DNA from: a virus
Virus record (IMG/VR): IMGVR_UViG_3300032308_001420
Location: 1-64,000 of that record
DNA: 64,000 nucleotides
Strand: one strand, 5' to 3'
Positions 1 through 64,000 of the stretch are shown here, piece by piece. The notes beneath the pieces are model-generated. The model was not told where the DNA came from and made no database searches. It saw nothing but the letters and a program-made list of their open reading frames with translations. Within the stretch, counting starts at the first letter, position 1, and the number at the start of each line of letters is the position of its first letter. The position numbers and the translations under genes are program-made.

Positions 1-104
1 ATCTCTCTTGAACTAAATGAGATATCAAATCCAAGATCTATGTCGACATCGATTGTATCCCCATCTACAATTTTAGATACTTTCTTTACATAGTACTCAA
101 ACAT
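1..104 (-). CDS. Staphylococcal-nuclease-like protein, N-terminal fragment
   Basis: Only the first 34 codons are in the window; the gene runs off the left edge. The peptide begins MFEYYVKKVSKIVDGDTIDV, and the VDGDT-x-x-V pattern is the opening strand of the staphylococcal-nuclease (thermonuclease) fold, where the aspartates help bind calcium. The ATG is preceded by AAGGAG at 110-115 with 5 bases of spacing, so the start is clear. The ribosome site follows directly after a hairpin and T-run (109-205), so expression could be controlled by that RNA. The family degrades DNA or RNA; the role in this phage is unknown, and the catalytic Arg/Glu residues lie outside the window. Confidence 0.75.
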   Translation of the reverse strand, partial: MFEYYVKKVSKIVDGDTIDVDIDLGFDISFSSRE

Positions 105-108
105 TTTA

Positions 109-205
109 TCTCCTTAAAAATGGAGCAGTTTATAGACATGCTCAGGTCCATCCTACGGGTAGCGACCCGTCGTCTGCGACTCCCCAGTGACGGGGTGCAG
201 ATTTA
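109..205 (-). ncRNA. Candidate structured leader RNA with terminator-like 3' hairpin
   Basis: Read on the minus strand, this 97-base gap between hsp20 and the nuclease gene folds into three consecutive helices. The first is a TCTGC/GCAGA stem (173-177 with 197-201) enclosing a CCCC/GGGG hairpin (182-185 with 192-195). The second is a perfect ACGGGT/ACCCGT hairpin (155-170). The third is GAGCA/TGCTC (123-127 with 139-143), extended by ATG/CAT across a bulge. The third stem is followed by CATTTTT and then by the AAGGAG site of the next gene. The region is much richer in G and C than its surroundings. It could be a cis-regulatory RNA with a terminator, a small RNA, or simply the hsp20 terminator. 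I do not recognise a known riboswitch class. Confidence 0.5.
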
Positions 206-207
206 TA

Positions 208-684
208 TTATACTATTTCTTTCTTCTTTTTACGTAACGATGGGGCAAATACCTTTTCTTCTGGTGTAAAAGAATCAAGTATGTCAAATGTCTTTGGCTT
301 TGCTTCTTCAGGTACATTTCTAATTACAAGTACTCTGAGTACACCATTTTCCATTACAACTCCAGTTACATCCATATATTCAGATAAAGAAAAGGTTCTA
401 GTAAATGACCTTGCTCCGATTCCCTTGTGAATATATTTAGACGAATCTTCTTTCGAAGAACCCTTAATTGTTAGAATATTTTTTTCTTGCTCAATTACAA
501 TATCTTCTTTTTTGAATCCAGCCAATGCTAGTTCAATCATGTAAGTATCTTCACTAACCTCAACCAAATTATATGGCGGATAGCTTGTTGAATTGTGCAT
601 TACCTTTTCGAGATCTTGAAAATGGCGATCCCAGCCAATAAAAAATGGATCCTTAAAAAGATCCAATGAGAATGTGTTAACCAT
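208..684 (-). CDS. hsp20: Small heat-shock protein, Hsp20/alpha-crystallin family
   Basis: The 158-residue protein has an N-terminal arm with DPFFIGWDRHFQDLEK. The alpha-crystallin domain spans about residues 38-135, with YNLVEVSEDTYMIELALAGF and the family signature NGVLRVLV near residue 113. A PEEAKPKTFDI segment closes the domain, as in Hsp20 proteins of marine phages. The family forms ATP-independent oligomeric holdases that keep unfolded proteins soluble in the cytoplasm; in phages it is usually thought to support virion assembly, which is not shown here. The start is fixed by AAGGAGG seven bases upstream. A promoter-like extended -10 box lies about 60 bases upstream, so the gene can be transcribed on its own. 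The length is typical for the family and no residue is obviously missing. Confidence 0.93.
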   Translation of the reverse strand: MVNTFSLDLFKDPFFIGWDRHFQDLEKVMHNSTSYPPYNLVEVSEDTYMIELALAGFKKEDIVIEQEKNILTIKGSSKEDSSKYIHKGIGARSFTRTFSLSEYMDVTGVVMENGVLRVLVIRNVPEEAKPKTFDILDSFTPEEKVFAPSLRKKKKEIV

Positions 685-745
685 GTTATTCCTCCTTCAA
701 GCGAATAATTTATTTTATAGGCCCTCAATTGAGCTGCCTAATACT

Positions 746-754
746 ATTATACCA
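746..754 (-). promoter_or_regulatory. Extended -10 promoter for hsp20
   Basis: On the minus strand the sequence reads TGGTATAAT, a consensus -10 box with the TGn extension. It lies just after the tRNA-Gly gene and about 60 bases before the hsp20 start, leaving a leader with its own ribosome site. There is no good -35 box at the usual distance, as expected for an extended -10 promoter. The same TGGTATAAT string precedes the genes starting at 23954 and 53374. Confidence 0.55.
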
Positions 755-762
755 TTTTTTTG

Positions 763-833
763 AGCGGATGATGAGAATCGAACTCACCCCTTCTGCTTGG
801 AAGGCAGAGGCACTACCAATATGCAACATCCGC
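763..833 (-). tRNA. tRNA-Gly, anticodon TCC
   Basis: The minus strand folds into a full cloverleaf. The acceptor is GCGGATG pairing with CATCCGC, and the D arm contains TTGGTAG. The anticodon stem is TCTGC/GCAGA around the loop CTTCCAA (anticodon TCC, reading GGA), and the T arm has GTTCGATTC. The discriminator base is T, as in bacterial tRNA-Gly. No CCA is encoded. It lies seven bases from tRNA-Arg, so both are probably cut from one transcript. The phage virion genes here are very rich in GGA glycine codons, which gives this tRNA an obvious use (inference). Confidence 0.95.
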
Positions 834-837
834 AGAG

Positions 838-911
838 CACCCTCGGCAGGAATCGAACCTGCGACGCAGACCTTAGAAGAGTCTCGCTCTATTCCGCTGA
901 GCTACGAAGGT
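838..911 (-). tRNA. tRNA-Arg, anticodon TCT
   Basis: The minus strand folds into a 74-base cloverleaf. The acceptor is ACCTTCG with CGAGGGT (one G-T pair), the D arm is GCTC/GAGC, and the anticodon arm is AGACT/GGTCT around CTTCTAA (anticodon TCT, reading AGA). The T arm is GCAGG-TTCGATT-CCTGC and the discriminator is G. No CCA is encoded. AGA is a common arginine codon in this AT-rich genome but rarer in many hosts, so the tRNA probably helps phage translation (inference). Confidence 0.95.
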
Positions 912-919
912 AAACCTGA

Positions 920-1102
920 TTAAAAGATACGCTTCTTGTCTTGATCCATTTTTTTAGAATCTGATTCAGATGCATATAAAGCTCTCATCTGTGCTTCTGC
1001 TGCAGTTCTTCCAGAATGACATCCTACTAACTCACCAGTATCTTGTTTAACTACAGCATATCCGCTGCATCCTGCTGCATTTTGTTTAATTTGCCAAGGC
1101 AT
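920..1102 (-). CDS. Conserved small phage protein, function unknown
   Basis: The 60-residue protein starts MPWQIKQNAAGCSGYAVV and contains KQDTGELVGCHSGRTAAEAQ followed by MRALYASE. This pattern (a tryptophan-led strand, two cysteines, then a helix ending in ALYA) recurs in small proteins near head or packaging genes of actinophages, where it can also be the tail of a prohead protease. No enzymatic motif is visible. AGGAG eight bases upstream supports the start. It is the last protein gene of the terminase operon before the tRNAs. Confidence 0.7.
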   Translation of the reverse strand: MPWQIKQNAAGCSGYAVVKQDTGELVGCHSGRTAAEAQMRALYASESDSKKMDQDKKRIF

Positions 1103-1111
1103 ATTGTTCTC

Positions 1112-1450
1112 CTAGTTGTTTGGTATATCTGGATCATCCATTTGGATAAGCCCAAATTGTTTTGAAACTTTTTTTCCTTCTTCAGTTAATTCAAATGTGG
1201 GATTCAAGTTTTCGTCATATGTCACATTGATAAGGCCTCTATCATATAGCTCTATTAAAGAATTATCTACATGTTCTTGATGAGCTTCCCATAATTCTGG
1301 AGCCAATTCTTTTGCCTTTTCTGTAATTCCAAATATGAACTCTCCATCATCTTCAATTCCCGCCACCTCAATGGCTCCAATTTGTAGATAATAGTCTAGA
1401 ATGTCTCCATCTTCTGAATTCATATTCATATTATAGCGTACCATCTTCAT
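1112..1450 (-). CDS. Hypothetical acidic protein, possibly winged-helix-like
   Basis: The protein has 112 residues from the first ATG, or 105 from the ATG at 1429 just after the upstream stop; several in-frame ATG codons leave the start uncertain. The body is helical and acidic (DYYLQIGAIEVAGIEDDGEF, then ELYDRGLINVTYDENLNPTF ending in LTEEGKKV). The alternation of helices with a two-strand GLINVTYD...PTFELTEEGK hairpin resembles a winged-helix wing, but this is weak. The gene overlaps the end of the preceding gene by 20 bases, so translation is coupled. I do not recognise the family. Confidence 0.65.
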   Translation of the reverse strand: MKMVRYNMNMNSEDGDILDYYLQIGAIEVAGIEDDGEFIFGITEKAKELAPELWEAHQEHVDNSLIELYDRGLINVTYDENLNPTFELTEEGKKVSKQFGLIQMDDPDIPNN

Positions 1451-1679
1451 TTTTGTCTATAGTGCTTTCTACTATCTGCTGTACATAATCAGAAAAATGC
1501 TTTCTTATGTTTCCAGATGGCCTAGATCCAAGGGCTTTCCACAGCCTTTTATACTCAATTACATTGGCAAATGTGGTGGGGCATAGCATTACCTCATTAT
1601 ATTCTTTTAAAACTGTTGGCAGCGGTACATGCTTGCCACAGCACTTACACTCCTTGGCTTTCTCTTGATATATGCTCAT
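1431..1679 (-). CDS. Small zinc-binding-type protein downstream of terminase
   Basis: The 82-residue protein begins MSIYQEKAKECKCCGKHVPL. The C-x-C-C-x-x-H cluster near residues 11-17, with a further cysteine near residue 33, suggests a small metal site. The rest is helical and ends in an acidic tail. Its ATG overlaps the terL stop (ATGA), so it is translationally coupled to the large terminase and probably serves packaging or DNA binding (inference from context only). No named family is recognised. Confidence 0.7.
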   Translation of the reverse strand: MSIYQEKAKECKCCGKHVPLPTVLKEYNEVMLCPTTFANVIEYKRLWKALGSRPSGNIRKHFSDYVQQIVESTIDKNEDGTL

Positions 1680-3484
1680 AGTATTGTCATCCCCTCTATT
1701 GCTTCCGCCAAATCATTCGGCATCCTTGGTGCTCTAATCATATTAAGAACAATTTCGCCATCTTCTCTTTTAAAATCTTGCTCGTAACTCATAGACTCAT
1801 AGGTATGTATATTTATTTCTTCATTATTGGAAAACTTTGTTCTGCTTATTGCATTATATATAGATCCACAAACAGCATCTGCTAAGTCTTTAGATCCTTT
1901 TCTAGGGTGATCAACTCTATCTCTCATTATTTTTAGCTGCAACAGTTCATCAATTAGAAGCGGTATGTGTGGTCCAACAACTCTTTCCTCCGCAACAATC
2001 ATTGCCATATCGTCATAATGTTTTTTTGCAACAGATAACACCTCGGTATTTACCCCGTACTGTTTTAACTGCTGCATCATGTCATGAGAATTCCAGCGGT
2101 CAAACGTGCATACTTTTATGTTAAAGCCCCTGGATCTCAAAGAAAGAATATAGTCTTTAACTTCAGTAAAGTCAACAGACTTATCTTTTGTTGGTGTCCA
2201 GTATCTGACAGCGTCAACCTCAATGATAGGCGCTGGCTGAGAGTAAGTATCTGTAACCTTTACGTTAACCCATTTTTGAACATGGGACATTGCAACTGCA
2301 CAATGGTCATGCTTTTGAGCTAAGTCTACGTGAATAAAATAAACTTTATCTGGATCTGGAGTAAACCACTCTTCAAGTCTTCCAAATGTATCAACTGCCT
2401 GTGCTCCAATACTAAATGCTTTTTCAATTTTCTCTCTTGATTTAAAGAATGCGTCAATGGATTCTGGTGGCATACAAGCGAATCTTGACAAGGCGTCGGT
2501 GGGATTTGTGTAAAAAGCTGTTTTAAAATCATCAATTGTTCTTACTGGGTTAATTTCCCAAGTTGGTCTCTTTAAAGCATAAACCTTTGGAATCTTGTAG
2601 GAAATAATATTATCTTCTTCCCATTGAATTTCAAATTCATTTCCATCTGTTCCGTCGGGAATGTCTTCATACATTTTAAACTTGTGAGTTCTTACAATAG
2701 TTTCTTTCTCTGCAACAACGGCATCGTATCTTTGCTGAATGTAATCGTTTTTATATCTTGGAAACGAAAGAAGAATAACTTTGCCAAAGTCTGGGAAACG
2801 TGAATCCACAGAGGCCCTGTACATATCATAGATTGCACTGCCAGTTTTAGCCTGCTCATGACCAGTTGTATTTTCAATACTAAATCCTGAAATTTCGTCA
2901 AGGATTACAACAATAACATTGTACCCTTCCCAAGCTTCTCTTTCTGAGTGGCCTGAGTGAACCGTAATTGCTTTATCAAACTGTATCTCTGATGCCTTTG
3001 CATTATATCTACCAGCAAACCATGGTGACCTGTCAATTCTTGTTTTAAATCCCTTGAAGAAAACATTGTTAGCCTGCTGAGAGTTAATGGCAATGTTAAT
3101 AATATCAATTGAATCTCCAGGTGGCTTTCCATAATAAGTTGCAGGATCTTTTAAACATAATAGTAAATATACAATATATGCAACAGCAATTGTAGAGCAG
3201 TAATCTTTGCCAGAACCTTTACCTAATTGTGCAACAACTTCATTAGCCGTTTGCTTAGCTATAACCCTTCCCTCATCTTCGCCAAACAATTTGATAAGGG
3301 TTGCCTCTTTATAAATTTGAGAACTTTTTTCAATTAAAGTATATTGAAATTCTGATAATGGTGGTAGACCTAAATATTCTGGGCTGTTAACAAAAGTTTT
3401 AAGGTCTACTGGCTTTTCATCAAACTCTTCGCCATCTAGTATGTCAATTAAATCTGAAAAATCAAACGACATCTGCATCCTCAA
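1676..3484 (-). CDS. terL: Terminase large subunit (packaging ATPase and nuclease)
   Basis: The 602-residue protein has the two expected domains. In the ATPase the Walker A loop is LGKGSGKD (residues 87-94) and the Walker B strand is VVILDE (192-197), followed by the conserved serine/glycine coupling segment. In the C-terminal RNase-H-fold nuclease the acidic residues are D387 (IHVDLAQKHD), D462 (CTFDRW) and D533/D536 (KDLADA). The enzyme pumps DNA into the prohead and cuts the concatemer. The length is normal for the family. It overlaps the small terminase gene by 23 bases and the next gene by four. The terminase genes lie about 43 kb from the portal gene, separated from it by the tail and replication genes, an unusual split of the packaging module. 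Confidence 0.95.
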   Translation of the reverse strand: MRMQMSFDFSDLIDILDGEEFDEKPVDLKTFVNSPEYLGLPPLSEFQYTLIEKSSQIYKEATLIKLFGEDEGRVIAKQTANEVVAQLGKGSGKDYCSTIAVAYIVYLLLCLKDPATYYGKPPGDSIDIINIAINSQQANNVFFKGFKTRIDRSPWFAGRYNAKASEIQFDKAITVHSGHSEREAWEGYNVIVVILDEISGFSIENTTGHEQAKTGSAIYDMYRASVDSRFPDFGKVILLSFPRYKNDYIQQRYDAVVAEKETIVRTHKFKMYEDIPDGTDGNEFEIQWEEDNIISYKIPKVYALKRPTWEINPVRTIDDFKTAFYTNPTDALSRFACMPPESIDAFFKSREKIEKAFSIGAQAVDTFGRLEEWFTPDPDKVYFIHVDLAQKHDHCAVAMSHVQKWVNVKVTDTYSQPAPIIEVDAVRYWTPTKDKSVDFTEVKDYILSLRSRGFNIKVCTFDRWNSHDMMQQLKQYGVNTEVLSVAKKHYDDMAMIVAEERVVGPHIPLLIDELLQLKIMRDRVDHPRKGSKDLADAVCGSIYNAISRTKFSNNEEINIHTYESMSYEQDFKREDGEIVLNMIRAPRMPNDLAEAIEGMTIL

Positions 3485-4004
3485 TCACAACAGATTCAAC
3501 AATTCCTGTGATTTGAGATAATCTCTTAGCTACCTCCATCTTACACTTAGGGCAGGTAGAAGTAACCTCTTTTAATATCTTAACCAGAATGTCTTGCTTT
3601 CTTTCTGTGTCAGCAATTTGTGTTGCAAGCTCGGCGTTGTCTAATAAACCAACCTGCTGCAACATACCAATTCTTTTTGTTTCAATGTCTGAAATTAATT
3701 TTAAAGCAGTGGCCTTAACATTTAGCTGGCCAGATTGATCTGCGTCTTCAACCGTCTTCCAGGCCTCTTTGATAAGCATTGCATAGTGTTGGTCTGCACC
3801 AGAGATTGCCTCCTTAGCACGTTCTCTGGAAGATGTATCATTATGAATTACAGACTTCCATTCATCTATTAGCTCTACAACTTCGCCTCTTTTAAATCCA
3901 GTTATCGTAGCAATTTGTGTTGGAGTGCTACCTTTGAGAAGTTCCTCAACAACTTTATTCATACGATCATAATGATCTGCTAATTCAATTTCGATTGTAA
4001 TCAT
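3462..4004 (-). CDS. Putative terminase small subunit
   Basis: The 180-residue protein has an N-terminal helix-turn-helix (KGSTPTQIATITGFKRGEVV, about residues 24-43). A long helical middle follows, with a pair of cysteines (CPKCK) near residue 152. This layout (DNA-binding HTH, helical oligomerisation core, C-terminal segment) and the overlap with terL fit a small terminase, which recognises the packaging site and feeds DNA to the motor. The Zn-type CxxC pair is not typical of all families. It overlaps the cupin gene upstream by 20 bases. No ATPase motif is present. Confidence 0.7.
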   Translation of the reverse strand: MITIEIELADHYDRMNKVVEELLKGSTPTQIATITGFKRGEVVELIDEWKSVIHNDTSSRERAKEAISGADQHYAMLIKEAWKTVEDADQSGQLNVKATALKLISDIETKRIGMLQQVGLLDNAELATQIADTERKQDILVKILKEVTSTCPKCKMEVAKRLSQITGIVESVVIEDADVV

Positions 4005-4323
4005 CCTCTATTCTTTGAATATCATCTTCGCCAAAATAGGTACCTGTTTGAACTTCTATAAATTCTACAGGGCTATGTTGAGATTCTATTCTATGAAGAT
4101 CTCCAGCTTTTATATCGACCGAATGTCCTGGTGACATAATTCTACTTACTCCGTTTATTGTTACATAAGGATTACCAGAAACTATAAACCAATGCTCATG
4201 TCTTTTTTCGTGTTTTTGATAGGATAGTCTTTGTCCAGATTCAACATAGATATACTTTGTCTTATGGTTATTAGATTCATTAAGAATTTTATAATAACCC
4301 CATGGTCTATTCTCTGTAGTCAT
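3985..4323 (-). CDS. Cupin related to the C-terminal domain of mannose-1-P guanylyltransferase/phosphomannose isomerase
   Basis: The 112-residue single-domain cupin begins with RPWGYYKIL and shows the two cupin motifs: GQRLSYQKHEKRHEHWFIVS, with the metal-ligand histidines, and PVEFIEVQTGTYFGEDDI followed by the RIEDDYNR tail. The FGEDDI-x-R-x-x-D-D-Y ending is characteristic of the ManC/PMI type II C-terminal domain, which interconverts mannose and fructose phosphates. Here it is free of the nucleotidyltransferase half, which is encoded separately at 4683-5345. The gene opens the terminase operon with a leaderless-type promoter six bases before its ATG. It may supply sugar for glycan decoration; that is inference. 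Confidence 0.85.
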   Translation of the reverse strand: MTTENRPWGYYKILNESNNHKTKYIYVESGQRLSYQKHEKRHEHWFIVSGNPYVTINGVSRIMSPGHSVDIKAGDLHRIESQHSPVEFIEVQTGTYFGEDDIQRIEDDYNRN

Positions 4324-4329
4324 TATGTA

Positions 4330-4348
4330 ATTATACTTCTAGTCGACT
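4330..4348 (-). promoter_or_regulatory. Leaderless promoter with AGTCGACT palindrome before the cupin/terminase operon
   Basis: On the minus strand the order is AGTCGACT (4341-4348), five bases, TATAAT (4330-4335), six bases, then the ATG at 4323. A TTGCTA hexamer stands 17 bases before the -10 box. No Shine-Dalgarno sequence is present between the -10 box and the ATG, and transcription would begin at or next to the A of ATG. The palindrome sits where a repressor or activator could act, and it recurs at the 23.96 kb promoter. Confidence 0.55.
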
Positions 4349-4683
4349 GAAATAGCAAGTTTCTTAGCAATTTTAAGTAAGATTAAATAACCAATCATAT
4401 CGTCAATATCATTGTCTCCTGCAAAACCAGAGCCATTTTTGATTCTATTTATCTTATCATCAATACGAATTTTAATCTGCTCTTGATTATCCGCCTGAGA
4501 AAATATTCGAATAGGAGATAAAGCCGAATCTCCATACGAAATGTTTTTCTTAATTAGCATCTCTGCAATATCAAGGCACTCTCTAATAATTTTATGTCCT
4601 GAAGGTGCACTTGTTGCAATTAGTTGTAGATCTGTTACCCATGCTTGATAGCTATCTTTGTTTGGATAATCTGTTCCCACCAT
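4339..4683 (-). CDS. DUF1599/Nmad1-like protein (nucleotide modification associated)
   Basis: The 114-residue helical protein carries KKNISYGDSALSPIRIFSQA around residues 44-63. It then has IRIDDKINRI and finally DDMIGYLILLKIA. The YGDSAL-x-P-x-R-I-F and R-I-D-D-K motifs are those of the DUF1599 family, named Nmad1 because it travels with phage genes for modified DNA bases. Its biochemical activity is not firmly known. It sits between a sugar nucleotidyltransferase and the terminase operon and overlaps the nucleotidyltransferase stop by one base. That context fits DNA or nucleotide modification, but no base-hydroxylating or thymidylate-synthase-like gene is in the window. Confidence 0.75.
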   Translation of the reverse strand: MVGTDYPNKDSYQAWVTDLQLIATSAPSGHKIIRECLDIAEMLIKKNISYGDSALSPIRIFSQADNQEQIKIRIDDKINRIKNGSGFAGDNDIDDMIGYLILLKIAKKLAISVD

Positions 4684-5345
4684 TATTCCATCTCCTTATA
4701 TAGTTGTTTAAGACCCTTTAGCGTTCCTATATCCATATATTTTCCACCTGGTCTTACCGCCCTAACATCTAAATTCATATCAAGCCACTCTTGTATTTGT
4801 TTTCCTGGATGCTCTAATTCTATATCTATGTATCTTATCAAATTTTTGCGGAATAGCATAGTGCCCCACATGTGTGGATATTCACAAGAAGAATTCTTAT
4901 CCATGGAAGAAAGTACTTTATCTCCAGATAATAATACCTGGCCCACCCTTCCTTTTAGATCATCGCCGCAATCCCATGTTCCAAGAACAAGATCACCTGG
5001 GGAAGCCATCATTTCTTTGTATATATTCTTTTGTGTTCCATGAATGTATGTGTCTGGCATTCCAATTAGAACTGTATCGTTATAATCCCCAACCATAAAC
5101 TTTACTGCATCTGACATGGTGGATGGCTCACGAACAATTAATTTAATATTCATATCCATGTTCTGAATAATTGGAACCCACTCAGCTCTTGTTGAAACCC
5201 TTACCTCATCACAAACTTCTAGCATTTGCTCAACGTGCCATTGAAGTAGACATCTTTCGTCAGAAATTGGTAGACAAAATTTAGGTATGCCACCTACTCT
5301 TGATGCTTTTCCTGAAGCTGGCAATATTCCTATCGTTGACATCAC
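4683..5345 (-). CDS. Sugar-phosphate nucleotidyltransferase
   Basis: The 220-residue protein starts with the NTP-transferase signature GILPASGKASRVGGIPKFCL (G-x-G-x-x-S-R-x-G...P-K, residues 6-25). It has a metal-binding Asp in LIGMPDTYI and the product-side segment GGKYMDIGTLKGL near the C-terminus. The family makes NDP-sugars from NTP and sugar-1-phosphate. It is shorter than RmlA or ManC because it lacks the C-terminal beta-helix or cupin part; the cupin at 3985-4323 may be its separated partner. It overlaps the glycosyltransferase gene by four bases, so the two are co-translated. The sugar specificity cannot be read from the sequence. Confidence 0.85.
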   Translation of the reverse strand: MMSTIGILPASGKASRVGGIPKFCLPISDERCLLQWHVEQMLEVCDEVRVSTRAEWVPIIQNMDMNIKLIVREPSTMSDAVKFMVGDYNDTVLIGMPDTYIHGTQKNIYKEMMASPGDLVLGTWDCGDDLKGRVGQVLLSGDKVLSSMDKNSSCEYPHMWGTMLFRKNLIRYIDIELEHPGKQIQEWLDMNLDVRAVRPGGKYMDIGTLKGLKQLYKEME

Positions 5346-6100
5346 TTATCCCAATCATGAGGATTAAATCCTTTAGGATAGGATTCATTTACTCTAGGAT
5401 CTTTTTTCCAAGCAATCCATCCTTCTTCTCTATCGTCTCCCCAATATAGATGAACTACATCTCTATCTAAAAGCCTTTTGGCATCTTCTCCGTGAAAAAT
5501 ATAAACTTTATTATCTTTTAAGAATGGCATTTCAATAAGCTCTGGAGCCCATTCATTAATGTGTTTTTGATATGGCTCTACTCCAAGTTCACGGTATAGG
5601 GCATCTGTAAACATTTGAACGTCAGTATAATAATGAACCATATGATTATGCTGAACAATTCCTTCAGAACATCTTTCAACGCAAAGGTCTATCGCTGCTT
5701 TTAACAGTGGGTGCCCAGATTTAGCAGCAATTGTTTGAGTTGCTAGCCAAGGTGTGTCTCTTTCTATATCTAAAATCATATCGTAATCAGAATTTAACCA
5801 AGTGTCTACTGGTATTTTGCAGTGTGTATCCATGTCTGCATATATTCCGCCATGAATATAAAGAATGGCAAATCTCCACAAGCCAGCCTTCATTACTCCC
5901 AGAGGCAAGTTTACATAAGTCTCGTATGTCTTTAAGTCAAAGTGTTCTTTGAAAAAATCTTCTCTGTCCTGTCCGCTCATGTAGCCATGAACCCATTCTG
6001 GATTTTGATAAGTCCATGTTCCTACGCTTTCTTTAGCGTAATGTGGCAATTCATCAAAAGTTGTTTCATAGGTCTGCCAAATCTTTTTTTCTATACTCAC
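5342..6100 (-). CDS. GT32-type glycosyltransferase
   Basis: The 252-residue protein opens with IEKKIWQTYETTFDELPHYA, like the IPKIIHQ-type start of glycosyltransferase family 32. It has the sugar-nucleotide/metal site RFAILYIHGGIYADMDTHCK (DxD near residues 90-92). Later segments (HMVHYY, IFHGEDAKRLL) fit the C-terminal acceptor region. It should transfer a sugar from an NDP-sugar to an unknown acceptor: DNA, a virion protein or a host glycan. The start is GTG at 6100, preceded by AAAGGAGAT. It begins immediately after the small HTH gene and is coupled to the nucleotidyltransferase, which could make its donor. Confidence 0.88.
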   Translation of the reverse strand: MSIEKKIWQTYETTFDELPHYAKESVGTWTYQNPEWVHGYMSGQDREDFFKEHFDLKTYETYVNLPLGVMKAGLWRFAILYIHGGIYADMDTHCKIPVDTWLNSDYDMILDIERDTPWLATQTIAAKSGHPLLKAAIDLCVERCSEGIVQHNHMVHYYTDVQMFTDALYRELGVEPYQKHINEWAPELIEMPFLKDNKVYIFHGEDAKRLLDRDVVHLYWGDDREEGWIAWKKDPRVNESYPKGFNPHDWDK

Positions 6101-6101
6101 A

Positions 6102-6248
6102 TTATCTCCTTTTAATTAGCTGAAACTGATCTAAATATCTCTGTATGGTCATAGCAGAAACATTGCACTCTTTTGCTATCTCTGTAACTGTTTTCTTTTG
6201 AACAACGTATCTTCTAAATAGCCATTCTTTGCTTTGATATAACTTCAT
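6102..6248 (-). CDS. 48-residue helix-turn-helix protein
   Basis: A short gene starts at the ATG at 6248, overlapping the stop of the RuvC-like gene (ATGA), and ends one base before the GTG start of the glycosyltransferase. The peptide begins MKLYQSKEWLFRRYVVQKKT and contains a clear recognition HTH, VTEIAKECNVSAMTIQRYL (about residues 21-39), followed by a basic tail (LIKRR). This YQ-x-x-WL...T-V-x-E-I-A unit is the same type of HTH found attached to phage homing endonucleases; here it stands alone. It may be a small DNA-binding regulator or the remnant of a lost endonuclease. Confidence 0.72.
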   Translation of the reverse strand: MKLYQSKEWLFRRYVVQKKTVTEIAKECNVSAMTIQRYLDQFQLIKRR

Positions 6249-6811
6249 CTTTGAGTCAATACCTTATTTGCATAGTGTGCAATTCCAAATGAATCAGCAA
6301 CGTCAAAATCTGTTATTGAGAGAGAGTATTTGTTATTAAAATAATCTACTGTCCTTTGCTTACGCATATTTCTTAACTGAGTTTTATACCATGAGTCTGC
6401 ATATCCTGGGTTCTTTACTCTAATCGCCTGTTTTTCATCTTTTGTTGGGTTCTTGTTTCCAATATAGGCTTGCCAAGAACTTGGAGATATAGTAATAACC
6501 TTAGCTCCAGTAGACATCAACTCAGCAATAACAACTCCATAAACATATGACAATTTTATCACAGCATCAGGAGATCTGACAAGTATGGCGCCCTCTACAA
6601 CTATATAGTCTGATTTTAATTCATCAAGCATCAGAGCCATTTTCTTTTTAGCGTCATATATTTTTTCGTATATGTCCATGCCCACTAAATCTATCTTGCC
6701 CCATTTTAATGGTTTATCATTTTCCATTAAACAAAAGGCAATTGAATTTGTAGACGCATCTATTCCAAGGACTCTATGTGCCTTTGTTTTGACTAACTCA
6801 GCTAACTTCAT
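6245..6811 (-). CDS. RuvC-like Holliday junction resolvase
   Basis: The 188-residue protein has the RNase-H-fold nuclease motifs of the RuvC/YqgF group: D18 in VLGIDASTNSIAF, E73 in DYIVVEGAI, and D170/D173 in DFDVADSFGIAHYA near the C-terminus. These acidic residues bind two metal ions and cut branched DNA. The position between a Cas4-like nuclease and a glycosyltransferase, downstream of recA, fits a role in resolving recombination or replication intermediates before packaging. It overlaps the zinc-finger gene by 14 bases. The motif set is complete, so the enzyme is probably active. Confidence 0.88.
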   Translation of the reverse strand: MKLAELVKTKAHRVLGIDASTNSIAFCLMENDKPLKWGKIDLVGMDIYEKIYDAKKKMALMLDELKSDYIVVEGAILVRSPDAVIKLSYVYGVVIAELMSTGAKVITISPSSWQAYIGNKNPTKDEKQAIRVKNPGYADSWYKTQLRNMRKQRTVDYFNNKYSLSITDFDVADSFGIAHYANKVLTQR

Positions 6812-7076
6812 CTATCATCCCCATTAGCTTTTTTTTATTATTTATATTAATTTTCTTTTCGCAAGATGAGCATATGTCAGACTGATTATATCTACTTAAC
6901 TTAGTCTTACACTTTGAGCATGCCCTAAAAGCACCATTTCTAATAGCTTTTTTCTCGTAATACTTTTCCATAATACGCTTGTTTGTTGCAACTCTGCAAC
7001 ATTCATCTGAGCAATATTTTTGATTATGTGTCTTAGCATCAAACTCCTTGCTGCATTCTTTGTTGTTACATATCAT
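6798..7076 (-). CDS. Two-site zinc-finger protein
   Basis: The 92-residue basic protein holds two cysteine clusters. The first is CNNKECSKEF...QKYCSDECC (C-x4-C...C-x3-C, residues 3-26), the common phage finger that resembles the zinc part of HNH proteins. The second is CSKCKTKL...DICSSCEKK (residues 53-72). There is no nuclease motif. It probably binds nucleic acid and works with the neighbouring nucleases. It overlaps both flanking genes by a few bases. Confidence 0.75.
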   Translation of the reverse strand: MICNNKECSKEFDAKTHNQKYCSDECCRVATNKRIMEKYYEKKAIRNGAFRACSKCKTKLSRYNQSDICSSCEKKININNKKKLMGMIDEVS

Positions 7077-7864
7077 ATAACAGGCACCTGGAATTTTTCA
7101 ATCTGAACTGTTCCCACTGGCCCACCCTTTTCATAACATTCTTTTTTAACTGGGCAGTAGGTGCATGGCATCTTTGATTTTGTTGCACCAGCTGGACGCA
7201 TAGGAAGATCACCATTTTGAAAATTATCCCATACCTCCTGCATCCACAAAAATGTATCCTCAATTATCTTCTTATTCTTCTCGTTCATTGAGACTGGGAT
7301 TACCAAAAGCTCCTGAGTGTTTTTATTCTCATAAAGAAAGAATCCTTCCCTTGCATTCTTTAACTTCATATAAGTAAGAAGCTGCAGCATATGGTTTGCA
7401 GATGATTTCATTTCCGCCTGTCTTGTATCCCAAACCTCTTGCTTTGCCGTTTTAATTTCACCGATTACTGTCTCGCCATCGTACTCCATAATCAAGTCAA
7501 TGAATCCTCTAATTGGAGGATACTCATTAATAATTTCTTCTTCTTCAGCTCTCCACTCAGGCATTGTCTTAATTAAGTTTTGAAGTCTTTCATGAGCTTG
7601 TGTACCCTGAGCCATATTAGCAACAGCAACAGCATCATTGTCGTCAATAAACATAGCACCGCTAAATGCCATGTACCAATATCTTGGACATGTTCCATGA
7701 CCATATCCAAGTGAGCTTGGGCTAAATGATTTTTTTGTCATCTCGCCGTCTGCACGTTTTGTATTTCTATACGCCTCGTCTAGCAATAAAGCAAACTGCT
7801 CTGGATCAAAAAACTTTCCAGTATGTTTTTTAAACTTAAGGTTCTTTACTATATCTCTACCCAT
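7073..7864 (-). CDS. Cas4/RecB-like PD-(D/E)XK exonuclease with Fe-S cysteines
   Basis: The 263-residue protein has the RecB-type nuclease core: GTQAHERLQ, then IRGFIDLIMEYDG (Asp), ETVIGEIKTAKQ (E-x-K) and the motif HMLQLLTYMKL (Q-x-x-x-Y). It also has the four-cysteine pattern of Cas4 and AddB, C59 and C234/C237/C243 (CTYCPVKKEC), which binds a 4Fe-4S cluster. Such enzymes make or trim single-stranded ends. Within a recA/RuvC operon a recombination role is more likely than CRISPR adaptation, since no cas1/cas2 or array is present. The start overlaps the end of the XapX gene by eight bases. Confidence 0.88.
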   Translation of the reverse strand: MGRDIVKNLKFKKHTGKFFDPEQFALLLDEAYRNTKRADGEMTKKSFSPSSLGYGHGTCPRYWYMAFSGAMFIDDNDAVAVANMAQGTQAHERLQNLIKTMPEWRAEEEEIINEYPPIRGFIDLIMEYDGETVIGEIKTAKQEVWDTRQAEMKSSANHMLQLLTYMKLKNAREGFFLYENKNTQELLVIPVSMNEKNKKIIEDTFLWMQEVWDNFQNGDLPMRPAGATKSKMPCTYCPVKKECYEKGGPVGTVQIEKFQVPVI

Positions 7865-8021
7865 TAGTAAACCTAAACACTAATGCTGCACCCAACCAAA
7901 TCCCAACAATTCCCATTACGGCTGGAAAATATGGTGGTGCTGGTACTGGCAGCTTAAAAGCTGCAAATATACCGCCAAGTACTGCGCCAGTAAATGTTGA
8001 AAGCAATATGTCTTTTATCAT
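7857..8021 (-). CDS. XapX-family (DUF1427) small membrane protein
   Basis: A 54-residue gene fills the gap between two replication genes. The peptide starts MIKDILLSTFTGAVLGGIFA and continues with FKLPVPAPPYFPAVMGIVGI, giving two hydrophobic helices around a P-V-P-A-P-P turn. That is the exact layout of the XapX family: glycine-rich helix, K-x-P-x-P-A-P-P, G-x-x-G-I-x-x-G helix. The function of XapX proteins is not known. Its ATG overlaps the upstream stop (TAATG), and its stop lies inside the start of the Cas4-like gene, so it is part of the operon and not a chance frame. Confidence 0.82.
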   Translation of the reverse strand: MIKDILLSTFTGAVLGGIFAAFKLPVPAPPYFPAVMGIVGIWLGAALVFRFTNG

Positions 8022-8356
8022 TATGAATTATACCTAACCACGTATTTAAGTGCATCTACTAGTTTGTCTATGGACTCTTTTAAAGAATAGTAAATATTCT
8101 TCTTATTATTATTTTCAGTACCAGCTTTATCCTTAGCAATTGTAGAATAAACAGATGCCAATACAGCAAACTTAGTTGACATTGCCTGTAGCTCCATAAT
8201 TAAATGCGGGGCCTTTGCAGAAGGTACATCTGGATTCATAAGTATTTTTACAACAATAGCTAATGCCTTATCTAGATGCTCATCCTTCATGAATTCATGA
8301 AGATCGTTAAACTCTGTTATGTCACTTATTAATTCTAAGGTATTCTTGTCACTCAT
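8021..8356 (-). CDS. Hypothetical helical protein
   Basis: The 111-residue protein is predicted to be almost all helix (LEFMKDEHLD-type amphipathic repeats, then KAPHLIMELQAMSTKFAVLA). It ends with SIDKLVDALKYVVRY. No catalytic or metal motif is visible. It lies between the Holliday-resolvase-like gene and XapX and overlaps both, so a role in DNA recombination or repair is likely from context alone. I do not recognise the family. Confidence 0.7.
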   Translation of the reverse strand: MSDKNTLELISDITEFNDLHEFMKDEHLDKALAIVVKILMNPDVPSAKAPHLIMELQAMSTKFAVLASVYSTIAKDKAGTENNNKKNIYYSLKESIDKLVDALKYVVRYNS

Positions 8357-8654
8357 GGTTCTCCTCCCAAAACTGTATTAGCTCTTCTAATACTGCCCAC
8401 TCAATTATTCCAAGTCTTACCTTAGAATCTTCACCTATAATAATCTTTAATGCTGGATACATATCTCTATTTACTTTAAAAGTATCTGTACATATTTTAG
8501 CCCAAACATCTTTATTTAACGTAAAGGATCTGCCTGCTTCTTTATAGTCTACAAGGAACTGATTCCATTGTGCATCACCCTTTTGATAGTCACCACGCCC
8601 ACTATTTTTTTGAGCCCTTGCGCCATCACGTTTTACTTCAGATCTTTCCGACAT
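8349..8654 (-). CDS. Holliday-junction-resolvase-like nuclease (PD-(D/E)XK type), tentative
   Basis: The 101-residue protein has a basic N-terminus (SERSEVKRDGARAQKNSGRG), then KGDAQWNQFLVDYKEAGRSF. The order (charged start, G-D, then L-V-D-Y-K-E beside a serine/phenylalanine pair) resembles the core of small archaeal- and phage-type Holliday junction resolvases, where G-D and D/E-x-K form the metal site. A tryptophan-rich end (IIEWAVLEELIQFWEE) follows. The motif is short, so the assignment is not secure. It overlaps the next gene by eight bases and sits directly after recA and a zinc ribbon. Confidence 0.6.
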   Translation of the reverse strand: MSERSEVKRDGARAQKNSGRGDYQKGDAQWNQFLVDYKEAGRSFTLNKDVWAKICTDTFKVNRDMYPALKIIIGEDSKVRLGIIEWAVLEELIQFWEENHE

Positions 8655-8845
8655 TACCCAACCTTAAATATTGTTTCATGGCCTTTTGAACATTTCCAAG
8701 ACATCACCATATCTAGTGGGTCCCAAAAGGAACCGTCAACATCTTCATCACATTTTGAGCATGGCCTTACTCCACCAATTTTTTCTAAGCCATAACCATT
8801 TACTTTTTCATTCGGCTTATTAAAAAATTCATTAAGATCTGGCAT
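8654..8845 (-). CDS. Small zinc-ribbon protein
   Basis: The 63-residue protein has a CSKC pair near residue 29 and a second half-site, WKCSKGHETIF, at residues 50-60 (C-x2-G-H), together forming a small zinc ribbon. The N-terminus LNEFFNKPNEKVNGYGLEKI is polar. Its start overlaps the end of recA by 14 bases, so it is co-expressed with recombination genes and may bind DNA or a partner protein. No named family is recognised. Confidence 0.7.
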   Translation of the reverse strand: MPDLNEFFNKPNEKVNGYGLEKIGGVRPCSKCDEDVDGSFWDPLDMVMSWKCSKGHETIFKVG

Positions 8846-9836
8846 TTATTTCTCCAACTAAGTTGTCTACAACATCTGGATTTTCTTTTAAATATGCGAC
8901 AGCCTTTGCACGTCCTTGAAAACGTTCTCCATTTACTGTATACCATGCTCCACCCTTTTCAATAATACCGCACATTTCTGCAACGTCAAGTGTTTCTCCA
9001 ACACGGTCTACACCAATAGCTTCCCCTTGGTAATAAAAGTCGTATTGTCCTGATAGATTTGGGGGCCCAAGTTTGTTGTAATCAATAATCCAGTTAACTG
9101 GCCTTCCAACTCTTTGTTCAATGATCTTGTCGCCAACTTTAATCCCAGCCTTAATAGCATTCGCCTCAGCTTCAGACGACCAGAGTTTAATGACAGTGGA
9201 AGAAAAGAACTTGACTGCCATGCCACCTGTTGGGATGTGACTAGCATGCATAGATCCAAATTGATTTCGTTGTTGTGAGATGAGAACAAGTAGTGTGTTT
9301 TTGTTTGCATAGTTTAACATCTTGACTGCGTGGGTCATATCCTTTGCTTCTGCGCCGATTTGCTTAGTGTCTTGCAAATCCTTCATTTCATTTCCGTCTT
9401 TTTCAAAGTAGATCGCTGGAAGCAGTGCTGATATTGAGTCAACAACAATTAAGTCAACACCAGCATCCATTAGCTTTGTAGCAACATCTACCATATCATT
9501 AACTGTTTTGGCTGGAGAATAAATAAGAGAAGAAGAATCTACTCCTAAAGTTTCTGCCCATGATTGGTCATACGATGCTTCTGCATCAATCCATGCACAA
9601 GTCTTTCCTTCTTTTTGTGCTATTGCAATCATCTGTAAACAAAAAGAAGATTTTCCTGCAGACTTATTTCCCCAAACAAGAACCTGTCTACCGTATCCAA
9701 GGCCGCCTCTTAGGGCCATATTCAATCCAATACTTGGCGTTAATTGTTTTTCAACAACAACATTTTGTGCAGACTGAACTCTTGCCCTTGTTTTTGGATC
9801 TAGCTTTGCTAATATATTATCAATTACAATTGTCAT
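8832..9836 (-). CDS. recA: RecA-like recombinase
   Basis: The 334-residue protein has Walker A GNKSAGKSS (residues 56-64), the IDAEASYDQSWAETLGVD segment after it, Walker B LIVVDSISALLP, and the loop region ISQQRNQFGSMHASHIPTGG. It lacks most of the bacterial RecA C-terminal domain and is nearer in length to phage RecA/UvsX proteins. It forms filaments on ssDNA and drives strand exchange. It is preceded by its own extended -10 promoter and followed without gaps by a zinc ribbon, a resolvase-like nuclease and a Cas4-like nuclease, an apparent recombination operon. Confidence 0.93.
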   Translation of the reverse strand: MTIVIDNILAKLDPKTRARVQSAQNVVVEKQLTPSIGLNMALRGGLGYGRQVLVWGNKSAGKSSFCLQMIAIAQKEGKTCAWIDAEASYDQSWAETLGVDSSSLIYSPAKTVNDMVDVATKLMDAGVDLIVVDSISALLPAIYFEKDGNEMKDLQDTKQIGAEAKDMTHAVKMLNYANKNTLLVLISQQRNQFGSMHASHIPTGGMAVKFFSSTVIKLWSSEAEANAIKAGIKVGDKIIEQRVGRPVNWIIDYNKLGPPNLSGQYDFYYQGEAIGVDRVGETLDVAEMCGIIEKGGAWYTVNGERFQGRAKAVAYLKENPDVVDNLVGEINARS

Positions 9837-9856
9837 TTAAACTCTTTCTTTACACT

Positions 9857-9865
9857 AGTATATCA
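9857..9865 (-). promoter_or_regulatory. Extended -10 promoter before recA
   Basis: The minus strand reads TGATATACT 20 bases before the recA ATG, followed by an AAAGAAAGAG purine tract that can serve as ribosome site. The box overlaps only the small gap after the MazG-like gene stop. It would let the recombination operon be expressed separately from the polymerase operon. The assignment rests on sequence likeness to other promoters in the window. Confidence 0.45.
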
Positions 9866-10213
9866 TTAAAAACGGTTGCCGTGAAGTCTTGGTCTATCTT
9901 TATTTATGTTAATTTTATTATTTAAAACTTCATCTAATGAGTGTTGAATAATACCTTCGTTCATCATTGCTGCATAAAGGTCAAGTAGTCTAATTAGAAT
10001 GTCTGCCATTTCTTCTACTACATTTTCGCTACCTTTATCTTTTCTAATTGCTTCTAGAACTTCTGTAACTTCAGAATGAACTAATGCTAGTTTATTTCCT
10101 ATAACATTATAATCAACTTCTGTATCCCAAAATCCTTTTTCTACAGCAGTTTCATGCAGAATTGCTGACAGTGCATCTAGCCCATAATCAGTTACCATTT
10201 CAAACGACTTCAT
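9866..10213 (-). CDS. MazG-like nucleotide pyrophosphohydrolase
   Basis: The 115-residue protein has the all-alpha NTP pyrophosphatase pattern: HSEVTEVLEAIRKDKG (E-x-x-E) followed by ENVVEEMADILIRLLDL (E-x-x-D), which together hold magnesium ions. The family hydrolyses dNTPs or alarmones to monophosphates; in phages it is thought to adjust nucleotide pools or (p)ppGpp. It lies between two small unknown genes and recA. It overlaps the upstream gene by 14 bases. The DUF1599-like gene at 4339-4683 could be a second nucleotide-pool enzyme. Confidence 0.87.
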   Translation of the reverse strand: MKSFEMVTDYGLDALSAILHETAVEKGFWDTEVDYNVIGNKLALVHSEVTEVLEAIRKDKGSENVVEEMADILIRLLDLYAAMMNEGIIQHSLDEVLNNKININKDRPRLHGNRF

Positions 10214-10397
10214 TTTCTATTTCCTTTAAGCTAAATGTAAATGAAGATTTTTCTTCATTATAATAGACTGCAATTTCTCTGCTGTCTGATGCTGCATTTA
10301 AAAATGTTGTTGTCTTAACATCAACACTCTTTACTGTATCTAATATAGATATAAGCAGCTGTCCAAGATTTAAATCTACTGGTAGTTCTTCTGACAT
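10200..10397 (-). CDS. Hypothetical small protein
   Basis: The 65-residue protein, MSEELPVDLNLGQLLISILD then TVKSVDVKTTTFLNAASDSR, ends in KSSFTFSLKEIENEVV. It looks like one helix followed by a beta hairpin. No motif is seen. Its start overlaps the stop of the upstream gene by one base and its end overlaps the MazG-like gene, so it is part of the polymerase-MazG operon. Function unknown. Confidence 0.65.
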   Translation of the reverse strand: MSEELPVDLNLGQLLISILDTVKSVDVKTTTFLNAASDSREIAVYYNEEKSSFTFSLKEIENEVV

Positions 10398-10627
10398 TAT
10401 TTCTCCACAAATATATTAACTATACCATTTGACCTAAGCCAGTCAAATGTTGCCATGAGTTGTTCTCTAGACTCACAGGTTTCACAACCATCAAACATGT
10501 CGTACGGTTGCCAATCTTCTGGGTTGTTATCCTCATCAAATAGGTGGTTATAACACATTTGCATATGATCAGAAACAAAAGACTCCAGACTCTCTGCCTC
10601 TTTTTGAGTTAATTTAACCTCAATCAT
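10397..10627 (-). CDS. Hypothetical acidic small protein
   Basis: The 76-residue acidic protein starts MIEVKLTQKEAESLESFVSD, with a central W-x-P-Y-D-M-F-D-G-C-E-T-C stretch and the helix REQLMATFDWLRSNGIVNIF. The C-x-x-C pair is alone and may not bind metal. It overlaps the stop of the DnaE gene (ATGA), so it is translationally coupled to the polymerase; a polymerase accessory role is possible but not shown. I do not recognise it. Confidence 0.65.
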   Translation of the reverse strand: MIEVKLTQKEAESLESFVSDHMQMCYNHLFDEDNNPEDWQPYDMFDGCETCESREQLMATFDWLRSNGIVNIFVEK

Positions 10628-13600
10628 TTTATTTCCTTAACCATTAATGTTCCATCATCTAATTTAGACAGGACTGGCTTGCACTTCATTCCCTCACGCA
10701 TCTTTGCTAAAGACATTTTGTACATTGTTGGGAAAACAATTACTCGTGTTAATTCTTTATCCTTATTGGATAATACTATATGGCTCATTGTTTTACCAGC
10801 CTTAGTTGTATATGGCGTAAAGTTAACAACAATATACTCGTCATCTTCCAAATCATATTCTTTTCTATACAAGTAGTCGACAAACATATCTGGTAGCTTT
10901 GGATCAATATCAGTAACCTTTATGTATCTAGCAATTCTGTTGTCTCCTACAAGAATGAAGTACATCTGATTTGTTTCGATTTGAGTCTGTTCATTATGAA
11001 ATAAACCTATTGATCCAGTTTCATCTACCAACTCTACTCGTGCCCACCCAGTTCCACGCTTAATTGATTTAACCATTCCAAACATCACAAAAGAGCCAAG
11101 GTCGTCAAACTCCTCAATCGGTCTAGCCTGAGCTTTAATTCGTGGAGGAATGCCTTCTAAATTAAATGTAGGTATGCCTAAGTATTCGTAGTAGTTGTCT
11201 TTTTCGTTACCTTGTCTCGGATTATCAGCAAACGCCGCACCACCGATGGCATTGAGAGCAGAGATAGCCCTACTATTAATACCGCTACCCTTTTTAGATG
11301 CCTTGTCAATAAAATCTGAATAAGTTTCATATGGCCTTCTTTCCATTATCTTGTTTGCTATGCTATCTGAAATAAATTTTACCTCAGCTAAACCAAATAT
11401 AATACCGTCATCCTTTAAAGAAAAATACATATCTGATTCATTAATATGTGGAAGTCTAATTCTTAAGCCTAAACGCTTAGCTTCAATTAAATATTCGGTT
11501 CTCGCATCTTTATCATTTTCGTTTTTAAGAATTGAAAACATGAATTCAAGAGGATAATAGGACTTAAGCCAAGCAGTATAATAACTAAGCATAGAGTAAG
11601 CAACAGCGTGAGAACGGTTGAAAGAATATCCAGCATGTGCTTCAAAATTATGCCAAAGCTCTTCTGCTTTCTTTTTAGCAATGTGCTTTGAAGCCCCAGT
11701 AACAAACTGATCTTTGAATTGGTCAAATTCTTTTGCATCTTTCTTCTTTCCAATAATCTTGCGGACCTTATCAGCCTCTGACCAGGACATTCCTCCTAGG
11801 TGTACGCATGCCTGCATAACCTGCTCTTGATATATAATAACACCATATGTGTTTTCAGTAAACTCTTTCATTATAGTATGACTATAGTCTACCGCTTCCC
11901 GCCCATGCTTTCTATTAATATAAGCAGCGCCAACGGTATTCATAGCGCCAGGGCGTACTAATGCATTAGATGCCACTAGGTCTTCAAATTTGTCAACGCC
12001 CATTTTCATAAGCAAATTTGTATATGGGGTTGCTTCTGCTTGAAATACACCCTTAGTATATCCTTCGCTCAACATCTTATAGACATTTTTATCGTCTAAT
12101 GTTAATTCAGATAAAACTACATCCTTGCCATGTCTTTCTTTAATAGAGGCAAGGGTGTCAGATATTACTGAAAGAGTTTTTAAACCCAAGGCATCCAGCT
12201 TAATTAAGCCAATGTCTGCTACTGTATCCATGTCATATGCAACTACTGGAATTCTTCCAGATACTTTATCCTGTGCATCCTCACGAGATTCAACTGGAGC
12301 AAATTTTCTAATATCATCTTTTGCAACAACTACTCCAGCAGCATGGACTCCTACTGAACGAATTCTTCCACGAAGTCTTTCTGCAAGCCAAACTACTTCT
12401 GGGTAACGAAGTCTAAACTCTTTTGTGTTTGGTGAGTCTACGAAGTCTTCAAACGTGTCCACTGACTTTAATGCACGATTAACTTCTTGTAGGGGAACCA
12501 TAAAAACACGAGATGCATCACGAACAACTCCCTTATCTTTAAAGTAAGTAAAAGTAGAAATAGAAGCAACGTACTTAAACTTCTTCTTTAAATAGTCTTT
12601 TACTTCTTTACGTCTACGATCCTCAAAGTCTGTATCAATATCTGGAAAATCATTACGCTCTGGATTAATAAATCTAAAAAACAATAGATCATATTTAATT
12701 GGATCAACTTCTGTGATTCCAAGAACATAACATACGAGTGAGCCTGCAGCAGATCCACGTCCTGGACCAACTTTTATATTATTATCTTTAGCCCAATTAA
12801 TCATATCCGCAACGACCAAAAAATATGAGGCAAAACTTTTTGAGGCAATAACCTGAAGCTCTTCTTCTAAGCGTTCCCTATAAATTGGGTCTGAAGCCTT
12901 CTGAATGCTCTCTAAGCCCTTTTCAGCCAGCTCTCGTAGCTTTTCATCAGCATCTGTCTTTGGGACGGGCAGAAGGTCTAAGCCCTGATAAAAATCATAC
13001 TCAGATACCTTATCAGCAATTTCCATAGTATTATCATATATGTCTGTTCGATTAATTCCAGATTTATTAAAATCAGACTCTATCTCTGATCTTGATTGAA
13101 TAAATAAGTTATAGTTTTGAAATGATATTTTTCTATCAGGATAAAGATAGTTTAATCTATCATTGATGTCCTTAATATTTCTTGACATATCAAAGTCGGC
13201 ATCTTTATCCATCTTAGGAGATGTTGATAGTATGAGCATTGCCTCTTCTAGAACTCTATCTTCTTCTTTAGCAAAGTGGGCATCTCCTGTTGCCACCGCT
13301 TTAATTTTAAGTTCATCTGCTAACTCAAGAAGCTTTGAATTTATTTCTTGGGGATTGTGAGACTGCACTTCAATATAGAAATCCTCAGCAAAATTTTTCT
13401 TAAAATCTTGTAGGATAATCTTTGCTTCTTTGAACTCACCCTTTTCAATGCACTTCGAAATAAGACCATTAAGACATCCAGAAAGAACGATAATACCTTC
13501 TTTGTATTCATTTAAAACCTCTCTATCAATGCGTGGCTTATGGTAAAAGCCTTCATTCCACGCAAGCTCTTGAAGCGTGTTTATATTTTCTAAACCCTTT

Positions 13601-13893
13601 TTATTTTTAGCCAATAAAATAATATGGTTATAAGCTTGAATAGACTTATCGGTCTTAGATGAACGATCAAATCTATCTGTTGGGGATATGTACGCTTCTA
13701 CTCCAAGTATGGGTTTAATTCCTTGCTCTTTACATGCTATCTGCATGTCTCTGTGAGAGGATAATGTTCCATGATCTGTAATTGCTAGTGCTGTTTGTCC
13801 AGCATCTTTTGCTGCCTTTACAAGTTCGGCAGGAGAATTAAGCCCATCCATTAATGAATAGTATGAATGCACATGAAGGTGTGTAAAGTTCAA
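10624..13893 (-). CDS. dnaE: DNA polymerase III alpha subunit (C-family replicative polymerase)
   Basis: The 1089-residue protein begins with a PHP domain: HLHVHSYYSLMDG (residues 5-17), AITDHGTLSSH (38-47), LSGC and ATGDAHF near 201-207, where most metal-binding histidines and aspartates are kept. The polymerase palm follows: GPGRGSAAGSLV (377-388), PDIDTDF (417-423) with two catalytic aspartates, and the KLDALGL segment holding the third. The finger region FNRSHAVAYS and a C-terminal OB-like domain are also present. It is a little shorter than E. coli DnaE. The start is TTG with GGCGGAG upstream. It replicates the phage genome with the helicase, primase and SSB encoded just upstream. Confidence 0.95.
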   Translation of the reverse strand: MNFTHLHVHSYYSLMDGLNSPAELVKAAKDAGQTALAITDHGTLSSHRDMQIACKEQGIKPILGVEAYISPTDRFDRSSKTDKSIQAYNHIILLAKNKKGLENINTLQELAWNEGFYHKPRIDREVLNEYKEGIIVLSGCLNGLISKCIEKGEFKEAKIILQDFKKNFAEDFYIEVQSHNPQEINSKLLELADELKIKAVATGDAHFAKEEDRVLEEAMLILSTSPKMDKDADFDMSRNIKDINDRLNYLYPDRKISFQNYNLFIQSRSEIESDFNKSGINRTDIYDNTMEIADKVSEYDFYQGLDLLPVPKTDADEKLRELAEKGLESIQKASDPIYRERLEEELQVIASKSFASYFLVVADMINWAKDNNIKVGPGRGSAAGSLVCYVLGITEVDPIKYDLLFFRFINPERNDFPDIDTDFEDRRRKEVKDYLKKKFKYVASISTFTYFKDKGVVRDASRVFMVPLQEVNRALKSVDTFEDFVDSPNTKEFRLRYPEVVWLAERLRGRIRSVGVHAAGVVVAKDDIRKFAPVESREDAQDKVSGRIPVVAYDMDTVADIGLIKLDALGLKTLSVISDTLASIKERHGKDVVLSELTLDDKNVYKMLSEGYTKGVFQAEATPYTNLLMKMGVDKFEDLVASNALVRPGAMNTVGAAYINRKHGREAVDYSHTIMKEFTENTYGVIIYQEQVMQACVHLGGMSWSEADKVRKIIGKKKDAKEFDQFKDQFVTGASKHIAKKKAEELWHNFEAHAGYSFNRSHAVAYSMLSYYTAWLKSYYPLEFMFSILKNENDKDARTEYLIEAKRLGLRIRLPHINESDMYFSLKDDGIIFGLAEVKFISDSIANKIMERRPYETYSDFIDKASKKGSGINSRAISALNAIGGAAFADNPRQGNEKDNYYEYLGIPTFNLEGIPPRIKAQARPIEEFDDLGSFVMFGMVKSIKRGTGWARVELVDETGSIGLFHNEQTQIETNQMYFILVGDNRIARYIKVTDIDPKLPDMFVDYLYRKEYDLEDDEYIVVNFTPYTTKAGKTMSHIVLSNKDKELTRVIVFPTMYKMSLAKMREGMKCKPVLSKLDDGTLMVKEIK

Positions 13894-13919
13894 CTTAATT
13901 CTCCGCCTCTATTAACTTG

Positions 13920-14597
13920 TTACCAGTCTACGCTGCCGCTTGAGGCAGACCTAGACTGTTCTTCGCCATTTGAAGCTTCTCCAGCAAAGAAAGCTTCTTG
14001 CTCTGTGTAAGGTAGGTCTCTTACAGCAGATGTTTCTAGGTCAAATAATTCCAATGAAGATGTGTCGAATGCAGACTCATCCTTTGCCAATGGAATTATT
14101 GTATAACTAGTATCTGTTTTTGTACCACTTCGCTTAATGCGCCACATTAAATTTGTAATGCTTCCCATTTCTCCAGCATACTCAATTAATGTTGGAGTAA
14201 CAGTCTTTCCGCTGCTACCCTGTGATAATATTGCTACATACGGATCTTCTTTTCCATCGTCAACTAATACGTTAATGTAGAGTCGTGAGCGACCCTTCCA
14301 TCCAGCCTTATAGTCCTTACGATGTTGTTCGCAACCGTAACACTTGCCTTGATCTTCCATTGTGCAGAGTGCCTTGCGACGATAGTCTTTTGGGTTAGTG
14401 TGCTCAACAGCAATAAACCCTAAACCGTTTTTTTGATTATAACTTGGTGAATCTGGATCAAGCTCCTGTAGGAAACGAACCTTGACGCTTTCACCATCTT
14501 CTAGCTTTACCCAACGACCCTTTGTTGAATCAGAATCATTGTATGTAGGCTTATCTAAAGCCTTATTTAAATCTTTTAGTCCTCTTACGATACCCAT
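13920..14597 (-). CDS. Single-stranded DNA-binding protein, gp32-like
   Basis: The 225-residue protein has an N-terminal basic helix (GIVRGLKDLNKALDK), a strand region GRWVKLEDGESVKVRFLQEL, and a zinc-type segment CTMEDQGKCYGCEQHRKDYK around residues 84-103. Aromatic OB-like strands follow (RLYINVLVDD, EDPYVAILSQ). The tail is acidic and serine-rich and ends in SVDW. Zinc knuckle, OB core and acidic tail in this order match phage T4 gp32-like proteins, which coat ssDNA and use the tail to contact replisome partners. It lies between primase and polymerase and has its own promoter-like box. Confidence 0.82.
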   Translation of the reverse strand: MGIVRGLKDLNKALDKPTYNDSDSTKGRWVKLEDGESVKVRFLQELDPDSPSYNQKNGLGFIAVEHTNPKDYRRKALCTMEDQGKCYGCEQHRKDYKAGWKGRSRLYINVLVDDGKEDPYVAILSQGSSGKTVTPTLIEYAGEMGSITNLMWRIKRSGTKTDTSYTIIPLAKDESAFDTSSLELFDLETSAVRDLPYTEQEAFFAGEASNGEEQSRSASSGSVDW

Positions 14598-14645
14598 TAT
14601 TTCCTCATTTCATATAGTTGATGGTATAAATCCATCTGTATTACT

Positions 14646-14654
14646 ATTATATCA
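14646..14654 (-). promoter_or_regulatory. Extended -10 promoter before the SSB gene
   Basis: The minus strand has TGATATAAT in the 57-base gap between primase and SSB genes, about 50 bases before the SSB ATG. An imperfect repeat, GATGG...CCATC (14620-14636), lies in the leader. AGGAAATA precedes the start codon. A separate promoter for an abundant ssDNA-binding protein would be reasonable; the call rests only on the motif. Confidence 0.5.
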
Positions 14655-15650
14655 TTACTTCCAAGATCTGTATTCTATATCTGATACTGCATTTTTAATA
14701 CAGGCTTTAATTTCTTCATCAGTCATATCGCCTGCATCCTTTGCATCATGTGGATATATCTTACCATATTCATAAGAAGCCCACAAGACATCTTTCATCC
14801 TTAGTTTATTGGCTATGCTAAGTCCTAATTCTCTGCCAGCCAAATCTGCATCTGTCATAATTGTTATTCTATTAAAATATCTATTAAGTATATGATGTTG
14901 CTCTTTAGACAAAAACCCTCCAAGTGTTGCAACAACATTTGGAAAACCAGCTTGATGAATTCTAATTGCATCAAAGCTTGACTCAACAATTATTACATGG
15001 TCGCCAATCTTCTTTGCCCTATGAACATTAAACATTGTTTTGCTCTTAGGTAAGTTTGTGCTATTTTTAAAAGACTTACCCTCAATTGATCTACCAACAA
15101 TTCCAATTGGCATTCCATCTGGACTATGCACTGGAACAGTAACCATATCCATATTTGAGGAATACCCCAAACCAAAATAGTCCATAGCCTCACTATTAAT
15201 ATTACGTGATATAAAATAATTGCATGCTCTAGTACTATTAGACCTGTCGTTAGATAGTTTATCTAATGTATCATTATTAAATTCCTCAAACATTGGCTTA
15301 TCTTCCATTGCTTCCGCCAACATCTCATCAAAGTTTTCTAATGATTCCGTTTCTTTTGCAGAAATAAATCGCATGGCTTCAAAGTCATTCTTGTGCATGA
15401 CTCGTTTAATTAATTCTAATAATGTTCCAGCTTCGCCACATGAAGGATTAAAGCATATGAATGCTCCCTTTTCACGGCTTACGCTAAAGCTTGATGTATG
15501 TCTATTTGAATGAAATGGGCAATAGCATAGGAAATCATTTGAAGTTTCTCCAACAATGTCTAAGCCAATACTTTTTAGTATTGACTTTATGTGCGCTGGG
15601 GAATATTGCGTGGTATCAATTTCCCTTGAGAAATTCCCTCTAACCGCCAT
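14655..15650 (-). CDS. DnaG-type primase
   Basis: The 331-residue protein has a CHC2 zinc finger (C44-x2-H47 in CYCPFH, then C66 and C71 in ICFNPSCGEAGT). It also has a TOPRIM domain with the glutamate in HVIIVESSFDAIRI, the GG in ATLGGFL and the D-x-D of IMTDADLAGRELG. It lacks the DnaB-binding C-terminal domain of bacterial DnaG and is thus a short phage form. It lays down RNA primers for DNA synthesis. It is encoded after the DnaB-type helicase and a small unknown gene, the usual order of a phage replication operon. Confidence 0.92.
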   Translation of the reverse strand: MAVRGNFSREIDTTQYSPAHIKSILKSIGLDIVGETSNDFLCYCPFHSNRHTSSFSVSREKGAFICFNPSCGEAGTLLELIKRVMHKNDFEAMRFISAKETESLENFDEMLAEAMEDKPMFEEFNNDTLDKLSNDRSNSTRACNYFISRNINSEAMDYFGLGYSSNMDMVTVPVHSPDGMPIGIVGRSIEGKSFKNSTNLPKSKTMFNVHRAKKIGDHVIIVESSFDAIRIHQAGFPNVVATLGGFLSKEQHHILNRYFNRITIMTDADLAGRELGLSIANKLRMKDVLWASYEYGKIYPHDAKDAGDMTDEEIKACIKNAVSDIEYRSWK

Positions 15651-15877
15651 GCCTTCCTCTTTCCTACATATACTCCATGGATAGTCATTAAAAACTTCCA
15701 GCCTTCTCCGTCAAAGTCTAACGCAAAGGCTGGGTCTATGTCAAGGACTTTTGCATATCCTCTTGACCGCATATCTTCCGTTAAAAGTTTTTCATACTGT
15801 TCTTTAACTCTGATGATATCTGAATCACTTCTAAATACAGCATCTATTTGAAATCTATTAATTTTTTTGTGCGTCAT
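15587..15877 (-). CDS. Hypothetical protein between helicase and primase
   Basis: I place the start at the ATG at 15877 (MTHKKINRFQIDAVFRSDSD), because a longer reading frame to 15916 would overlap the helicase gene by 59 bases and has no ribosome site. The 96-residue product contains VKEQYEKLLTEDMRSRGYAK and FALDFDGEGWKFLMTIHGVY, an alpha-beta fold rich in aromatic residues. Its C-terminus overlaps the primase start by 64 bases. No family is recognised; helicase-primase accessory function is possible from context. Confidence 0.65.
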   Translation of the reverse strand: MTHKKINRFQIDAVFRSDSDIIRVKEQYEKLLTEDMRSRGYAKVLDIDPAFALDFDGEGWKFLMTIHGVYVGKRKAWRLEGISQGKLIPRNIPQRT

Positions 15878-17105
15878 TTGCAAATGGGTTCTCATAAATC
15901 TCTTTAACGATACCACGATTGATATCCCAGTCTAGGTACATCCCAAACTCTTGTCCGTGTCTATTCTTTCTTGAAACAACTTCTACCATTTGAGTTCCAG
16001 TATACTTATGAATAGCAATGGCCATGTCAGCATCGTACTCAATTGCCTTTGACCAAGCTACCTGAGAAAGCATTGGAGGATTGTCTTGATCTGAAACGTC
16101 ATCCATTGTTGCTGCAGTAATATCAATTACTGGAATGTTATTAGTCATGGCAAGCATCTTGAACTCACGAGAGATATTCATGTTACGTTCAGTTGCGCCC
16201 ATACTCTTTTTGTTATCAGAAAATAGTTGATGGTAATCTAAAATAACAAGGTCTGGCTTGTGCTGATCAATCTTACCTTGAATTGTAGCGGGAGTAACTT
16301 CGGCCATACCTTCATTTGATACGAGCACAAATCCATTCTTGTTCTCAAACTTTTTGTTTGACCATGACTTAAAATCATCTAAATTAATATCGCCAGTTGC
16401 TAGATCACTTGCTCTAAATAATCCAGAACCAAGCATTGTATATATACGGTCACGCATGTTTTCTGGAGACATTTCTAAAGATACAATCATAGGCTTAAAT
16501 CCTTGCTCCCATGCTTTACATGCAAGGTAAGATGTGAACCATGTCTTACCACGTCCTGGCCATCCGATAGCAACGATAAGATGTCCTGGAGCCATGCCAG
16601 TTGGGTATGCTAAATCAATAGCCTCAAAGCCAGTTTTAATTCCTGGTGATCCGCCCATCTCTGCTGATCTAAGTTTAGTTGCTTCAAAATGCTTAATAGC
16701 ATTGTCAGCATCTGTTACATCTAAGTCACGAACATTACTTGTAAACTTACTAAGACTGGCAAGTTGGGATTGCATTTCAGACAGGACTCTAGATGCAGCA
16801 TCCTCTTTTAGCATTGAGCCGCTTTTAATTATAATGTTCTTGAGTCTATTAGAAAGATACTCATTCTTAAGTTTATCTAAATAGTATCCAGTCTCTGCTT
16901 TAACGTTTGTGTCAATCTCAAAATCTTTAAACTTTTCAAGAAGGATGCCAGCTTCTGGAACAGCCTTAAACTTATAATAATAGGACTTTAATCCTTCCCA
17001 AATATCTTTATGGGAAGTAAATAGTTCATCTACATTGTCTGCTAAAAGAGTACTTATGTCTTTATTCTTGCATACTGCTGAAATTAATGTTGCTTCTGTA
17101 TTCAT
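15858..17105 (-). CDS. dnaB: Replicative DNA helicase, DnaB family
   Basis: The 415-residue protein has an N-terminal helical domain, a linker, and a RecA-like motor. The motor contains Walker A GWPGRGKTWF (181-190), the catalytic glutamate in VSLEMSPENMRDR, Walker B LVILDYHQLF and the DnaB motif-4-like KAIEYDADMAIAIHK. It hexamerises around the lagging strand and unwinds DNA at the fork. The order helicase, small protein, primase, SSB, polymerase suggests a nearly self-sufficient replisome, although no sliding clamp or clamp loader is encoded in this window. The start is ATG, overlapping the upstream gene by four bases. Confidence 0.93.
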   Translation of the reverse strand: MNTEATLISAVCKNKDISTLLADNVDELFTSHKDIWEGLKSYYYKFKAVPEAGILLEKFKDFEIDTNVKAETGYYLDKLKNEYLSNRLKNIIIKSGSMLKEDAASRVLSEMQSQLASLSKFTSNVRDLDVTDADNAIKHFEATKLRSAEMGGSPGIKTGFEAIDLAYPTGMAPGHLIVAIGWPGRGKTWFTSYLACKAWEQGFKPMIVSLEMSPENMRDRIYTMLGSGLFRASDLATGDINLDDFKSWSNKKFENKNGFVLVSNEGMAEVTPATIQGKIDQHKPDLVILDYHQLFSDNKKSMGATERNMNISREFKMLAMTNNIPVIDITAATMDDVSDQDNPPMLSQVAWSKAIEYDADMAIAIHKYTGTQMVEVVSRKNRHGQEFGMYLDWDINRGIVKEIYENPFANDAQKN

Positions 17106-17425
17106 TCTATACCGCCTCTTTCAACCATATGCTTCGTTTCTTCTAGCAACAAACGACGTCTCTCTTTATCTTTTTCTACCTCGGTAATAGCTGCATCCAT
17201 CCTATCAAAATTATAAAAGAAAAATTGTAAAGGATGTCCACTTTTAGATAAGCTAAAGTAGTATAACAAAATTTCTTTAGCTCGGTCAATACCAACACTG
17301 TCTATAACATCTTGCATTGCCCACTTTTCTCTAAACTTATTGATCTTAGGCATTGCTCCATACTTTTGCTTATATAACGATTGATAAAAGCTTATTAATA
17401 TATATGGCTCTTTCTCACTTGGCAC
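17102..17425 (-). CDS. Hypothetical protein, possible helicase-associated factor
   Basis: The 107-residue basic, helical protein carries ISFYQSLYKQKYGAMPKINK and ILLYYFSLSKSGHPLQFFFY. It ends in a charged helix (EVEKDKERRRLLLEE). Small helical proteins directly before a phage DnaB gene often load the helicase, but no loader signature is visible here. It overlaps the helicase start by four bases. The assignment is by position only. Confidence 0.6.
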   Translation of the reverse strand: MPSEKEPYILISFYQSLYKQKYGAMPKINKFREKWAMQDVIDSVGIDRAKEILLYYFSLSKSGHPLQFFFYNFDRMDAAITEVEKDKERRRLLLEETKHMVERGGIE

Positions 17426-17618
17426 TCTTTAACTCTTCTTCTACTTCACGAGTTTTTTGAATAAGCTTATCTTCTACAAACTTATACACACGCTCTGTTG
17501 CAAAATCAACTGTTTCTCCAAGTCGCAGGTCGTCTTCTACTCCGATGCTAATTTTAATGCTTTCATAGTTGCCAAGATTTCTAGTAAACGATAGGTCTAC
17601 TTTTACTTTAGTTGTCAT
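17415..17618 (-). CDS. Hypothetical small protein
   Basis: I take the ATG at 17618, inside the TAATG overlap with the upstream stop, in preference to the in-frame start five codons earlier. The 67-residue product, beginning MTTKVKVDLSFTRNLGNYES, is a beta-rich start followed by ERVYKFVEDKLIQKTREVEE, a charged helix. It resembles small proteins found in actinophage replication operons but has no known role. It overlaps the next gene by 11 bases. Confidence 0.62.
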   Translation of the reverse strand: MTTKVKVDLSFTRNLGNYESIKISIGVEDDLRLGETVDFATERVYKFVEDKLIQKTREVEEELKSAK

Positions 17619-18100
17619 TACTCCGCCTTCCATACAGGTACAAATTTTCCGTCTTCTGTCTTAGTATACAATATAATGTTGTGTTTGAGAATAGCCATCA
17701 ATTCAGTTTTTGAAGGAAGTCTACCAGCATGACCTTCTTCTGAAATAAATTCATGTAAGTCTAATATGTCTTTTTGATTAAACATATACTTAGACCACTT
17801 GCTATCAGGGTTTCCAATAGGATAAACTTTTTGTGGGGCTTTTATTTTGCCCTCCAAAATATAATCTTCTATTGTAACTTTATGTTTCCCAAGAATTTCT
17901 CCGACCTGTACAGTTGTGTATGCATTTTCCATACTCTTATAAACTTGAGAGTAGGAATACATTACACGTTTTCTGTCTGGGTAACACCAAGCTATCAGTT
18001 CGTCTTTTGCCCTAGATGCTTTTAATACTTTATGTATCTTATCATTTAAGAAGAAATAGAGGAACTTCTTTTGTGCAGGGATTCTCTTTCGTCTAGCCAT
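17618..18100 (-). CDS. MerR/excisionase-type DNA-binding protein
   Basis: The 160-residue protein has a basic N-terminus (ARRKRIPAQKKFLYFFLNDK). Its central winged HTH runs AYTTVQVGEILGKHKVTIED followed by YILEGKI and ends in YMFNQKDILDLHEFI. The T-V-x-V-G-E-I-L...E-D-Y-I-x-E-G-K-I pattern is the MerR/Xis-like HTH (HTH_17). No integrase is in the window, so a regulatory role is more likely than excision. It precedes the helicase operon and overlaps a zinc ribbon gene upstream by 55 bases. Confidence 0.7.
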   Translation of the reverse strand: MARRKRIPAQKKFLYFFLNDKIHKVLKASRAKDELIAWCYPDRKRVMYSYSQVYKSMENAYTTVQVGEILGKHKVTIEDYILEGKIKAPQKVYPIGNPDSKWSKYMFNQKDILDLHEFISEEGHAGRLPSKTELMAILKHNIILYTKTEDGKFVPVWKAE

Positions 18101-18231
18101 TTTGCAAGCGCATTCGTTTCCTTATTAATCATCCATCGTTTTCCACACATAACGCAGAACAGCTCCATGTGTAGCTTTTGTGAGAATACTCTATCAATGA
18201 ATACTCTTCCGTCACATTTTTTACATCTCAT
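18046..18231 (-). CDS. Small zinc-ribbon protein
   Basis: The 61-residue protein starts MRCKKCDGRVFIDRVFSQKL and has a second half-site, ELFCVMCGKRWMI, giving a C-x2-C...C-x2-C zinc ribbon like those in transcription factors. The tail is basic and serine-rich. It overlaps the phosphoesterase stop by one base and the next gene by 55 bases, an unusually long overlap, yet both reading frames have convincing motifs. It may bind RNA polymerase or DNA; this is inference. Confidence 0.68.
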   Translation of the reverse strand: MRCKKCDGRVFIDRVFSQKLHMELFCVMCGKRWMINKETNALAKWLDERESLHKRSSSISS

Positions 18232-19034
18232 TATAAACTAAACAACTTTCCATCAACCACGCATGTATAATTTGGAGATACATGAATCATTTGAACGTGT
18301 GGGTATTCTCCATTTTCAATATGTGCAATAGCAAATCCTTTTTGCCAGTCATGATGTTGAGTATATTTCATTCCTGGACCCTTCTCATCACACATATGTC
18401 CAATTTCATATCCACGCAAAGTTTCACCCAAACCATTGTTTCTAAGTTCATATGTTACCATATGTGAAGCAATTCTGTGTGAGTGTCCTCTAATTAAAGA
18501 AACTTGCATATCTTCCATGTCTTTTCTAACCGCACCTGTTGCGGAAACAGAAAGCCCATGATGAACATGTATGTCTCCGAAGCGGCGGCGTGGAAGGCTG
18601 TCATAATAAATGTAATCATATCCTAAAGAATCTAATCCCCACAAAGCTTCTGGGGTAACTTCATTTATATAGTCTGGTAGCTTTGCATCAATGTAACTAA
18701 AAATTCTAACGTCATGGTTTCCTAAAGCGGAAAACAGTTGTGCATTAGGTAACATCTCTCTGGTCTTGGAATAAAAATCTCTTGCACCCTTTGCCTCATG
18801 TCGCATCATCGGAACAATTAAGTCACGACTATCATCTTTATGCAATTGCATAAACTCAGCTGAGCGTCCCTCTGTATACTTGCTGTAACATGCTTGATCA
18901 TCAGTGTCTCCAAGATAGTCAACCACATCTGGTTTAAACCACTTCATAACTTTAAACCACAAAGCAATCATCTTATCATCTTGATAAGGAAACTGCTGAT
19001 CGGATGATATCATCCACTTTAAATCATTTGACAT
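18231..19034 (-). CDS. Calcineurin-like metallophosphoesterase
   Basis: The 267-residue protein has the family's metal motifs: ISSDQQFPYQ (D-x-Q in place of the usual D-x-H), YLGDTDD, LGNHDVRIFSY (G-N-H-D), HVHHG and RGHSHRIAS. Phage members act on DNA or nucleotides, or serve as DNA repair nucleases (SbcD/Mre11 group). Replacement of the first histidine by glutamine is seen in some family members but could change metal binding. It is the first gene after the terminator at 19050-19076 and therefore probably opens the replication operon. Confidence 0.85.
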   Translation of the reverse strand: MSNDLKWMISSDQQFPYQDDKMIALWFKVMKWFKPDVVDYLGDTDDQACYSKYTEGRSAEFMQLHKDDSRDLIVPMMRHEAKGARDFYSKTREMLPNAQLFSALGNHDVRIFSYIDAKLPDYINEVTPEALWGLDSLGYDYIYYDSLPRRRFGDIHVHHGLSVSATGAVRKDMEDMQVSLIRGHSHRIASHMVTYELRNNGLGETLRGYEIGHMCDEKGPGMKYTQHHDWQKGFAIAHIENGEYPHVQMIHVSPNYTCVVDGKLFSL

Positions 19035-19049
19035 TAAACTACCTTAATA

Positions 19050-19076
19050 ATTAAAAAAGTCACGAATACGTGACTT
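19050..19076 (-). terminator. Intrinsic terminator ending the tail operon
   Basis: On the minus strand AAGTCACG, a four-base loop and CGTGACTT form a perfect 8-bp stem, followed by a run of six T. It lies between the last tail gene (stop at 19122) and the phosphoesterase start (19034), at the boundary between the virion and replication regions. An A-run on the other side means it might also work in the opposite direction. Confidence 0.8.
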
Positions 19077-19078
19077 AG

Positions 19079-19099
19079 ATGTTACAGTAATTGTAACAT
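19079..19099. repeat. Perfect inverted repeat next to the terminator
   Basis: ATGTTACA and TGTAACAT form an exact 8-bp inverted repeat around the five bases GTAAT. It sits two bases from the terminator stem. It has no T-run of its own, so it may be an operator or an extra RNA hairpin that protects the 3' end of the tail mRNA. Confidence 0.6.
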
Positions 19100-19121
19100 A
19101 TGATTACTGATTGTCAATCTT

Positions 19122-19547
19122 TTAGCCGATATAGTTTTTAAGCTCTAGGGCAATCCAATTAATTGTATATTCTGTCTTGGTTGTTTTAGAATTGCTTGAT
19201 CTGCCATAAACTCTATGATCTGCTCCGCTTTTCCCAACCCATATTGTTAGTTGTTCTCCAGCTGGAACTGAGCTTCCTAATGACGCAACAACAACTGGGT
19301 TTACCAATGTGGTTCCGACTGGAATTGAAACTCCAGAAGTATTTGATCCAGAAGTAAGGTTTAGTGTAACTGTTCCTACATTTCCAGTTAAAACTTTAGG
19401 ATTTGATTGGTCTCCAATTGTATTATTAAATAAATTATTAGAGGTTGTATATGTTGTAAGAATATCTTCTCTTAATTGATTTAATGCATTTGGATCTAAT
19501 GGGGCACCCTCATTAAAGGGAACGCTCTTTATTGAATTTGCTGCCAT
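19122..19547 (-). CDS. Putative tail-tip or virion-associated protein
   Basis: The 141-residue protein begins MAANSIKSVPFNEGAPLDPN, a start typical of small phage structural proteins that line up with fibre attachments. It continues with a beta-rich serine/threonine region (VTLNLTSGSNTSGVSIPVGT) and ends with an aromatic strand, TEYTINWIALELKNYIG. The fold is probably a beta sandwich. It overlaps the upstream gene by one base and is the last gene before the terminator. No enzyme motif is seen. Confidence 0.65.
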   Translation of the reverse strand: MAANSIKSVPFNEGAPLDPNALNQLREDILTTYTTSNNLFNNTIGDQSNPKVLTGNVGTVTLNLTSGSNTSGVSIPVGTTLVNPVVVASLGSSVPAGEQLTIWVGKSGADHRVYGRSSNSKTTKTEYTINWIALELKNYIG

Positions 19548-19990
19548 TATAAATTTTCTCCTAATTCATGCATACTTACTTCAAAAGCGCTTACTTCTAT
19601 TACCTTTGATCTGTCTAAACCAAACTTATCAAATGAGTCTGGATCAACAATATGCCTCTTTTTATTTTGTGATATTAAATATATTTTACCATCTGCTATG
19701 TTCTTTATCAATGTGCCGTCTCTAAATCCTAGTTTACCCGCCAATTTAATTCCTGCCACAGCTGATTCAGTAGCCTCAACTGTCGTAAACATCCAAGACT
19801 TTTCTGCCCTGTCTGATATAAGCTTAAACCTTTTGCCATCTTTAATCCAATAGGTAGCCTTGTCTGTTTTTACAGCCAAGCCTGATGGGAATTGAGTTGG
19901 GCTAGTTACTATCTTTTGCTGGCTCTTCTTGAACATCTTTTTCCATAAGTTGAGTAAGCTCTGCCCGTAGTATTGCAATTTGAGTTTCAT
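19547..19990 (-). CDS. Virion protein with two surface-protein-type beta repeats
   Basis: The reading frame gives 147 residues; the true start may be the ATG at 19936, since the first 18 codons overlap a well-formed gene in another frame. Two related repeats are visible: FPSGLAVKTDKATYWIKDGK and RDGTLIKNIADGKIYLISQN followed by KKRHIVDP. The G-x-L-x-K...Y-x-I-x-x-x-K-x-R-x-I pattern resembles repeats found in secreted bacterial surface proteins. It may attach the tail tip to the cell or a glycan. This is a family resemblance, not an identified function. Confidence 0.65.
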   Translation of the reverse strand: MKLKLQYYGQSLLNLWKKMFKKSQQKIVTSPTQFPSGLAVKTDKATYWIKDGKRFKLISDRAEKSWMFTTVEATESAVAGIKLAGKLGFRDGTLIKNIADGKIYLISQNKKRHIVDPDSFDKFGLDRSKVIEVSAFEVSMHELGENL

Positions 19991-20057
19991 AGTTTGCTAC
20001 AATCTCTCCGATGCGTTGCTGGAGGGCGGTGATAATTAATTCTGCCTTTGTTGACAT
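19902..20057 (-). CDS. 51-residue coiled-coil protein
   Basis: A short gene starts at the ATG at 20057 and stops at 19902, overlapping the next gene by 89 bases. The product starts MSTKAELIITALQQRIGEIV and continues ANYETQIAILRAELTQLMEK, a regular heptad helix, with an acidic end (DVQEEPAKDS). Similar tiny coiled-coil proteins sit among tail fibre genes in other phages. The start has only a modest ribosome site (GGAAGAATA). Confidence 0.62.
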   Translation of the reverse strand: MSTKAELIITALQQRIGEIVANYETQIAILRAELTQLMEKDVQEEPAKDSN

Positions 20058-20090
20058 TATTCTTCCAATCTATTAGTACTAAGGATAACA

Positions 20091-22385
20091 TTATCCTTCC
20101 AGGGCGTCAAGTCTTGATTTGATGGACTTTATGCTGGCATCTTGCTCTTGAATAATCTGTAGTAAAAATATAGGAAGAGTTTCGTAGGCAAAATAATCTG
20201 GCTGTCCCCCTGAGTCGTATTGAATTAATTCGTCAAGGCCCAGGTCTTGTGCTTCTTCAGCTATAAATCCGTACTGTTGAACTCCCGATTCATCATTTTT
20301 GTATTTAAATTTTTTAACTGGCAAGTTTAGAAGAGCTTCGGAATTAATTGAATAACTTTCTATTTGCTCTTTTTTCCTACGAGTCGAAGCAACATATCCG
20401 TAGAGCCCAGAGTCGCTGACACGCATAGCACGAGTTGTTCCGCCCATATCATTACTATAAGTTTTAAGTACACGAACATTTCCGCTTGAAGATAAAAACT
20501 CAAACAGTGAGCCAGTTACTCCAAATGTAGCAGATGCGCTTCCACGAAGGCTGCCTGTAATTTCCGTAGGTGCTTCTAAATAAATTATGCTTCCAAGGAC
20601 ATCAACAACTCCAGTTAGTATGTCTGTCTGTAAATAAATAACCTTATCCGCAGAAATTTTTCCTCCAGAAATAGTTAATGTGTTATTTGCATAAGCTCCT
20701 GCAGTGCCAGTAGTTGTAAGGGATCCAGATATAACTGCACCAGTTGCTGAAAGAATGCCTCCAGATGTAACTCCAAAATTACCGCTTGTTGTTGTAATTG
20801 TTCCATTAGAGGCAATGTCTAATGAGGTTGTATCTAGTGCACTTGCAGTAATTGTTCCAGATATTTCTGCACCTGTTGCAATCAATTTGCCAGCAGCAGT
20901 TACTTCAAATCCTCCTGAATTTAAAATTCTTCCAGTATCAAAAATTGTAAGGTTGGTTGTGGTAATTGTTCCGTTGCTATTTAATGTTAAATTACCTGAA
21001 GATAATGTTGAAGTTCCTATAGTCCATCCAGAAATTGTGCTTGAAGATAAGCCAAGTGTAAATCTACCAGATGCTGTTGATCCTCCATTTGCGCTGTGAT
21101 AAATACCAAGTGAGGGGCTAATTATTATTGAGTTTCCAGTTGAAGACCCTGCTCTAATTACTCCGCTACTATCTAATTTAAATGTGCCGCCAGAATTTTG
21201 TATACCATCTGCAGCAATTGTAATTCCACCGATGCTTCCGCCAGATGCAGTTATTGTTCCACTAAATGATCCTGTAGCTGCAGATAAACTTCCAGCAAAC
21301 GTTCCAGTTGCTGCAGACAATGCGCCACTAAATGTTCCATCTCCAACCACGGTAAGCTTATCTCCATTATAGCTAAGGACTGGATTTGAAACTCCGCCAC
21401 TTCCATAAATAATAAATGGATCACCTGTTCCAGATAGTTTAATATGTTTTCCAGATGTGCTTCCAACTGTTATTGTTGAACCAGATGACAATGTTCCTGT
21501 GGCAATTTTATCAGCATTTATTGTTACAATATCCCCACTTGTTACCTGACCAATTCTTACTGGATTTCCGCTTGCTGAAACTGCTGTTGATGTATCAGTG
21601 CCATTTGTAGTTGCAATTTTTACATAATAATCTACGCCATATGTTAAAGCAGTTCCATTTACAACTGTTCCTACACCGATGTTTAAAGTATTTTGTCCAT
21701 TAGCAAAATTTAAAACATCTACTTGATTAGATGAAGATGGGGTAAATCCAGAAGAAGTACCCACATAAACTTTTGCAGCATCAAACCCAAATGGCTGATC
21801 TCCTCCAGTTGAAGTTTTTCCATTCCAAGATAATTGAATTGCTCCAAGAACCGATGAAACTGTTGGTGTAGACGGTGTTACTGAGGATTCGGCAGCTGGT
21901 GCCGCAGAAGTTACGGTAACTGTTCTTGCTGTACTAAACAAAGATTCTGAACCGTTTACTGTTAATATTTTTAATTGAACTATGTATGTTCCAGCAACTG
22001 CTGCAAAAGTTTGTGTTCCAGCCTGCTTAAAAAATCCAGCAGGCTTTGTTCCATCTCCAAATGTAGTTCCAGATATATGAACATTTACTCTATCAAAATT
22101 AGATGCTGCTGCTGATAGGGCATTATTGCCATCCCATGTTACTTTAATAAACCCTGCTCCGCCAACAACATCTCCAGATCCCAAATTAGGTTCTGATGGA
22201 ATTGTTGCAAATTCGGTAACAAATGTTTTTACTGAACTCCATGCGCCCAATGTTCCATTTTTATTTTTCCATCTAAATTGAAGTGGGTATGCAGTTCCTA
22301 AATCTAAATCTGTAATGCTAACTAGAAAATAATTACCATCATCTTTGGACTCTGATACATCTTTCAGTAGATCTTGATATGACAT
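20091..22385 (-). CDS. Tail fibre/tip protein with fibronectin-III domains and S74 chaperone end
   Basis: The 764-residue protein starts with fibronectin-III-like domains (residues 1-290; repeats of TVTSA, W-x-G-x-x-A and YYVKI). A long threonine/serine/glycine-rich beta region with many short repeats follows (TGTFAGSLSAATGSFSGTIT near 365). It ends with the intramolecular chaperone of endosialidase-type fibres (Peptidase_S74): STRRKKEQIESYSINSEALL, then YGFIAEEAQDLGL and a final coiled coil ASIKSIKSRLDALEG. This domain helps trimerise the fibre and then cuts itself off at a serine. The conserved N-terminal S-x-x-x-K pair is present. Confidence 0.88.
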   Translation of the reverse strand: MSYQDLLKDVSESKDDGNYFLVSITDLDLGTAYPLQFRWKNKNGTLGAWSSVKTFVTEFATIPSEPNLGSGDVVGGAGFIKVTWDGNNALSAAASNFDRVNVHISGTTFGDGTKPAGFFKQAGTQTFAAVAGTYIVQLKILTVNGSESLFSTARTVTVTSAAPAAESSVTPSTPTVSSVLGAIQLSWNGKTSTGGDQPFGFDAAKVYVGTSSGFTPSSSNQVDVLNFANGQNTLNIGVGTVVNGTALTYGVDYYVKIATTNGTDTSTAVSASGNPVRIGQVTSGDIVTINADKIATGTLSSGSTITVGSTSGKHIKLSGTGDPFIIYGSGGVSNPVLSYNGDKLTVVGDGTFSGALSAATGTFAGSLSAATGSFSGTITASGGSIGGITIAADGIQNSGGTFKLDSSGVIRAGSSTGNSIIISPSLGIYHSANGGSTASGRFTLGLSSSTISGWTIGTSTLSSGNLTLNSNGTITTTNLTIFDTGRILNSGGFEVTAAGKLIATGAEISGTITASALDTTSLDIASNGTITTTSGNFGVTSGGILSATGAVISGSLTTTGTAGAYANNTLTISGGKISADKVIYLQTDILTGVVDVLGSIIYLEAPTEITGSLRGSASATFGVTGSLFEFLSSSGNVRVLKTYSNDMGGTTRAMRVSDSGLYGYVASTRRKKEQIESYSINSEALLNLPVKKFKYKNDESGVQQYGFIAEEAQDLGLDELIQYDSGGQPDYFAYETLPIFLLQIIQEQDASIKSIKSRLDALEG

Positions 22386-22386
22386 T

Positions 22387-23541
22387 TTAGAAATCCAAAT
22401 CTAATCTATACTCTACGTCTACTGGTCTTCCAGCCAATTTTGATAATGGTAAGGCAAATACCGATCTACTAATTAATCCAAACTCTGGATCAAATGTATC
22501 TTCGTCGTTTATTCTTAATCCATCTGCGCCAATAGATGTTGTTGTCGATGAATTTGGAGTAACTATAATTCCTATTTGTGTAATATTTTTTTTATCTGGT
22601 GAATTTACTGAACCAGAAAAAATTGTACCTAGCGAAATGTCTGGGACAATCTTGTATCCTAACCCTGCTTGAGGAGTAATTGTAATCTCATAATATTTAG
22701 TTGATGTATTATAAAACCTTAGCTTTATGCTGGATAAATTTGAATCTTCTTTATAGTAAGCAAAGGATATGGAGTCATTTACGCTATACCCAGAAAAATC
22801 TAACGGGTTTATATCTGAGATATATTCTCTTGCTGCCGTTCCATTTGAAGACATTGTTAAGAGATTTCCACCAATTTTATAATTTGATGTTGACACAGTC
22901 GGATTACTTAAAGATGAATCTGCCCATAGCAGCGCATCTGAAAAATCAGATATATACTGACTATCAAAATTATTTACAGATGTTCTTGTTGATGGATAAA
23001 TTCCAACTTCTGAAATTTCTGCTACGACATCTTGAGGAATAGTTGTTTTATATATTACGGAATATGTTGAAATACCCCCAGATGTTTCTATATCTGTACT
23101 TCCAAACAATACTGGCAATCTATAAAATTCAAAACCTAGTCTTGTGTCATTTTCTGTTGCCTTTTTAAAAGACCGTCCAGAAGTTGATCCAGAAACAGCC
23201 GTTCCTGTTGCAGCATTGGTTACAGTAAATTGTGTTGTGCTTCTTGAAGCAACTGTAACATTTGTCAAGTTAAAAGCTGAAGTAGATAGCCCAGTAATGC
23301 TTACCACGTCTCCTACCGCAAAGTAGTTGTTTGCTGTGTATGTTACAGTTCCAGCTGATGCTGATGCTGCTGTAACCAAAGCTTCTTTTCTATCAATTCC
23401 AAAAGCCATATCCTTTTGTGTTGCAGTTATATTACCAGCAATAAAATTAGTTAAAAATCTTTTGCCAAACTTAGTAATAATATTGGATGAGCGGCAGATC
23501 TCCTTGCCATCTTGATAAAATACATATGTTCCTTTAATCAT
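22387..23541 (-). CDS. Tail protein with an inserted Ig-like/FCCH-type module
   Basis: The 384-residue protein opens with IKGTYVFYQDGKEICRSSNI and RFLTNFIAGNI, a start seen in tail proteins that carry a capping strand. Residues 58-112 hold a module with GDVVSITGLSTSAFNLTN and QFTVTNAATGTAVSGS, which recurs in the hub protein at 25697-27934. The last part (LSKLAGRPVDVEYRLDLDF) is beta-rich. It overlaps the next gene by four bases. It is likely a distal tail or baseplate component; the exact role is unknown. Confidence 0.72.
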   Translation of the reverse strand: MIKGTYVFYQDGKEICRSSNIITKFGKRFLTNFIAGNITATQKDMAFGIDRKEALVTAASASAGTVTYTANNYFAVGDVVSITGLSTSAFNLTNVTVASRSTTQFTVTNAATGTAVSGSTSGRSFKKATENDTRLGFEFYRLPVLFGSTDIETSGGISTYSVIYKTTIPQDVVAEISEVGIYPSTRTSVNNFDSQYISDFSDALLWADSSLSNPTVSTSNYKIGGNLLTMSSNGTAAREYISDINPLDFSGYSVNDSISFAYYKEDSNLSSIKLRFYNTSTKYYEITITPQAGLGYKIVPDISLGTIFSGSVNSPDKKNITQIGIIVTPNSSTTTSIGADGLRINDEDTFDPEFGLISRSVFALPLSKLAGRPVDVEYRLDLDF

Positions 23542-23954
23542 AGCTTTTCGGAAGGATTATAAATCCTTGCGTCTACCCCCTCAATATTTACTTTATCTTT
23601 ACTTGTATTTGTTACCTTAATAACAATCTTTGCCTTTTCTACTTTAGTCACTGGGTCATAATATTTTGTAGAACTAAATAGCTCTATGTCAGTTAAATTA
23701 GGAACGTCTGGCAAATCTCTTTCTTCTACGGCAACTACGGCGGATGGATTTTCTATTGCTTCTCGTGTTCCTACTGATATAGGTGATCCAAATGATGCAG
23801 TTAGGTATCTACCGTATTGCACTTCATTAGATTTGGAAGTAATAATTGCATACGGATTAAACCAAATGGTGTCTGGGTGACCTTCTGGTAAAACAATTTT
23901 AGGGTTAGAAACAATTGCTTGTTCTGGAACTCTATTTGGATTTTCTGAAACCAT
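23538..23954 (-). CDS. Hypothetical virion protein with leaderless start
   Basis: The 138-residue protein is proline- and valine-rich with beta-strand content (AIVSNPKIVLPEGHPDTIWF; KIVIKVTNTSKDKVNIEGVD). The C-terminal part looks like an Ig-like sandwich of the kind found in virion accessory proteins. The ATG lies six bases after a TGGTATAAT box and has no Shine-Dalgarno site, so it starts its own leaderless message in the middle of the tail operon. The following gene overlaps by four bases. Confidence 0.68.
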   Translation of the reverse strand: MVSENPNRVPEQAIVSNPKIVLPEGHPDTIWFNPYAIITSKSNEVQYGRYLTASFGSPISVGTREAIENPSAVVAVEERDLPDVPNLTDIELFSSTKYYDPVTKVEKAKIVIKVTNTSKDKVNIEGVDARIYNPSEKL

Positions 23955-23960
23955 TTTTTT

Positions 23961-23980
23961 ATTATACCATTTAGTCGACT
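23961..23980 (-). promoter_or_regulatory. Leaderless promoter with AGTCGACT palindrome inside the tail operon
   Basis: The minus strand has AGTCGACT (23973-23980), six bases, TATAAT (23961-23966, extended as TGGTATAAT), then AAAAAA and the ATG at 23954. The spacing from -10 box to ATG is six, so transcription should begin at the start codon. The palindrome is the same as at 4341-4348. A promoter here would boost the distal tail genes. Confidence 0.6.
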
Positions 23981-25697
23981 ATAAAGTTCGACATGTAACA
24001 GTAGTCTCCAATCCTTGATTAAATGAGTTAGTCACGCTTGTTACAATTAACTTTTCGGTTCCGTCAAAATCTTGGTATGGAGAAGAAACTGAAACTATAT
24101 CTCCTACATTTAACATAGGGTTTCCAAATACGGTTAAGTTTACAATCTTTCCTCTATTTACAACTTTTTCTTTAATCCATGTTGCAAGTTCTTTTACTGC
24201 ATCTAATGTTTGCAGCCATTTTGATTCAAAAACAATTGGTTCTTTTGGACCGTATGTAAAGTCTTCATCAGTTATATACTCAAGAGTTCCTGAGTCTCCA
24301 ATTGTATTTCCAAACAGGTAGAATGAGGAACCAATTCCATCTGCTAGCGGTATTGTAGTTGAAGAATTATTTAGAACATACGCTTCCCCGCCAAAATTAG
24401 AATATTTTTGAGAAATAATTTTTGCTAATGGGTTGGCTCCAGTTGACCACCTTACTGGAACTGATGGCCTAGAATCAAATTTAATTTCTCTTTTAATTAT
24501 TTCTCTTACGGTTGTACCAAACTCTTCAAATGAGTTTAATTTTTTTGTAACTTCGTCATCGTCAGAATAGTTTAGATATTGATAATCGCCATAAAGATTA
24601 TTTAAGATATCATTTGAAAACTGCCCTTGATAAAAATTAATAGAATACTGTGAGTCCAAATATTCTTTTGATGTAATCTTTGAGGCAAACACATAGTCGA
24701 ACATTGCTGTTCCTTTTGTACAGATTAGTGCTACTCTATTTGTTGGAGCTGCAGTTTTATAATCTCCAGCAGCCTTTTGTAAACTTGCATTATCTGATGC
24801 AGTTATCTTAAATCCATTTATATATGCAGTTATATCTATATTGCTTTGATGGAACTTTACCTTTATATCAATATTGTATGTTTTACCGCCATAAATTCCA
24901 TCTAGGGTTGTATCTAATGATTTTTGGCTAGTACTTAAATCTCTAATCCCGCCATTATAAATTTTTACAATTCTTACTGTTTTATTGTTAGAGCCAATTG
25001 ATGCTGGGATAGTTTGAATTAATAAAGCATATCCTTCTTTATGAAACTCATCCATAAAAAACCCTATGCCAGCTCCCTGAATTGGATCTTCAAAAAGAGG
25101 AGTCATTTTTATGCTAGTTCCAAATGTAAAGTAACCTGGCTCTGAAGCATAAGAGCTTGCCAATATTGCACCAGTTCCTGGATTATATGTCCATGTATTT
25201 GCAAACGCCTGCAATGCAGGAAAATCTTTACTAACAATTGTAGACTTCTTTGCTTCTGTATTTGTTAATTGTAAATAAGATTTACCAACTTCAAGTTTTG
25301 CTGGATTTTTTGGGTCTGCTTTTATTCCAGAATTATTAACTGCAAAAACTTCCATATAGAATTTAGGCATTTCTGTTTTATTTCCAAATGCGGAAACATT
25401 GTAGGGAGTTATTGTAAAAACATAAATTCCTCCTTCTACTAAACCAGTAAGCGTTAAGGTATGTTCTTTTAATGCTGAGTTTACAGAATAATCTGGATCT
25501 GTAATCAATGACCCAGATAAAGCGCCTGTCGCAAGATACCTCTGTCTTGTTACAACATATTTTGTAGCTGTTTGTTCTGCAGAAAGTCTAACTATTATTT
25601 GTACAGACGTTAAAGATACTTGTTTAATCTCTGGTCGAATTTGAAGTGTTGCTTCTTCAATTCCATCGATTAGCAATCTGTTTGACCATGGTTGCAT
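23979..25697 (-). CDS. Tail hub/baseplate protein, second part, with a LamG-like domain
   Basis: I start the gene at the ATG at 25697, in the TAATG overlap with the upstream stop, giving 572 residues (MQPWSNRLLIDGIEEATLQI). A fibronectin-like part comes first. A concanavalin/LamG-like module lies around residues 150-340 (YFTFGTSIKMTPLFEDPIQG; YNIDIKVKFHQSNIDITAYI). The C-terminus is a hub-type beta domain with NPMLNVGDIVSVSSPYQDFD and an ending TTVTCRTL. That ending fits the OB-like part of phage tail hub proteins, and the upstream gene carries the other half. It is probably at the tail tip. Confidence 0.7.
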   Translation of the reverse strand: MQPWSNRLLIDGIEEATLQIRPEIKQVSLTSVQIIVRLSAEQTATKYVVTRQRYLATGALSGSLITDPDYSVNSALKEHTLTLTGLVEGGIYVFTITPYNVSAFGNKTEMPKFYMEVFAVNNSGIKADPKNPAKLEVGKSYLQLTNTEAKKSTIVSKDFPALQAFANTWTYNPGTGAILASSYASEPGYFTFGTSIKMTPLFEDPIQGAGIGFFMDEFHKEGYALLIQTIPASIGSNNKTVRIVKIYNGGIRDLSTSQKSLDTTLDGIYGGKTYNIDIKVKFHQSNIDITAYINGFKITASDNASLQKAAGDYKTAAPTNRVALICTKGTAMFDYVFASKITSKEYLDSQYSINFYQGQFSNDILNNLYGDYQYLNYSDDDEVTKKLNSFEEFGTTVREIIKREIKFDSRPSVPVRWSTGANPLAKIISQKYSNFGGEAYVLNNSSTTIPLADGIGSSFYLFGNTIGDSGTLEYITDEDFTYGPKEPIVFESKWLQTLDAVKELATWIKEKVVNRGKIVNLTVFGNPMLNVGDIVSVSSPYQDFDGTEKLIVTSVTNSFNQGLETTVTCRTL

Positions 25698-27934
25698 TAT
25701 TCCCAGCTCACAATCCCAGTAGTCCAAACATTTGTATCTATTGAACTAACTGTTGGCTTATGTGATGCTGGCGTGGTGCCAAGGGCACCTCTTTTTTTAA
25801 CACGATACTTTCCAGTAGGCTGAAAATATTTAGCTTCAGATCTTGCTAAATATCTATACTGATTTAAATCTGTTGAAGATTCAATCCATACATTTTCTTC
25901 ATCTACGCCAACAACACCATCTTTTGGTAAGTATCTATATTCAATTGCATCGAACTCTATTATCTCAGAGTTAATTAAAAAATATCCATCAAAATTAAAT
26001 ACTGATTGAAGCTCACTATATTTATCTATTGTTGATAAATCTAAAACTAAGTTAGTATCTTCTGCTGGAGTGGTTGCTAAAATTTCATTCTTTAGTCCGC
26101 CTGCTGTTAAGTATGTTTCTGAAGACTGCCACAACGCAGCGCTTTGTCCTACATAACTTGAATTTGTTGGAGTGCTCCATAAAACTCTGACCTGGTTTGC
26201 GGAGGGAATTTCTTTTTGAGACATAGAAATGATATTTGGAAGATTTGATCCTGAAGCGGAATCACGAAAATTCCATGATGAAGATCTAGCTGTATCATAT
26301 ATATATTCTCTACTGTAAAACTGTAAAGTCCCATCGTCATCTATAAATGCATTCATTTGAATATCTCTACACAGCTCTTGTATATATTCCCAAACTGTCT
26401 TGTTGCCGTCGGTCCACCAATAACTAATTACTGGAATAGACTTATCGTCTTCTTTTAAATTAAATTGATAATTAGTAAATCCAACTGAATCAAGGAGTCT
26501 TCTTATAACCGCTGTTACTGGATAAAAATCACATAAAATATCTGGAGCAATTGTTTCCATTAATTGCTTAGCTCCATCTAAGGCAACTAAATTTAAATTT
26601 CCATATGAATCAATTGACCAGCTATCTATAAAATATACACCCTGATATTCTTTATCGTATTTATTTGGTGAAGTGCCCAAAGATCCGTCTGTATGATAAA
26701 TTATAAAGTAAGGCTTTATCTCTGCATTTTTAGTTAAATAAATTAAATCTGTAGGAGATGCAGGCCAACTTTCATCTCTATTGTATGGAACTATTTGTAA
26801 TGCATCTTGATTATACTTTACTGCAGAAATTTGAATACTGTTTGCTGTAACTTTTCCAATTGGCAAAATGTCTTGGGATGAGTCTGAAGATTCTTTTGTT
26901 ACTGTCATATTAACTATATCTGATGATATGTCTTTTACCCATCTAGCTGATATCTCAATTACTCCAATATATTTTCCCCCGCCTGCATTTGTTGCTTCAA
27001 GTCTAATTGATTTTATTGCTTGTGGGGTAGAAAAAGAATATGGCTCTGAAATAGATGTAGCGTTCCAGTTGGTTCCATTCCAATATCTTTCTATTCTTCC
27101 ACTAGATGGAGGTGCTGTATAGGTTGTAGTTATTGCAGCTCCAGATACTGGTGTAACAGTTATTCTGTACTGTGTTGGAAGAGAATGATTTTTCTCAAAC
27201 TGTACTACAATCTTGTTTGCATATGCAGGCTTTGTTGGCGTTGCAGTTCCAGAAGAATTAACAATTGTTGCCGTTGCTGATGCTCCAGTAACTGCTGTTC
27301 CAGTTGCTACATCTGATATTGTAAATGTTTTTTCCGTTGGTGTAGATTCAATAATTTTGTTTGATAGATTAAATGCACTTGTTGATAATCCTGTTATTGT
27401 TACTCTATTGCCAGAAATAAAACCATGATTAGAACTTGTTTTATATACAACCTTCTTATTTCCATCTTGAGTTGTGCCAGCGGAATATGCTTCAATTATT
27501 GTTGATGTACTCTGTACATACTTTACGGTAATATCTGCGTTATCATCTTTTGGTGTCACCCAATACTTATATGATGTAGATAGACCTGGATAATAAACTC
27601 TTGGCTGTGTGTTTGGATATTCTACTGTTCTGAATCCAGAAAAGCTATTTAGCGGGGTATCAACAGAAGAAATAATATAATATTTAATTCCAGAAGAAAG
27701 AGGCCTAAATGGTTTAATTACTGAGTCTACTGGAAACAACTTTTTAAAAGGATTTATTTGAATTGGAGATGCTGTTCCAACTCCATCTATATACTCTGAA
27801 TCTGTAGATGCAGTTACAGCTGTAATATTGTTTAACATTGTATTCATATTATATTCAATTGTTGCGCCTACATTAATTGATATAGATGAATTTTGATAAT
27901 AAACTGTTTGTAAATTTTCTGCAACTGTAGGCAC
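25697..27934 (-). CDS. Tail hub/minor tail protein, first part
   Basis: The 745-residue protein has an Ig-like/FCCH-type module (NRVTITGLSTSAFNLSNKII near 180) shared with the 22387-23541 protein and a carbohydrate-binding-like beta region. In its second half is a gp27-like hub region: GNLNLVALDGAKQLMETIAP, then KTVWEYIQELCRDIQMNAFI, DDDGTLQFYSREYIYDTARS. Similar blocks occur in siphovirus minor tail proteins that ring the tape measure tip. The start is GTG preceded by GGAAGAGG. The hub seems to be split between this gene and the next one. Confidence 0.75.
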   Translation of the reverse strand: MPTVAENLQTVYYQNSSISINVGATIEYNMNTMLNNITAVTASTDSEYIDGVGTASPIQINPFKKLFPVDSVIKPFRPLSSGIKYYIISSVDTPLNSFSGFRTVEYPNTQPRVYYPGLSTSYKYWVTPKDDNADITVKYVQSTSTIIEAYSAGTTQDGNKKVVYKTSSNHGFISGNRVTITGLSTSAFNLSNKIIESTPTEKTFTISDVATGTAVTGASATATIVNSSGTATPTKPAYANKIVVQFEKNHSLPTQYRITVTPVSGAAITTTYTAPPSSGRIERYWNGTNWNATSISEPYSFSTPQAIKSIRLEATNAGGGKYIGVIEISARWVKDISSDIVNMTVTKESSDSSQDILPIGKVTANSIQISAVKYNQDALQIVPYNRDESWPASPTDLIYLTKNAEIKPYFIIYHTDGSLGTSPNKYDKEYQGVYFIDSWSIDSYGNLNLVALDGAKQLMETIAPDILCDFYPVTAVIRRLLDSVGFTNYQFNLKEDDKSIPVISYWWTDGNKTVWEYIQELCRDIQMNAFIDDDGTLQFYSREYIYDTARSSSWNFRDSASGSNLPNIISMSQKEIPSANQVRVLWSTPTNSSYVGQSAALWQSSETYLTAGGLKNEILATTPAEDTNLVLDLSTIDKYSELQSVFNFDGYFLINSEIIEFDAIEYRYLPKDGVVGVDEENVWIESSTDLNQYRYLARSEAKYFQPTGKYRVKKRGALGTTPASHKPTVSSIDTNVWTTGIVSWE

Positions 27935-27935
27935 T

Positions 27936-28406
27936 TTATACCTCTTCCATTGAAATAGATATATTCCAGTGTGCTTGAATTCCTCGTTTAACTAAATTAA
28001 ATGTGCAATCTGTAAATGATACAGTATGAGACTCATATCCAGAAGATGCTTGACCTACACCATTTTTTGCATAGTTAATTCTAATTTCAAATACACCTTT
28101 TCCTAGTGTGCTTGCATAAAATGTTCTTAGGTCTTCCGCTCCCCAGTATCCGTCTGCTGTTTCAGTTCTATAGGATGGAACTAAATCCCATGAAATACTG
28201 AAAGATTTTTTATCAGCAATAAAAAACTTTCTTAGTGTTCCGTTAGACATTCTCTGTGTTTGTTGAATTCTATTATGTCCTACTGTAAATGGGCCACGAT
28301 TATGGTCTGTAACGGTATTCCATTTTGTTGTTCCATCTCCGCCATTTGCAGAAGCATCTACGCCGTAGATTTGAAGGAGGGCTCCCCTAGGTAAAGTAAT
28401 AGCCAT
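27936..28406 (-). CDS. Distal tail-type protein
   Basis: The 156-residue protein begins MAITLPRGALLQIYGVDASA, contains the beta-rich FFIADKKSFSISWDLVPSYR and ends with FNLVKRGIQAHWNISISMEE. Proteins of this start and length occur between the tape measure and hub genes of actinophages. They probably form the ring that joins the tail tube to the tip. Its start overlaps the tape measure stop by one base. No catalytic motif is present. Confidence 0.7.
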   Translation of the reverse strand: MAITLPRGALLQIYGVDASANGGDGTTKWNTVTDHNRGPFTVGHNRIQQTQRMSNGTLRKFFIADKKSFSISWDLVPSYRTETADGYWGAEDLRTFYASTLGKGVFEIRINYAKNGVGQASSGYESHTVSFTDCTFNLVKRGIQAHWNISISMEEV

Positions 28407-31400
28407 TAGTTTCTTCTTCCCACTCCAGTCATTGCTGCTCTCATTACATTCTTTTGATCAAGCATGTCTACAACCATTGTTGCAATCATTTTTTCATCTT
28501 GTCCTGGTTGTGCATTCACAACAAATCCACCAACATCATAGTGGTGAACTGCTCCACCTTTATTATATCCTGGAATTTGATTTTTGCCAAGGGATACTGT
28601 ATTTGTAGGAATATTGTATCTTGGTCCTACTGCTCCACCCATTGCATAAGCTGGAACACTCATATTAGAATAACTAGATGGATTTACATACCCACCTCTT
28701 GCAAAACCAAGACCCAGCTCTTCCAATATAGTTCCCTTTGGCTTATTAAGTGCAATCCACTTTGCCGTGTCTATTGAAATATCGCCAGTTTGACCAGCAT
28801 TAATTCTTGGCATAATTGATCCAGTCATGCCAGATTTATTCATAAGAGGTCCTAGATTTTCTCCAGCTCCCATAAATCCTTCTTTGCTAAGCAAGCTCCA
28901 TAAACCATAATTTTGTCTCTTTAAATCTTTTGAAAAATCCAAATACTTACCGAAAGGTATTTTTGTTATCTTATTAACAGAGCCATATGACTCTCCCCAT
29001 TGCCCAGGAACATTATATCCGCCAGCATATAAATCAGCTTCTGCCTTTGAGCTTGTTCCATAGAATCCCATTCCATAATAAGGATCACGAGCATAATCTC
29101 CAGATAAATCTGTGACTCCACTAAATGGTCCATCAGAGTTTTGTCCTAGGTCGGCAGACCCATGGAACATTCCCTTCTTAACCATTTTCTTAGCTTTAAA
29201 ATAATTCATATATTGATTAAATAAATTAATTGGCTTATATGCCAGATCTTTGCTCTTTGATAAAATTCCAGCAAGCTTACCTATTAGGCCCCCGCCTGCA
29301 TATTTACGAACTGGTCCGCCCATCGCATAATCTGATGTGTCTCCATAGTTAGTTTTTTTATACCAATCTGCGTCTGCAGAAATTTTAGGAATATCTTCAT
29401 CCCATCCTACTATTTTTTTAGAAGACAATCTACTCTCAATTGCTGTTTTAACATTTTCTATATATTGCTTATACAGCTTTATTGGCATTGAATCTGCTGA
29501 GTAACCAGATGCGCTTAACATTTCTATTAAATCGCTATCTTTTATACCAGACAATGTTGACTGTGCTCTCTGAAGACCCTCTAAATATGCATCTCTTTCA
29601 GATTCTGGTAAGTATGAAAGCCCTTGATAGTATCTATTTTTTAGCCTATCAATAGATTTTTGTTGATCTCCAAATATATCTAATGAATGCTTGGAGTCTC
29701 CAATTCTGCCAAAATCAATAGCGCCAGCTTTTTTACCTATTGGATTTATAATTAAATTTCCGCCATGTGCATCTGAGTATCCAAGTGCATCTAATATTGC
29801 ATTTCTATAAGATCTTTCAGAAGTCATTCCAAGAGCAGCAAATGTTCTTGTGGGCAATGCGCTGACATTTTCTAGTGGCTTAAATGCACTCCAAAACATT
29901 GGATCTTTTGATAGCTTTTCAACTATAATCTTTTCTGTAATAGAACCCTTAGATATCTCATCTACTGATTTGCTAAATATTCCAAGGTTGTGTGGGAAGG
30001 AATAAGGTGTTTTGTAGGGCTTTATTACTGGAGCAACCAGGCCAGCCTTGCCTGCAAAAATAGAGCCAAATATTTCTCGTCTTACTTCATCTGGAGTTAT
30101 TTCGTTTAAAGACTTAAGATATCCAGTATCGCCAGACTTTATATGCTCTACAAGCTGTGTAATATTTAATGATGCTGGAACATTGGATTCTAGTGTTTTA
30201 AATTCTGTATAGTCAAGTAATTCTGGAAACTTTATTACATCATTTATATCTTTTGTTGTTTTACCCATTTTAATTTTAATGGGAGATGAAGCAGCTGCAG
30301 ATGCTGCTTTGCTTATTCCACCTATTTTACTTCCTAAACCCGCTCCCATAAAATTGAGTGGCAGCATTGCTGCAGATAGTGAATCGCCTTTTCTGCCTTG
30401 TCCAGCAATTTTTCTTAGTAGTGCTGCTGTTCCAAATGTTTCTGCACCTGGCATTCCGCTAAGGCTAGATACATATCTTTGGAACCAATTTTGTTTTTTA
30501 GCTGGGCTAGAAGAACCAAATGATGACATTCCCATTGCATGTGGAGCAGAACTTACCATGCCACCATCTGCAAAACCAAATGGCCAAACATTTTTTACTA
30601 GTTTTAATGTTTTTGGTGCGTCACCAAACATCTGTCCATATACTTTTGCTGGTAAAGAGTAAATTTCAGGTAATGATTCTAATAAATCTTTGCCACTTAA
30701 TAACTGTGGAAACTCCATGCTTCCCTGTGCCTTGCTATTTCTTACAGCACCTTCACCTAAGAAATTTGTAAGCTGGGATATTTTTTTATCAATTCCAAAC
30801 ATTGGCAATTCTTCGCCAAGTTTTGCTGATCCTATCATTGCGCTATATAAAGCGGCTATATGTGGATTAGTAGAAAAATAAGTTGAAAGATCTCTTTCTC
30901 CAGTTCTCCAAGCGCTACCTGCGGTGTTTCTTACACCCTTAAATAATTTAATAACGTCATCTGGAAGCAAGTCATAAAATTCTTTTGCATAGTATTCATT
31001 AAATTTTCCTACATCAGAAAAATCAATTTTTGGATATTTAGCCTTTAGTAATGCTTCTCTTTGCGCCTGGACAAGTTCCCAAGCACCAGCACCTGCTTTG
31101 CTTAGACTTCCTTCCTGTATCCATCCTTTGAGCGCTTCCTTTGCTGAGCTTGGGCTAAAGGTAATTCCAGTTTCTGGAATTTTGATTGAAGATGGATCTA
31201 ACTTTGATAAATCTTGTACAGCCTTGGCATCAATGTCTGCCATACCGAAGGATTTCATTTCAGGGGTAAGTTTTGATATAGCTCCTGGTACCTTTGCTGC
31301 GCCCCGTCCAACTCCTCCAAGTGGCAGTAGTGCTGCAGATAAGTAGTCTAATTTATTTCCAGTTCCAGAAAATACATTTGCAACTTCTTTTCCGCCTAAG

Positions 31401-34400
31401 AAATCATAACCAAGACTATGCTTACCAAATTTAAATGGGTCCATAGTTTTTAAAAATTTATGCATAAACTTTGATAATAATGATTGTTTGCTAGCCAATC
31501 CGCCATTTGCAAGTCTGCTTGGTCCGTAGTCAGACAGAGGATTTATAACTCTTCCTCCGCCTGCAAACATCAGTGGACCTAGTCCGTAGGCACCGCTTCC
31601 AATGCCTCCCATAGAGGCTCCAGAGCCTGCCATACGCATAGGATCTCTATCTATACCCATTCCTGGGCTTGTAAATGGTTTACGTGGCTGCTCAGCCATC
31701 TGATGCATGTAGTCTGAATGCTGTGGAACATTTCCACTAAACTTAAGTCCTGGAATTTCTGTTCCGCCCCATATGTCCATACCTGGACTACGTGGCCCAA
31801 TAAACCTAGAAAGTTCTCCCCAGTATTGTCCAAAAGGATTTCCTATAGGCTTTCCAGATCTTGAATAAGGAACACCTGGCTTCTTTTGTCTTGGTACAGT
31901 TAGAGGTCCCTTTATCCAATTTCCAGAATCATCAAAAGAACTTGTAACCTTTCCACCTTGTGCAAATTTCTTTATATTAACCTTTGTGCCTGCAAAAATT
32001 CTTGATCCGCCCATATATTTTGGATCATTTAATTGTGGATTCATTTCCATTAATTGCTTGACGCTAATGCCATACTTTGCAGCAATTGCAGATAATGTAT
32101 CTCCTCTGCCTACTGTGTATCTATCATTTTCATAATCTGACTTAGCATCATCTGCGCTGTAATATTCTGGTGTGCCATATCCATATTTAATAGTATCTAC
32201 TGGCTTATATGAAGGTCTTCCGAATCCTACAATTGGAGCATTCTTCATATTGTATTGTCTTACTTTTGCAAGTACTCCGCCGCCGCTTCTTTGACTTCCA
32301 GAGCCAGATGTATTTCCTTCTATAGTTGAAACTGCATTCTTACTTAAAACTTTTCTTACTAGTCCTACGTGAGAAATTCTATTGACGCCATCTCCTGGGA
32401 AATCCATAAAGGCTAGATCTCCACGAACTGGACTCATTGTTGTCCACTTCCCACTCTTCATAAATGATTGAGCTCCACCAGGAGTCCATATCATACTTGA
32501 TAAATCTACTCCAGATTTCTTTGCCGCCCAATTTATAAATGCACCACACCATGCAATATATCTAGTTTGTAGATCATATGCCTTCTGTGCAAATCTTCCA
32601 AATATTGTGTCGTTGCCTCTTCCTTCTTTATAGCCCAACATAGACTCTGCTGTTTTAATCATTGAGTCTGCTGTGCCCATCTTAGTTACCTTGCCGCCAT
32701 TAGCAAATCTGCCAGCGTTTAGGTTATCAAGGAAATCTGGGCCAAGGTCTCTACTTGCCTTCTCAACTGAAGAAGCTTTAATTACATATTCACCATCTGA
32801 AAGATATGCTGGGATAGAATCAGATGTTGAAGTTCCTGGACCCATTACGTCTCCGCCTGGAGCGTAGTGTTTTACAGCCCCACCTTGTGCAAAAGTAAAG
32901 TTACTTCCTGGGTTGTCGTATCCTGGGTTATACCATCTTCCAACAAGTTTATTATTTTTTAAAACATCGCCATTCTTTTTATATAAATATCCACCCTGAT
33001 TTACATCTTTAATTGGCCCCAACATTTCTAAACTTTGTCCGCCTCCATATGTTGGATGCACAAATGATTGATTTGATCCAGCAGGTCCACCTACTGGAAC
33101 TGGCATAACACGAGCTTGCTCTCTTGTGTACTTAACTCCAGTTGAACGATTTTGAAATCCTCCAGTAGCGGGATCAAAAGATAATTTAGTTCCTGATGTT
33201 GGCGTAGGAGTTCCAGATAATATTTTCTTTAATAATCCCAAAACTTCTGTATCTGATGTTTTAAGTTCTCCCTTTTCGTTGTAAATTGCTTTACCAAATG
33301 CTGACTTAGCTATTTCCTCTATGCCACTTGGATTTGGAACAAATCTGCTTCCTACATAGCTACCGCCGCCACCAGATAAAGATCTTGCTATGTCTTTATA
33401 TCCAGCTTTTTCTAAATCAGATATAAGCAGATTAAGTCTATCTTTCTCTGTTGGACTTAATTCACCATCTGTTGCAGAAGTTGTTAGTGCAAGAAGCTCT
33501 GTGAGTAAGGAGCTAAGATTTTCAACTTTTGCGTTTGCTGCATCAGCTGTCTTTTTTGCTGAATCTACTTTATTCTGAAGTCCATCAATTCTTGCATTAA
33601 GTGCATCAATTAATGATTGTTCTTTTGAAATATCCTCTTCTGCCTTTAAATCAATAGCTCTCTTTGCTAAAGCAACTTGTTGAGACCCAACTAATTGTTG
33701 AATTGCAATTTGTGCTTGTGCTGCACCAGACATATCTCCAGCAGCTAATTTATCTTGATACTCAAGCTGCTTTGCCTTAATTCTAAGATTAATGTCTTCA
33801 TCTGCATTTTCTTCATCTAAAGCTTTCTTTCTTGCGTCCGCTTCTTCTTTTATTTTTTGAATCTTTTTATTATGTAATTCAATTTCTTTACGAAGAGCCT
33901 TAGCTGAAAGTTCTGCGTTTTGAATAATTTGTTCTGCATTTGTTTTTGAAACCTTTGCCATATCCTTTACAATTTGTGAATATGGACCAGATTTTAATGC
34001 TTCTCTTTGTTTTTCAATTATTATAGAAAGAGCTTCAGCGGCTGCTGGCCCCATATTTACAAAATCTAAAGCTATTCCAGATGTAGAAAGTCTAACTTTT
34101 GCCATAATGCTTGCCAAAGTATCTGTTGTGTTTAGAAGCCTGTTCATCTCCGCATTTTGCTTTACTATAGCATTGACACCCTCAATTCCAATTGCTACAT
34201 TTCCACTAGATGTTGCCTTTATCTGCTTTAATATTTCCTGATAAGATTCTGAAGAAGTTATGAGTTTGCCATTTTTATCTTTTGTATTCTCAATTGAATC
34301 TGCTAAATTATTATAAGCATTTAATGCGGTATCCAAGGACTTGCTTAGCTGGTCTGTATTTCCATTTTTAATTACATTATTAAATGTTTCCAGGGTAGAC

Positions 34401-37400
34401 TTTGCAGCAGAAGCTTTATCTGTAATAGTTCCAAAACCTTTATCTCCTAATACTGACAAAGCCTGGGCTGATTTATTTGAAATTGAAATTAATGCATATA
34501 TTAATTCATTTGCATTTTCTACAGACATCCCGCTTGATACAAACATGGCTTTTAGTTGAGTTGCTTTCTGTGCCAGCTCTTGCTCAGATGCTACATTTAG
34601 CATTTTAAGTTCTGTTGGTAACTGTTCCTTAGCTTGCTTTTTTAGTTCATCAAATTCTTTTACAGTTATATCTATTCCTTGACCAGGAGCTTTTGTTGTA
34701 GTATATTTAAATGCTGCCGCCGCTGCATTTCTTAATTCAATTTCCTTTTTGTTTTTTTCTATAGATGAAGTTAAAGTTTTATAGTTAAGATTTAGCTTTT
34801 TTACAGTTTCTTCTTCTAGGCCAAAGGCGGAGTCAATTATTCTTCGTCTCTCATTAATTTTGTCATTAATGGTTTTTATTGCAACTCCTACACCAAGCAA
34901 GACAGCTATTAATTTGACTGGCCCAGGCATTTTTGTAAAAAGTTGAAATGCTTTTGTTAATAAAGTTGTTTGAGTTCTTGCTGTTCCTGCAGCCCTAGAC
35001 ATAAGGAACATGTCTGTTGCCATTTGACCAACCATGTATCCGCCCATTTGCCCAATACCGCCAAACATTCTGCCGCCAACTTGACTTAATCCAAATCCAG
35101 CAGCCTGTCCTAGAAGCATTGACTTCATGTATCCAGATGCTCCAATTCTTGGCTGAACAATTCTTTGTTCGTTTTCTTCCGCAAAGTATTGAACCCCAGG
35201 AACTACCCCGCCCTTTGAGAATCCAGGAATAATTCCACCAGACATTTTTGGAACAAATATTTCTGGACCATTCTCTCCAACTAAATACGGTCTACCACCA
35301 GTAACTGGTCCTCCGCCTGCACGAGCACCGTCAACAACTGTCTCTAATTGTATTTTGCCATTTCCTGCATCAACAATTCTAAACTTACCGCCAAAGATTG
35401 CCTCTTGTTCTGACCTTGAATTATGTCCAGCTACCTTTTGTCCAAATGGTGCTGAGAATTTTGCATCTGGGAAAATCTCTGATGATGGAACAACATTTCT
35501 ATTTCTTACAATTGCTTCTAATAGAATAGCTTTTTGGTCTCCTGGAGCAGAATGGCCAGGAGCAAATAAACTTGCTATGTCCCTATTTTGACTCCACGAT
35601 GAGCGGCGCATTATAAATTCTCTTCCAATTAAAGGAGTATAGTCTCCAGTTAATTTTGCCTGAGATATTAAATCTAATATATCTGCTGGCAGCGGATTTG
35701 ATTTATTATTCTTTAAAAATATTCCTCTGTATAGTCTTCCAGTATATTTTCTTGATAAAGTTTTTACTGCTTCTGTAGCGCCTGGAGTTTGCAAAATGCC
35801 ATAGTTTCCAGCCATGTATTGACGCAATATATATTTGCCACGATCCTCTAAATTACCAATTGGGAACTGAGGAAGTACTGCTTGTCTTGCAAATCTATCG
35901 TCACGATATAAAATTTCACGAGTCCACTCAGGCTCATTTTGCATATTTTTTGGAACCATTGTTGTTCCAATTTGTAATGGCCCGTGAAGTGGATCTTGGT
36001 TTCCTAGTGTATATTGATATCCTGGTTGTCTAAACTGCTGTTGTGGTTTCCATTTTCCAGTTAATTTATCAAGCTTTGACTTAGATAAAGACTTTACTAT
36101 TCTTCCAACCATGTTGGTTCCAAAGTTTTGTATGATTCCGCCCATATTTTTTCTTTGTATTCTAGCTACTTTATTTTCTTTTAGGGCAACATAATCTCGT
36201 TCGTATAATGCGGTTGGATTGTATTGAGTTAAAACTCTTTCTATTTCTGGAATTACATCTTTTGTAAAAGTAAACTCTGCGCCAAGCTCTGGTCTATCTC
36301 CTATAGTTGGAAGTTGATCTACTGAGACACCACGTCTTTGTGCTTCGTTTTCAAATCTTGTTCTTATTGCTGAATCTATTGCTTCTTCAGCTTCATCCCA
36401 TTGAGAAAGAGGAATTTTTGCAGCTCTTAATTGATTTCTATATTTGTTTACTCCTGCTACCTTAACAAGGTCTCTTCTTAAAAAGTCGGATGGTCTAAGG
36501 TTATTTTGGTTTGCTGATAAATTAGTTGCCGCTGTATAATCTACAATATAGTTGCTTACTAATACTTTTCCATCTCCTAGTTTTTTACTTACTGTAAGAT
36601 GCGTACCATGTCTTGGCTCTGCATATGGAAGTGCATCTAGTCCATTTTCTACAAACCTTGAATTTAATTCGCTAACATTTTTTGACTGTAATGTTCTTGA
36701 TGTTTGAGAATGAAGTGCTGGATCTTTTTTAGACCTAGTTAATTTATCTGTAAAGTTTTTAGCTACATCTAAATATTTTTGTTTTAATACAGGATCTGGA
36801 ATATCACCAATTTGAGAAATAAATCCTCTAGCATCTGCCCCTCTTGCTTTTATGCCATGAACAGTTTCTACTACATCTCTATTTCTAGTTGTAGAAAGAC
36901 CTTTAACAATTCTATTAGGCATCATTCTGCCAAAGAATTGCATACCCTCTATCATTCCGCCTTTATTTTTATTTTGAATTGGAACTATTACCGCTTTACC
37001 CTTATTGTATAGATGAAGTCCTTCTGGGTCACGAGCTGTTTGTTCTTTAGTTACAACAAATTCTCCTGGAGTAAGCATTGCTGGAACGGTATCTGTATTT
37101 CCTTGACCAGGTACAAATCTACCTTGTTCGGTAGTAAATACCTGTCCGCCCATGTTTAATCTTTTTGGTCTAGTTGTTTCTGTTGAATATGGTGCGCCAA
37201 ATGTTTTAACTCTAAGCGCTTCAGCAATTCTTGTAATAAGGTTTCTGTTTCTTGGTCTTGTAAGTTCTTTCATATTTGATTTTCCAGTTACTGGGTCAAA
37301 TGCTGGTTGATCTACAATTGGCAACTGTGTTAAATTAATTGTTCTTCCTTGTGCAGTAGCAACTCCTGTTGCTGCCTGCCCCATCATTGCTTCAATCTGT

Positions 37401-39865
37401 TGGTTTAATGCAATAACTCTTGCTCTTGCTTGTTCAACAGTTATCTTAGATGCTTGAAGATCTGCAACTATTTGTGCTGATTCTGATGCGGCAAGTGATG
37501 TTAATCTTGACATTTCTGGAAGAAGCGCTTGATATGAATCTGATAATGATGTAGTTATTAGTCCAGTTGCTGCAACTTCTCTCTTTAATAATGCTATTTC
37601 TTCTTTTGATTGCATTGCTAATGCACCAGTCATTGCATGCCACTTAGCAGCTTCTTCTGCAACAATTCCTGTTGAAACTCCACGTACCGAGCTGACTCCC
37701 TCTATCTTTGGTAGATCGCCAGACATATACATTTGTGGGTTATTGCTTATTTTTTGATTAACTAATGGTGCTCCTGGAACAATGCCAAATATTGTTTGTG
37801 CAGCTTTTTGTTCTGGTGTCATCTGGCTTACTGGATTTGGATGAGAAAAAGATCTAGTATCTCTATCGCTTACAAGTGGGTGGCTTGGAACAACTTCTCT
37901 TGCACCAGCAATAATTGTTTGCCCAGCAATTGTTGATATTGTTGGTTGTGATGAAATTGTAGCTGATCCTGCTTTTGTTTGTAATTGAGTTAATTGATCA
38001 TTTACATAGCTAAGCGCTTCTCCAAGTGCCATGGCTGCTTTAGCATCATTATAAAATGTTTGCTCTACTAAGTTTCCAGCTTTTTGTGCTGCTAAAATTT
38101 CTGGTGTTAATAAACGCCATCCTTCGCCGCCTTTAAAAAATGCTCTAAGATGAGCGGCGCCCTTAACAACATATCCCAAGAAGTTTGCCAGCACACCAGT
38201 TAACATAATAATTGGGCCAGCTAATGCTGTAAATCCAGCAAATAGGCTCATTAAAGTTTTTACTGGTCCAGGTAGTTTATTCGCAAAATTTACAATCTTG
38301 TCAAGAACATTTATTAAAAATGTTCCAACATTTAAGAACTGCTCTCCTACTCCAGCCAAGTCTGCTTTTAGTTGCTCTAATGCTCTACGGAATCTACCAG
38401 AAGCAGATTCAGTAATTTGTGCTAATTCTCGTCCAGCTACACTTGCTAAGTCACCTGCGCTTGCATTCATTAAATCTAAAACTTGTAAAGTCTGGCTACC
38501 CTGTCTACCTAGGTTATCAAAAAGGGCTGACAGTCTAGCAAATTGGAACTTACCAAAAAGCTGTTCAATTGCTTTTGTTTTGCTAAGCGGATCAAGTCTG
38601 TCTAAAGCTTTTTGCAAATCTAAAATAGTGGCAGTTAAATTTCCAGCGTTACTTGTAACAATTTGACCTAAATCAATACCAAGTCCCAGGAACATTTCTT
38701 TTGCGACTTTAGTAGGATTGATAAGTGAAGCTAGGGATGATTTAATTGCATTTGCGCCTTCTGATGCATTAATTCCTCCTTCTTTCATTGCTGTCAAATA
38801 TAAAGCAAGATCTTCTATGTCTCCACCCAAAGATTTAACTACTGGACCCGCCTTTGGAATAGCTTCTACTAAATCATTAAGAGTTGTTGAAGTTTGGTTT
38901 TCAACAGCGTTGAGGAAGTTAATAGACTCTGCTAACTCTTGAGTATTTTGATTAAAAGCTGTTTGAATTGCAAGAGTAGCCTTCATTGCTTCTTGTCTAT
39001 CTACTTCACCAAGAACTGAAAGTCTAGTAGTTTCTCTTACTGAGTTAAGAAGCTCTGCTCCTTGTTTTCCAGTTGCAGCTATATCTGCAGATAGGGCTAT
39101 AGTTTCTTTATAAGATGCGCCATATTGTCCTGCTAATTCTTTTGCTGTTGCAGCAACTTCTTTTCTTACTGTAGCTAACTCTGCTGCAGAGCTTCCTGCT
39201 ATTCCGCCATAAACTTTTGTTAAACGAACTAACTGCTCGTCTGCTTCTCTAAATGCATCTGCTGCTGCTTTACCAAATGCTGCAATTGGAACTGTTAAAC
39301 CAACTGTTAGCTGTCTACCTGCCCACTGTGTATTTTTACCCCAGTTAATTAATTGAACTCCGCCATCTTGAATAACCTTATTAAAGATTTGCATTTCTTG
39401 CTTAAGCAGAGCTGCTTTGTTTTTAGTTTCGTCTAAACCTCTTGGTATATTAACATTGAATTGCATAAGCCCCTCGGCATTTCTACCGAGAGGCTGAATG
39501 ATTGCATTCTGTAAGGCTACCTGCTGTCTAGCAAGATCTCTAATTAATCCGCCAGAAGTTCTACTGTGCTGTTGCCAGACACCGTAATACTCTCTTAACT
39601 TTAATCTACCCTGATCTAAATTTTTTCCAAATTTATCAACATCAGCTGTTAAATTAACAAAGTGTGTAGAGAATTGTCCAGTACTTCTTAAAGTACTTGC
39701 AAAGCCCTGCTGTATCTTTGTTGCATTTAAAGCTAACGCTTTATCTGTGTTAGTTAAAGTTTGCTTTAATTGAGATAACTGAAGATTAACCTTATTAACA
39801 TTTGAAATAAGATCTGAAAAGTCTGCACTAGCAACTATATTGGTGACTACATTTTCGCTAGCCAT
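28406..39865 (-). CDS. Giant tape measure protein with embedded enzyme domains
   Basis: The 3819-residue protein is among the largest of its type. In order: a TP901-like tape measure core (about 180-560) with hydrophobic segments near 525-560; an unclassified domain (983-1240); an R-S-E-type ADP-ribosyltransferase-like domain (1365-1495: RLYRGIF, SSWSQNRD, RSEQEAIFGGKFRIV); hydrophobic segments (1590-1665); coiled coils (1985-2130). Then come a CHAP hydrolase (2397-2547: WCGAFINWA, ISHVGLV), a LysM (2579-2630), a second transferase-like region (about 2920-3045), a kinase-like domain (3210-3480: YSDAHGGNLI, AIDFGRIG) and an H-Y-E-type transferase-like domain (3563-3725: MFHGSADL, GMGFYGTSS). 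Gly-Gly-rich joints separate them. It sets tail length and passes into the cell. The start has AAGGGG upstream. Enzyme calls are from motifs only. Confidence 0.9.
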   Translation of the reverse strand: MASENVVTNIVASADFSDLISNVNKVNLQLSQLKQTLTNTDKALALNATKIQQGFASTLRSTGQFSTHFVNLTADVDKFGKNLDQGRLKLREYYGVWQQHSRTSGGLIRDLARQQVALQNAIIQPLGRNAEGLMQFNVNIPRGLDETKNKAALLKQEMQIFNKVIQDGGVQLINWGKNTQWAGRQLTVGLTVPIAAFGKAAADAFREADEQLVRLTKVYGGIAGSSAAELATVRKEVAATAKELAGQYGASYKETIALSADIAATGKQGAELLNSVRETTRLSVLGEVDRQEAMKATLAIQTAFNQNTQELAESINFLNAVENQTSTTLNDLVEAIPKAGPVVKSLGGDIEDLALYLTAMKEGGINASEGANAIKSSLASLINPTKVAKEMFLGLGIDLGQIVTSNAGNLTATILDLQKALDRLDPLSKTKAIEQLFGKFQFARLSALFDNLGRQGSQTLQVLDLMNASAGDLASVAGRELAQITESASGRFRRALEQLKADLAGVGEQFLNVGTFLINVLDKIVNFANKLPGPVKTLMSLFAGFTALAGPIIMLTGVLANFLGYVVKGAAHLRAFFKGGEGWRLLTPEILAAQKAGNLVEQTFYNDAKAAMALGEALSYVNDQLTQLQTKAGSATISSQPTISTIAGQTIIAGAREVVPSHPLVSDRDTRSFSHPNPVSQMTPEQKAAQTIFGIVPGAPLVNQKISNNPQMYMSGDLPKIEGVSSVRGVSTGIVAEEAAKWHAMTGALAMQSKEEIALLKREVAATGLITTSLSDSYQALLPEMSRLTSLAASESAQIVADLQASKITVEQARARVIALNQQIEAMMGQAATGVATAQGRTINLTQLPIVDQPAFDPVTGKSNMKELTRPRNRNLITRIAEALRVKTFGAPYSTETTRPKRLNMGGQVFTTEQGRFVPGQGNTDTVPAMLTPGEFVVTKEQTARDPEGLHLYNKGKAVIVPIQNKNKGGMIEGMQFFGRMMPNRIVKGLSTTRNRDVVETVHGIKARGADARGFISQIGDIPDPVLKQKYLDVAKNFTDKLTRSKKDPALHSQTSRTLQSKNVSELNSRFVENGLDALPYAEPRHGTHLTVSKKLGDGKVLVSNYIVDYTAATNLSANQNNLRPSDFLRRDLVKVAGVNKYRNQLRAAKIPLSQWDEAEEAIDSAIRTRFENEAQRRGVSVDQLPTIGDRPELGAEFTFTKDVIPEIERVLTQYNPTALYERDYVALKENKVARIQRKNMGGIIQNFGTNMVGRIVKSLSKSKLDKLTGKWKPQQQFRQPGYQYTLGNQDPLHGPLQIGTTMVPKNMQNEPEWTREILYRDDRFARQAVLPQFPIGNLEDRGKYILRQYMAGNYGILQTPGATEAVKTLSRKYTGRLYRGIFLKNNKSNPLPADILDLISQAKLTGDYTPLIGREFIMRRSSWSQNRDIASLFAPGHSAPGDQKAILLEAIVRNRNVVPSSEIFPDAKFSAPFGQKVAGHNSRSEQEAIFGGKFRIVDAGNGKIQLETVVDGARAGGGPVTGGRPYLVGENGPEIFVPKMSGGIIPGFSKGGVVPGVQYFAEENEQRIVQPRIGASGYMKSMLLGQAAGFGLSQVGGRMFGGIGQMGGYMVGQMATDMFLMSRAAGTARTQTTLLTKAFQLFTKMPGPVKLIAVLLGVGVAIKTINDKINERRRIIDSAFGLEEETVKKLNLNYKTLTSSIEKNKKEIELRNAAAAAFKYTTTKAPGQGIDITVKEFDELKKQAKEQLPTELKMLNVASEQELAQKATQLKAMFVSSGMSVENANELIYALISISNKSAQALSVLGDKGFGTITDKASAAKSTLETFNNVIKNGNTDQLSKSLDTALNAYNNLADSIENTKDKNGKLITSSESYQEILKQIKATSSGNVAIGIEGVNAIVKQNAEMNRLLNTTDTLASIMAKVRLSTSGIALDFVNMGPAAAEALSIIIEKQREALKSGPYSQIVKDMAKVSKTNAEQIIQNAELSAKALRKEIELHNKKIQKIKEEADARKKALDEENADEDINLRIKAKQLEYQDKLAAGDMSGAAQAQIAIQQLVGSQQVALAKRAIDLKAEEDISKEQSLIDALNARIDGLQNKVDSAKKTADAANAKVENLSSLLTELLALTTSATDGELSPTEKDRLNLLISDLEKAGYKDIARSLSGGGGSYVGSRFVPNPSGIEEIAKSAFGKAIYNEKGELKTSDTEVLGLLKKILSGTPTPTSGTKLSFDPATGGFQNRSTGVKYTREQARVMPVPVGGPAGSNQSFVHPTYGGGQSLEMLGPIKDVNQGGYLYKKNGDVLKNNKLVGRWYNPGYDNPGSNFTFAQGGAVKHYAPGGDVMGPGTSTSDSIPAYLSDGEYVIKASSVEKASRDLGPDFLDNLNAGRFANGGKVTKMGTADSMIKTAESMLGYKEGRGNDTIFGRFAQKAYDLQTRYIAWCGAFINWAAKKSGVDLSSMIWTPGGAQSFMKSGKWTTMSPVRGDLAFMDFPGDGVNRISHVGLVRKVLSKNAVSTIEGNTSGSGSQRSGGGVLAKVRQYNMKNAPIVGFGRPSYKPVDTIKYGYGTPEYYSADDAKSDYENDRYTVGRGDTLSAIAAKYGISVKQLMEMNPQLNDPKYMGGSRIFAGTKVNIKKFAQGGKVTSSFDDSGNWIKGPLTVPRQKKPGVPYSRSGKPIGNPFGQYWGELSRFIGPRSPGMDIWGGTEIPGLKFSGNVPQHSDYMHQMAEQPRKPFTSPGMGIDRDPMRMAGSGASMGGIGSGAYGLGPLMFAGGGRVINPLSDYGPSRLANGGLASKQSLLSKFMHKFLKTMDPFKFGKHSLGYDFLGGKEVANVFSGTGNKLDYLSAALLPLGGVGRGAAKVPGAISKLTPEMKSFGMADIDAKAVQDLSKLDPSSIKIPETGITFSPSSAKEALKGWIQEGSLSKAGAGAWELVQAQREALLKAKYPKIDFSDVGKFNEYYAKEFYDLLPDDVIKLFKGVRNTAGSAWRTGERDLSTYFSTNPHIAALYSAMIGSAKLGEELPMFGIDKKISQLTNFLGEGAVRNSKAQGSMEFPQLLSGKDLLESLPEIYSLPAKVYGQMFGDAPKTLKLVKNVWPFGFADGGMVSSAPHAMGMSSFGSSSPAKKQNWFQRYVSSLSGMPGAETFGTAALLRKIAGQGRKGDSLSAAMLPLNFMGAGLGSKIGGISKAASAAASSPIKIKMGKTTKDINDVIKFPELLDYTEFKTLESNVPASLNITQLVEHIKSGDTGYLKSLNEITPDEVRREIFGSIFAGKAGLVAPVIKPYKTPYSFPHNLGIFSKSVDEISKGSITEKIIVEKLSKDPMFWSAFKPLENVSALPTRTFAALGMTSERSYRNAILDALGYSDAHGGNLIINPIGKKAGAIDFGRIGDSKHSLDIFGDQQKSIDRLKNRYYQGLSYLPESERDAYLEGLQRAQSTLSGIKDSDLIEMLSASGYSADSMPIKLYKQYIENVKTAIESRLSSKKIVGWDEDIPKISADADWYKKTNYGDTSDYAMGGPVRKYAGGGLIGKLAGILSKSKDLAYKPINLFNQYMNYFKAKKMVKKGMFHGSADLGQNSDGPFSGVTDLSGDYARDPYYGMGFYGTSSKAEADLYAGGYNVPGQWGESYGSVNKITKIPFGKYLDFSKDLKRQNYGLWSLLSKEGFMGAGENLGPLMNKSGMTGSIMPRINAGQTGDISIDTAKWIALNKPKGTILEELGLGFARGGYVNPSSYSNMSVPAYAMGGAVGPRYNIPTNTVSLGKNQIPGYNKGGAVHHYDVGGFVVNAQPGQDEKMIATMVVDMLDQKNVMRAAMTGVGRRN

Positions 39866-39875
39866 TTTTTAGATG

Positions 39876-40241
39876 TTACCCCTTTTCATATCCTAATCCC
39901 GCTCCGATTCCAAATCCTGCCTGGGCTGCAAGTGGTCCTTGTAGTGAAACAACATCGTTTGCACCTGCATTTATTCCCAAGGCTCTTCTTTGTATATCTT
40001 CAAAGGTTGGACCTTCTTGTTCTTCTTCATCTTGACCTAAATCAATTCCTTGAATAGATGCTAAGAATCTTCTTTTCTCTGATTCAGTTTTTTGCATTGA
40101 CTTTAAAGTCTGAATGAGTTCTGGCATTGATAAGTTATCTTCTAGCTCGTCGTAATTCTTCCAATGACCTAAAAGAAAAACTTCTCCCAATAAAGCGGCA
40201 AGATCTAGTTCTGACCAGCCAGAACCGCTGCCGCTAGAAGG
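39876..40241 (-). CDS. Tail assembly chaperone T extension (made by -1 frameshift as GT fusion)
   Basis: This frame has no good start of its own but is open back to the slippery site at 40241-40247. Read after a -1 shift it adds PSSGSGSGWSELDLAALLGE to the upstream chaperone and continues to GHWKNYDELEDNLSMPELIQ and an acidic region. The fused GT protein would have 220 residues (99 from G, 121 from T). In lambda and actinophages the GT form bridges the tape measure and tail tube protein during assembly and is absent from the virion. It is followed 11 bases later by the tape measure start, as expected. Confidence 0.85.
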   Translation of the reverse strand, partial: PSSGSGSGWSELDLAALLGEVFLLGHWKNYDELEDNLSMPELIQTLKSMQKTESEKRRFLASIQGIDLGQDEEEQEGPTFEDIQRRALGINAGANDVVSLQGPLAAQAGFGIGAGLGYEKG

Positions 40242-40537
40242 TTTGGGTCATCCATCTTAATTCCTCCGCATACTTCAAGAATGCGGTTGATTGTTGGAAC
40301 ATCCAATGCGTCTTCTAGTGCATCTCTATCTTTTACTAGATCTGGCAATTGCTTTTCTAATGCTACTGCACATGCATCAATGAGAATTGTAAGCGTCTCA
40401 TCCTCTGATGTAACTTCTGCTGTCTTCTGAATTGCTGCCATGAACTTTCTAAGTTCTTTAATTGTCAAAGGCTTTAACTTTACCTTAGCCCCGTTTTGTA
40501 GTTCAATTTCTTCTACGTCGTAGATTGTAGTTGCCAA
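40205..40537 (-). CDS. Tail assembly chaperone G
   Basis: The 110-residue protein starts at TTG with GGAGGAT upstream. It contains KLKPLTIKELRKFMAAIQKT, a typical chaperone start, and helical segments ending in MDDPNLLAAAVLAGQN. The gene lies between the tail tube and tape measure genes, the standard place for chaperones. A -1 slippery heptamer near its end links it to the T frame. The unshifted product is expected to be the more abundant form. Confidence 0.88.
   Translation of the reverse strand: MATTIYDVEEIELQNGAKVKLKPLTIKELRKFMAAIQKTAEVTSEDETLTILIDACAVALEKQLPDLVKDRDALEDALDVPTINRILEVCGGIKMDDPNLLAAAVLAGQN
40241..40247 (-). promoter_or_regulatory. Programmed -1 frameshift slippery heptamer CCCAAAC
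   Basis: In the G reading frame the bases read C CCA AAC, an exact X-XXY-YYZ site. A one-base backward slip moves CCA to CCC and AAC to AAA and opens the T frame, which is closed by TGA just before the site and open for 121 codons after it. The G frame ends 11 codons later. Gly/Ser-rich codons follow, and a downstream stimulatory structure is not obvious. Confidence 0.8.
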
Positions 40538-40594
40538 TTTATCCTCCTAGGATTGTCTTAATTATTATAACAAAACACTCTTACTAATACAAGC

Positions 40595-40622
40595 AGAAAC
40601 CCCCAATTTCTTGGGGGTTTCT
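40595..40622 (-). terminator. Strong stem-loop after the tail tube gene
   Basis: AGAAACCCCCAA and TTGGGGGTTTCT form a perfect 12-bp stem with a four-base loop, 22 bases after the tail tube stop. The minus strand then reads GCTTGTATT, without a long T-run, so termination may be partial, letting some transcripts continue to the chaperone and tape measure genes. The symmetric A/T flank also suits a bidirectional terminator. Confidence 0.75.
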
Positions 40623-40643
40623 GAATTAAATAATTAAATTTAA

Positions 40644-41363
40644 TTATGCATAAACACGGTCAATAATCTTACCGTATTCTTGGCCAGCGTATGCAGCCTC
40701 TCCTGATGGGAGAAGACGGAATGTTACTGGGAATGTTGTTGGTGTGTTACGTGCTAGAGAGAACTGTGACTGCTGTACTGAAAGAACACGACGTGCATAA
40801 TATACACGCTCATTCTTTCCGTAGCTGTTGATGTTGTAATCTGGAGCTGGTCCAACTGCAACTAGCTGACGCTCAACTGGTGCAGAAAGCAAAGCTCCTG
40901 CTGCCAAACCGAGTACCTGTGGTGTTGAAGATGTTGGCTCTGCTGTTGTTAGAGTATCATCTCCATCGAATCCTGATGCCTCAGTGATTCCAGATGCGCC
41001 TCCTGGCTGACCGAACACAACGAGAAGATTCTCAAGTGTTCCTTCTGCCATTTCAGTTGCTAGCATAACTTCCATTGACTCCTTGAACAGCTTAGCTGTA
41101 TCTAGAAGCTGATCTACCGTTACGTTACCGTATGTTGGGTTATAAGTAATCTGAAGACCATTGTTTGTGTATCCAACGTTGCGCCACTTTGTAGTTGCCG
41201 CATTAAGTGTAGTGATATATGATGCAGATGTGTTGAACTCTACCTTATCAGTACCCTTTGTTGGATCAAGATTTGAATCGCCATCGTATGCTGCTTGGTT
41301 GATAAACAACGGTGAAGCACCAACGATAATGTTCTTGGCTGAATTGTATGTATCTCTTGCCAT
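40644..41363 (-). CDS. Major tail tube protein
   Basis: The 239-residue protein starts MARDTYNSAKNIIVGASPLF and shows the beta-rich pattern of siphovirus tube proteins (TTKWRNVGYTNNGLQITYNP; FPVTFRLLPSGEAAYAGQEY). It lies directly before the chaperone genes. No sheath gene is near, which argues for a non-contractile tail. AGGAGGTAAGAAATAA precedes the ATG, a strong ribosome site, and a partial terminator follows, both fitting a very abundant virion protein. Confidence 0.85.
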   Translation of the reverse strand: MARDTYNSAKNIIVGASPLFINQAAYDGDSNLDPTKGTDKVEFNTSASYITTLNAATTKWRNVGYTNNGLQITYNPTYGNVTVDQLLDTAKLFKESMEVMLATEMAEGTLENLLVVFGQPGGASGITEASGFDGDDTLTTAEPTSSTPQVLGLAAGALLSAPVERQLVAVGPAPDYNINSYGKNERVYYARRVLSVQQSQFSLARNTPTTFPVTFRLLPSGEAAYAGQEYGKIIDRVYA

Positions 41364-41447
41364 TTATTTCTTACCTCCTGTTTTTTTCAAAAAATCTAAT
41401 AAATCTGTCAAGCTGGCTAGGCTTCTTTCCTCTTGGTATAATAATAA

Positions 41448-41467
41448 GCCTTTTTAGGTAAAAAGGC
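41448..41467 (-). terminator. Hairpin between connector and tail tube genes
   Basis: The minus strand has GCCTTTTT, loop ACCT, AAAAAGGC, then TTATTATTATACC. The 8-bp stem is mostly A-T, and the T-run is broken, so this is a weak terminator or processing site just after the tail-terminator gene stop. The rest of the 107-base gap holds only the strong ribosome site of the tail tube gene. Confidence 0.55.
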
Positions 41468-41470
41468 AAA

Positions 41471-41980
41471 CTATATAAACCGCCCGTTTGAATCAGACAA
41501 ACGGGAATATTTAATTTCTAGGACTATGTCTGTAGACAAAAATCCTTGTAGCTCCTCTGAGGGAGCCGCTGGAGAGATGTCGGCAATAAATATGCTATAG
41601 AATTGAAACTTATTTGACAGGTTTGTCCAGTTATTCACATCTCTTGCAGACTCATCTACCCTTCTAAATAAGTCAGTCATAAAATTTCTAATCTCATTGA
41701 TGTCATTAATATCTGTGGAATATATGGTAAACAATACTTGCTCACAGCATATAGCCCATAGGTCTTCATATGACATTCCTATCTTGTCATAGACTATGTG
41801 TTTCTTCCCGCTCAAAAAATGATTTAATTCTGGAGATTGTTGGACGGGAATAATAGGTACTATTTCATCCCCTATACTATCGCTATAATAATCAGATGCA
41901 GTAAATATATCAGCATCCTTTAATTTCTGCCACAAGTACTTACGCAATTCAAGCATTGCATCTAATCTATAATTAACCAT
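41471..41980 (-). CDS. Putative tail terminator/completion protein
   Basis: The 169-residue protein, MVNYRLDAMLELRKYLWQKL then DADIFTASDYYSD, has an alpha-beta pattern with ELRNFMTDLFRRVDESARDV-like helices and final strands ELQGFLSTDIVLEIKYSRLS. Its place, last of the connector genes and right before the tail tube gene, is that of the tail terminator (gpU-like) protein. Sequence signatures for this family are weak, so the call relies on order and size. It overlaps the preceding gene by one base. Confidence 0.6.
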   Translation of the reverse strand: MVNYRLDAMLELRKYLWQKLKDADIFTASDYYSDSIGDEIVPIIPVQQSPELNHFLSGKKHIVYDKIGMSYEDLWAICCEQVLFTIYSTDINDINEIRNFMTDLFRRVDESARDVNNWTNLSNKFQFYSIFIADISPAAPSEELQGFLSTDIVLEIKYSRLSDSNGRFI

Positions 41981-42762
41981 TAGACCATACCTCCAAATGC
42001 TGAACTTAATGCAAAGTCTGCTTGTGATCTAACAGAGTTTGGAGAAAATGAATATCTAACTCTTCTAATATCTGATGGCAATCCAAGTGCTTTGCTTATT
42101 GAACTATTAAATAATCTTTGGAACCCCGATCTTTTAATAGATTGATTAACTAGGTCTCCTGTAAAGAAATATTTATATGCGGTCTTGAATGAGTCTTTTG
42201 CCCTAATGCCTCCAGGCTTCCTGACGGTCACTGAAGCCCCTTTAGGCATAAAGACGGTATCACCATTAACTTCGAATACAATGCGCTCAGATGACCTTGG
42301 AGCAATTACTACGGGTACTCCAGATTCCATCACGGAAGCTTTATTTGCAAATACGTGTGTATGCTTGCCCTTTTTAGTTGGTACCATTGATTTAGATAAT
42401 TTAAAATTATATGTTAATTGAAATGACAATCCATCCTGTGGTAACTTATTTAATTCAAAAAGTCTAGATTCTTTGTCTCCAGTTTTTTTCCATTCATAAA
42501 CATGGTGCAATGCTAATGGTGCCGTTCTTGCTTTTGCATCAATATACTCACCAAAATCTTTTTCTATTTGATTAAATATAACTGTGCTAAATTTATTTTG
42601 AAAATTCTTGTTTGATGTCAATTTAGACATTACGGTAGCTTTATAATAAACCGCTGCCGATATTTGAGCAACCAAGCTATCTTTTAAATGCTTATTTCTT
42701 GTTCCCATCATAAGGGGTTCAAGTCCGCTTGCTGCCGCTACTAATGCTGTACTAGAGTCCAA
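41980..42762 (-). CDS. Neck/connector protein, function inferred from position
   Basis: The 260-residue protein has a helical start (VAAASGLEPLMMGTRNKHLK) and beta-rich centre (FQLTYNFKLSKSMVPTKKGK; SERIVFEVNGDTVFMPKGAS). It ends with basic, serine-rich segments. It sits between the head-closure-like gene and the tail-terminator-like gene. HK97 gp10-like tail components are of this order, although this one is longer. No enzyme motif is seen. It overlaps the upstream gene by 11 bases. Confidence 0.6.
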   Translation of the reverse strand: MDSSTALVAAASGLEPLMMGTRNKHLKDSLVAQISAAVYYKATVMSKLTSNKNFQNKFSTVIFNQIEKDFGEYIDAKARTAPLALHHVYEWKKTGDKESRLFELNKLPQDGLSFQLTYNFKLSKSMVPTKKGKHTHVFANKASVMESGVPVVIAPRSSERIVFEVNGDTVFMPKGASVTVRKPGGIRAKDSFKTAYKYFFTGDLVNQSIKRSGFQRLFNSSISKALGLPSDIRRVRYSFSPNSVRSQADFALSSAFGGMV

Positions 42763-43180
42763 TTTGCTGGTTCTCCGATCTTTTCGTCGTAGAGTTATAT
42801 CCTAGTACCCTACCGAATGGATCTGTAAGCGGAGTGGTTCCTACGACCTCAAATACCGTTGGTGTATCTGTTGGAAAATTTAATTCTGTCCAAATACAGT
42901 TACCTTGTGAGTCACGGATATTTGTAATCTTTTCTCTAAGGGTAAGCTTTTCTGAAGTTCTTATCTGCACTACTTGATCGTTTATATATTTATTACTAAA
43001 TATTTGAGTGTCACTGCTTCTTGTAGTTGCAGAATTACTTACAATTCCTTTGGCATGGCAGTCTAAAGTTTTATAATAAACCCACTCTTTTACAATTGAT
43101 CCAGTCTCTATATCTTGGGCATCAAATTGTTTGTAAACGTCTAGTTTCATAGACAAGACGGAGTCTATGATGCCGTTCAT
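42752..43180 (-). CDS. Putative head-closure/head-tail joining protein
   Basis: The 142-residue protein contains KLDVYKQFDAQDIETGSIVK and a beta barrel-like series (QVVQIRTSEKLTLREKITNI; FEVVGTTPLTDPFGRVLGYN). Length, beta-rich composition and position after the connector gene fit SPP1 gp16/lambda FII-type stoppers, which close the head channel. The end is asparagine- and serine-rich. The assignment is by position and general pattern. Confidence 0.6.
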   Translation of the reverse strand: MNGIIDSVLSMKLDVYKQFDAQDIETGSIVKEWVYYKTLDCHAKGIVSNSATTRSSDTQIFSNKYINDQVVQIRTSEKLTLREKITNIRDSQGNCIWTELNFPTDTPTVFEVVGTTPLTDPFGRVLGYNSTTKRSENQQIGL

Positions 43181-44173
43181 TTATATAAGCACCATAGAAG
43201 TAATAATATATGGGTTAAGCAATTGGTCTGCAAATTGATTTCCAGTACCAGAATAAGCCTGTCCAGTATATTCAAACTTCCAGTCAAATGTCTGAACGTT
43301 CTTCAAATACTTCTGTCTCCACAAAATATCCTTTGAGAAATAATCTTTCATAAGTTCTTTTGCAGCCATTTGAACATTGTCTGGAACTTCATTCCAACCA
43401 TATCTTCCATAAACACGATATCTGGTGTGCTTGTTAAATGCCTCACCATTATATGTGTCATTAATTGTTGGTGGAACCATTCCATTTGCAATATACACAG
43501 TATTGTCTAAAAGGTTTGTTCTATCAATTCTAATTCCGAATCCGCTTTCAGTAACCTGTGGAGTATATAGCCAATTATTTACAACTGGACTTACTGTATT
43601 ATCTACAAGAAGGATGTCGTTGCCGTATAGCTTTTGAATAGAATCAATTTTATATGGAAGGGCCAATATGTCTGAGTCCATTCCATATGCAATTTCTACA
43701 TCATCGTATAGGAAAAAATCTTGCCCTGTGTAATCTTCAATTACTTTACGAGCATACTTTTCCGCCTGCTGAATTTGATAATAGGTTTTGTAATTTGGAT
43801 CGCTTGAATCTACCCCAATATTTAGCTCATCTATTGCTTCATAAATGTTTGTATATGGAGTTACAACATTTGCATATGTAATGCCAGTTGCTGAGCTACC
43901 ACCTACCTGATATTCCCATACTAGCTTAAATTTTCTTTGTCTTTGAGCATATGATAAAGGAATAACAACTTGATAGTTTCCATAGTCTACTTCAATTTTT
44001 GTTGAAGTAAGCGTTGTTAAAACAGTAGTTGGAGATATTGCTGGAGAGATTGTAACATCTTCAGTAATGTCATATAGCTTTACTGTAGGTGCTGAGTCTG
44101 CATCTAATACTTCTCCCTGCCAAAAGATTTTGTGCTTTAGTGGTGAATTAGTATTTAAATATATCTCTGCCAT
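43181..44173 (-). CDS. Head-tail connector (adaptor) protein
   Basis: The 330-residue protein has an N-terminal beta domain (residues 1-110: PLKHKIFWQGEVLDADSAPT) followed by a helical adaptor region: YYQIQQAEKYARKVIEDYTG, ILALPYKIDSIQKLYGNDIL and DNVQMAAKELMKDYFSKDIL. The second part is like HK97 gp6/SPP1 gp15 adaptors that bind the portal. The extra N-terminal beta domain is unusual and may decorate the neck. It ends one base before the next gene starts. Confidence 0.65.
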   Translation of the reverse strand: MAEIYLNTNSPLKHKIFWQGEVLDADSAPTVKLYDITEDVTISPAISPTTVLTTLTSTKIEVDYGNYQVVIPLSYAQRQRKFKLVWEYQVGGSSATGITYANVVTPYTNIYEAIDELNIGVDSSDPNYKTYYQIQQAEKYARKVIEDYTGQDFFLYDDVEIAYGMDSDILALPYKIDSIQKLYGNDILLVDNTVSPVVNNWLYTPQVTESGFGIRIDRTNLLDNTVYIANGMVPPTINDTYNGEAFNKHTRYRVYGRYGWNEVPDNVQMAAKELMKDYFSKDILWRQKYLKNVQTFDWKFEYTGQAYSGTGNQFADQLLNPYIITSMVLI

Positions 44174-44188
44174 TATTAACGGTTAAGC

Positions 44189-44584
44189 TCAGCCGTAGAA
44201 GTCTTGAACTTCCTTTGGTGTCGCTGGGCGGAACCCCTCCTCTTTATCAAAAATTGCTTGCGCTTTATCTTTATGCATTGCTACAAAAGGATGCTCTTTG
44301 GTGAATGTAAATCCCAGAATATCGTATCTGAAATTGTTTCTTGTCATTCTTACCAAAACCGTGTCTTCTGCAAGATCCTGCTTTGGGTTAAACTTTGGAA
44401 GGATTTCGATCTCTTCTTTTTCATCTTCAATCTTTTTAATTGTTTGTTCATATACTGCCCAAGTTACGCCTTCTTCTGTAAGAGCGGCAATAATATCATT
44501 TTTGTTTTTTAGGCTATTTGTATCAACTGCAAAGTCCTCTGCAATTTTCTTTAGCTCTGCTACCTTTAATGTGTCAAACGACAT
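44189..44584 (-). CDS. Small head protein with SAP/Rho-N-like domain
   Basis: The 131-residue protein starts TLKVAELKKIAEDFAVDTNS and SLKNKNDIIAALTEEG, a helix-extended-helix of the SAP or Rho-N type that often binds nucleic acids in phage head regions. The second half is beta-like with an acidic linker (IEDEKEEIEILPKFNP) and RMTRNNFRYDILGFTFTKEH. AAGGAG precedes the start. It lies between the major capsid terminator and the connector. The function is not known. Confidence 0.75.
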   Translation of the reverse strand: MSFDTLKVAELKKIAEDFAVDTNSLKNKNDIIAALTEEGVTWAVYEQTIKKIEDEKEEIEILPKFNPKQDLAEDTVLVRMTRNNFRYDILGFTFTKEHPFVAMHKDKAQAIFDKEEGFRPATPKEVQDFYG

Positions 44585-44639
44585 GTAATCTCCTTAGTCT
44601 AGGTGTTTTAATTATAGCATTACTAAATTAAAATGAAAA

Positions 44640-44661
44640 GCCCCCAAAATTAATTGGGGGC
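44640..44661 (-). terminator. Terminator after the major capsid gene
   Basis: On the minus strand GCCCCCAA, six bases, TTGGGGGC form a perfect 8-bp stem followed by TTTTCATTTT. It lies 24 bases after the capsid stop and matches the stem after the tail tube gene in its CCCCCAA core. Both most abundant virion proteins thus have a GC-rich stem directly behind them. Confidence 0.82.
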
Positions 44662-44685
44662 CTTTCTTGCGGATTTAATCCTAAA

Positions 44686-45735
44686 TTATGAAGCAACCTT
44701 AACGTTCTTCACAACTACCCAAGCATCTGCTTGTTCGATCTGGACGCCAACACGAGTATACATTGTGTACTCAATTGAGTCCTTACGTGGCCAGAAGAAG
44801 CGGTAAACAGTTACATCACGCTTGATACCAATAACAACGTTATTTGGGAATGTCAAGTGGATATCTCCGTGGTTACCTGTCTCTCCTGAATAGTCGCCGT
44901 CCTGTGCTTCGTTTAGAAGTGGAACTTCAACAATTGGAATACCAAATGCATAAGGCGCTACGTAACCTGCTGGTCCTGAGACTGGCTGTACATCGCCACG
45001 GATGATGCTTGAAGCAATATCCTGTGGGATTGTCTGGTTAGTACCGATGCTGTTTGCATATAGGAAATCTTGGATTAGGTTTGAACCTACCAAGAAGCGA
45101 AGGTCTGCACGACGCTGCTTGTACTTACGTGGGAGAGCCTTTAGCGCAGAGTTAAATGCTGCACGTGTAATTGCTCCTCCACCGTTGTCTACAACGTGAC
45201 CGTTTGCCTTTGCCTTCTTTACAACGCCGTCAAATGACTTGTACAGGGCATCGCCTGTTAGGGATACGTTTCCATTGAGGACTACGTCTTCAATATCGTT
45301 ACCTGCCTGTGTTGCCATCATACGTGCAATGTGATCTTCTAGATCTGGACCCTCAATATTGTCTTCTAGAGACTCTGTTGATAGTTCCCAATCTAGACGA
45401 AGCTTCTTTGTTGTCAAAGAAATCTTTGAGAAAGATACTGCTGAGTTTGCTGCTGTATCGTCTGCTTCGGTTGCAAGCTTCATTAGCTTCTCGCCTACTG
45501 ACATACGGTCAATCTCTGTTGTATCTGCCTTCATGCGGACTGTACGTGCGACCTTACCAATTACGGTTGCGTCGAACATATAGTCTAGAAAACGAGCTGA
45601 TTGCTCTGGGTTTAGTAGACCGCCTTCACCTTCAGAACCAACGTGTACGCCAGTTGTCGCTACTGCTGACCCTGACATAGAGGTTGTTACGGAAGTATTA
45701 GCTGCTACTGACTTTTCTAATAGTTCATTACTCAT
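44686..45735 (-). CDS. Major capsid protein, HK97 fold
   Basis: The 349-residue protein has a flexible serine/threonine-rich start, a capsid N-arm (EGGLLNPEQSARFLDYMFDA), and the E-loop and spine-helix region (ELSTESLEDNIEGPDLEDHI then ARMMATQAGNDIEDVVLNGN). The A-domain and P-domain strands end in RDVTVYRFFWPRKDSIEYTM and VGVQIEQADAWVVVKNV. This is the usual pattern and size of HK97-like capsid proteins of actinophages. The codon use here is slightly richer in G and C than that of its neighbours, as in highly expressed genes. It follows the protease-scaffold gene and has a strong ribosome site. Confidence 0.92.
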   Translation of the reverse strand: MSNELLEKSVAANTSVTTSMSGSAVATTGVHVGSEGEGGLLNPEQSARFLDYMFDATVIGKVARTVRMKADTTEIDRMSVGEKLMKLATEADDTAANSAVSFSKISLTTKKLRLDWELSTESLEDNIEGPDLEDHIARMMATQAGNDIEDVVLNGNVSLTGDALYKSFDGVVKKAKANGHVVDNGGGAITRAAFNSALKALPRKYKQRRADLRFLVGSNLIQDFLYANSIGTNQTIPQDIASSIIRGDVQPVSGPAGYVAPYAFGIPIVEVPLLNEAQDGDYSGETGNHGDIHLTFPNNVVIGIKRDVTVYRFFWPRKDSIEYTMYTRVGVQIEQADAWVVVKNVKVAS

Positions 45736-45756
45736 TATATTTTCACCTACCTTTGT

Positions 45757-47070
45757 TTATCTAATTAATTCTTGTACGGAACCGAGGAAAGAACCGTTCC
45801 ATTTTGACTTCTTTATTGTAGTTACTTCCTGAGACCCGCCAAGGTCTGAGGACTTCTTAATTGCAGTCTCACCTTCTACTGCATCGACACGCTTCTGTAC
45901 GCCATCAATCGTGTTTCTGATATCTGATACTGTCTTTGACAATGTATCATATTGCTCTGCCAACTCTGTAATTCTGGAATCAACGCTCTTGCTGAAAGAC
46001 TCAACTGTTTCTGTAACAGTCTTAACCTGTGCAGCATTTGCATCTGTTGCCTTACTTAGAGTTTCTGAGAAAAAGCCTTTTAGATCGCCTAACATCTTTG
46101 CAAAATCAGGTTCATCAACCTCAACTTCTGATACGTCGGCTGCTTTTTCCAGAGTTTCGGCAGAAGCGTCTGCTACTGCATCTTCTGCAGGAGCTTCTTC
46201 AGCAGCTGGTGTTTCTTCAACAACAGGTGCTGTCTCTTCAACAGTGGTTTCTTCAACTACTGTGGTTTCTGTATTTTCTGACACTTCATTACCTCCTTCT
46301 GCGTTTGCCTGTTTTGCAATTGTTTGTGTTTCAGGCAACGTGGATCTTGACTTGTGTAAATCAAGAATTCTATCTATTTCTTTTGCTTTGTTAACATCAC
46401 TTGATTCTACCCAACCAATTAAGGTTGCAGGCTTTCCTGATATTGGTGAATCAAATTCTTTTTCTGTTGATACAAAGATCGAATCGCTTTCTTCGCAATA
46501 AAAAATATTCTCTGTTACGACATCTGCCGCCATGCCCTTGAAAATCATTTTTCCATTCATCTTTTCAATTGACAAAATGTTGCAAAGTTCATTTGCTGGT
46601 GAATCAACAATTGAAAGTTCAACTAGCTCATAGTCTTTAATGAAACGAACTGTTTCTCCATTTGCCTTGTTGACTTCATTGTCTGACTCTAGAATCTTTC
46701 CGCCAATTGAAAAACCTGCAAGTGTTCCGTCTAGAACTTTCTCCCAGGTATCCTGTGCGCCTTTTGAAATGTAAGATGTTACATAAACTCCATTGTAAAA
46801 TTCTTTTGATGCGGGATCATAATAAGTTTCTGGCTTAAATGATACAACCTTGCCAACTGCAATTGGCTGATGCATTTCACGAAGATTCCCACGGAATCTT
46901 TCAAATGCTTTCATGCTAGCTTCTGCTGTAACTACATCGCCAGTCTGATCAACGTTATCTAGTGTTGCAAATCCTGATACTGTTCTCTTCTCACGATTTA
47001 CTTTTGTAAATGGAACTGCCAGATGGAGGTTATTTCCATTTGAAGACCAGTTAGATTTTTCAATGTTCAT
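45757..47070 (-). CDS. Prohead protease with long scaffold-like C-terminal region
   Basis: I prefer the ATG at 47070 (437 residues, MNIEKSNWSSNGNNLHLAVP); a TTG at 47106 would add 12 residues. The S78-type protease domain covers roughly the first 180 residues, with FRGNLREMHQPIAVGKVVSF holding the histidine and LAGFSIGG...YELVELSIVDSPAN holding the serine. Then come a mixed region and a very acidic alanine/valine/glutamate stretch (VVEETTVEETAPVVEETPAA). A coiled coil (ITELAEQYDTLSKTVSDIRN) and a basic end follow. The acidic and coiled-coil part looks like a scaffolding protein fused to the protease, to be digested after assembly. No separate scaffold gene is present. Confidence 0.88.
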   Translation of the reverse strand: MNIEKSNWSSNGNNLHLAVPFTKVNREKRTVSGFATLDNVDQTGDVVTAEASMKAFERFRGNLREMHQPIAVGKVVSFKPETYYDPASKEFYNGVYVTSYISKGAQDTWEKVLDGTLAGFSIGGKILESDNEVNKANGETVRFIKDYELVELSIVDSPANELCNILSIEKMNGKMIFKGMAADVVTENIFYCEESDSIFVSTEKEFDSPISGKPATLIGWVESSDVNKAKEIDRILDLHKSRSTLPETQTIAKQANAEGGNEVSENTETTVVEETTVEETAPVVEETPAAEEAPAEDAVADASAETLEKAADVSEVEVDEPDFAKMLGDLKGFFSETLSKATDANAAQVKTVTETVESFSKSVDSRITELAEQYDTLSKTVSDIRNTIDGVQKRVDAVEGETAIKKSSDLGGSQEVTTIKKSKWNGSFLGSVQELIR

Positions 47071-47123
47071 ATGCTTAATTTTATCTATTTGTAGATAAAA
47101 AGGCAAATAGTGGTTGAGTAGAT

Positions 47124-48713
47124 TTATTCAACCGTTCTTCCGTCTCCTTGAGCATTTCTGCCTTCCCCTGAAATATCTGGAGAATTGGCTTGTCTTTCTT
47201 GCTCTCTTCGACGGGTGTTATTTGCTTGGCTTCTAATTTCAGCTTGTTGCTGTGGCTTTAATTCAACCATATCATCGCCACCATCCAAAGGTATCATTCC
47301 TCTTCTAATTCTAACTTCATTAGGAGTAATTACCTGCATTCTTAAATATCTTTCATCAATCTTAGATTGAGTATCCTCATCTGTAAGAGTTAATTCATTA
47401 AATTTAAGAGAAAGCGCATCTGTCTTTTCTTCAATAATTCTATTTAATTTCTTCTCTAATGTCATTTGTGATGGACGGCAAACTTGCTCTTTAAATGTTT
47501 TATCTGCATCTCTTGCAACCGCCAAATTAACACCTTCTGGAGTTCCAATTTTATTAATTGGTACACGATGGGCCAATAGGATTTCATCTCTATTTGCTTT
47601 ACGATATACGTTAAATGATGACTCTTGTGCTCCCGCCTCAATAGGCTCCATTTTAAATTCAACCTTTGAATCTGGCGAATCTGCTGGAAGCGGAATATAT
47701 AGAGATCTATGGTTCTTGCCTCTAAGCCCAACCTGGAAAAATTCAAGAAGCTTGCGTTCTGATTCTGGAGAAAGCTTTGCGCCCTTTACGGTAATAATAT
47801 ATCTTGGGACTGCCTTGTTTTCAAAGTAGTCCAGGTTATACTTTCCAGCAAACTCATTTCCCGCCAGGGCATTCTGTGCCGCAATGATATCTGGGATGCC
47901 GTAGTAGTTATTCATCGGAGTGTACTTCTTTAAATGAATAATTTCATTTGGTCGATCTTCTTGACCAGCAATTGGATTCTCTGTTTCTGTGTCTCCAAAA
48001 TTGCGGAAGAATACAGCCTTGCCATAAAGCAATTGAATAAATCCATCACGCAATCTACGAACACGCATTGTCTTTGCTGGAATATGACCAATATATCCAA
48101 TGTTGCCTGCTGTTGTGCGGCTAATTTCAATATAGCCATTTCCTGTTGCTTCTAAATCTGTGTATGCTTTGATAAGAGTTTGCGTAAAAGTGTCTTCATC
48201 ATTTGTTGAGTCAAGCCATAGTTGTAAATCTTGCTTTAACTTATTAAGCTTTCTGCGTGCCCGTTCTAATTGTTTTGGATCCTCAATTGAATCAAATGCG
48301 TCGTTTGTCTTTTTAGTTTCTGTAAAGTCATAGCCAAGTCCAACAATGTTTGCTACCTTTGCATTTATTGCTGCATAGTTATATGTTGAAATTTCATAAA
48401 TCTTAGAAAGGTATTCTAAATTATATGGTGGTTCAATAAGATCAAATAGGGAATATCCAGTGATTGCCTGTGCTAATAAATTCTGTTGTGTTCCAGTATC
48501 TTCTCTACCAGTAAATGACTTAGATAATTCTCTGCTCATCTTACGACGAAATGCTGGGCTTAGCCCAGATACTTTTTTAAGGGAGTCTTCCTGCATCATA
48601 AATGGATCTGATGGATCCATCTCTGGATCCTTCTTTAGTCTAAACAAATCCGATGCAGAAGAAATCTCAATTCTGCTTGTTGATTCTAAATCGCTATCTT
48701 GTACAAACTCCAT
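47124..48713 (-). CDS. Portal protein
   Basis: The 529-residue protein has the HK97-type portal core: TGYSLFDLIEPPYNLEYLSK, ATGNGYIEISRTTAGNIGYI, IIHLKKYTPMNNYYGIPDII. It also has the helix and loop region KGAKLSPESERKLLEFFQVG and VNLAVARDADKTFKEQVCRP. It forms the dodecameric ring through which terminase threads DNA. The C-terminus is glutamine- and arginine-rich and disordered. AAGGAG precedes the ATG. The position, directly before the protease and capsid genes, is standard. Confidence 0.93.
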   Translation of the reverse strand: MEFVQDSDLESTSRIEISSASDLFRLKKDPEMDPSDPFMMQEDSLKKVSGLSPAFRRKMSRELSKSFTGREDTGTQQNLLAQAITGYSLFDLIEPPYNLEYLSKIYEISTYNYAAINAKVANIVGLGYDFTETKKTNDAFDSIEDPKQLERARRKLNKLKQDLQLWLDSTNDEDTFTQTLIKAYTDLEATGNGYIEISRTTAGNIGYIGHIPAKTMRVRRLRDGFIQLLYGKAVFFRNFGDTETENPIAGQEDRPNEIIHLKKYTPMNNYYGIPDIIAAQNALAGNEFAGKYNLDYFENKAVPRYIITVKGAKLSPESERKLLEFFQVGLRGKNHRSLYIPLPADSPDSKVEFKMEPIEAGAQESSFNVYRKANRDEILLAHRVPINKIGTPEGVNLAVARDADKTFKEQVCRPSQMTLEKKLNRIIEEKTDALSLKFNELTLTDEDTQSKIDERYLRMQVITPNEVRIRRGMIPLDGGDDMVELKPQQQAEIRSQANNTRRREQERQANSPDISGEGRNAQGDGRTVE

Positions 48714-48723
48714 TGCCGTCTCC

Positions 48724-49065
48724 TTATTTAGGAAGAATTAACTTCTTCATTTCGTCTTTATGGTTTCCAACATCTAAAGGATCTGGAATTAGTCCCCACT
48801 CAAGTCTTTTTTGCTGGTACTCAAATTCTTCATCATCAATTTTTCTGCGTCCTGAAAGGAATTTTGGTTGTCCCTCATAGATACCATAAGACCCAACTTC
48901 ATTTACAAGGGCTTCAATCTTTGACTTATTGCCTTTCATGGATGTGACTGACAAGAAATTGCCTTCGTCGTCTCCGACCCATCTGCCATCTGGCATTTCC
49001 CAAACATAAATACCAAGTCTGGTTTCTTCATCCATGACCTGTGTGTTAATCTTATTGATATCCAT
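48724..49065 (-). CDS. Conserved phage protein before the portal
   Basis: The 113-residue protein contains TRLGIYVWEMPDGRWVGDDE and GNFLSVTSMKGNKSKIEALV. It ends with GLIPDPLDVGNHKDEMKKLI. The beta start and the N-x-x-S-V-x-S-x-x-G pattern occur in proteins placed next to the portal of actinophages, but no function is known. The ATG has a TGGTAAAAT box eight bases upstream and no ribosome site, so it may be a leaderless start of the head operon. Confidence 0.65.
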   Translation of the reverse strand: MDINKINTQVMDEETRLGIYVWEMPDGRWVGDDEGNFLSVTSMKGNKSKIEALVNEVGSYGIYEGQPKFLSGRRKIDDEEFEYQQKRLEWGLIPDPLDVGNHKDEMKKLILPK

Positions 49066-49073
49066 AGAGTTTT

Positions 49074-49082
49074 ATTTTACCA
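49074..49082 (-). promoter_or_regulatory. Possible leaderless promoter of the head operon
   Basis: The minus strand reads TGGTAAAAT, eight bases, ATG at 49065. The -10 hexamer is one base off consensus and the spacing two longer than in the other leaderless cases. No Shine-Dalgarno site lies between. It would start transcription of the portal, protease and capsid genes after the fibre region. Confidence 0.42.
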
Positions 49083-49106
49083 TTCTTTGCTGTCAAAGTC
49101 CAGCTT

Positions 49107-49127
49107 TTTGTCATAGAAGATGACAAA
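49107..49127. repeat. Inverted repeat between fibre and head genes
   Basis: TTTGTCAT and ATGACAAA form a perfect 8-bp inverted repeat with a five-base loop, directly after the stop of the LamG-like gene. There is no T-run on the minus strand, so it is not a clear terminator. It lies about 25 bases before the -10-like box at 49074-49082, where a regulator could bind. Confidence 0.5.
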
Positions 49128-51008
49128 TTATACGTTTTGGATTACAACCCAGTCATTGTCATAGTACTCTACTGAGCTTTCTGTCAGGGTAATTGACGCA
49201 TTTGAGCTGTCATCTATTACAGAAGTGCTTCCAAGTATATAAAGGTTGTAGTGCTCTAATGCTTGCGTTGAAGTAAATTGTGCTTGATATAGGGCTAAGT
49301 TTTGAAATAAGCCAGCAACTGATCCATACAAAGAATAGTCGAACTTTAAATTGCCTCCAACTGCACTAGAAAATACTATTACGATATGGTGTAATTGCCC
49401 TACCTTAAACACATTAGACACATTTGTCTCTGATGTTTTATTTACACCATTAACATAAATTGCTGAGATATTTGTTTTACTAACTGTGCCTGTATTTCTC
49501 CATGAGTAGTTTGAGGCGGAATATCCATTTGTTGCTGTAGTTGATATTAGACCACTATCTGTTAGGGCATATGGAGTATAGAAGAATTCTAGGGTATTTA
49601 CATCAGATTGTGTAGTCAAATAAAAACCAGAATCTTGTACCGTTTTAATTCCATTTCTGGCATCTCTAGATAAAATAGGGTACTTATTATTTCCAGTAGT
49701 TATCTCATATTCTGAGACACCTGCTACTCCATCTAATGTTGTCATATATGATCCAGAGTTATTTGAATAAAAAATTTGATCATTATAGAAAGACATTGAA
49801 AGGCTGTATAATTTTGGAACATACTTACTAGCATCTGTTGACTCAAAAGTTATCTTTATAAAGAATGTTCTTTGTGTTGAGAAGTCATTAAGAACAAATT
49901 CTGGTATTGCCCCGCCATTTATACACTCAACATATGTAGACCCATCTAAAGATACTTCAACTGTAATTCCATTATCTCCGTCCCAATCAATTTTTGAAGA
50001 ATCAATTGTAAGGGCTGCTGGAATTGAAATTATATCTTCTATATATGTGCTAGAAGATACTGCTGATTCTGTTTGAATTAAAGCAATTGAGTTATCGTTT
50101 TGATTATAATAAAGATCTTCATTCATTATATCTGGCCAAGACCTGTTGGCTGGATAAGAATAAAAGTATTGAGTTGCTATTGAGTTATCATATACTTCAA
50201 ATAGCTGTCCAGATTCAGGTGTAACTATTTGAATTGGAAAAATTCCAGAGGCTTGATTATAGTGTGAACTTATTTGATTATCAGAAAGAGTATATCTATA
50301 TACAGCAACACTGTTTATTAAAAAATAATCATTTTCATTTAAGGCTGGTCCGCTCTTTAAAAATAAAGATGTATTTTGAAACGGCGGAGAAGAAAGATCT
50401 TTTGTCTTTTGTAGTTGCCCATTAATATAAATAGATGCAGAAGAAACTGAATATGTGCACACTATATGTAGAACCTTGTTTAAATATGGAACTGTGCAGA
50501 ATATCTCATCGCTATCCATTTTAAATACTATATTGCCATTATCGTAAAAAACTCCAACACTGTTTGAAGAATCTCCAACTAATGGGGTTATGCTATTTGT
50601 ATCAAATTTTGGATATATCCAGGCCTCTATTGTAAAATCATTATCTGAAGAATACACAGTTCCAAACTGACTAGATGTTGTAGAAGCAGTATAGTCTTTT
50701 GTAAAAGAATATTGAATTGAATTAGAGCTTGTTATTTTAGTTGATCTTGAATTTCCTACTAATACAGGAAGAATGCCTACTTCTGGATCCCCGCCATATA
50801 CTCCATCATTTTCGCATCCTGAATGATCATACGCTATATCTCCATATATGTTTGCATAAGCAGATAAAAGCGGGTCGTCTAAAATATCTTGATAGGTTTC
50901 ATATAAATTTTCTAAAGATGTATAACTTGAAATATCTGCTGTTGTTAAATCATCTAAAGGATAATATCCAATAGGGTAGTCAGAAAGAACTATAGATTTA
51001 TATGACAT
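49128..51008 (-). CDS. LamG/concanavalin-like tail protein, probable receptor-binding
   Basis: The 626-residue protein has two jelly-roll regions. The first (about 60-260) contains YDHSGCENDGVYGGDPEVGI, DFTIEAWIYPKFDTNSITPL and SASIYINGQLQKTKDL, the LamG pattern with the strand before I-N-G. The second (about 450-610) has VNTLEFFYTPYALTDSGLIS and AIYVNGVNKTSETNV. Between them is a beta region (DWDGDNGITVEVSLDGSTYV). LamG domains bind carbohydrates, so host-surface recognition is likely. It overlaps the glycine-rich gene by one base. Confidence 0.82.
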   Translation of the reverse strand: MSYKSIVLSDYPIGYYPLDDLTTADISSYTSLENLYETYQDILDDPLLSAYANIYGDIAYDHSGCENDGVYGGDPEVGILPVLVGNSRSTKITSSNSIQYSFTKDYTASTTSSQFGTVYSSDNDFTIEAWIYPKFDTNSITPLVGDSSNSVGVFYDNGNIVFKMDSDEIFCTVPYLNKVLHIVCTYSVSSASIYINGQLQKTKDLSSPPFQNTSLFLKSGPALNENDYFLINSVAVYRYTLSDNQISSHYNQASGIFPIQIVTPESGQLFEVYDNSIATQYFYSYPANRSWPDIMNEDLYYNQNDNSIALIQTESAVSSSTYIEDIISIPAALTIDSSKIDWDGDNGITVEVSLDGSTYVECINGGAIPEFVLNDFSTQRTFFIKITFESTDASKYVPKLYSLSMSFYNDQIFYSNNSGSYMTTLDGVAGVSEYEITTGNNKYPILSRDARNGIKTVQDSGFYLTTQSDVNTLEFFYTPYALTDSGLISTTATNGYSASNYSWRNTGTVSKTNISAIYVNGVNKTSETNVSNVFKVGQLHHIVIVFSSAVGGNLKFDYSLYGSVAGLFQNLALYQAQFTSTQALEHYNLYILGSTSVIDDSSNASITLTESSVEYYDNDWVVIQNV

Positions 51009-52240
51009 TATCCACCTACCGCAGATTTAAGATATCTAACTATTACTATACCACTTCCGCCACTTCCTCCTGTATGAACAACTCCAGTGTCTGAATCATA
51101 GCTGGCTCCGCCACCACCACCACCAGTATTTGCTGTTCCAGCAATTCCATTTGCAGTAGATCCAGATGAAGGAGTTCCAGCATTTCCGCCTCCTCCAGAG
51201 CCTCCAGTTCCACGAGTTGCGGCAAAGTTAAAGTTTGTTCCGCCTCCACCTCCGCCAGCAAAGGATCCTCCAGAACCAGAAGATGTTACGGATGCCCATA
51301 CCGAATATGAGTTTGTTCCGCTTCCGCCATTTCCAGCAGTTCCAATTGCTGAAGCATTTCCACCAACTGCTCCTGCACCACCACCACCACCCGAAGTTGC
51401 AGTAGTGACATTTGAAGAAGATAAAGCTGTTCCTCCAGCAAATCCTTGACCTGAAATTCCAGATGTTGGAGAGCTGTTAAATGATAAATCTGATCCTCCT
51501 GGTCCAGCTCCAAAAATTACTTGTCCGTTTCCTCCACAACCAGATCCACCATTAGTGCCATTGCTTCCTCCTCCAGTTGCAGTTAATGCACCGACAGATG
51601 AGTTTGAGCCAACATTACCTCCTGCTGTTCCTGTTCCTCCTCCACCAATAGTAACTGATGTATTGCCTACTGACAAAGATGTTGCGGATGAATACAAAAC
51701 TCCGCCTGCGCCACCGCCTCCACCAGTATACCAAACTGATCCGCTTGTTGAAGATCCAACACCAGATCCACCGCCTGCAATTGTTAATATGTCTGCAGTT
51801 AAAGAAGCATTTAAAACTGCAAGTGTTCCATTTGCAGTAAACTTTCTATAGTAGTAAGTTGAGTCAGAATATAGCGTTCCACCAGTCACTGATGGTATTG
51901 CATTTGGAGTTATAGAAGAAGAAGCAGATGATAAATCACTTGTTCCTATTGAATTTGTTGCAGTCATTGTAAAAGTGTAGGCTTGATTTGAAACAAATGA
52001 CCCTGTGACAGAAATTGATCCATCTAAATCTGTATTTGTAAACGTGAGTGATAATGACGGACTACTAACAATTCCAACTGTAGTAATTGATGAGCCATTT
52101 GAAGCACCTAATGTATATTCAATTGTTACCTGTGTAGCACTTACTCTAGTTACTGAGTTAATTGTTGGTGCATTTGGTCTTGCTGCTTTTCCACGAAATC
52201 CATTTAAAGATGAACTGGCTATTGTTTGAATTAAGGGCAT
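51008..52240 (-). CDS. Fibronectin-III/glycine-rich tail adhesin
   Basis: The 410-residue protein starts with one fibronectin-III-like domain (NAPTINSVTRVSATQVTIEY to about residue 115). A strand pair follows (YYYRKFTANGTLAVLNASLT), then a glycine-rich region with many GGGG and GGSG loops. It ends in GGSGIVIVRYLKS. This tip signature is shared with the proteins at 57944, 60085 and 62636. Glycine-rich tips of this sort form stacked polyglycine helices in the distal adhesins of some phages and carry the host-range loops. AGGAG precedes the start. Confidence 0.8.
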   Translation of the reverse strand: MPLIQTIASSSLNGFRGKAARPNAPTINSVTRVSATQVTIEYTLGASNGSSITTVGIVSSPSLSLTFTNTDLDGSISVTGSFVSNQAYTFTMTATNSIGTSDLSSASSSITPNAIPSVTGGTLYSDSTYYYRKFTANGTLAVLNASLTADILTIAGGGSGVGSSTSGSVWYTGGGGGAGGVLYSSATSLSVGNTSVTIGGGGTGTAGGNVGSNSSVGALTATGGGSNGTNGGSGCGGNGQVIFGAGPGGSDLSFNSSPTSGISGQGFAGGTALSSSNVTTATSGGGGGAGAVGGNASAIGTAGNGGSGTNSYSVWASVTSSGSGGSFAGGGGGGTNFNFAATRGTGGSGGGGNAGTPSSGSTANGIAGTANTGGGGGGASYDSDTGVVHTGGSGGSGIVIVRYLKSAVGG

Positions 52241-52249
52241 TATCTACTC

Positions 52250-53374
52250 CTATGCAAACTTCGTTTGTGATCCAAATACCGTGTAAGTAGCTGATGATGT
52301 TTTTAAAATTGTGTAAACGTAAGTGTCTACACTAGAAGCATTTCCTGCACTTGGTGCAGCTCCATTTAACCATTTAATACTGCTTTGTGTTGTTCCGTCA
52401 ATTTGAAAAGTAGACGGATACGAAGCGGTTGATGCTCCAGTTGTATTTAAAAATGCTATTGTCATAGACTGTCCATTAGACATCAAAGAATTCAAAGTAA
52501 CTCCAGAACTACCTCTAACATTTAAAGTAAATGCACTTGTTGACCCAGTTGTATAATACCAAACACTAGAAGTTGCTACATCCATATTAATTGTTGAAGA
52601 TGTTGCTGATGCAACAATATTTGCTGTTTCAAGTAATCCAGTAACTGCAGAATTTGTTTGTATTACTCCCTGAGTACCAGTAGTTCCTTGAGCTCCCGTT
52701 GCGCCTTGTGAGCCAGTTGTACCCTGTGAGCCTGTTGCACCTTGTGAACCAGTAGTACCTTGTGAACCAGTTGTACCAGTAGTACCTTGTGAACCAGTAG
52801 TACCAGTAGTACCTTGTGAACCAGTAGTACCAGTAGCACCTTGTGAACCAGTTATTCCTTGGGCGCCAGTTGTTCCCTGTGTTCCAGTTGCGCCTTGTGC
52901 ACCTTGAATAGGGCCAACATTTGTCCAAGCAGATCCAGTCCATACATACAAATCGCCAGAAATTATATAAGCATCTCCAACTGTTCCTGTTGGATGTGCC
53001 GACTGTAGAGCTCCTAGTGTTGCGTATGTTCCTAAAATATCAACGCCAGTTCCAGCAACTCCTTGTGCGCCAGTTGTTCCTTGAGTTCCTGTTGCGCCTT
53101 GTGTTCCAGTAGCTCCTTGTGTGCCAGTAGTGCCTTGTGTGCCCTGTGCGCCTTGTGTACCAGATGTGCCTTGTGTACCATTGGCTCCTTGTGTTCCTGT
53201 TGCACCCTGTGCTCCAGTGGTTCCCTGTGCTCCTTGGGAACCAGTAGTTCCTTGCGCTCCAGGATTTGCAGTTAAATAAGTATCAATGTTTTGTGCAAGT
53301 AGTTGGATATCCGCAGGAATATCTGGCGGATCTGAATAAGCAGGAAAACTAAAACCCTTTGATGTTGAGCCCAT
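52250..53374 (-). CDS. Collagen-like tail fibre protein
   Basis: I use the ATG at 53374 (374 residues, [11 protein letters not shown]); an upstream TTG would place the promoter inside the gene. Two collagen tracts of G-x-x triplets, mostly GAQ, GTT and GTQ, lie around residues 33-105 and 155-240. A small beta domain separates them ([33 protein letters not shown]). The C-terminal head ([20 protein letters not shown]) probably starts trimerisation or binds the receptor. The collagen part forms a stiff triple helix. The gene has a leaderless-type promoter. Confidence 0.88.
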
Positions 53375-53380
53375 TTTAAA

Positions 53381-53389
53381 ATTATACCA
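53381..53389 (-). promoter_or_regulatory. Leaderless promoter for the collagen-like fibre gene
   Basis: The minus strand reads TGGTATAAT, then TTTAAA and the ATG at 53374. The six-base spacing leaves no room for a ribosome site, as at 4323 and 23954. The box lies in the last codons of the upstream TPR gene. Confidence 0.6.
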
Positions 53390-53954
53390 CAATTCCCATA
53401 AAATCTAAGTTTCTTTTAACGGATGAAGAATACATATTAGGCATGGGTATCTTATAAAGCTTAATAAATAATTCTTGGCTTTCATCTTGTCGTCCTACCC
53501 ACCAGGCAGCTACGGCTTTTTGAAATGTTAAGCAAAAATCTCCTGGGTAATCAACACCTATTGGAAGAGGTGCATGATTTTCTGATAATCTATAAAGACC
53601 AACTTCTGCATAAGTATATGCTTGCTGCCAATTTTTATTTCTTTCGCTATAACGAGAAAGCAAGAACCATGCTTCAGGTCTTCCTGGTTGATATGCAGCA
53701 GCCTTTAAAAAAAGATTTTCTACTGTAGCCTGTCTATTTTTTTGATTTTCAAAACAATTTGCTGACTTTAATAATGATGCATACACATACTCTGGGTGTG
53801 AATAGTAACCATATTCTGCCGCCCTTAAATAAAATGAAATAGCGGCAGCAGTTTGTCCTACAAGTTCATACTCTGTAGCAATGCTAAAACAAAGTTTTGG
53901 GTCAAAAGGATCTTTGCTTAGTTTTTCAACTAATTCATTTATTACCTCAAACAT
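53382..53954 (-). CDS. TPR-repeat protein
   Basis: The 190-residue protein is helical with tetratricopeptide-like units: [61 protein letters not shown] shorter fourth unit follows ([20 protein letters not shown]). Such TPR segments accompany glycosyltransferases and glycan-binding enzymes in bacteria and aquatic phages. It overlaps the GH130-like gene by eight bases, so the two proteins probably work together. The tail-fibre region is an odd place for it. Its last codons carry the promoter of the next fibre gene. Confidence 0.72.
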
Positions 53955-54945
53955 TTATGGCCTCTGCAATCATATTATCTATTACGTCTCCTGGCACCCT
54001 TAGAGCAAAAGCTGCGTTATCTACGTAGCCGAATGTTACTAGAAGGTCGTTATCTAATTGTGCAGCGCCAGCACAAAATTCTATTTGCCCATCTAAAAAT
54101 GACCAACATTCTGGAGACATTCCCTGAAGAATAAAATTGTCATCCCATACACATAATCTATGTCTGTAGGTAGCATTTTTCTGCTTCATATAATTTTTAT
54201 ATAGGACAACTTCATGCGTAATAGCGATGTACTTATCTTTCCATTTAATAACTTGGGATCCACCACGCTGATCAGAATTAATAGCATTGCCTTCTTCGTG
54301 AGACACTTGCTCACATTTGGCTTCTTTAGGATCAGCTTTAACTACCTCTGTAGGAGATGTCCATTTAATATATTGAAATTCTCTATCTAAAATCGGCATC
54401 CAGTTTTTTTCACAATACGAGTTTTCATCTATTGGTGCTGGAATTCTAATACGTGATATTTCTTCTGCCGTCCAATTATCTTTATCAATCTTTAATTCTG
54501 ATAATTCCATGCGACCAACTCCGTTGGTTGTTGTATCTCTGCGAACTCCTGTAGCATAATATTTGCTATCCCATTTAACAAGTCTGGCATCTTCTAATCC
54601 AACAAATGTCCATATCGGCTTAACATCTAATTTAGTTGTATCAATCAATGTCCAGTTAATTATATTTAAATCTTTATCAAGACGGCAGAGGTAGTTAGCA
54701 GTTACCAATCTTTGATCTTCTTCTGGATGTAAATATGCTAATGGTCCCCATACACTAGGAAATCTTTGATCATTTTCAGAGTGATATAAAGTATAGTTTA
54801 TATGTCTTAATATACATAGGATATCTCCATCATCATCTATAAAGATAGAGGGGTTCATTAATCCTGTCCCGCCCGTTTCTTCGGCGGAAATAATAAGAGG
54901 AACTAATTTTCCCCCACTAGATATTGATCTTTGTACTAGATTCAT
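53947..54945 (-). CDS. GH130-like five-bladed beta-propeller protein
   Basis: The 332-residue protein shows propeller repeats of the mannoside-phosphorylase family (GH130 and relatives): NPSIFIDDDGDILCILRHIN, FVGLEDARLVKWDSKYYATG, KNWMPILDREFQYIKWTSPT, GGSQVIKWKDKYIAITHEVV and AGAAQLDNDLLVTFGYVDNA. The G-L-E-D-A-R motif is a family hallmark that holds a catalytic or sugar-contact residue. Members cleave or bind beta-mannosides; here it may depolymerise or recognise host glycan, or modify virion glycans. No ribosome site is evident; a TAGAAT box lies seven bases before the ATG. It is coupled to the TPR gene. Confidence 0.78.
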   Translation of the reverse strand: MNLVQRSISSGGKLVPLIISAEETGGTGLMNPSIFIDDDGDILCILRHINYTLYHSENDQRFPSVWGPLAYLHPEEDQRLVTANYLCRLDKDLNIINWTLIDTTKLDVKPIWTFVGLEDARLVKWDSKYYATGVRRDTTTNGVGRMELSELKIDKDNWTAEEISRIRIPAPIDENSYCEKNWMPILDREFQYIKWTSPTEVVKADPKEAKCEQVSHEEGNAINSDQRGGSQVIKWKDKYIAITHEVVLYKNYMKQKNATYRHRLCVWDDNFILQGMSPECWSFLDGQIEFCAGAAQLDNDLLVTFGYVDNAAFALRVPGDVIDNMIAEAINV

Positions 54946-54999
54946 ATAAGCAATTCTACTATATTAAACAGCTATTGTAAATGTTTAAGATTTATAAGC

Positions 55000-55785
55000 T
55001 TAACGGTATTCTTTTGGTTGTCTAAACTGGTTTTTATATGAATCAAAAAACCTAGTTTTAAGCTTATTGGTTGTCTTAGCCTGGTCGATTAAATTTTCTT
55101 CTTTGCCAATATCCATTTGCCATTCTTCTCTTTTAAATGGAATAACTTGAGCAATTGGGGTTCCCGCTGGAATCAATCCTTGCCATTTAGTATCATTTAA
55201 AACAAAAGGGAAGTTTACTGGGGAAGTATAAGTATCCGTATCAACTACTCCAGGCATAATTGTAAATACTGATTCTCTGTGCCAAGGCTGCACAAAAGCA
55301 ACAGAATATCCTGGTGGTGTTTGAATAGCCCATGGGTTTATCCATTTAGGATAAGAACCTTGATGTCCATTTCTGCTTGGATGATTTAAAGCTTGTTCTA
55401 CAGGATGAAATTGAAGAATTCCAAAATTAGCCCATTCATAATGAGGTACAGTTTTTGGAAATTTATATTCCTTTGCTTTTTCTTCTGAAAGAGGTATGGT
55501 TTCTCCAGTTTTATCAAAGTGCTCTGAGTCTGCATATTCAGCATTTATTTGTGAAATATAAACGTCTACTGGAGTTTTAATAATATATCCAGAGTTAATT
55601 GCGTCAAAGACTGGCATGCATCTTTTTATTGTTCCTGTAGTCATGCCTTTTCCATTAGGAACTTTTTCTCCACCCATATAAGACTCTATATCTTTATACC
55701 ATTGAGGAATGTTTTTTGATGCTGGCTCAGGTGGATATAATTCTTCTATACCAAAAATGTTAGTAAAAGTAATTATCTGTGACAT
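55000..55785 (-). CDS. Cyanophage-type conserved protein, function unknown
   Basis: The 261-residue protein contains IEELYPPEPASKNIPQWYKD, WINPWAIQTPPGYSVAFVQP followed by WHRES, and WQGLIPAGTPIAQVIPFKRE. These P-P-E-P-A-x-K-x-I-P-x-W-Y-K and P-x-G-x-P-x-A-Q-x-x-P-F motifs recur in proteins of marine and freshwater phages of unknown role; the second part may be a double-stranded beta-helix fold, similar to cupins. It has a leaderless-type start and stands alone between fibre genes, which suggests an accessory gene. I do not assign a function. Confidence 0.7.
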   Translation of the reverse strand: MSQIITFTNIFGIEELYPPEPASKNIPQWYKDIESYMGGEKVPNGKGMTTGTIKRCMPVFDAINSGYIIKTPVDVYISQINAEYADSEHFDKTGETIPLSEEKAKEYKFPKTVPHYEWANFGILQFHPVEQALNHPSRNGHQGSYPKWINPWAIQTPPGYSVAFVQPWHRESVFTIMPGVVDTDTYTSPVNFPFVLNDTKWQGLIPAGTPIAQVIPFKREEWQMDIGKEENLIDQAKTTNKLKTRFFDSYKNQFRQPKEYR

Positions 55786-55791
55786 GTAAAA

Positions 55792-55797
55792 AGTATA
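55792..55797 (-). promoter_or_regulatory. Leaderless promoter for the 55.0-55.8 kb gene
   Basis: The minus strand has TATACT, six bases (TTTTAC), then the ATG at 55785. An AAAAGG purine tract lies before the -10 box, too far from the start codon to act in translation. The spacing equals that of the other leaderless starts. The box is not TGn-extended. Confidence 0.5.
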
Positions 55798-55836
55798 CTA
55801 CCTTTTAAATTGAAAGTAAATAGTTTTTAATTTACT

Positions 55837-57870
55837 TTATGGTCTTCCATAAATAAGAATTCTTCCAGATCCACCAGTTGCTCCATTTCCATGGCCACCA
55901 CGAGATTCTCCAGATCCATAATAATATGTACTTCCAGATCCTCCACCGCCAGCGCCTCCTCCTGGACCACTTCCTGCAGAACCTGAGTTTCCAGCACCGC
56001 TTCCGCCGCCGCCACCATTTCCGCCAGCGCCTCCAAATGAAGCTCCTCCAGCTGCTCCATTTCCACTTGGAGAGTTAGGACCACCATCAGGAGGAGTAGG
56101 ATATCCATTAAATCCTCCTGCGCCTCCAGAACCTCCACCTCCACCCCATGCAAATGTTGTTGCATTGAGAGTATTAAATGTTACTGATGTTGAAGATCCT
56201 CCAGCATTTCCATTACCTGAATTTACATTGCTATTTCCAACTCCGCCAGTATAATTGGTAGCATTTAACGTTCCGCCTAATGCACCTGATGCTGTTGTTG
56301 CTCCAGCAATATTGCTTGAGCCTGTACCTCCGTTTCCACGAGCACCGCTTGTAGAACCATTTCCTCCGTTAGCTGTTGCCACAGATGATCCACCTATTGT
56401 CAAATTACTTGCTGATCCTGCATTTCCATTACCACCTCCAGTACCTGCTGCTCCTCCTGCACCAATAGTTAAACCTAAAACTGTTCCAGAATTTATTGCA
56501 TATTCATCAAAAGCCACTAGGCCTGAGCCTCCTGCTCCATAACCAGCTGCCCATGAACCATTAGGGCTAGCGCTGCCTCCGCCACCTCCAGCAACAAATG
56601 CTCTAAGCCTTGTATATCCTGATGGCCATGTATAGTTTTGTGTAGAATTAGCTGTTAATAATAAAGCGTACTGTGGATTTGGCTGAACAGCATTTGATGC
56701 AGATGATGATGATAAAGAACTACCATTTGCATTATTTGCAACTAGTGTAAATGTATAGGATGTGTTTACTGCAAAAGATCCAGTAATTGTTAATGGGCTT
56801 GTTGTTCCAGCCGCAGTTGTTACCGCTAGTGAAGGTGATGCTGTTGCTGTATAGCTTGTAATATTAGAATTTCCAGTTGAGGGAGCAGTAAAAGTTAAAG
56901 AAACTGTAGTTGCATTTACTACAGTTGCTGTTCCGATTATTGGTCTATCTGGTACTGTTGAAGGTGTTAAAGCAGAAGAAGCAGAACTTAATGCTGAATT
57001 TCCATTAGCGTTAGTTGCAACTGCTCTGAATGTATATGATGTACCAGAAGTCAATCCAGCAACTGTAACTGGGCTTCCGCCTGAACCAGTTAAAGATCCT
57101 GGAGTTGAAGTAACTGTAAATCCTGATACTGCCTTGCCACCTGTGCCATTGGCTGTTACTGGAACAGATGCAGAAACAGTAGATCCAAATGCTGCGCCAG
57201 TTATATTTGTTGGTGTTCCTGTAGTTGGAGCTTGCGGAACAGATGTTGCAGTTATAGAGTTTGATGAAGAAGATGCTAAAGCATTACCGTAACCATTTGT
57301 TGCTGTAACGGTAAAGGTGTATGATGTTCCTTGTGCTAATCCAGAAACAGTAATTGGAGAAGATGAAGCAGTTCCAGTAAAAGAGCCTGGAGTTGAAATT
57401 GCTGTAAATGAAGAAGCAAGTCCTCCACCTGAGCCTGCTGTAAATGCAACACTAGCTGAACCTGATCCATGAGTAATATTTGTTCCTATATCTGTTGCTG
57501 TTGCAGAAGTTGCAGAAGTTGGAATAACTCCGAGTTGAGACCAGCCTGCTGCTGTGTAAACTTCAATATATCCTGTTTGAGTGTTTGAATGAATCTGTCC
57601 AACTGATGGGGATCCTGGGCGGGAAGCAGTGTTTCCTACTGAATATGTTCCAGGCAATCCTGCTAATGTTGCGGGGGCATAAGTGGTGCCAGCAGATGAA
57701 TATAATACTTGTCCTGATGTAGGAGAGGTTGTTGTTCCTGTTCCGCCAAATTGTGTTGCAATTGAAGAAGTTGAGTCTACATTTCCAGAAGCGTCGGAAA
57801 CAAGAGGGCCAGCAGAAGTAATACCTGCTACCTGCAGCTTATTTTTAACTTTAAAATCTTTATTTGCCAA
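55837..57870 (-). CDS. Fibronectin-III/glycine-rich receptor-binding protein, copy 1
   Basis: The 677-residue protein starts at TTG (ANKDFKVKNKLQVAGITS), with AAGGGGACAG upstream. The N-terminal part includes the shared attachment module GNTASRPGSPSVGQIHSNTQ, TGYIEVYTAAGWSQLGVIPT (residues about 80-118). Three fibronectin-III domains follow (GLAQGTSYTFTVTATNGYGN and similar). The C-terminal glycine-rich tip has many GGGG loops and ends in GGSGRILIYGRP. The closing strand differs from the IVIVRYL form of its relatives. It is probably a trimeric tail fibre or adhesin. Confidence 0.82.
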   Translation of the reverse strand: MANKDFKVKNKLQVAGITSAGPLVSDASGNVDSTSSIATQFGGTGTTTSPTSGQVLYSSAGTTYAPATLAGLPGTYSVGNTASRPGSPSVGQIHSNTQTGYIEVYTAAGWSQLGVIPTSATSATATDIGTNITHGSGSASVAFTAGSGGGLASSFTAISTPGSFTGTASSSPITVSGLAQGTSYTFTVTATNGYGNALASSSSNSITATSVPQAPTTGTPTNITGAAFGSTVSASVPVTANGTGGKAVSGFTVTSTPGSLTGSGGSPVTVAGLTSGTSYTFRAVATNANGNSALSSASSALTPSTVPDRPIIGTATVVNATTVSLTFTAPSTGNSNITSYTATASPSLAVTTAAGTTSPLTITGSFAVNTSYTFTLVANNANGSSLSSSSASNAVQPNPQYALLLTANSTQNYTWPSGYTRLRAFVAGGGGGSASPNGSWAAGYGAGGSGLVAFDEYAINSGTVLGLTIGAGGAAGTGGGNGNAGSASNLTIGGSSVATANGGNGSTSGARGNGGTGSSNIAGATTASGALGGTLNATNYTGGVGNSNVNSGNGNAGGSSTSVTFNTLNATTFAWGGGGGSGGAGGFNGYPTPPDGGPNSPSGNGAAGGASFGGAGGNGGGGGSGAGNSGSAGSGPGGGAGGGGSGSTYYYGSGESRGGHGNGATGGSGRILIYGRP

Positions 57871-57893
57871 TTTGGTTCACTGTCCCCTTATTG

Positions 57894-57899
57894 ATTATA
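57894..57899 (-). promoter_or_regulatory. Possible -10 box before the copy-1 adhesin
   Basis: TATAAT on the minus strand lies 23 bases before the TTG start, followed by a leader with AAGGGG. There is no TGn extension and no clear -35 box, so it is only a candidate in a generally AT-rich gap of 73 bases. Confidence 0.35.
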
Positions 57900-57943
57900 T
57901 CTATATTTTAGCATTGTTTAAATACAAATGCATTAAAATTTTA

Positions 57944-59662
57944 TTATACTGCAGTTTTTAGATATCTAACAATTACAATTCCTGATCCGCCAGCACCACC
58001 AAAATAAGTGCCTGGAAAATCTCTACGTGCACCGCCTGCACCTCCTCCAGTGTTAGCAGTACCATCAAGTCCGTTGTTATCGGTACGAGATGCTCCACCT
58101 CCATGTGATGCTGAGCCAGGAGTTGCACCTCCGCCTCCACCACCACCTGCGTATCCTCCACCTACACCAGTACCAGTAGCAGAAGCCCAAGAACTAAATG
58201 CTGTACTTCCAGCACCACCTGCACCACCATTGCCAGCGCTAGCGTTACCACCAACTGCTCCAGCACCACCACCGCCAGCGCCTACGAAAGAAGTTTCCGT
58301 ACCACTTGATGGTGCAGTTCCTCCACTATTGCCCTGACCTGCGGTTCCAGCACCAGGAGAAACTACTTGTATTGTGTAAGATGGGTTTCTTCCTCTAGCG
58401 CCACCACCTCCTGAACCTCCAGTTGCAGAAGCAGTACCATCACCATTAGCGCCATAACTACCACCTATTGCTGTAGTAAGACCAGTAAAACTTGTATTTC
58501 CAGCCAAGTCATAACTATTGCTAGGGCCTCCTGCACCTATAGAAATAGTTTTATTACCTGGAGTTAAAGTAGCATTTTCTGTGTAAACAAGACCACCAGC
58601 ACCACCACCAGCAGAAGCATAATAAGAGCCTGAACTATTTGAAAATCCACCATTTCTAGCGCCTCCGCCACCAGCAACCATAATAACATCTGCTGTTAAA
58701 TTGCTATCAGAAATTCCCAAAGTTCCATTTGCAGTAAATGTTCTATAAAAGTATGTTGCATCTGATGAAAGTGTTCCACCTGTGACAACAGGCTTAACAA
58801 GAGGAGTTACACTATTAGAAGCACTTGATGCAATGGATACTCCATTAGCATTTGTCGCAGTTATTGTAAATGTATAAGAAGTTCCACTTGTAAGTCCAGT
58901 TACTGTAATTGGAGACGAGCTTGAAGTTCCAGTAATACCACCAGGTGAAGAAGTTGCTGTGTAGCTAGTTATTGAAGATCCACCAGTTGCATTTGCTGTA
59001 AATGTAATTGTTGCAGATGTGGGTCCTGCTACAGATGCTGTACCAATTGTTGGTGCTTGAGGAACTGTTGTAGCAGTTATAGAAGATGTTGGTGCTGTTG
59101 CTGTAGCATTTCCATAGCCATTTGTTGCAATTATTGTAAAAGTGTATGCTGTTGCAGACTGCAAACCAGTAACTGTTACTGGTGAAGAAGAGCCTGATCC
59201 AGTAAAACCGCCTGGAGAAGACGTTGCTGTATATGTTGAAGCTAATCCACCACCAGATGCTGGTGTAAATGTTACTGTTGCAGATCCATTATTAAATGCT
59301 CTGGATGTGCCTACATTTGTTGCTGTTCCAATAGTTGGAGTAAGAGGAATTACGCCAAGTTGCGACCAGCCTGCTGCAGTATAAACTTCAATATAACCAG
59401 TTTGTGTATTTGAGTAAATATCACCTAATGCAGGAGATCCTGGTCTACTTGCTGTATCTCCTTTTGTAAATCCATTTGGCAATGTAACCCAAGATGTTGT
59501 TGTTCCGTTGGTTTGTAAAACTTTATTAGTGTTATCTGTTTGAGTTGGTAGTAATGCATTTAGAGCATTAGATGCAGATGTTTGTCCTGTTCCGCCCTCT
59601 GTTATAGGAAGGGGTGTACCAAGATCTAGTCCTGATTTTACTTTAAAATCTTTATCTGCCAT
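57944..59662 (-). CDS. Fibronectin-III/glycine-rich receptor-binding protein, copy 2
   Basis: The 572-residue protein begins MADKDFKVKSGLDLGTPLPI, a start related to copy 1. The shared module KGDTASRPGSPALGDIYSNT, QTGYIEVYTAAGWSQLGVIP lies at residues 66-105. Two fibronectin-III domains follow (ASTYTATSSPGGFTGSGSSS; TSGTSYTFTITATNANGVSI). The tip begins at YFYRTFTANGTLGISDSNLT and runs through a glycine-rich tract to GGSGIVIVRYLKTAV. It has AAAGGAT as ribosome site. Likely a receptor-binding adhesin whose tip could be exchanged with its relatives. Confidence 0.82.
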   Translation of the reverse strand: MADKDFKVKSGLDLGTPLPITEGGTGQTSASNALNALLPTQTDNTNKVLQTNGTTTSWVTLPNGFTKGDTASRPGSPALGDIYSNTQTGYIEVYTAAGWSQLGVIPLTPTIGTATNVGTSRAFNNGSATVTFTPASGGGLASTYTATSSPGGFTGSGSSSPVTVTGLQSATAYTFTIIATNGYGNATATAPTSSITATTVPQAPTIGTASVAGPTSATITFTANATGGSSITSYTATSSPGGITGTSSSSPITVTGLTSGTSYTFTITATNANGVSIASSASNSVTPLVKPVVTGGTLSSDATYFYRTFTANGTLGISDSNLTADVIMVAGGGGARNGGFSNSSGSYYASAGGGAGGLVYTENATLTPGNKTISIGAGGPSNSYDLAGNTSFTGLTTAIGGSYGANGDGTASATGGSGGGGARGRNPSYTIQVVSPGAGTAGQGNSGGTAPSSGTETSFVGAGGGGAGAVGGNASAGNGGAGGAGSTAFSSWASATGTGVGGGYAGGGGGGGATPGSASHGGGASRTDNNGLDGTANTGGGAGGARRDFPGTYFGGAGGSGIVIVRYLKTAV

Positions 59663-59711
59663 TGGTACACCTATCCTTTAATTATTTTATTATTATAAAA
59701 TTAATATAATA

Positions 59712-60050
59712 TTATCCTATAATTTTCCAATTTAAATTTTCTTCGTCCCAGGTATAAATATTTTCATCTTTTGGATAAGGAATTGGTGGATTCCACCTTA
59801 TTTCTTCTTCATCAAATACCCAAGAACTAAAAGGCTTTTGTGGAATAAATATATCTTTATTTTCATCATATGTATCTCCAATTCCAGCAAATTTATTTCT
59901 AAAATTAGAATTATATGATGTTTGAATCCATCTGCCTCCTAGATTATCAACAAGCCACTTATAGCCTTCGTCGCCATTTGGATCATCATTATTTCCAACT
60001 GTTACACGAATGACAGTATTATTTTCATCAATTTCTGCCCAATGACTCAT
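59712..60050 (-). CDS. HWAE-type small tail-associated protein, copy A
   Basis: The 112-residue protein starts MSHWAEIDENNTVIRVTVGN and contains YKWLVDNLGGRWIQTSYNSN, FRNKFAGIGDTYDENKDIFI and several W-x-x-P repeats at the end. Proteins with this M-x-H-x-A-x-x-D-E-N-N-x-V start and F-R-x-x-[FY]-A-G-I-G-x-x-Y-D motif are common beside tail fibre genes of cyanophages and other aquatic phages; they may be fibre chaperones or virion decorations. It is a relative of the gene at 62063-62422. AAGGAG precedes the ATG. Confidence 0.75.
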   Translation of the reverse strand: MSHWAEIDENNTVIRVTVGNNDDPNGDEGYKWLVDNLGGRWIQTSYNSNFRNKFAGIGDTYDENKDIFIPQKPFSSWVFDEEEIRWNPPIPYPKDENIYTWDEENLNWKIIG

Positions 60051-60084
60051 TTTTTTCTCCTTGTCTTTTTATTAAAATATGTTA

Positions 60085-62058
60085 TCAAGTTAGATAACGA
60101 ATAACAACAATTCCTGATCCGCCTGCTCCACCATTATTTGCAGCTTTATTTGCAATATCTGTACGTGTGTCTATGCCACCACCACCACCGCCGCCTCCTC
60201 TGTTAACAGTCCCTGCGCCTCCATGATTACCACCGCTTGTTGAAGCGCCTCCTCCATTTCCACCTGTTGTTGGTCCTGCTGTTCCTGAAGTACTTGTGCC
60301 GTTATCGCCACCAGCTCCACCGCTTCCTCCACCTGCATAAATAATATTAGATCCAGTTTGATAATTATTGTTTTCTCCAACTCCGCCTGCTCCGCCAGTA
60401 ACAAGGACGGCAACTCCTCCAACTGCACCTTTTCCTCCACCTCCTTGAGAACCCATGTTACCAGTCTGAGTTCCTGAACGACTTCCACCATTGTTACCTT
60501 GTGATGGACTAGTAGATGGTGTATTTCCTGCCCCACCATCTCCTCCTCCTCCAGGAGATGAACCTCCACCAGAACCACCCGCAGCGCCACCTGTACCTAA
60601 AGCCTGACTTCCGCCAAATCCACCACCTGTTGATGTGTAGCCAAATGCGGTAGAATCATTGCCATTTTGACGACTAGGTGCAGCGTCTGTATGTGCTGGA
60701 GCGCCAGAACCTACAACAATTGGATAGGTTCCAGTTGGGTTAGTAAATGAAAGAACACGCATTCCTCCAGCACCTCCTCCTCCACCAGACAATCTATTTC
60801 CGTTTCCAACACCATAACCAATATTGCCTGAACCGCTACCAGCACCACCTCCTGCAACAAGAAGGACCTCTAGAGTTCCACTGTTACCACTTTGTACAAA
60901 ACTACCGTTGCCTGTAAATGTGTGAACAGTATATGCTCCAACTGTTGTTTTTGTTCCGCCTGTTGCTGATATTGGAGTATCTGTTGTAATTGAGTTAGAA
61001 GCAGAAGATGCTAATGAATTTCCATTTGCATTTGTTGCACTAACAGTAAATGTGTAAGATGTTGTTGGAGATAAGCCAGTTATAGTAAATGTACCAGAAC
61101 CAGATTGATTTAGTGTTGATGTTACTGATCCAGGAGATGATGTTGCTGTATAAGATGTAATTGTAGATCCACCATTACTTGCAGGAGCACTAAATGTCAA
61201 AGTTGCAGTTGTTGTTCCTGTTTTTGTTGCAGTTCCAATAGTTGGTGCTTGAGGAACTGTTGAAGGTGTTAATGAAGAAGATGCAGAACTTGCTGTTGAG
61301 TTACCATTAGCGTTAGTTGCAACTGCAGTAAAAGTATAAGATGTTCCAGATGTTAGGCCAGCAACTGTTACAGGGCTTGTGCCTGAGCCAGTCAGAGATC
61401 CTGGGCTAGATGTTACTGTAAACCCTGAAACTGCCTTACCACCTGTTGCATTAGCTGTTACTGGAACAGAGGCAGAAACTGTAGATCCAAATGCTGCTCC
61501 AGTTATATTTGTTGGCGTTCCAATGCTTGGTGTTTGTGGAACTGTTGTAATGGTTGCAGAGTTAGATGCTGAAGACGCTAAAGCGTTTCCATATCCATTA
61601 GTTGCGGTTACTGTAAAAGTCAAAGATGTATTGGAAGGAATTCCAGTAACAACTACTGGTGAAGAAGATCCAGAACCTGAATAGCCACCAGTTGTTGATG
61701 TTGCTGTAAAACTTGATGCCAATCCTCCGCCAGTTGCTGCTGTAAATGTAACGCTTGCAGCCCCATTATTGTATGCTCTATCTGTTCCAACATCTGTTGC
61801 TGTTCCAATAGTTGGAGATAAAGGAATTACGCCTAATTGTGACCAACCTGATGCTGTATAAACCTCAATATATCCTGTTTGTGTATTTGAATAAACGTCT
61901 CCTACGGAAGGAGATCCTGGTCTAGATGCTGTATTACCTCTTAATACGTGTCCATTTTCTGCTGTTGCATGTGCAGAAATAGCAGCAGCTGTTTCAACAT
62001 CTGTAGCCAGATCACTGGCTGTTGTTAAAAGTGCTGCTAAATCTCTGCTTCTTGTCAT
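60085..62058 (-). CDS. Fibronectin-III/glycine-rich receptor-binding protein, copy 3
   Basis: The 657-residue protein has a different first segment, a helix (TRSRDLAALLTTASDLATDV). It then has the shared module RGNTASRPGSPSVGDVYSNT, QTGYIEVYTASGWSQLGVIP at about residues 40-79. Three to four fibronectin-III domains follow; one is close to a domain of copy 1 (GTPTNITGAAFGSTVSASVP in both). The tip begins TVGAYTVHTFTGNGSFVQSG and ends GGSGIVVIRYLT. The mix of own and shared parts suggests recombination between fibre genes. The start overlaps nothing; the HWAE copy B gene ends four bases upstream. Confidence 0.82.
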   Translation of the reverse strand: MTRSRDLAALLTTASDLATDVETAAAISAHATAENGHVLRGNTASRPGSPSVGDVYSNTQTGYIEVYTASGWSQLGVIPLSPTIGTATDVGTDRAYNNGAASVTFTAATGGGLASSFTATSTTGGYSGSGSSSPVVVTGIPSNTSLTFTVTATNGYGNALASSASNSATITTVPQTPSIGTPTNITGAAFGSTVSASVPVTANATGGKAVSGFTVTSSPGSLTGSGTSPVTVAGLTSGTSYTFTAVATNANGNSTASSASSSLTPSTVPQAPTIGTATKTGTTTATLTFSAPASNGGSTITSYTATSSPGSVTSTLNQSGSGTFTITGLSPTTSYTFTVSATNANGNSLASSASNSITTDTPISATGGTKTTVGAYTVHTFTGNGSFVQSGNSGTLEVLLVAGGGAGSGSGNIGYGVGNGNRLSGGGGGAGGMRVLSFTNPTGTYPIVVGSGAPAHTDAAPSRQNGNDSTAFGYTSTGGGFGGSQALGTGGAAGGSGGGSSPGGGGDGGAGNTPSTSPSQGNNGGSRSGTQTGNMGSQGGGGKGAVGGVAVLVTGGAGGVGENNNYQTGSNIIYAGGGSGGAGGDNGTSTSGTAGPTTGGNGGGASTSGGNHGGAGTVNRGGGGGGGGIDTRTDIANKAANNGGAGGSGIVVIRYLT

Positions 62059-62062
62059 TTAA

Positions 62063-62422
62063 TTATTCAACCATGTCCCAGTTGCATGTATCTTCATTGA
62101 GAGTCCAAGTAACTTCCTTTGTCCCGCCCTCAGCTTCTGGGTCTGCGATTGTGGTCGGCGGCATAGGTGGAATAAATGCATCTCTTACTGAATCCCATGT
62201 GTATCCAATACCTGCATAATTCTTTCTAAATCCTGGTTCATCTGTAATTTCATTTGTCTCAGGATTTTTACGCTTTCCTGCAATTGCATTATATGAAGTC
62301 TTTACCCAAGTTCCGCCAAGATTATCAATTAGCCATTGATATCCTTCATCTGGATCATTATTGTCTCCAACAAGTACTCTTGTTACAATGTTGTTCTCAT
62401 CTAATTCGGCCCAATGTGCCAT
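62063..62422 (-). CDS. HWAE-type small tail-associated protein, copy B
   Basis: The 119-residue protein, MAHWAELDENNIVTRVLVGD, has YQWLIDNLGGTWVKTSYNAI, FRKNYAGIGYTWDSVRDAFI and a tryptophan-rich end (VTWTLNEDTCNWDMVE). It matches copy A over its whole length, with an extra loop containing NPETNEITDEPG. Each copy lies directly upstream of a fibronectin-III/glycine-rich adhesin gene in the same operon direction, which suggests it helps fold or attach the fibre. AAAGGAGAAATATT precedes the start. Confidence 0.77.
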   Translation of the reverse strand: MAHWAELDENNIVTRVLVGDNNDPDEGYQWLIDNLGGTWVKTSYNAIAGKRKNPETNEITDEPGFRKNYAGIGYTWDSVRDAFIPPMPPTTIADPEAEGGTKEVTWTLNEDTCNWDMVE

Positions 62423-62450
62423 AATATTTCTCCTTTGTTTTCTTTATCTT

Positions 62451-62476
62451 ATTTTAGCATTCTTTAATGCTAAAAT
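62451..62476. repeat. 11-bp inverted repeat at the end of the 60-residue gene
   Basis: ATTTTAGCATT and AATGCTAAAAT form a perfect 11-bp inverted repeat with a CTTT loop. It overlaps the last codons and stop of the upstream small gene. The stem is A-T rich and the minus strand after it has no continuous T-run, so it is a weak terminator or mRNA-end stabiliser. Confidence 0.5.
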
Positions 62477-62636
62477 CTATTGGATGTATAAATTTTTTTC
62501 CATCCCATTTTCCACCAACTGTTGCTAATCCATATTCAACTTTCATTTCTATTCCAGTTAAATCTTTATGATTAATCAATTCATTTTCCCAACACCAGCC
62601 AACTACAATGTTGTCTTTATCTATTAAAGCATACAT
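62454..62636 (-). CDS. Small conserved-type tail-region protein
   Basis: I place the start at the ATG at 62636 in the TAATG overlap with the upstream stop (60 residues, MYALIDKDNIVVGWCWENEL). The peptide has the strand-rich A-L-I-D-K-D-N-x-V-V-G start also found in small proteins near fibre genes of aquatic phages, and later GGKWDGKKFIHPID. It may be a short cousin of the HWAE-type proteins (D-x-D-N-x-V then a G-G-x-W). No function is known. Confidence 0.68.
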   Translation of the reverse strand: MYALIDKDNIVVGWCWENELINHKDLTGIEMKVEYGLATVGGKWDGKKFIHPIDFSIKEC

Positions 62637-63502
62637 TAGTAATATAACCAAACTCCTCCAGAACCACCAGATCCTCCAGTTCCACCATTTCCAACTTGTC
62701 TTCCTCCAGCTCCGCCTCCACCGCCGCCGCCTCCAGTATTTGCAGAAGCAGAAACTCCATTACCTCCAGAAGCTCCAGATGAATTAACTGGACCTGCTCC
62801 ACCATTTCCAGCAGAACCCCAGGGACTAGCTCCACCAGCCCCACCAGAAGATCCTGGGCTAGATGCTCCGCCTCCTCCGCCACCTCCGCCAGATGGACCT
62901 CCAGCTCCTCCAAACCCTCCACGGGAAGTTCCATAATTTCCAGTTATTCCAGTTACGCCTCCAGAACCATATGCTCCACCAGCTCCACCATTATATCCTC
63001 CAGATGTAACATCTGCAGTCTGTCCAGATCCACCTCCGCCTCCAGAACCACCCTGGCCTCCATCTAGGCCTCCTGTAGAATAAGAAGTAGCGCCTCTACT
63101 AAAATTTTTAGCACCATAACCACCACTTGCACCTGCAAAACCACATGCTGATGAATTTCCATTATTGCCTGGATTGGTTGGAGTTTGCTGTGACCCTGAA
63201 GCTCCGCTGCTACCAGAACCACCAGCTCCAATAATTACAGATAAAGATGTTGATCCATGTGTTGGCACAAGACCAAAACTATAATATCCTCCTCCGCCTC
63301 CGCCACCGCCTGCACCAGTTACTCCACCATTGTCAAAACCTGTTGATCCTCCAGAACCACCACCACCGCCACCTAAACAAGCTATATATAGCATATTTGT
63401 TCCAGATGGAATTGTAGCTGTTCCGTTTGATGTAAAAGTTTGTCTTAAACTTGGTTGAATAGTGCTAAAAGATGCACCCAAACTTGATAAATTAATAGGC
63501 AT
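62636..63502 (-). CDS. Glycine-rich tail adhesin tip
   Basis: The start is set to the ATG at 63502, in a TAATG overlap (288 residues, MPINLSSLGASFSTIQPSLR). After a short beta segment (QTFTSNGTATIPSGTNMLYI) almost the whole chain is glycine-rich with GGGGGG loops, ending GGSGGSGGVWLYY. It lacks fibronectin domains, so it is a free tip of the kind seen at the ends of the long adhesins. It follows the collagen-like gene and may sit at the end of that fibre (inference from gene order). Confidence 0.8.
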   Translation of the reverse strand: MPINLSSLGASFSTIQPSLRQTFTSNGTATIPSGTNMLYIACLGGGGGGSGGSTGFDNGGVTGAGGGGGGGGYYSFGLVPTHGSTSLSVIIGAGGSGSSGASGSQQTPTNPGNNGNSSACGFAGASGGYGAKNFSRGATSYSTGGLDGGQGGSGGGGGSGQTADVTSGGYNGGAGGAYGSGGVTGITGNYGTSRGGFGGAGGPSGGGGGGGGASSPGSSGGAGGASPWGSAGNGGAGPVNSSGASGGNGVSASANTGGGGGGGGAGGRQVGNGGTGGSGGSGGVWLYY

Positions 63503-64000
63503 TATCCCATCCTCCATCCATATGTTGATCCTGTGTATAAAAATAAAGCGGCTCCGCCTGAGATATCTATTGTAGCATTATCTGATTGTCCATTAATCTT
63601 TAAAGAATTTCTTAATACTGTAATATTGTTTGTTCCCGCCGCATTTGATGCATCTACAATTTGAATTTCATCTCCAACTGTAGGAGAAGCAGGTAAGGTT
63701 AAAGATCTTGCTGCTGTTGTATCTACAAAATATCTTGTTCCCGCCACTAATGTAATATTTGAATTTATTGAAGAATTTGTAACAGATGCTGGGCCTGTTG
63801 CTCCAGTTGTGCCTTGTGCGCCAGTTGTTCCTTGTGTACCAGATGTTCCTTGTGCGCCCGTTGTACCTTGTGCTCCTGTAGTTCCCTGTGGGCCCGTAGA
63901 GCCCTGTGTGCCCGTTGTACCCTGTGTTCCAGTAGTTCCTTGTGCACCGACGGGGGTAGAGATAGCAAGGTCTTGCCATGCAGTTCCATCATATACTTTA
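63502..64000 (-). CDS. Collagen-like tail fibre, C-terminal part (start outside the window)
   Basis: The frame is open to the right edge, so only the last 165 codons are visible. They encode KVYDGTAWQDLAISTPVGAQ, a collagen tract of about 16 G-x-x triplets ([12 protein letters not shown]), a short hinge (GPASVTNSSINSNITLVAGT), and a beta head RYFVDTTAARSLTLPASPTV to GSTYGWRMG. The head pattern (T-R-Y-F-V-D...L-T-L-P-A-S-P-T-V-G-D) is common at the ends of phage fibres. It resembles the fibre at 52250-53374 in its triplets and the pre-collagen W-x-x-L segment. Confidence 0.85.
   Translation of the reverse strand, partial: KVYDGTAWQDLAISTPVGAQGTTGTQGTTGTQGSTGPQGTTGAQGTTGAQGTSGTQGTTGAQGTTGATGPASVTNSSINSNITLVAGTRYFVDTTAARSLTLPASPTVGDEIQIVDASNAAGTNNITVLRNSLKINGQSDNATIDISGGAALFLYTGSTYGWRMG

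What the first reader, a model, noticed from the sequence alone, without database searches (positions are those of the whole stretch)
3985..6100. Sugar nucleotide module beside the terminase genes
A GT32 glycosyltransferase, a nucleotidyltransferase, a DUF1599/Nmad1-like protein and an isolated PMI/ManC-type cupin lie in a row. The nucleotidyltransferase lacks a C-terminal domain and the cupin is just such a domain, so they may be a split ManC-like enzyme making GDP-mannose or a similar donor. Nmad1 points to DNA modification, so glycosylation of DNA bases or of virion proteins is possible. Base hydroxylase or thymidylate-synthase-like genes would be expected elsewhere if DNA is the target.
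Basis: partly seen in the sequence, partly recalled or inferred. Interest (0 to 1): 0.62.

Follow-up and report, generated by a model that had tools for sequence, protein, structure and literature searches.

The report
Swappable phage sugar-attachment gene cassette

Summary
The four genes are real: a GT32 glycosyltransferase (5342-6100), a single-domain sugar-1-phosphate nucleotidyltransferase (4683-5345), a DUF1599-like protein (4339-4683) and a PMI-type cupin (3985-4323), in one minus-strand run between ruvC and the terminase genes, under purifying selection. The phage is related to Stanwilliamsviridae (Streptomyces phages), which carry other sugar genes in the same ruvC-terS slot.

The split-ManC idea is not supported: most relatives carry the nucleotidyltransferase without the cupin, others the cupin without the nucleotidyltransferase. 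The DNA-modification idea is weak: DUF1599-like stays with terS when the sugar genes are replaced, is absent beside the same nucleotidyltransferase in other phages, and no thymidylate-synthase/hydroxymethylase or TET/JBP gene was found (records incomplete).

The robust new point: this nucleotidyltransferase forms a nearly phage-only family (211-319 viral loci, no Pfam match). It directly follows a glycosyltransferase in nearly every locus, though that glycosyltransferase is GT32 or one of several GT2-like types, and it has moved between phage lineages (AU p=0.003). Best reading: an exchangeable cassette that glycosylates the virion, plausibly tail fibres. Sugar and acceptor are unproven.

The parts
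5342..6100 (-). GT32-type glycosyltransferase (252 aa), DXD motif GGIYADMDT
   Evidence: PF04488 1.2e-13; best solved relative is an Och1-type alpha-1,6-mannosyltransferase, 1.2e-8; GGxYADxD kept in 26 of 26 relatives, median dN/dS 0.094
4683..5345 (-). single-domain sugar-1-phosphate nucleotidyltransferase; GTG start at 5345, likely true ATG start at 5342 overlapping the GT32 stop (TGATG)
   Evidence: Foldseek: UDP-glucose pyrophosphorylase 1.6e-5, also HddC, KdsB, MurU, RmlA; VIA Z 10.7 over 179 residues; model pLDDT only 55.5; motifs LPASG(K/R)AxRxGGIPKF, GMPDT, YMDIGT kept in 39 of 39 phage relatives
4339..4683 (-). DUF1599-like (Nmad1-like) small protein, 114 aa, predicted helical; belongs with terS more than with the sugar genes
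   Evidence: hhalign to DUF1599 proteins 94%, 8.5e-8; phrog_1485 5.1e-11; no Pfam hit
3985..4323 (-). stand-alone PMI/ManC C-terminal type cupin, 112 aa; optional gene
   Evidence: PF01050 3.5e-28; TIGR01479 positions 360-467, 1.8e-28; present in 15 of 54 comparable loci
6245..6811 (-). RuvC-like resolvase, upstream boundary of the variable sugar-gene island
   Evidence: phrog_159 3.7e-22; conserved boundary in the lineage and in Streptomyces phage TunaTartare
3462..4004 (-). terminase small subunit-like protein, downstream boundary
   Evidence: phrog_9507 1e-54; 47% match at the annotated terminase small subunit of TunaTartare
1676..3484 (-). terminase large subunit
   Evidence: 62-63% identical to Stanwilliamsviridae TerL
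52250..53392 (-). collagen-like Gly-X-Thr/Gln tail-fibre protein, candidate acceptor (inference)
   Evidence: 51 Gly-X-Y triplets, X=Thr 24, Y=Thr 21; collagen PF01391; tail-fibre PHROGs

Best explanation
The island between ruvC and the DUF1599-like/terS genes is an exchangeable glycosylation cassette. The nucleotidyltransferase couples a nucleotide to a sugar 1-phosphate, giving an NDP-sugar; the glycosyltransferase encoded directly before it transfers that sugar. In relatives these are joined or replaced by other glycosyltransferases (GT2-like, GT25, a second GT32), FkbM-type methyltransferases, a HIGH-type cytidylyltransferase or 2OG-Fe(II) oxygenases. The acceptor is most likely a virion protein, plausibly a tail fibre, so that phages vary their surface sugar. 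The cupin is an optional accessory, perhaps a stand-alone isomerase feeding the sugar-phosphate pool. Shown here: gene content, fold class, intact motifs, purifying selection, modular exchange, movement between phage lineages. Inferred: enzymatic activity, identity of the sugar, virion as acceptor.
For: In 64 distinct nucleotidyltransferase loci the gene directly upstream is a glycosyltransferase in 56 (26 GT32, 30 of three GT2-like types); 5 are at contig edges and 3 unassigned, one of them the bacterial locus. Of the three GT2-like types, two pass the Pfam cut-off and the third falls just short, 22.5 against 23.3 bits. The downstream gene varies: DUF1599-like 35, a GT4-like gene 20, a 2OG oxygenase-like gene 4. 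Identities are discordant along one stretch: L003 has TerL 97% but GT32 77%; L074 has GT32 96% but TerL 82% and nucleotidyltransferase 79%. A single clade for this phage lineage's nucleotidyltransferases is rejected, AU p=0.003. TunaTartare, an isolate, has two annotated glycosyltransferases and a HIGH-type nucleotidyltransferase in the same slot; two of these are homologous to genes in the slot of L085 (51% and 26%). A second glycosyltransferase locus next to ribonucleotide reductase is shared with TunaTartare (47%) and in this record lies near a 146-triplet collagen-like fibre gene. Glycosylation of capsid and tail tube by phage glycosyltransferases is established in mycobacteriophages (PMC12363180, citing Freeman et al. 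2023).
Against: No virion chemistry is available. The nucleotidyltransferase model is of low confidence (pLDDT 55.5, TM 0.47) and gives no donor specificity. The cassette is not adjacent to the fibre genes. Collagen-like genes were not found in 4 of 12 records checked (incomplete records). No sugar kinase or mutase was recognised in the cassette, so a host sugar 1-phosphate would have to be used.
Confidence: 0.55

Rival explanations
1. Split ManC: nucleotidyltransferase and cupin are the two halves of a mannose-1-phosphate guanylyltransferase/mannose-6-phosphate isomerase making GDP-mannose for the GT32 enzyme.
For: The cupin matches the ManC C-terminal domain end to end; the GT32 protein's best solved relative is an Och1 mannosyltransferase; in cyanophage S-SCSM1 a homologous stand-alone cupin lies beside GDP-mannose dehydratase and GDP-fucose synthase genes.
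Against: The two genes dissociate in both directions; the cupin is found with several different glycosyltransferase sets; the nucleotidyltransferase has no ManC-type sequence match and its structural matches are not specific to GDP-mannose enzymes.
Confidence: 0.08
2. DNA hypermodification: the sugar is transferred to a phage base, with the DUF1599-like protein as part of the pathway.
For: Phage nucleotidyltransferases can serve DNA modification, as proposed for the UDP-xylose pyrophosphorylase of Shewanella phage Thanatos (PMC12838424); a DUF1599-like gene lies in the same run.
Against: No PF00303 in 10 records; TET/JBP hits only below cut-off, and those examined are better matched by PF13640; DUF1599-like stays when the sugar genes are replaced and is absent beside the same nucleotidyltransferase in other phages. 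The records are incomplete.
Confidence: 0.12
3. Host-surface modification: the phage alters a host cell-surface polysaccharide, for example to prevent superinfection, as proposed for cyanophage sugar clusters.
For: Similar clusters with cupin isomerases, HIGH nucleotidyltransferases and glycosyltransferases in cyanophages were read this way (PMC7824862).
Against: No polysaccharide polymerase, flippase or membrane-anchored glycosyltransferase was recognised in the cassette; the two glycosyltransferase loci lie among packaging and structural genes.
Confidence: 0.2

Closest known systems
Mycobacteriophage virion glycosylation (Che8, Corndog, Myrna; Freeman et al. 2023, reached through PMC12363180)
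   Same: Phage-encoded glycosyltransferases modifying the phage's own particle (function inferred here)
   Different: Here a dedicated nucleotidyltransferase is encoded, the glycosyltransferase is GT32 and exchangeable, and glycosylation has not been measured
Streptomyces phage TunaTartare (Stanwilliamsviridae), ruvC-terS region
   Same: Related TerL (62%), RuvC and TerS; sugar genes in the same slot; second glycosyltransferase pair beside ribonucleotide reductase
   Different: The slot holds two annotated glycosyltransferases (one GT25-like) and a HIGH-type nucleotidyltransferase instead of GT32 and this nucleotidyltransferase; no recognised DUF1599-like or cupin gene
Cyanophage sugar clusters (S-SCSM1, S-SCSM2R; PMC7824862)
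   Same: Stand-alone PMI-type cupin near glycosyltransferases and 2OG-Fe(II) oxygenases
   Different: Those also encode GDP-sugar or dTDP-sugar dehydratases/epimerases; none were seen in this cassette
ManC/AlgA (GMP-PMI)
   Same: The cupin equals its C-terminal domain
   Different: The nucleotidyltransferase shows no ManC-type sequence match, and the two genes do not travel together

Membership tests
Sugar-1-phosphate nucleotidyltransferase superfamily | Nucleotidyltransferase fold over the whole chain | tested here: met
   Foldseek 1.6e-5; VIA Z 10.7, rmsd 3.9, 179 residues; model of low confidence
Sugar-1-phosphate nucleotidyltransferase superfamily | Conserved Gly/Arg/Lys signature and two Asp | tested here: met
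   Signature, GMPDT and YMDIGT invariant in 39 of 39 phage members; assignment of the residues to catalysis is by analogy
Sugar-1-phosphate nucleotidyltransferase superfamily | Enzymatic activity and donor | not testable with these tools
   needs an assay
ManC / GMP-PMI | ManC-type nucleotidyltransferase domain | tested here: inconclusive
   No Pfam or NCBIfam match to it; the fold cannot tell
ManC / GMP-PMI | Both halves present together | tested here: not met
   Cupin in 15 of 54 loci; cupin without nucleotidyltransferase in at least five loci
PMI-type cupin (PF01050) | Match above the curated cut-off | tested here: met
   98.5 bits against 23.6
GT32 (PF04488) | Match above cut-off with DXD motif | tested here: met
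   52 bits against 23; motif in 26 of 26
DUF1599 / Nmad1 (PF07659) | Match to the Pfam model | tested here: not met
   No match in 22 members or in the record
DUF1599 / Nmad1 (PF07659) | Shared profile with family members | tested here: met
   hhalign 94%, 8.5e-8, against two members; therefore called DUF1599-like only
Phage DNA hypermodification system | Base-activating enzyme (hydroxymethylase or TET/JBP) in the genome | tested here: inconclusive
   None found, but the records are incomplete
Actinobacteriophage virion glycosylation | Glycan on virion proteins | not testable with these tools
   needs mass spectrometry

The most novel reading that the evidence does not exclude
These phages build modified collagen-like tail fibres: 2OG-Fe(II) oxygenases hydroxylate them (in some relatives) and cassette glycosyltransferases, fed by a phage-specific nucleotidyltransferase, add variable sugars. 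It would be a viral counterpart of collagen hydroxylation and glycosylation, with the sugar swapped by recombination.
Probability: 0.18. Interest if true: 0.75.

Novelty: new variant of a known kind. Interest (0 to 1): 0.45.

Why it matters
It identifies a widespread, uncatalogued phage family of sugar-activating enzymes and a recombination slot in which Stanwilliamsviridae-like phages exchange glycosylation genes. If the virion is the target, phages change their surface sugar by cassette swapping, and cultured Streptomyces relatives with sugar genes in the same slot make this testable now.

Tried and rejected
Split ManC: rejected as the main reading because the two genes dissociate. DNA modification: PF00303 and TET/JBP searches negative or below cut-off; the sub-threshold TET/JBP hits examined further (L171, L172) are better matched by PF13640. 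Fold search of the DUF1599-like model gave nothing (best E 3.5; a few MazG-like entries at noise level). tblastn of GT32 and of the nucleotidyltransferase in isolated phages found nothing. Bacterial origin: one homologue in the genome collection of 84,980 species, an Opitutaceae bin (53-54%, with a GT2 gene nearby on the other strand), and no further one in 288 genomes of its phylum. Querying viral contigs with that homologue found nothing. Two papers sought by DOI, on mycobacteriophage virion glycosylation and on DNA base modification systems, were not held.

Full report
What is there. The window is part of a 75,684-base virus record. Its large terminase is up to 62-63% identical to those of Streptomyces phages of the Stanwilliamsviridae (family name from the TunaTartare record). 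On the minus strand the order is ruvC, GT32 glycosyltransferase, nucleotidyltransferase, DUF1599-like, cupin, terS, terL. GT32 and nucleotidyltransferase overlap as TGATG, and the nucleotidyltransferase stop overlaps the DUF1599-like start, so the run is probably translationally coupled (sequence).

Identity of the parts. The GT32 and cupin assignments are plain Pfam matches. The nucleotidyltransferase has no Pfam match; the assignment rests on a low-confidence AlphaFold model (pLDDT 55.5) whose listed Foldseek matches are all sugar-1-phosphate or related nucleotidyltransferases, with Z 10.7 over 179 residues to UDP-glucose pyrophosphorylase, and on invariant signature motifs. Donor specificity cannot be read from this. 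The small protein is DUF1599-like by profile comparison but not by Pfam. Median dN/dS is 0.07, 0.088, 0.094 and 0.045 for nucleotidyltransferase, DUF1599-like, GT32 and cupin (synonymous divergence is high for the first three, so these are approximate, and only three cupin comparisons were available).

The slot is variable. Among relatives, the stretch between ruvC and the DUF1599-like gene holds GT32 alone; an FkbM-type methyltransferase plus a divergent GT32; an FkbM-like gene plus GT2; FkbM, HIGH-type cytidylyltransferase and GT25; GT25, methyltransferase and another GT32; or an aspartyl/asparaginyl-hydroxylase-like gene plus GT32, the last three or four combined with or without the nucleotidyltransferase. 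In TunaTartare the same slot holds two annotated glycosyltransferases and a HIGH-type nucleotidyltransferase, two of the three homologous to genes in L085. Identities along single contigs are discordant.

The cupin is optional. It is present in 15 of 54 loci that have nucleotidyltransferase, DUF1599-like and terS, as a precise insertion: the gap between DUF1599-like and terS is usually 10-20 bases without it and 338 with it (one cupin-less locus, L044, has an FkbM-like gene there instead). Some of these loci are overlapping retrievals of one contig, so the counts are of loci, not of independent phages. At least five loci have the cupin but no nucleotidyltransferase. A stand-alone role, such as sugar-phosphate isomerase, fits better than half of a ManC.

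The nucleotidyltransferase travels. A scan of viral contigs found 211 relatives and a profile-guided scan 319. In 64 distinct loci its upstream neighbour is a glycosyltransferase in all 56 that could be assigned, of GT32 or one of three GT2-like types, while the downstream gene differs by phage group. A tree places members of this phage lineage in more than one place among those of other phages, and a single clade for the lineage is rejected (AU p 0.003). The simplest reading is one conserved NDP-sugar donor used by different transferases; this is inference.

What is modified. No base-activating gene was found, the DUF1599-like gene follows terS and not the sugar genes, and the genome's second glycosyltransferase locus sits near collagen-like, threonine-rich fibre genes. 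In a 115-kb relative six PF13640 2OG-Fe(II) oxygenase genes stand beside a collagen-like S74 fibre gene, and a phage of another lineage with the same nucleotidyltransferase has 13 PF13640 matches. This circumstantial pattern favours protein as acceptor. The window's own record has no PF13640 match, so hydroxylation is not part of the claim for this phage.

Limits. Host and habitat were not established; the contigs are metagenomic. Several relatives are fragments, so absences are weak. Function, donor and acceptor are inferences.

Noticed in passing
L171 3165-9892 (115-kb relative, contig IMGVR_UViG_3300044591_000896, 100500-110500): Six PF13640 2OG-Fe(II) oxygenase genes, most in tandem, next to a collagen-like S74 tail-fibre gene; the contig of L054 (114 kb) has 13 PF13640 matches, ten within about 9 kb, near a collagen-like gene.
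   Followed up: partly
record 68495-71356 (L082 4996-7857, beyond the window): 953-aa fibre protein with 146 Gly-X-Y triplets, about 40% Thr at both X and Y, a possible O-glycosylation substrate.
   Followed up: partly
record 74567-75595 (L082 11068-12096): GT4-type glycosyltransferase beside ribonucleotide reductase, 47% and 45% identical to TunaTartare gp17 and gp18 at the same place.
   Followed up: partly
L098 5998-6666: Only cellular homologue found of the nucleotidyltransferase, 53-54% identical, in an Opitutaceae bin.
   Followed up: partly
window 28406-39865: 3819-aa tape-measure-like protein with endolysin-like stretches around residues 2400-2640.
   Followed up: no
window 208-684: HSP20 small heat-shock protein near the terminase genes (PF00011 6.6e-17).
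   Followed up: no

What the first reader, a model, noticed from the sequence alone, without database searches (positions are those of the whole stretch)
4324..4335. A set of leaderless genes with a fixed -10-to-ATG distance
Four starts share the same design: a -10 box, exactly six bases, then ATG, with no ribosome site. They are 4323 (TATAAT), 23954 (TGGTATAAT), 53374 (TGGTATAAT) and 55785 (TATACT). Two weaker cases are 49065 (TAAAAT, eight bases) and 54945 (TAGAAT, seven bases). Genes with Shine-Dalgarno sites are the rule elsewhere in the window. The fixed spacing implies transcription starting at the A of ATG and suggests a host adept at leaderless translation, such as an actinobacterium.
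Basis: partly seen in the sequence, partly recalled or inferred. Interest (0 to 1): 0.72.

Follow-up and report, generated by a model that had tools for sequence, protein, structure and literature searches.

The report
Leaderless genes in a freshwater actinophage
At least six genes of this uncultured freshwater virus appear to be read from messages that begin at or within a base or two of the start codon, with no ribosome-binding leader; this way of starting genes is well known in actinobacteria, and related viruses keep the same spacing.

Summary
All six quoted sites exist. On the coding strand of the window, TATAAT-N6-ATG occurs 5 times (0.7 expected) and TGGTATAAT-N6-ATG twice (0 in 300 shuffles). 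In nine related freshwater phage contigs, -10 boxes pile up exactly 6 bases before gene starts: 24 of 441 starts against 2.6 expected (P about 1e-15). Of these 24, 22 lack a Shine-Dalgarno (SD) site and all start with ATG. T4 and SPO1 have none; two Streptomyces phages of the nearest known lineage have the peak. The boxes are conserved where flanking bases diverge, with promoter context of two sorts: a -35 box about 17 bp upstream, or an extended -10 (TGGTATAAT). Best explanation: host SigA-type promoters starting transcription at the A of ATG, giving leaderless mRNAs. An actinobacterial host is supported by terminase, portal and polymerase relatives and by WhiB in a close relative. Spacing is 6 as a mode, with some 7 and 8. 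Transcription starts were not measured. Leaderless genes are common in actinobacteria and predicted in mycobacteriophages, so this is a new, well-supported case of a known kind. New details: ortholog switching between SD and leaderless starts, and spacing re-made when the first gene behind a promoter differs.

The parts
4321..4335 (-). TATAAT (4330-4335), 6-nt spacer, ATG (4321-4323) of a cupin / mannose-6-phosphate-isomerase C-terminal-like gene (3985-4323); weak -35-like TTGCTA at 4353-4358, 17 bp upstream
   Evidence: TATAAT invariant in 17 relatives (88-99% protein identity) while the spacer varies; Pfam PF01050; -35 position
23952..23969 (-). TGGTATAAT (23961-23969), spacer AAAAAA, ATG (23952-23954) of a 138-aa gene (23538-23954) downstream of minor-tail genes; extended -10 class, no -35
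   Evidence: TGGTATAAT-N6 conserved in relatives at 43-95% protein identity, N7 in G006
53372..53389 (-). TGGTATAAT (53381-53389), spacer TTTAAA, ATG (53372-53374) of a collagen-like tail-fibre gene (52250-53374); the upstream gene's stop TAA lies inside TATAAT
   Evidence: conserved in relatives down to 42-46% protein identity with diverged upstream DNA; PHROGs tail fibre
55783..55820 (-). TTTACT (55815-55820), 17 bp, TATACT (55792-55797), 6-nt spacer, ATG (55783-55785) of a phrog_7084 gene (55000-55785)
   Evidence: orthologs divide between -10-N6-ATG and SD starts; promoter boxes
54943..54981 (-). TTTACA (54976-54981), 17 bp, TAGAAT (54953-54958), 7-nt spacer, ATG (54943-54945) of gene 53947-54945
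   Evidence: 7-nt spacing and -35 conserved in relatives
49063..49082 (-). TGGTAAAAT (49074-49082), 8-nt spacer, ATG (49063-49065) of the gene before the portal (48724-49065, phrog_9394)
   Evidence: 8-nt spacing kept in 5 distinct relatives; BillNye ortholog has GGTACAAT-N6-ATG, G014 N7
1421..1435 (-). possible further case: TATAAT (1430-1435), 6-nt spacer, ATG (1421-1423)
   Evidence: only one near-identical relative keeps it; others have SD; the box overlaps the upstream stop; weak

Best explanation
These are promoters read by the host's main (sigma-70/SigA-type) RNA polymerase, placed so that transcription begins at, or within a base or two of, the A of the start codon. The mRNAs are leaderless and are translated by the actinobacterial host's ribosomes without a Shine-Dalgarno site. 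There are two promoter sorts: a -35 element about 17 bp upstream of a plain -10, and an extended -10 (TGGTATAAT) without a -35, the latter before virion-type genes in the window. They restart transcription inside the long one-directional gene array. Shown by sequence: boxes, spacing peak, SD depletion, conservation, promoter context, lineage. Inferred: the exact transcription start, the sigma factor used, and leaderless translation itself.
For: Spacing-6 peak in 9 family contigs: 24 against 2.6 expected, P 1.3e-15, all ATG starts. SD depletion, Fisher p 8e-6. Same peak in StarPlatinum (5 against 0.25) and BillNye (5 against 0.14); none in SPO1 or T4. -35 enrichment at 16-18 bp (17/35 against 112/1823 strong matches; score test p 1.5e-7) and extended TG (12/35 against 93/1823, p 1.6e-7); the two features tend to exclude each other (p 0.005). 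-10 invariant while spacer or flanks vary. In G018, where the cupin gene is absent, the same promoter stands 6 nt before the next gene's ATG. No sigma-70 region-2 gene in any of the 20 records. WhiB in G018 and eight other relatives. A -10 at this distance is accepted as a leaderless signature in Actinobacteria (PMC3160421, PMC3898074).
Against: No 5' end was measured. Spacings of 7 and 8 leave leaders of 1-2 nt or an uncertain start. Gene starts were called by a simple rule, not experimentally. Upstream genes run the same way, so readthrough mRNA may also carry these genes, and how these starts are then initiated is unknown. The record is partial (75.7 kb), so absence of a phage sigma factor or polymerase is not secure.
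Confidence: 0.88

Rival explanations
1. Chance or coding coincidence: in an AT-rich genome with tight gene packing, TATAAT near ATG arises because stop codons (TAA) and Tyr-Asn codons lie just before starts.
For: It does account for one further candidate: at 8021 (TATAAT-N5-ATG) the box encodes the conserved C-terminal Tyr-Asn-Ser-stop of the upstream gene and changes synonymously (TACAAT, TATAAC) in relatives.
Against: The peak is at one spacing, falls off at neighbouring spacings and is absent in T4 and SPO1. Most of the six boxes are intergenic. -35 and TGn are enriched. TGGTATAAT is kept while upstream DNA diverges.
Confidence: 0.04
2. They are real promoters, but transcription starts upstream or the start codon lies elsewhere, so the mRNAs have short leaders or use a downstream ATG.
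For: Spacings 7-8 at 54945 and 49065; the same TGGTATAAT class also precedes SD-led genes at 19-21 nt in G017/G018; 53374 has an upstream in-frame TTG.
Against: -10 boxes fix the start about 6-8 nt downstream in sigma-70 promoters generally; starts at the quoted ATG are conserved at protein level; SD is depleted.
Confidence: 0.07
3. The boxes are promoters of a phage-encoded polymerase or sigma factor rather than the host's.
For: Records are incomplete. The single-subunit polymerase search had no ringing control, so it is uninformative.
Against: No sigma-70 region 2 in 20 records, with the search working on controls. The boxes match the ordinary sigma-70 -35/-10 and extended -10 consensus.
Confidence: 0.04

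Closest known systems
Leaderless (TA-led) genes of Actinobacteria (Zheng et al. 2011, PMC3160421; Cortes et al. 2013, PMC3898074)
   Same: TANNNT/TATAAT box about 12 bp (first T) before the start codon, no SD, a minority of genes; orthologs switch between SD-led and leaderless
   Different: Here in an AT-rich phage; box closer to TATAAT, with -35 enriched and extended TG frequent, whereas M. tuberculosis shows no -35 motif and 7% TGN
Predicted leaderless SigA-like promoters of Cluster O mycobacteriophages (PL1, PR2, PL2; PMC4351075)
   Same: +1 predicted at the first base of the start codon; SigA-like boxes; one serves a leftward gene in the structural operon
   Different: Different phage lineage and host; here shown across many genes and genomes by spacing statistics and conservation
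Streptomyces phages of the Stanwilliamsviridae (StarPlatinum, BillNye and others)
   Same: Nearest characterised relatives by terminase, portal and DnaE; same spacing-6 peak; the small gene after the large minor-tail gene also has TATAAT-N6(7)-ATG
   Different: The proteins in that slot are not detectably homologous to window 23954, so only the slot and design are shared; these phages infect cultured soil hosts

Membership tests
Leaderless gene (sigma-70-type, bacterial) | -10 box 6-8 nt before the start codon, more often than chance | tested here: met
   24 at spacing 6 against 2.6 expected in 441 starts; 0/300 shuffles in the window
Leaderless gene (sigma-70-type, bacterial) | no Shine-Dalgarno site | tested here: met
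   22 of 24 lack SD against 192 of 417 others, p 8e-6
Leaderless gene (sigma-70-type, bacterial) | ATG (or GTG) start at the 5' end | tested here: met
   24/24 ATG
Leaderless gene (sigma-70-type, bacterial) | mapped 5' end at the start codon | not testable with these tools
   no transcript data
Actinobacteriophage | core genes nearest to phages of actinobacteria | tested here: met
   DnaE 57%, terminase 63%, portal 58-60% to Streptomyces phages
Actinobacteriophage | WhiB gene, a marker of actinophages | tested here: inconclusive
   absent from the partial window record, present in G018 whose DnaE is 86% identical
Stanwilliamsviridae | family-level whole-genome relatedness | not tested
   three core genes at 57-63% identity only; no whole-genome clustering done

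The most novel reading that the evidence does not exclude
In this phage lineage a leaderless promoter is a stable fixture of a genome slot. Genes come and go directly behind it, and whichever gene is first re-acquires a spacing of about 6 nt (4323/4004 in the window against G018 and G011), and freshwater and Streptomyces phages keep such a promoter in the same tail-gene slot before proteins with no detectable homology.
Probability: 0.35. Interest if true: 0.6.

Novelty: new member of a known kind. Interest (0 to 1): 0.45.

Why it matters
It gives a sequence-only marker that a virus uses leaderless expression and probably infects an actinobacterium, useful for uncultured freshwater phages whose likely hosts can lack CRISPR. 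It also corrects gene starts (53374 rather than the longer TTG start at 53392), and shows that one viral gene family (phrog_7084) alternates between SD and leaderless starts, a natural comparison for how the two modes interchange.

Tried and rejected
8021 (TATAAT-N5-ATG) looked like a missed case, but its box is conserved coding sequence with a TAATG stop-start overlap: rejected. 1423 is kept only as weak. Homology between window 23954 and the Streptomyces protein in the same slot was not supported by BLASTP or by hhalign on shallow profiles. The looser TANNNT-N6-ATG count is not enriched in bulk. A host could not be read from genome bins: the two terminase hits lie on contigs binned as Cytophagaceae and cyanobacterium, which I take for mis-binned phage. 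The search for single-subunit RNA polymerase is uninformative because no control rang. The GTCGAC palindrome upstream of some boxes is not enriched genome-wide.

Full report
WHAT WAS CLAIMED AND WHAT IS THERE. The window is the first 64,000 bases of a 75,684-base virus record, 38% G+C, with nearly all genes on the minus strand. All six quoted sites exist: TATAAT-TACATA-ATG at 4323, TGGTATAAT-AAAAAA-ATG at 23954, TGGTATAAT-TTTAAA-ATG at 53374, TATACT-TTTTAC-ATG at 55785, TAGAAT plus 7 bases at 54945 and TAAAAT plus 8 bases at 49065.

CHANCE. On the coding strand, TATAAT-N6-ATG occurs 5 times against 0.72 in dinucleotide shuffles, with none of 300 reaching 5; TGGTATAAT-N6-ATG occurs twice and never in shuffles. 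The loose TANNNT-N6-ATG pattern over both strands is not enriched, so the signal lies in near-consensus boxes at gene starts. I therefore called genes by a rule that ignores promoters and counted TATAAT-like boxes (at least 5 of 6) at each distance from the start in 20 viral contigs. In the nine contigs nearest the window (the window's own record included), 441 distinct starts gave 24 boxes at spacing 6, 9 at 7, 4 at 5 and 4 at 8, with about 3.6 at other spacings and 2.6 expected from internal ATGs (P 1.3e-15). Some of the 24 are orthologs of one another that had diverged enough to count as distinct, so the P value is optimistic. All 24 start with ATG. Two have an SD-like motif against 225 of 417 other starts (Fisher p 8e-6). 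Eleven other, looser relatives show the same peak (21 against 2.6). Two annotated Streptomyces phages show it (5 against 0.25 and 5 against 0.14). Bacillus phage SPO1 and coliphage T4, treated identically, have none at 6.

PROMOTER ANATOMY. Boxes at spacing 6-7 in the family are preceded by a strong -35 match at 16-18 bp in 17 of 35 cases against 112 of 1823 internal look-alikes (p 1.5e-7 on scores), and by TGn in 12 of 35 against 93 of 1823 (p 1.6e-7). The two features tend to exclude each other (p 0.005). In the window, 55785 and 54945 have TTTACT/TTTACA exactly 17 bp from the -10, and 4323 has a weaker TTGCTA there; 23954, 53374 and 49065 have TGG before the box and no -35. The TGG sites in the window precede virion-type genes (tail region, tail fibre, the gene before the portal). 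The same TGGTATAAT also precedes SD-led genes at 19-21 nt in G017/G018, so the promoter type does not force leaderless design.

CONSERVATION. 4323: TATAAT is unchanged in 17 relatives while the spacer reads TACATA, TATATA, AATATA, TATCTA or AATGTA. 53374: TGGTATAAT-N6-ATG persists in relatives at 42-46% protein identity with diverged upstream DNA. 23954: kept in relatives at 43-95% identity, with one at spacing 7. 54945 keeps 7 nt in four relatives and 49065 keeps 8 nt in five, so these two are real but not 'six'. 55785: of 60 distinct relatives, 7 have a -10 at 5-8 nt and 32 an SD; some others with weaker boxes also look leaderless. The same gene has thus changed its start mode, probably more than once.

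A GENE BEHIND THE PROMOTER. In G018 and G011 there is no cupin gene at the 4323 position. The same promoter, next to the same upstream gene in G011, stands directly before the gene that is second in the window (4004): 6 nt from its ATG in G018 and 8 nt in G011. In the window the cupin gene is first at 6 nt, and the 4004 gene overlaps its end. The spacing is therefore re-made for whichever gene is first. An apparent second case at 8021 was rejected: there the box is the conserved Tyr-Asn-Ser-stop end of the upstream protein, varying synonymously.

LINEAGE AND HOST. DnaE (57%), terminase (63%) and portal (58-60%) are nearest to Streptomyces phages of the Stanwilliamsviridae. WhiB, cited as an actinophage marker (PMC10202952), is absent from the partial window record but present in G018, whose DnaE is 86% identical. 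No sigma-70 region-2 gene was found in any of the 20 records. A low-G+C freshwater actinobacterium is likely; the order Nanopelagicales is a guess from composition and presumed habitat, not a result. In the Streptomyces phages the small gene after the large minor-tail gene has TATAAT-N6-ATG, or N7 in Coruscant and BillNye, in all nine genomes checked. This is the slot of window 23954, although the proteins are not detectably related.

KNOWN OR NEW. A TANNNT box about 12 bp before the start is the accepted sign of leaderless genes, above 20% of genes in Actinobacteria (PMC3160421). In M. tuberculosis about a quarter of genes with a mapped start are leaderless (PMC3898074). Predicted leaderless promoters are on record for Cluster O mycobacteriophages (PMC4351075). 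I found no paper in the held library reporting this across phage genomes, but that library is partial. The finding is a well-supported new case of a known kind. The missing proof is a mapped 5' end.

Noticed in passing
4341-4348 and 23973-23980; G018 79171; G017 79415: The palindrome AGTCGACT lies 5-6 nt upstream of the -10 at most of the few independent AGTCGACT sites in the family; possibly an operator, possibly coincidence (GTCGAC is not enriched overall).
   Followed up: partly
L273 1-135 (Coruscant); L260 22630-22660 (StarPlatinum): In some Streptomyces relatives the leaderless -10 is the centre of a palindrome (GCCCCCAATTGTATAATTGGGGGC; GGGGCTATAATAGCCCC), and in BillNye before 35815 a hairpin abuts it; these could be operators.
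   Followed up: no
55000-55785: The phrog_7084 protein is widespread in viral contigs (253 confirmed relatives), but its only annotated relatives in the phage collection are haloarchaeal tailed viruses at about 30% identity.
   Followed up: no
28406-39865: One open frame of 3819 aa, in the position of the tape-measure gene and far longer than the roughly 2100-codon tape-measure frame of StarPlatinum.
   Followed up: no
3985-4323: The cupin gene (mannose-6-phosphate isomerase C-terminal type) has its nearest annotated phage relatives in cyanophages, and lies close to a glycosyltransferase-like gene (5342-6100).
   Followed up: no
41434-41442: A TGGTATAAT on the plus strand, facing against the structural genes, is conserved in G010.
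   Followed up: no
L258, L259: Phage terminase homologs (86% and 65% identity) lie on contigs binned as Cytophagaceae and cyanobacterium genomes, probably mis-binned phage.
   Followed up: no
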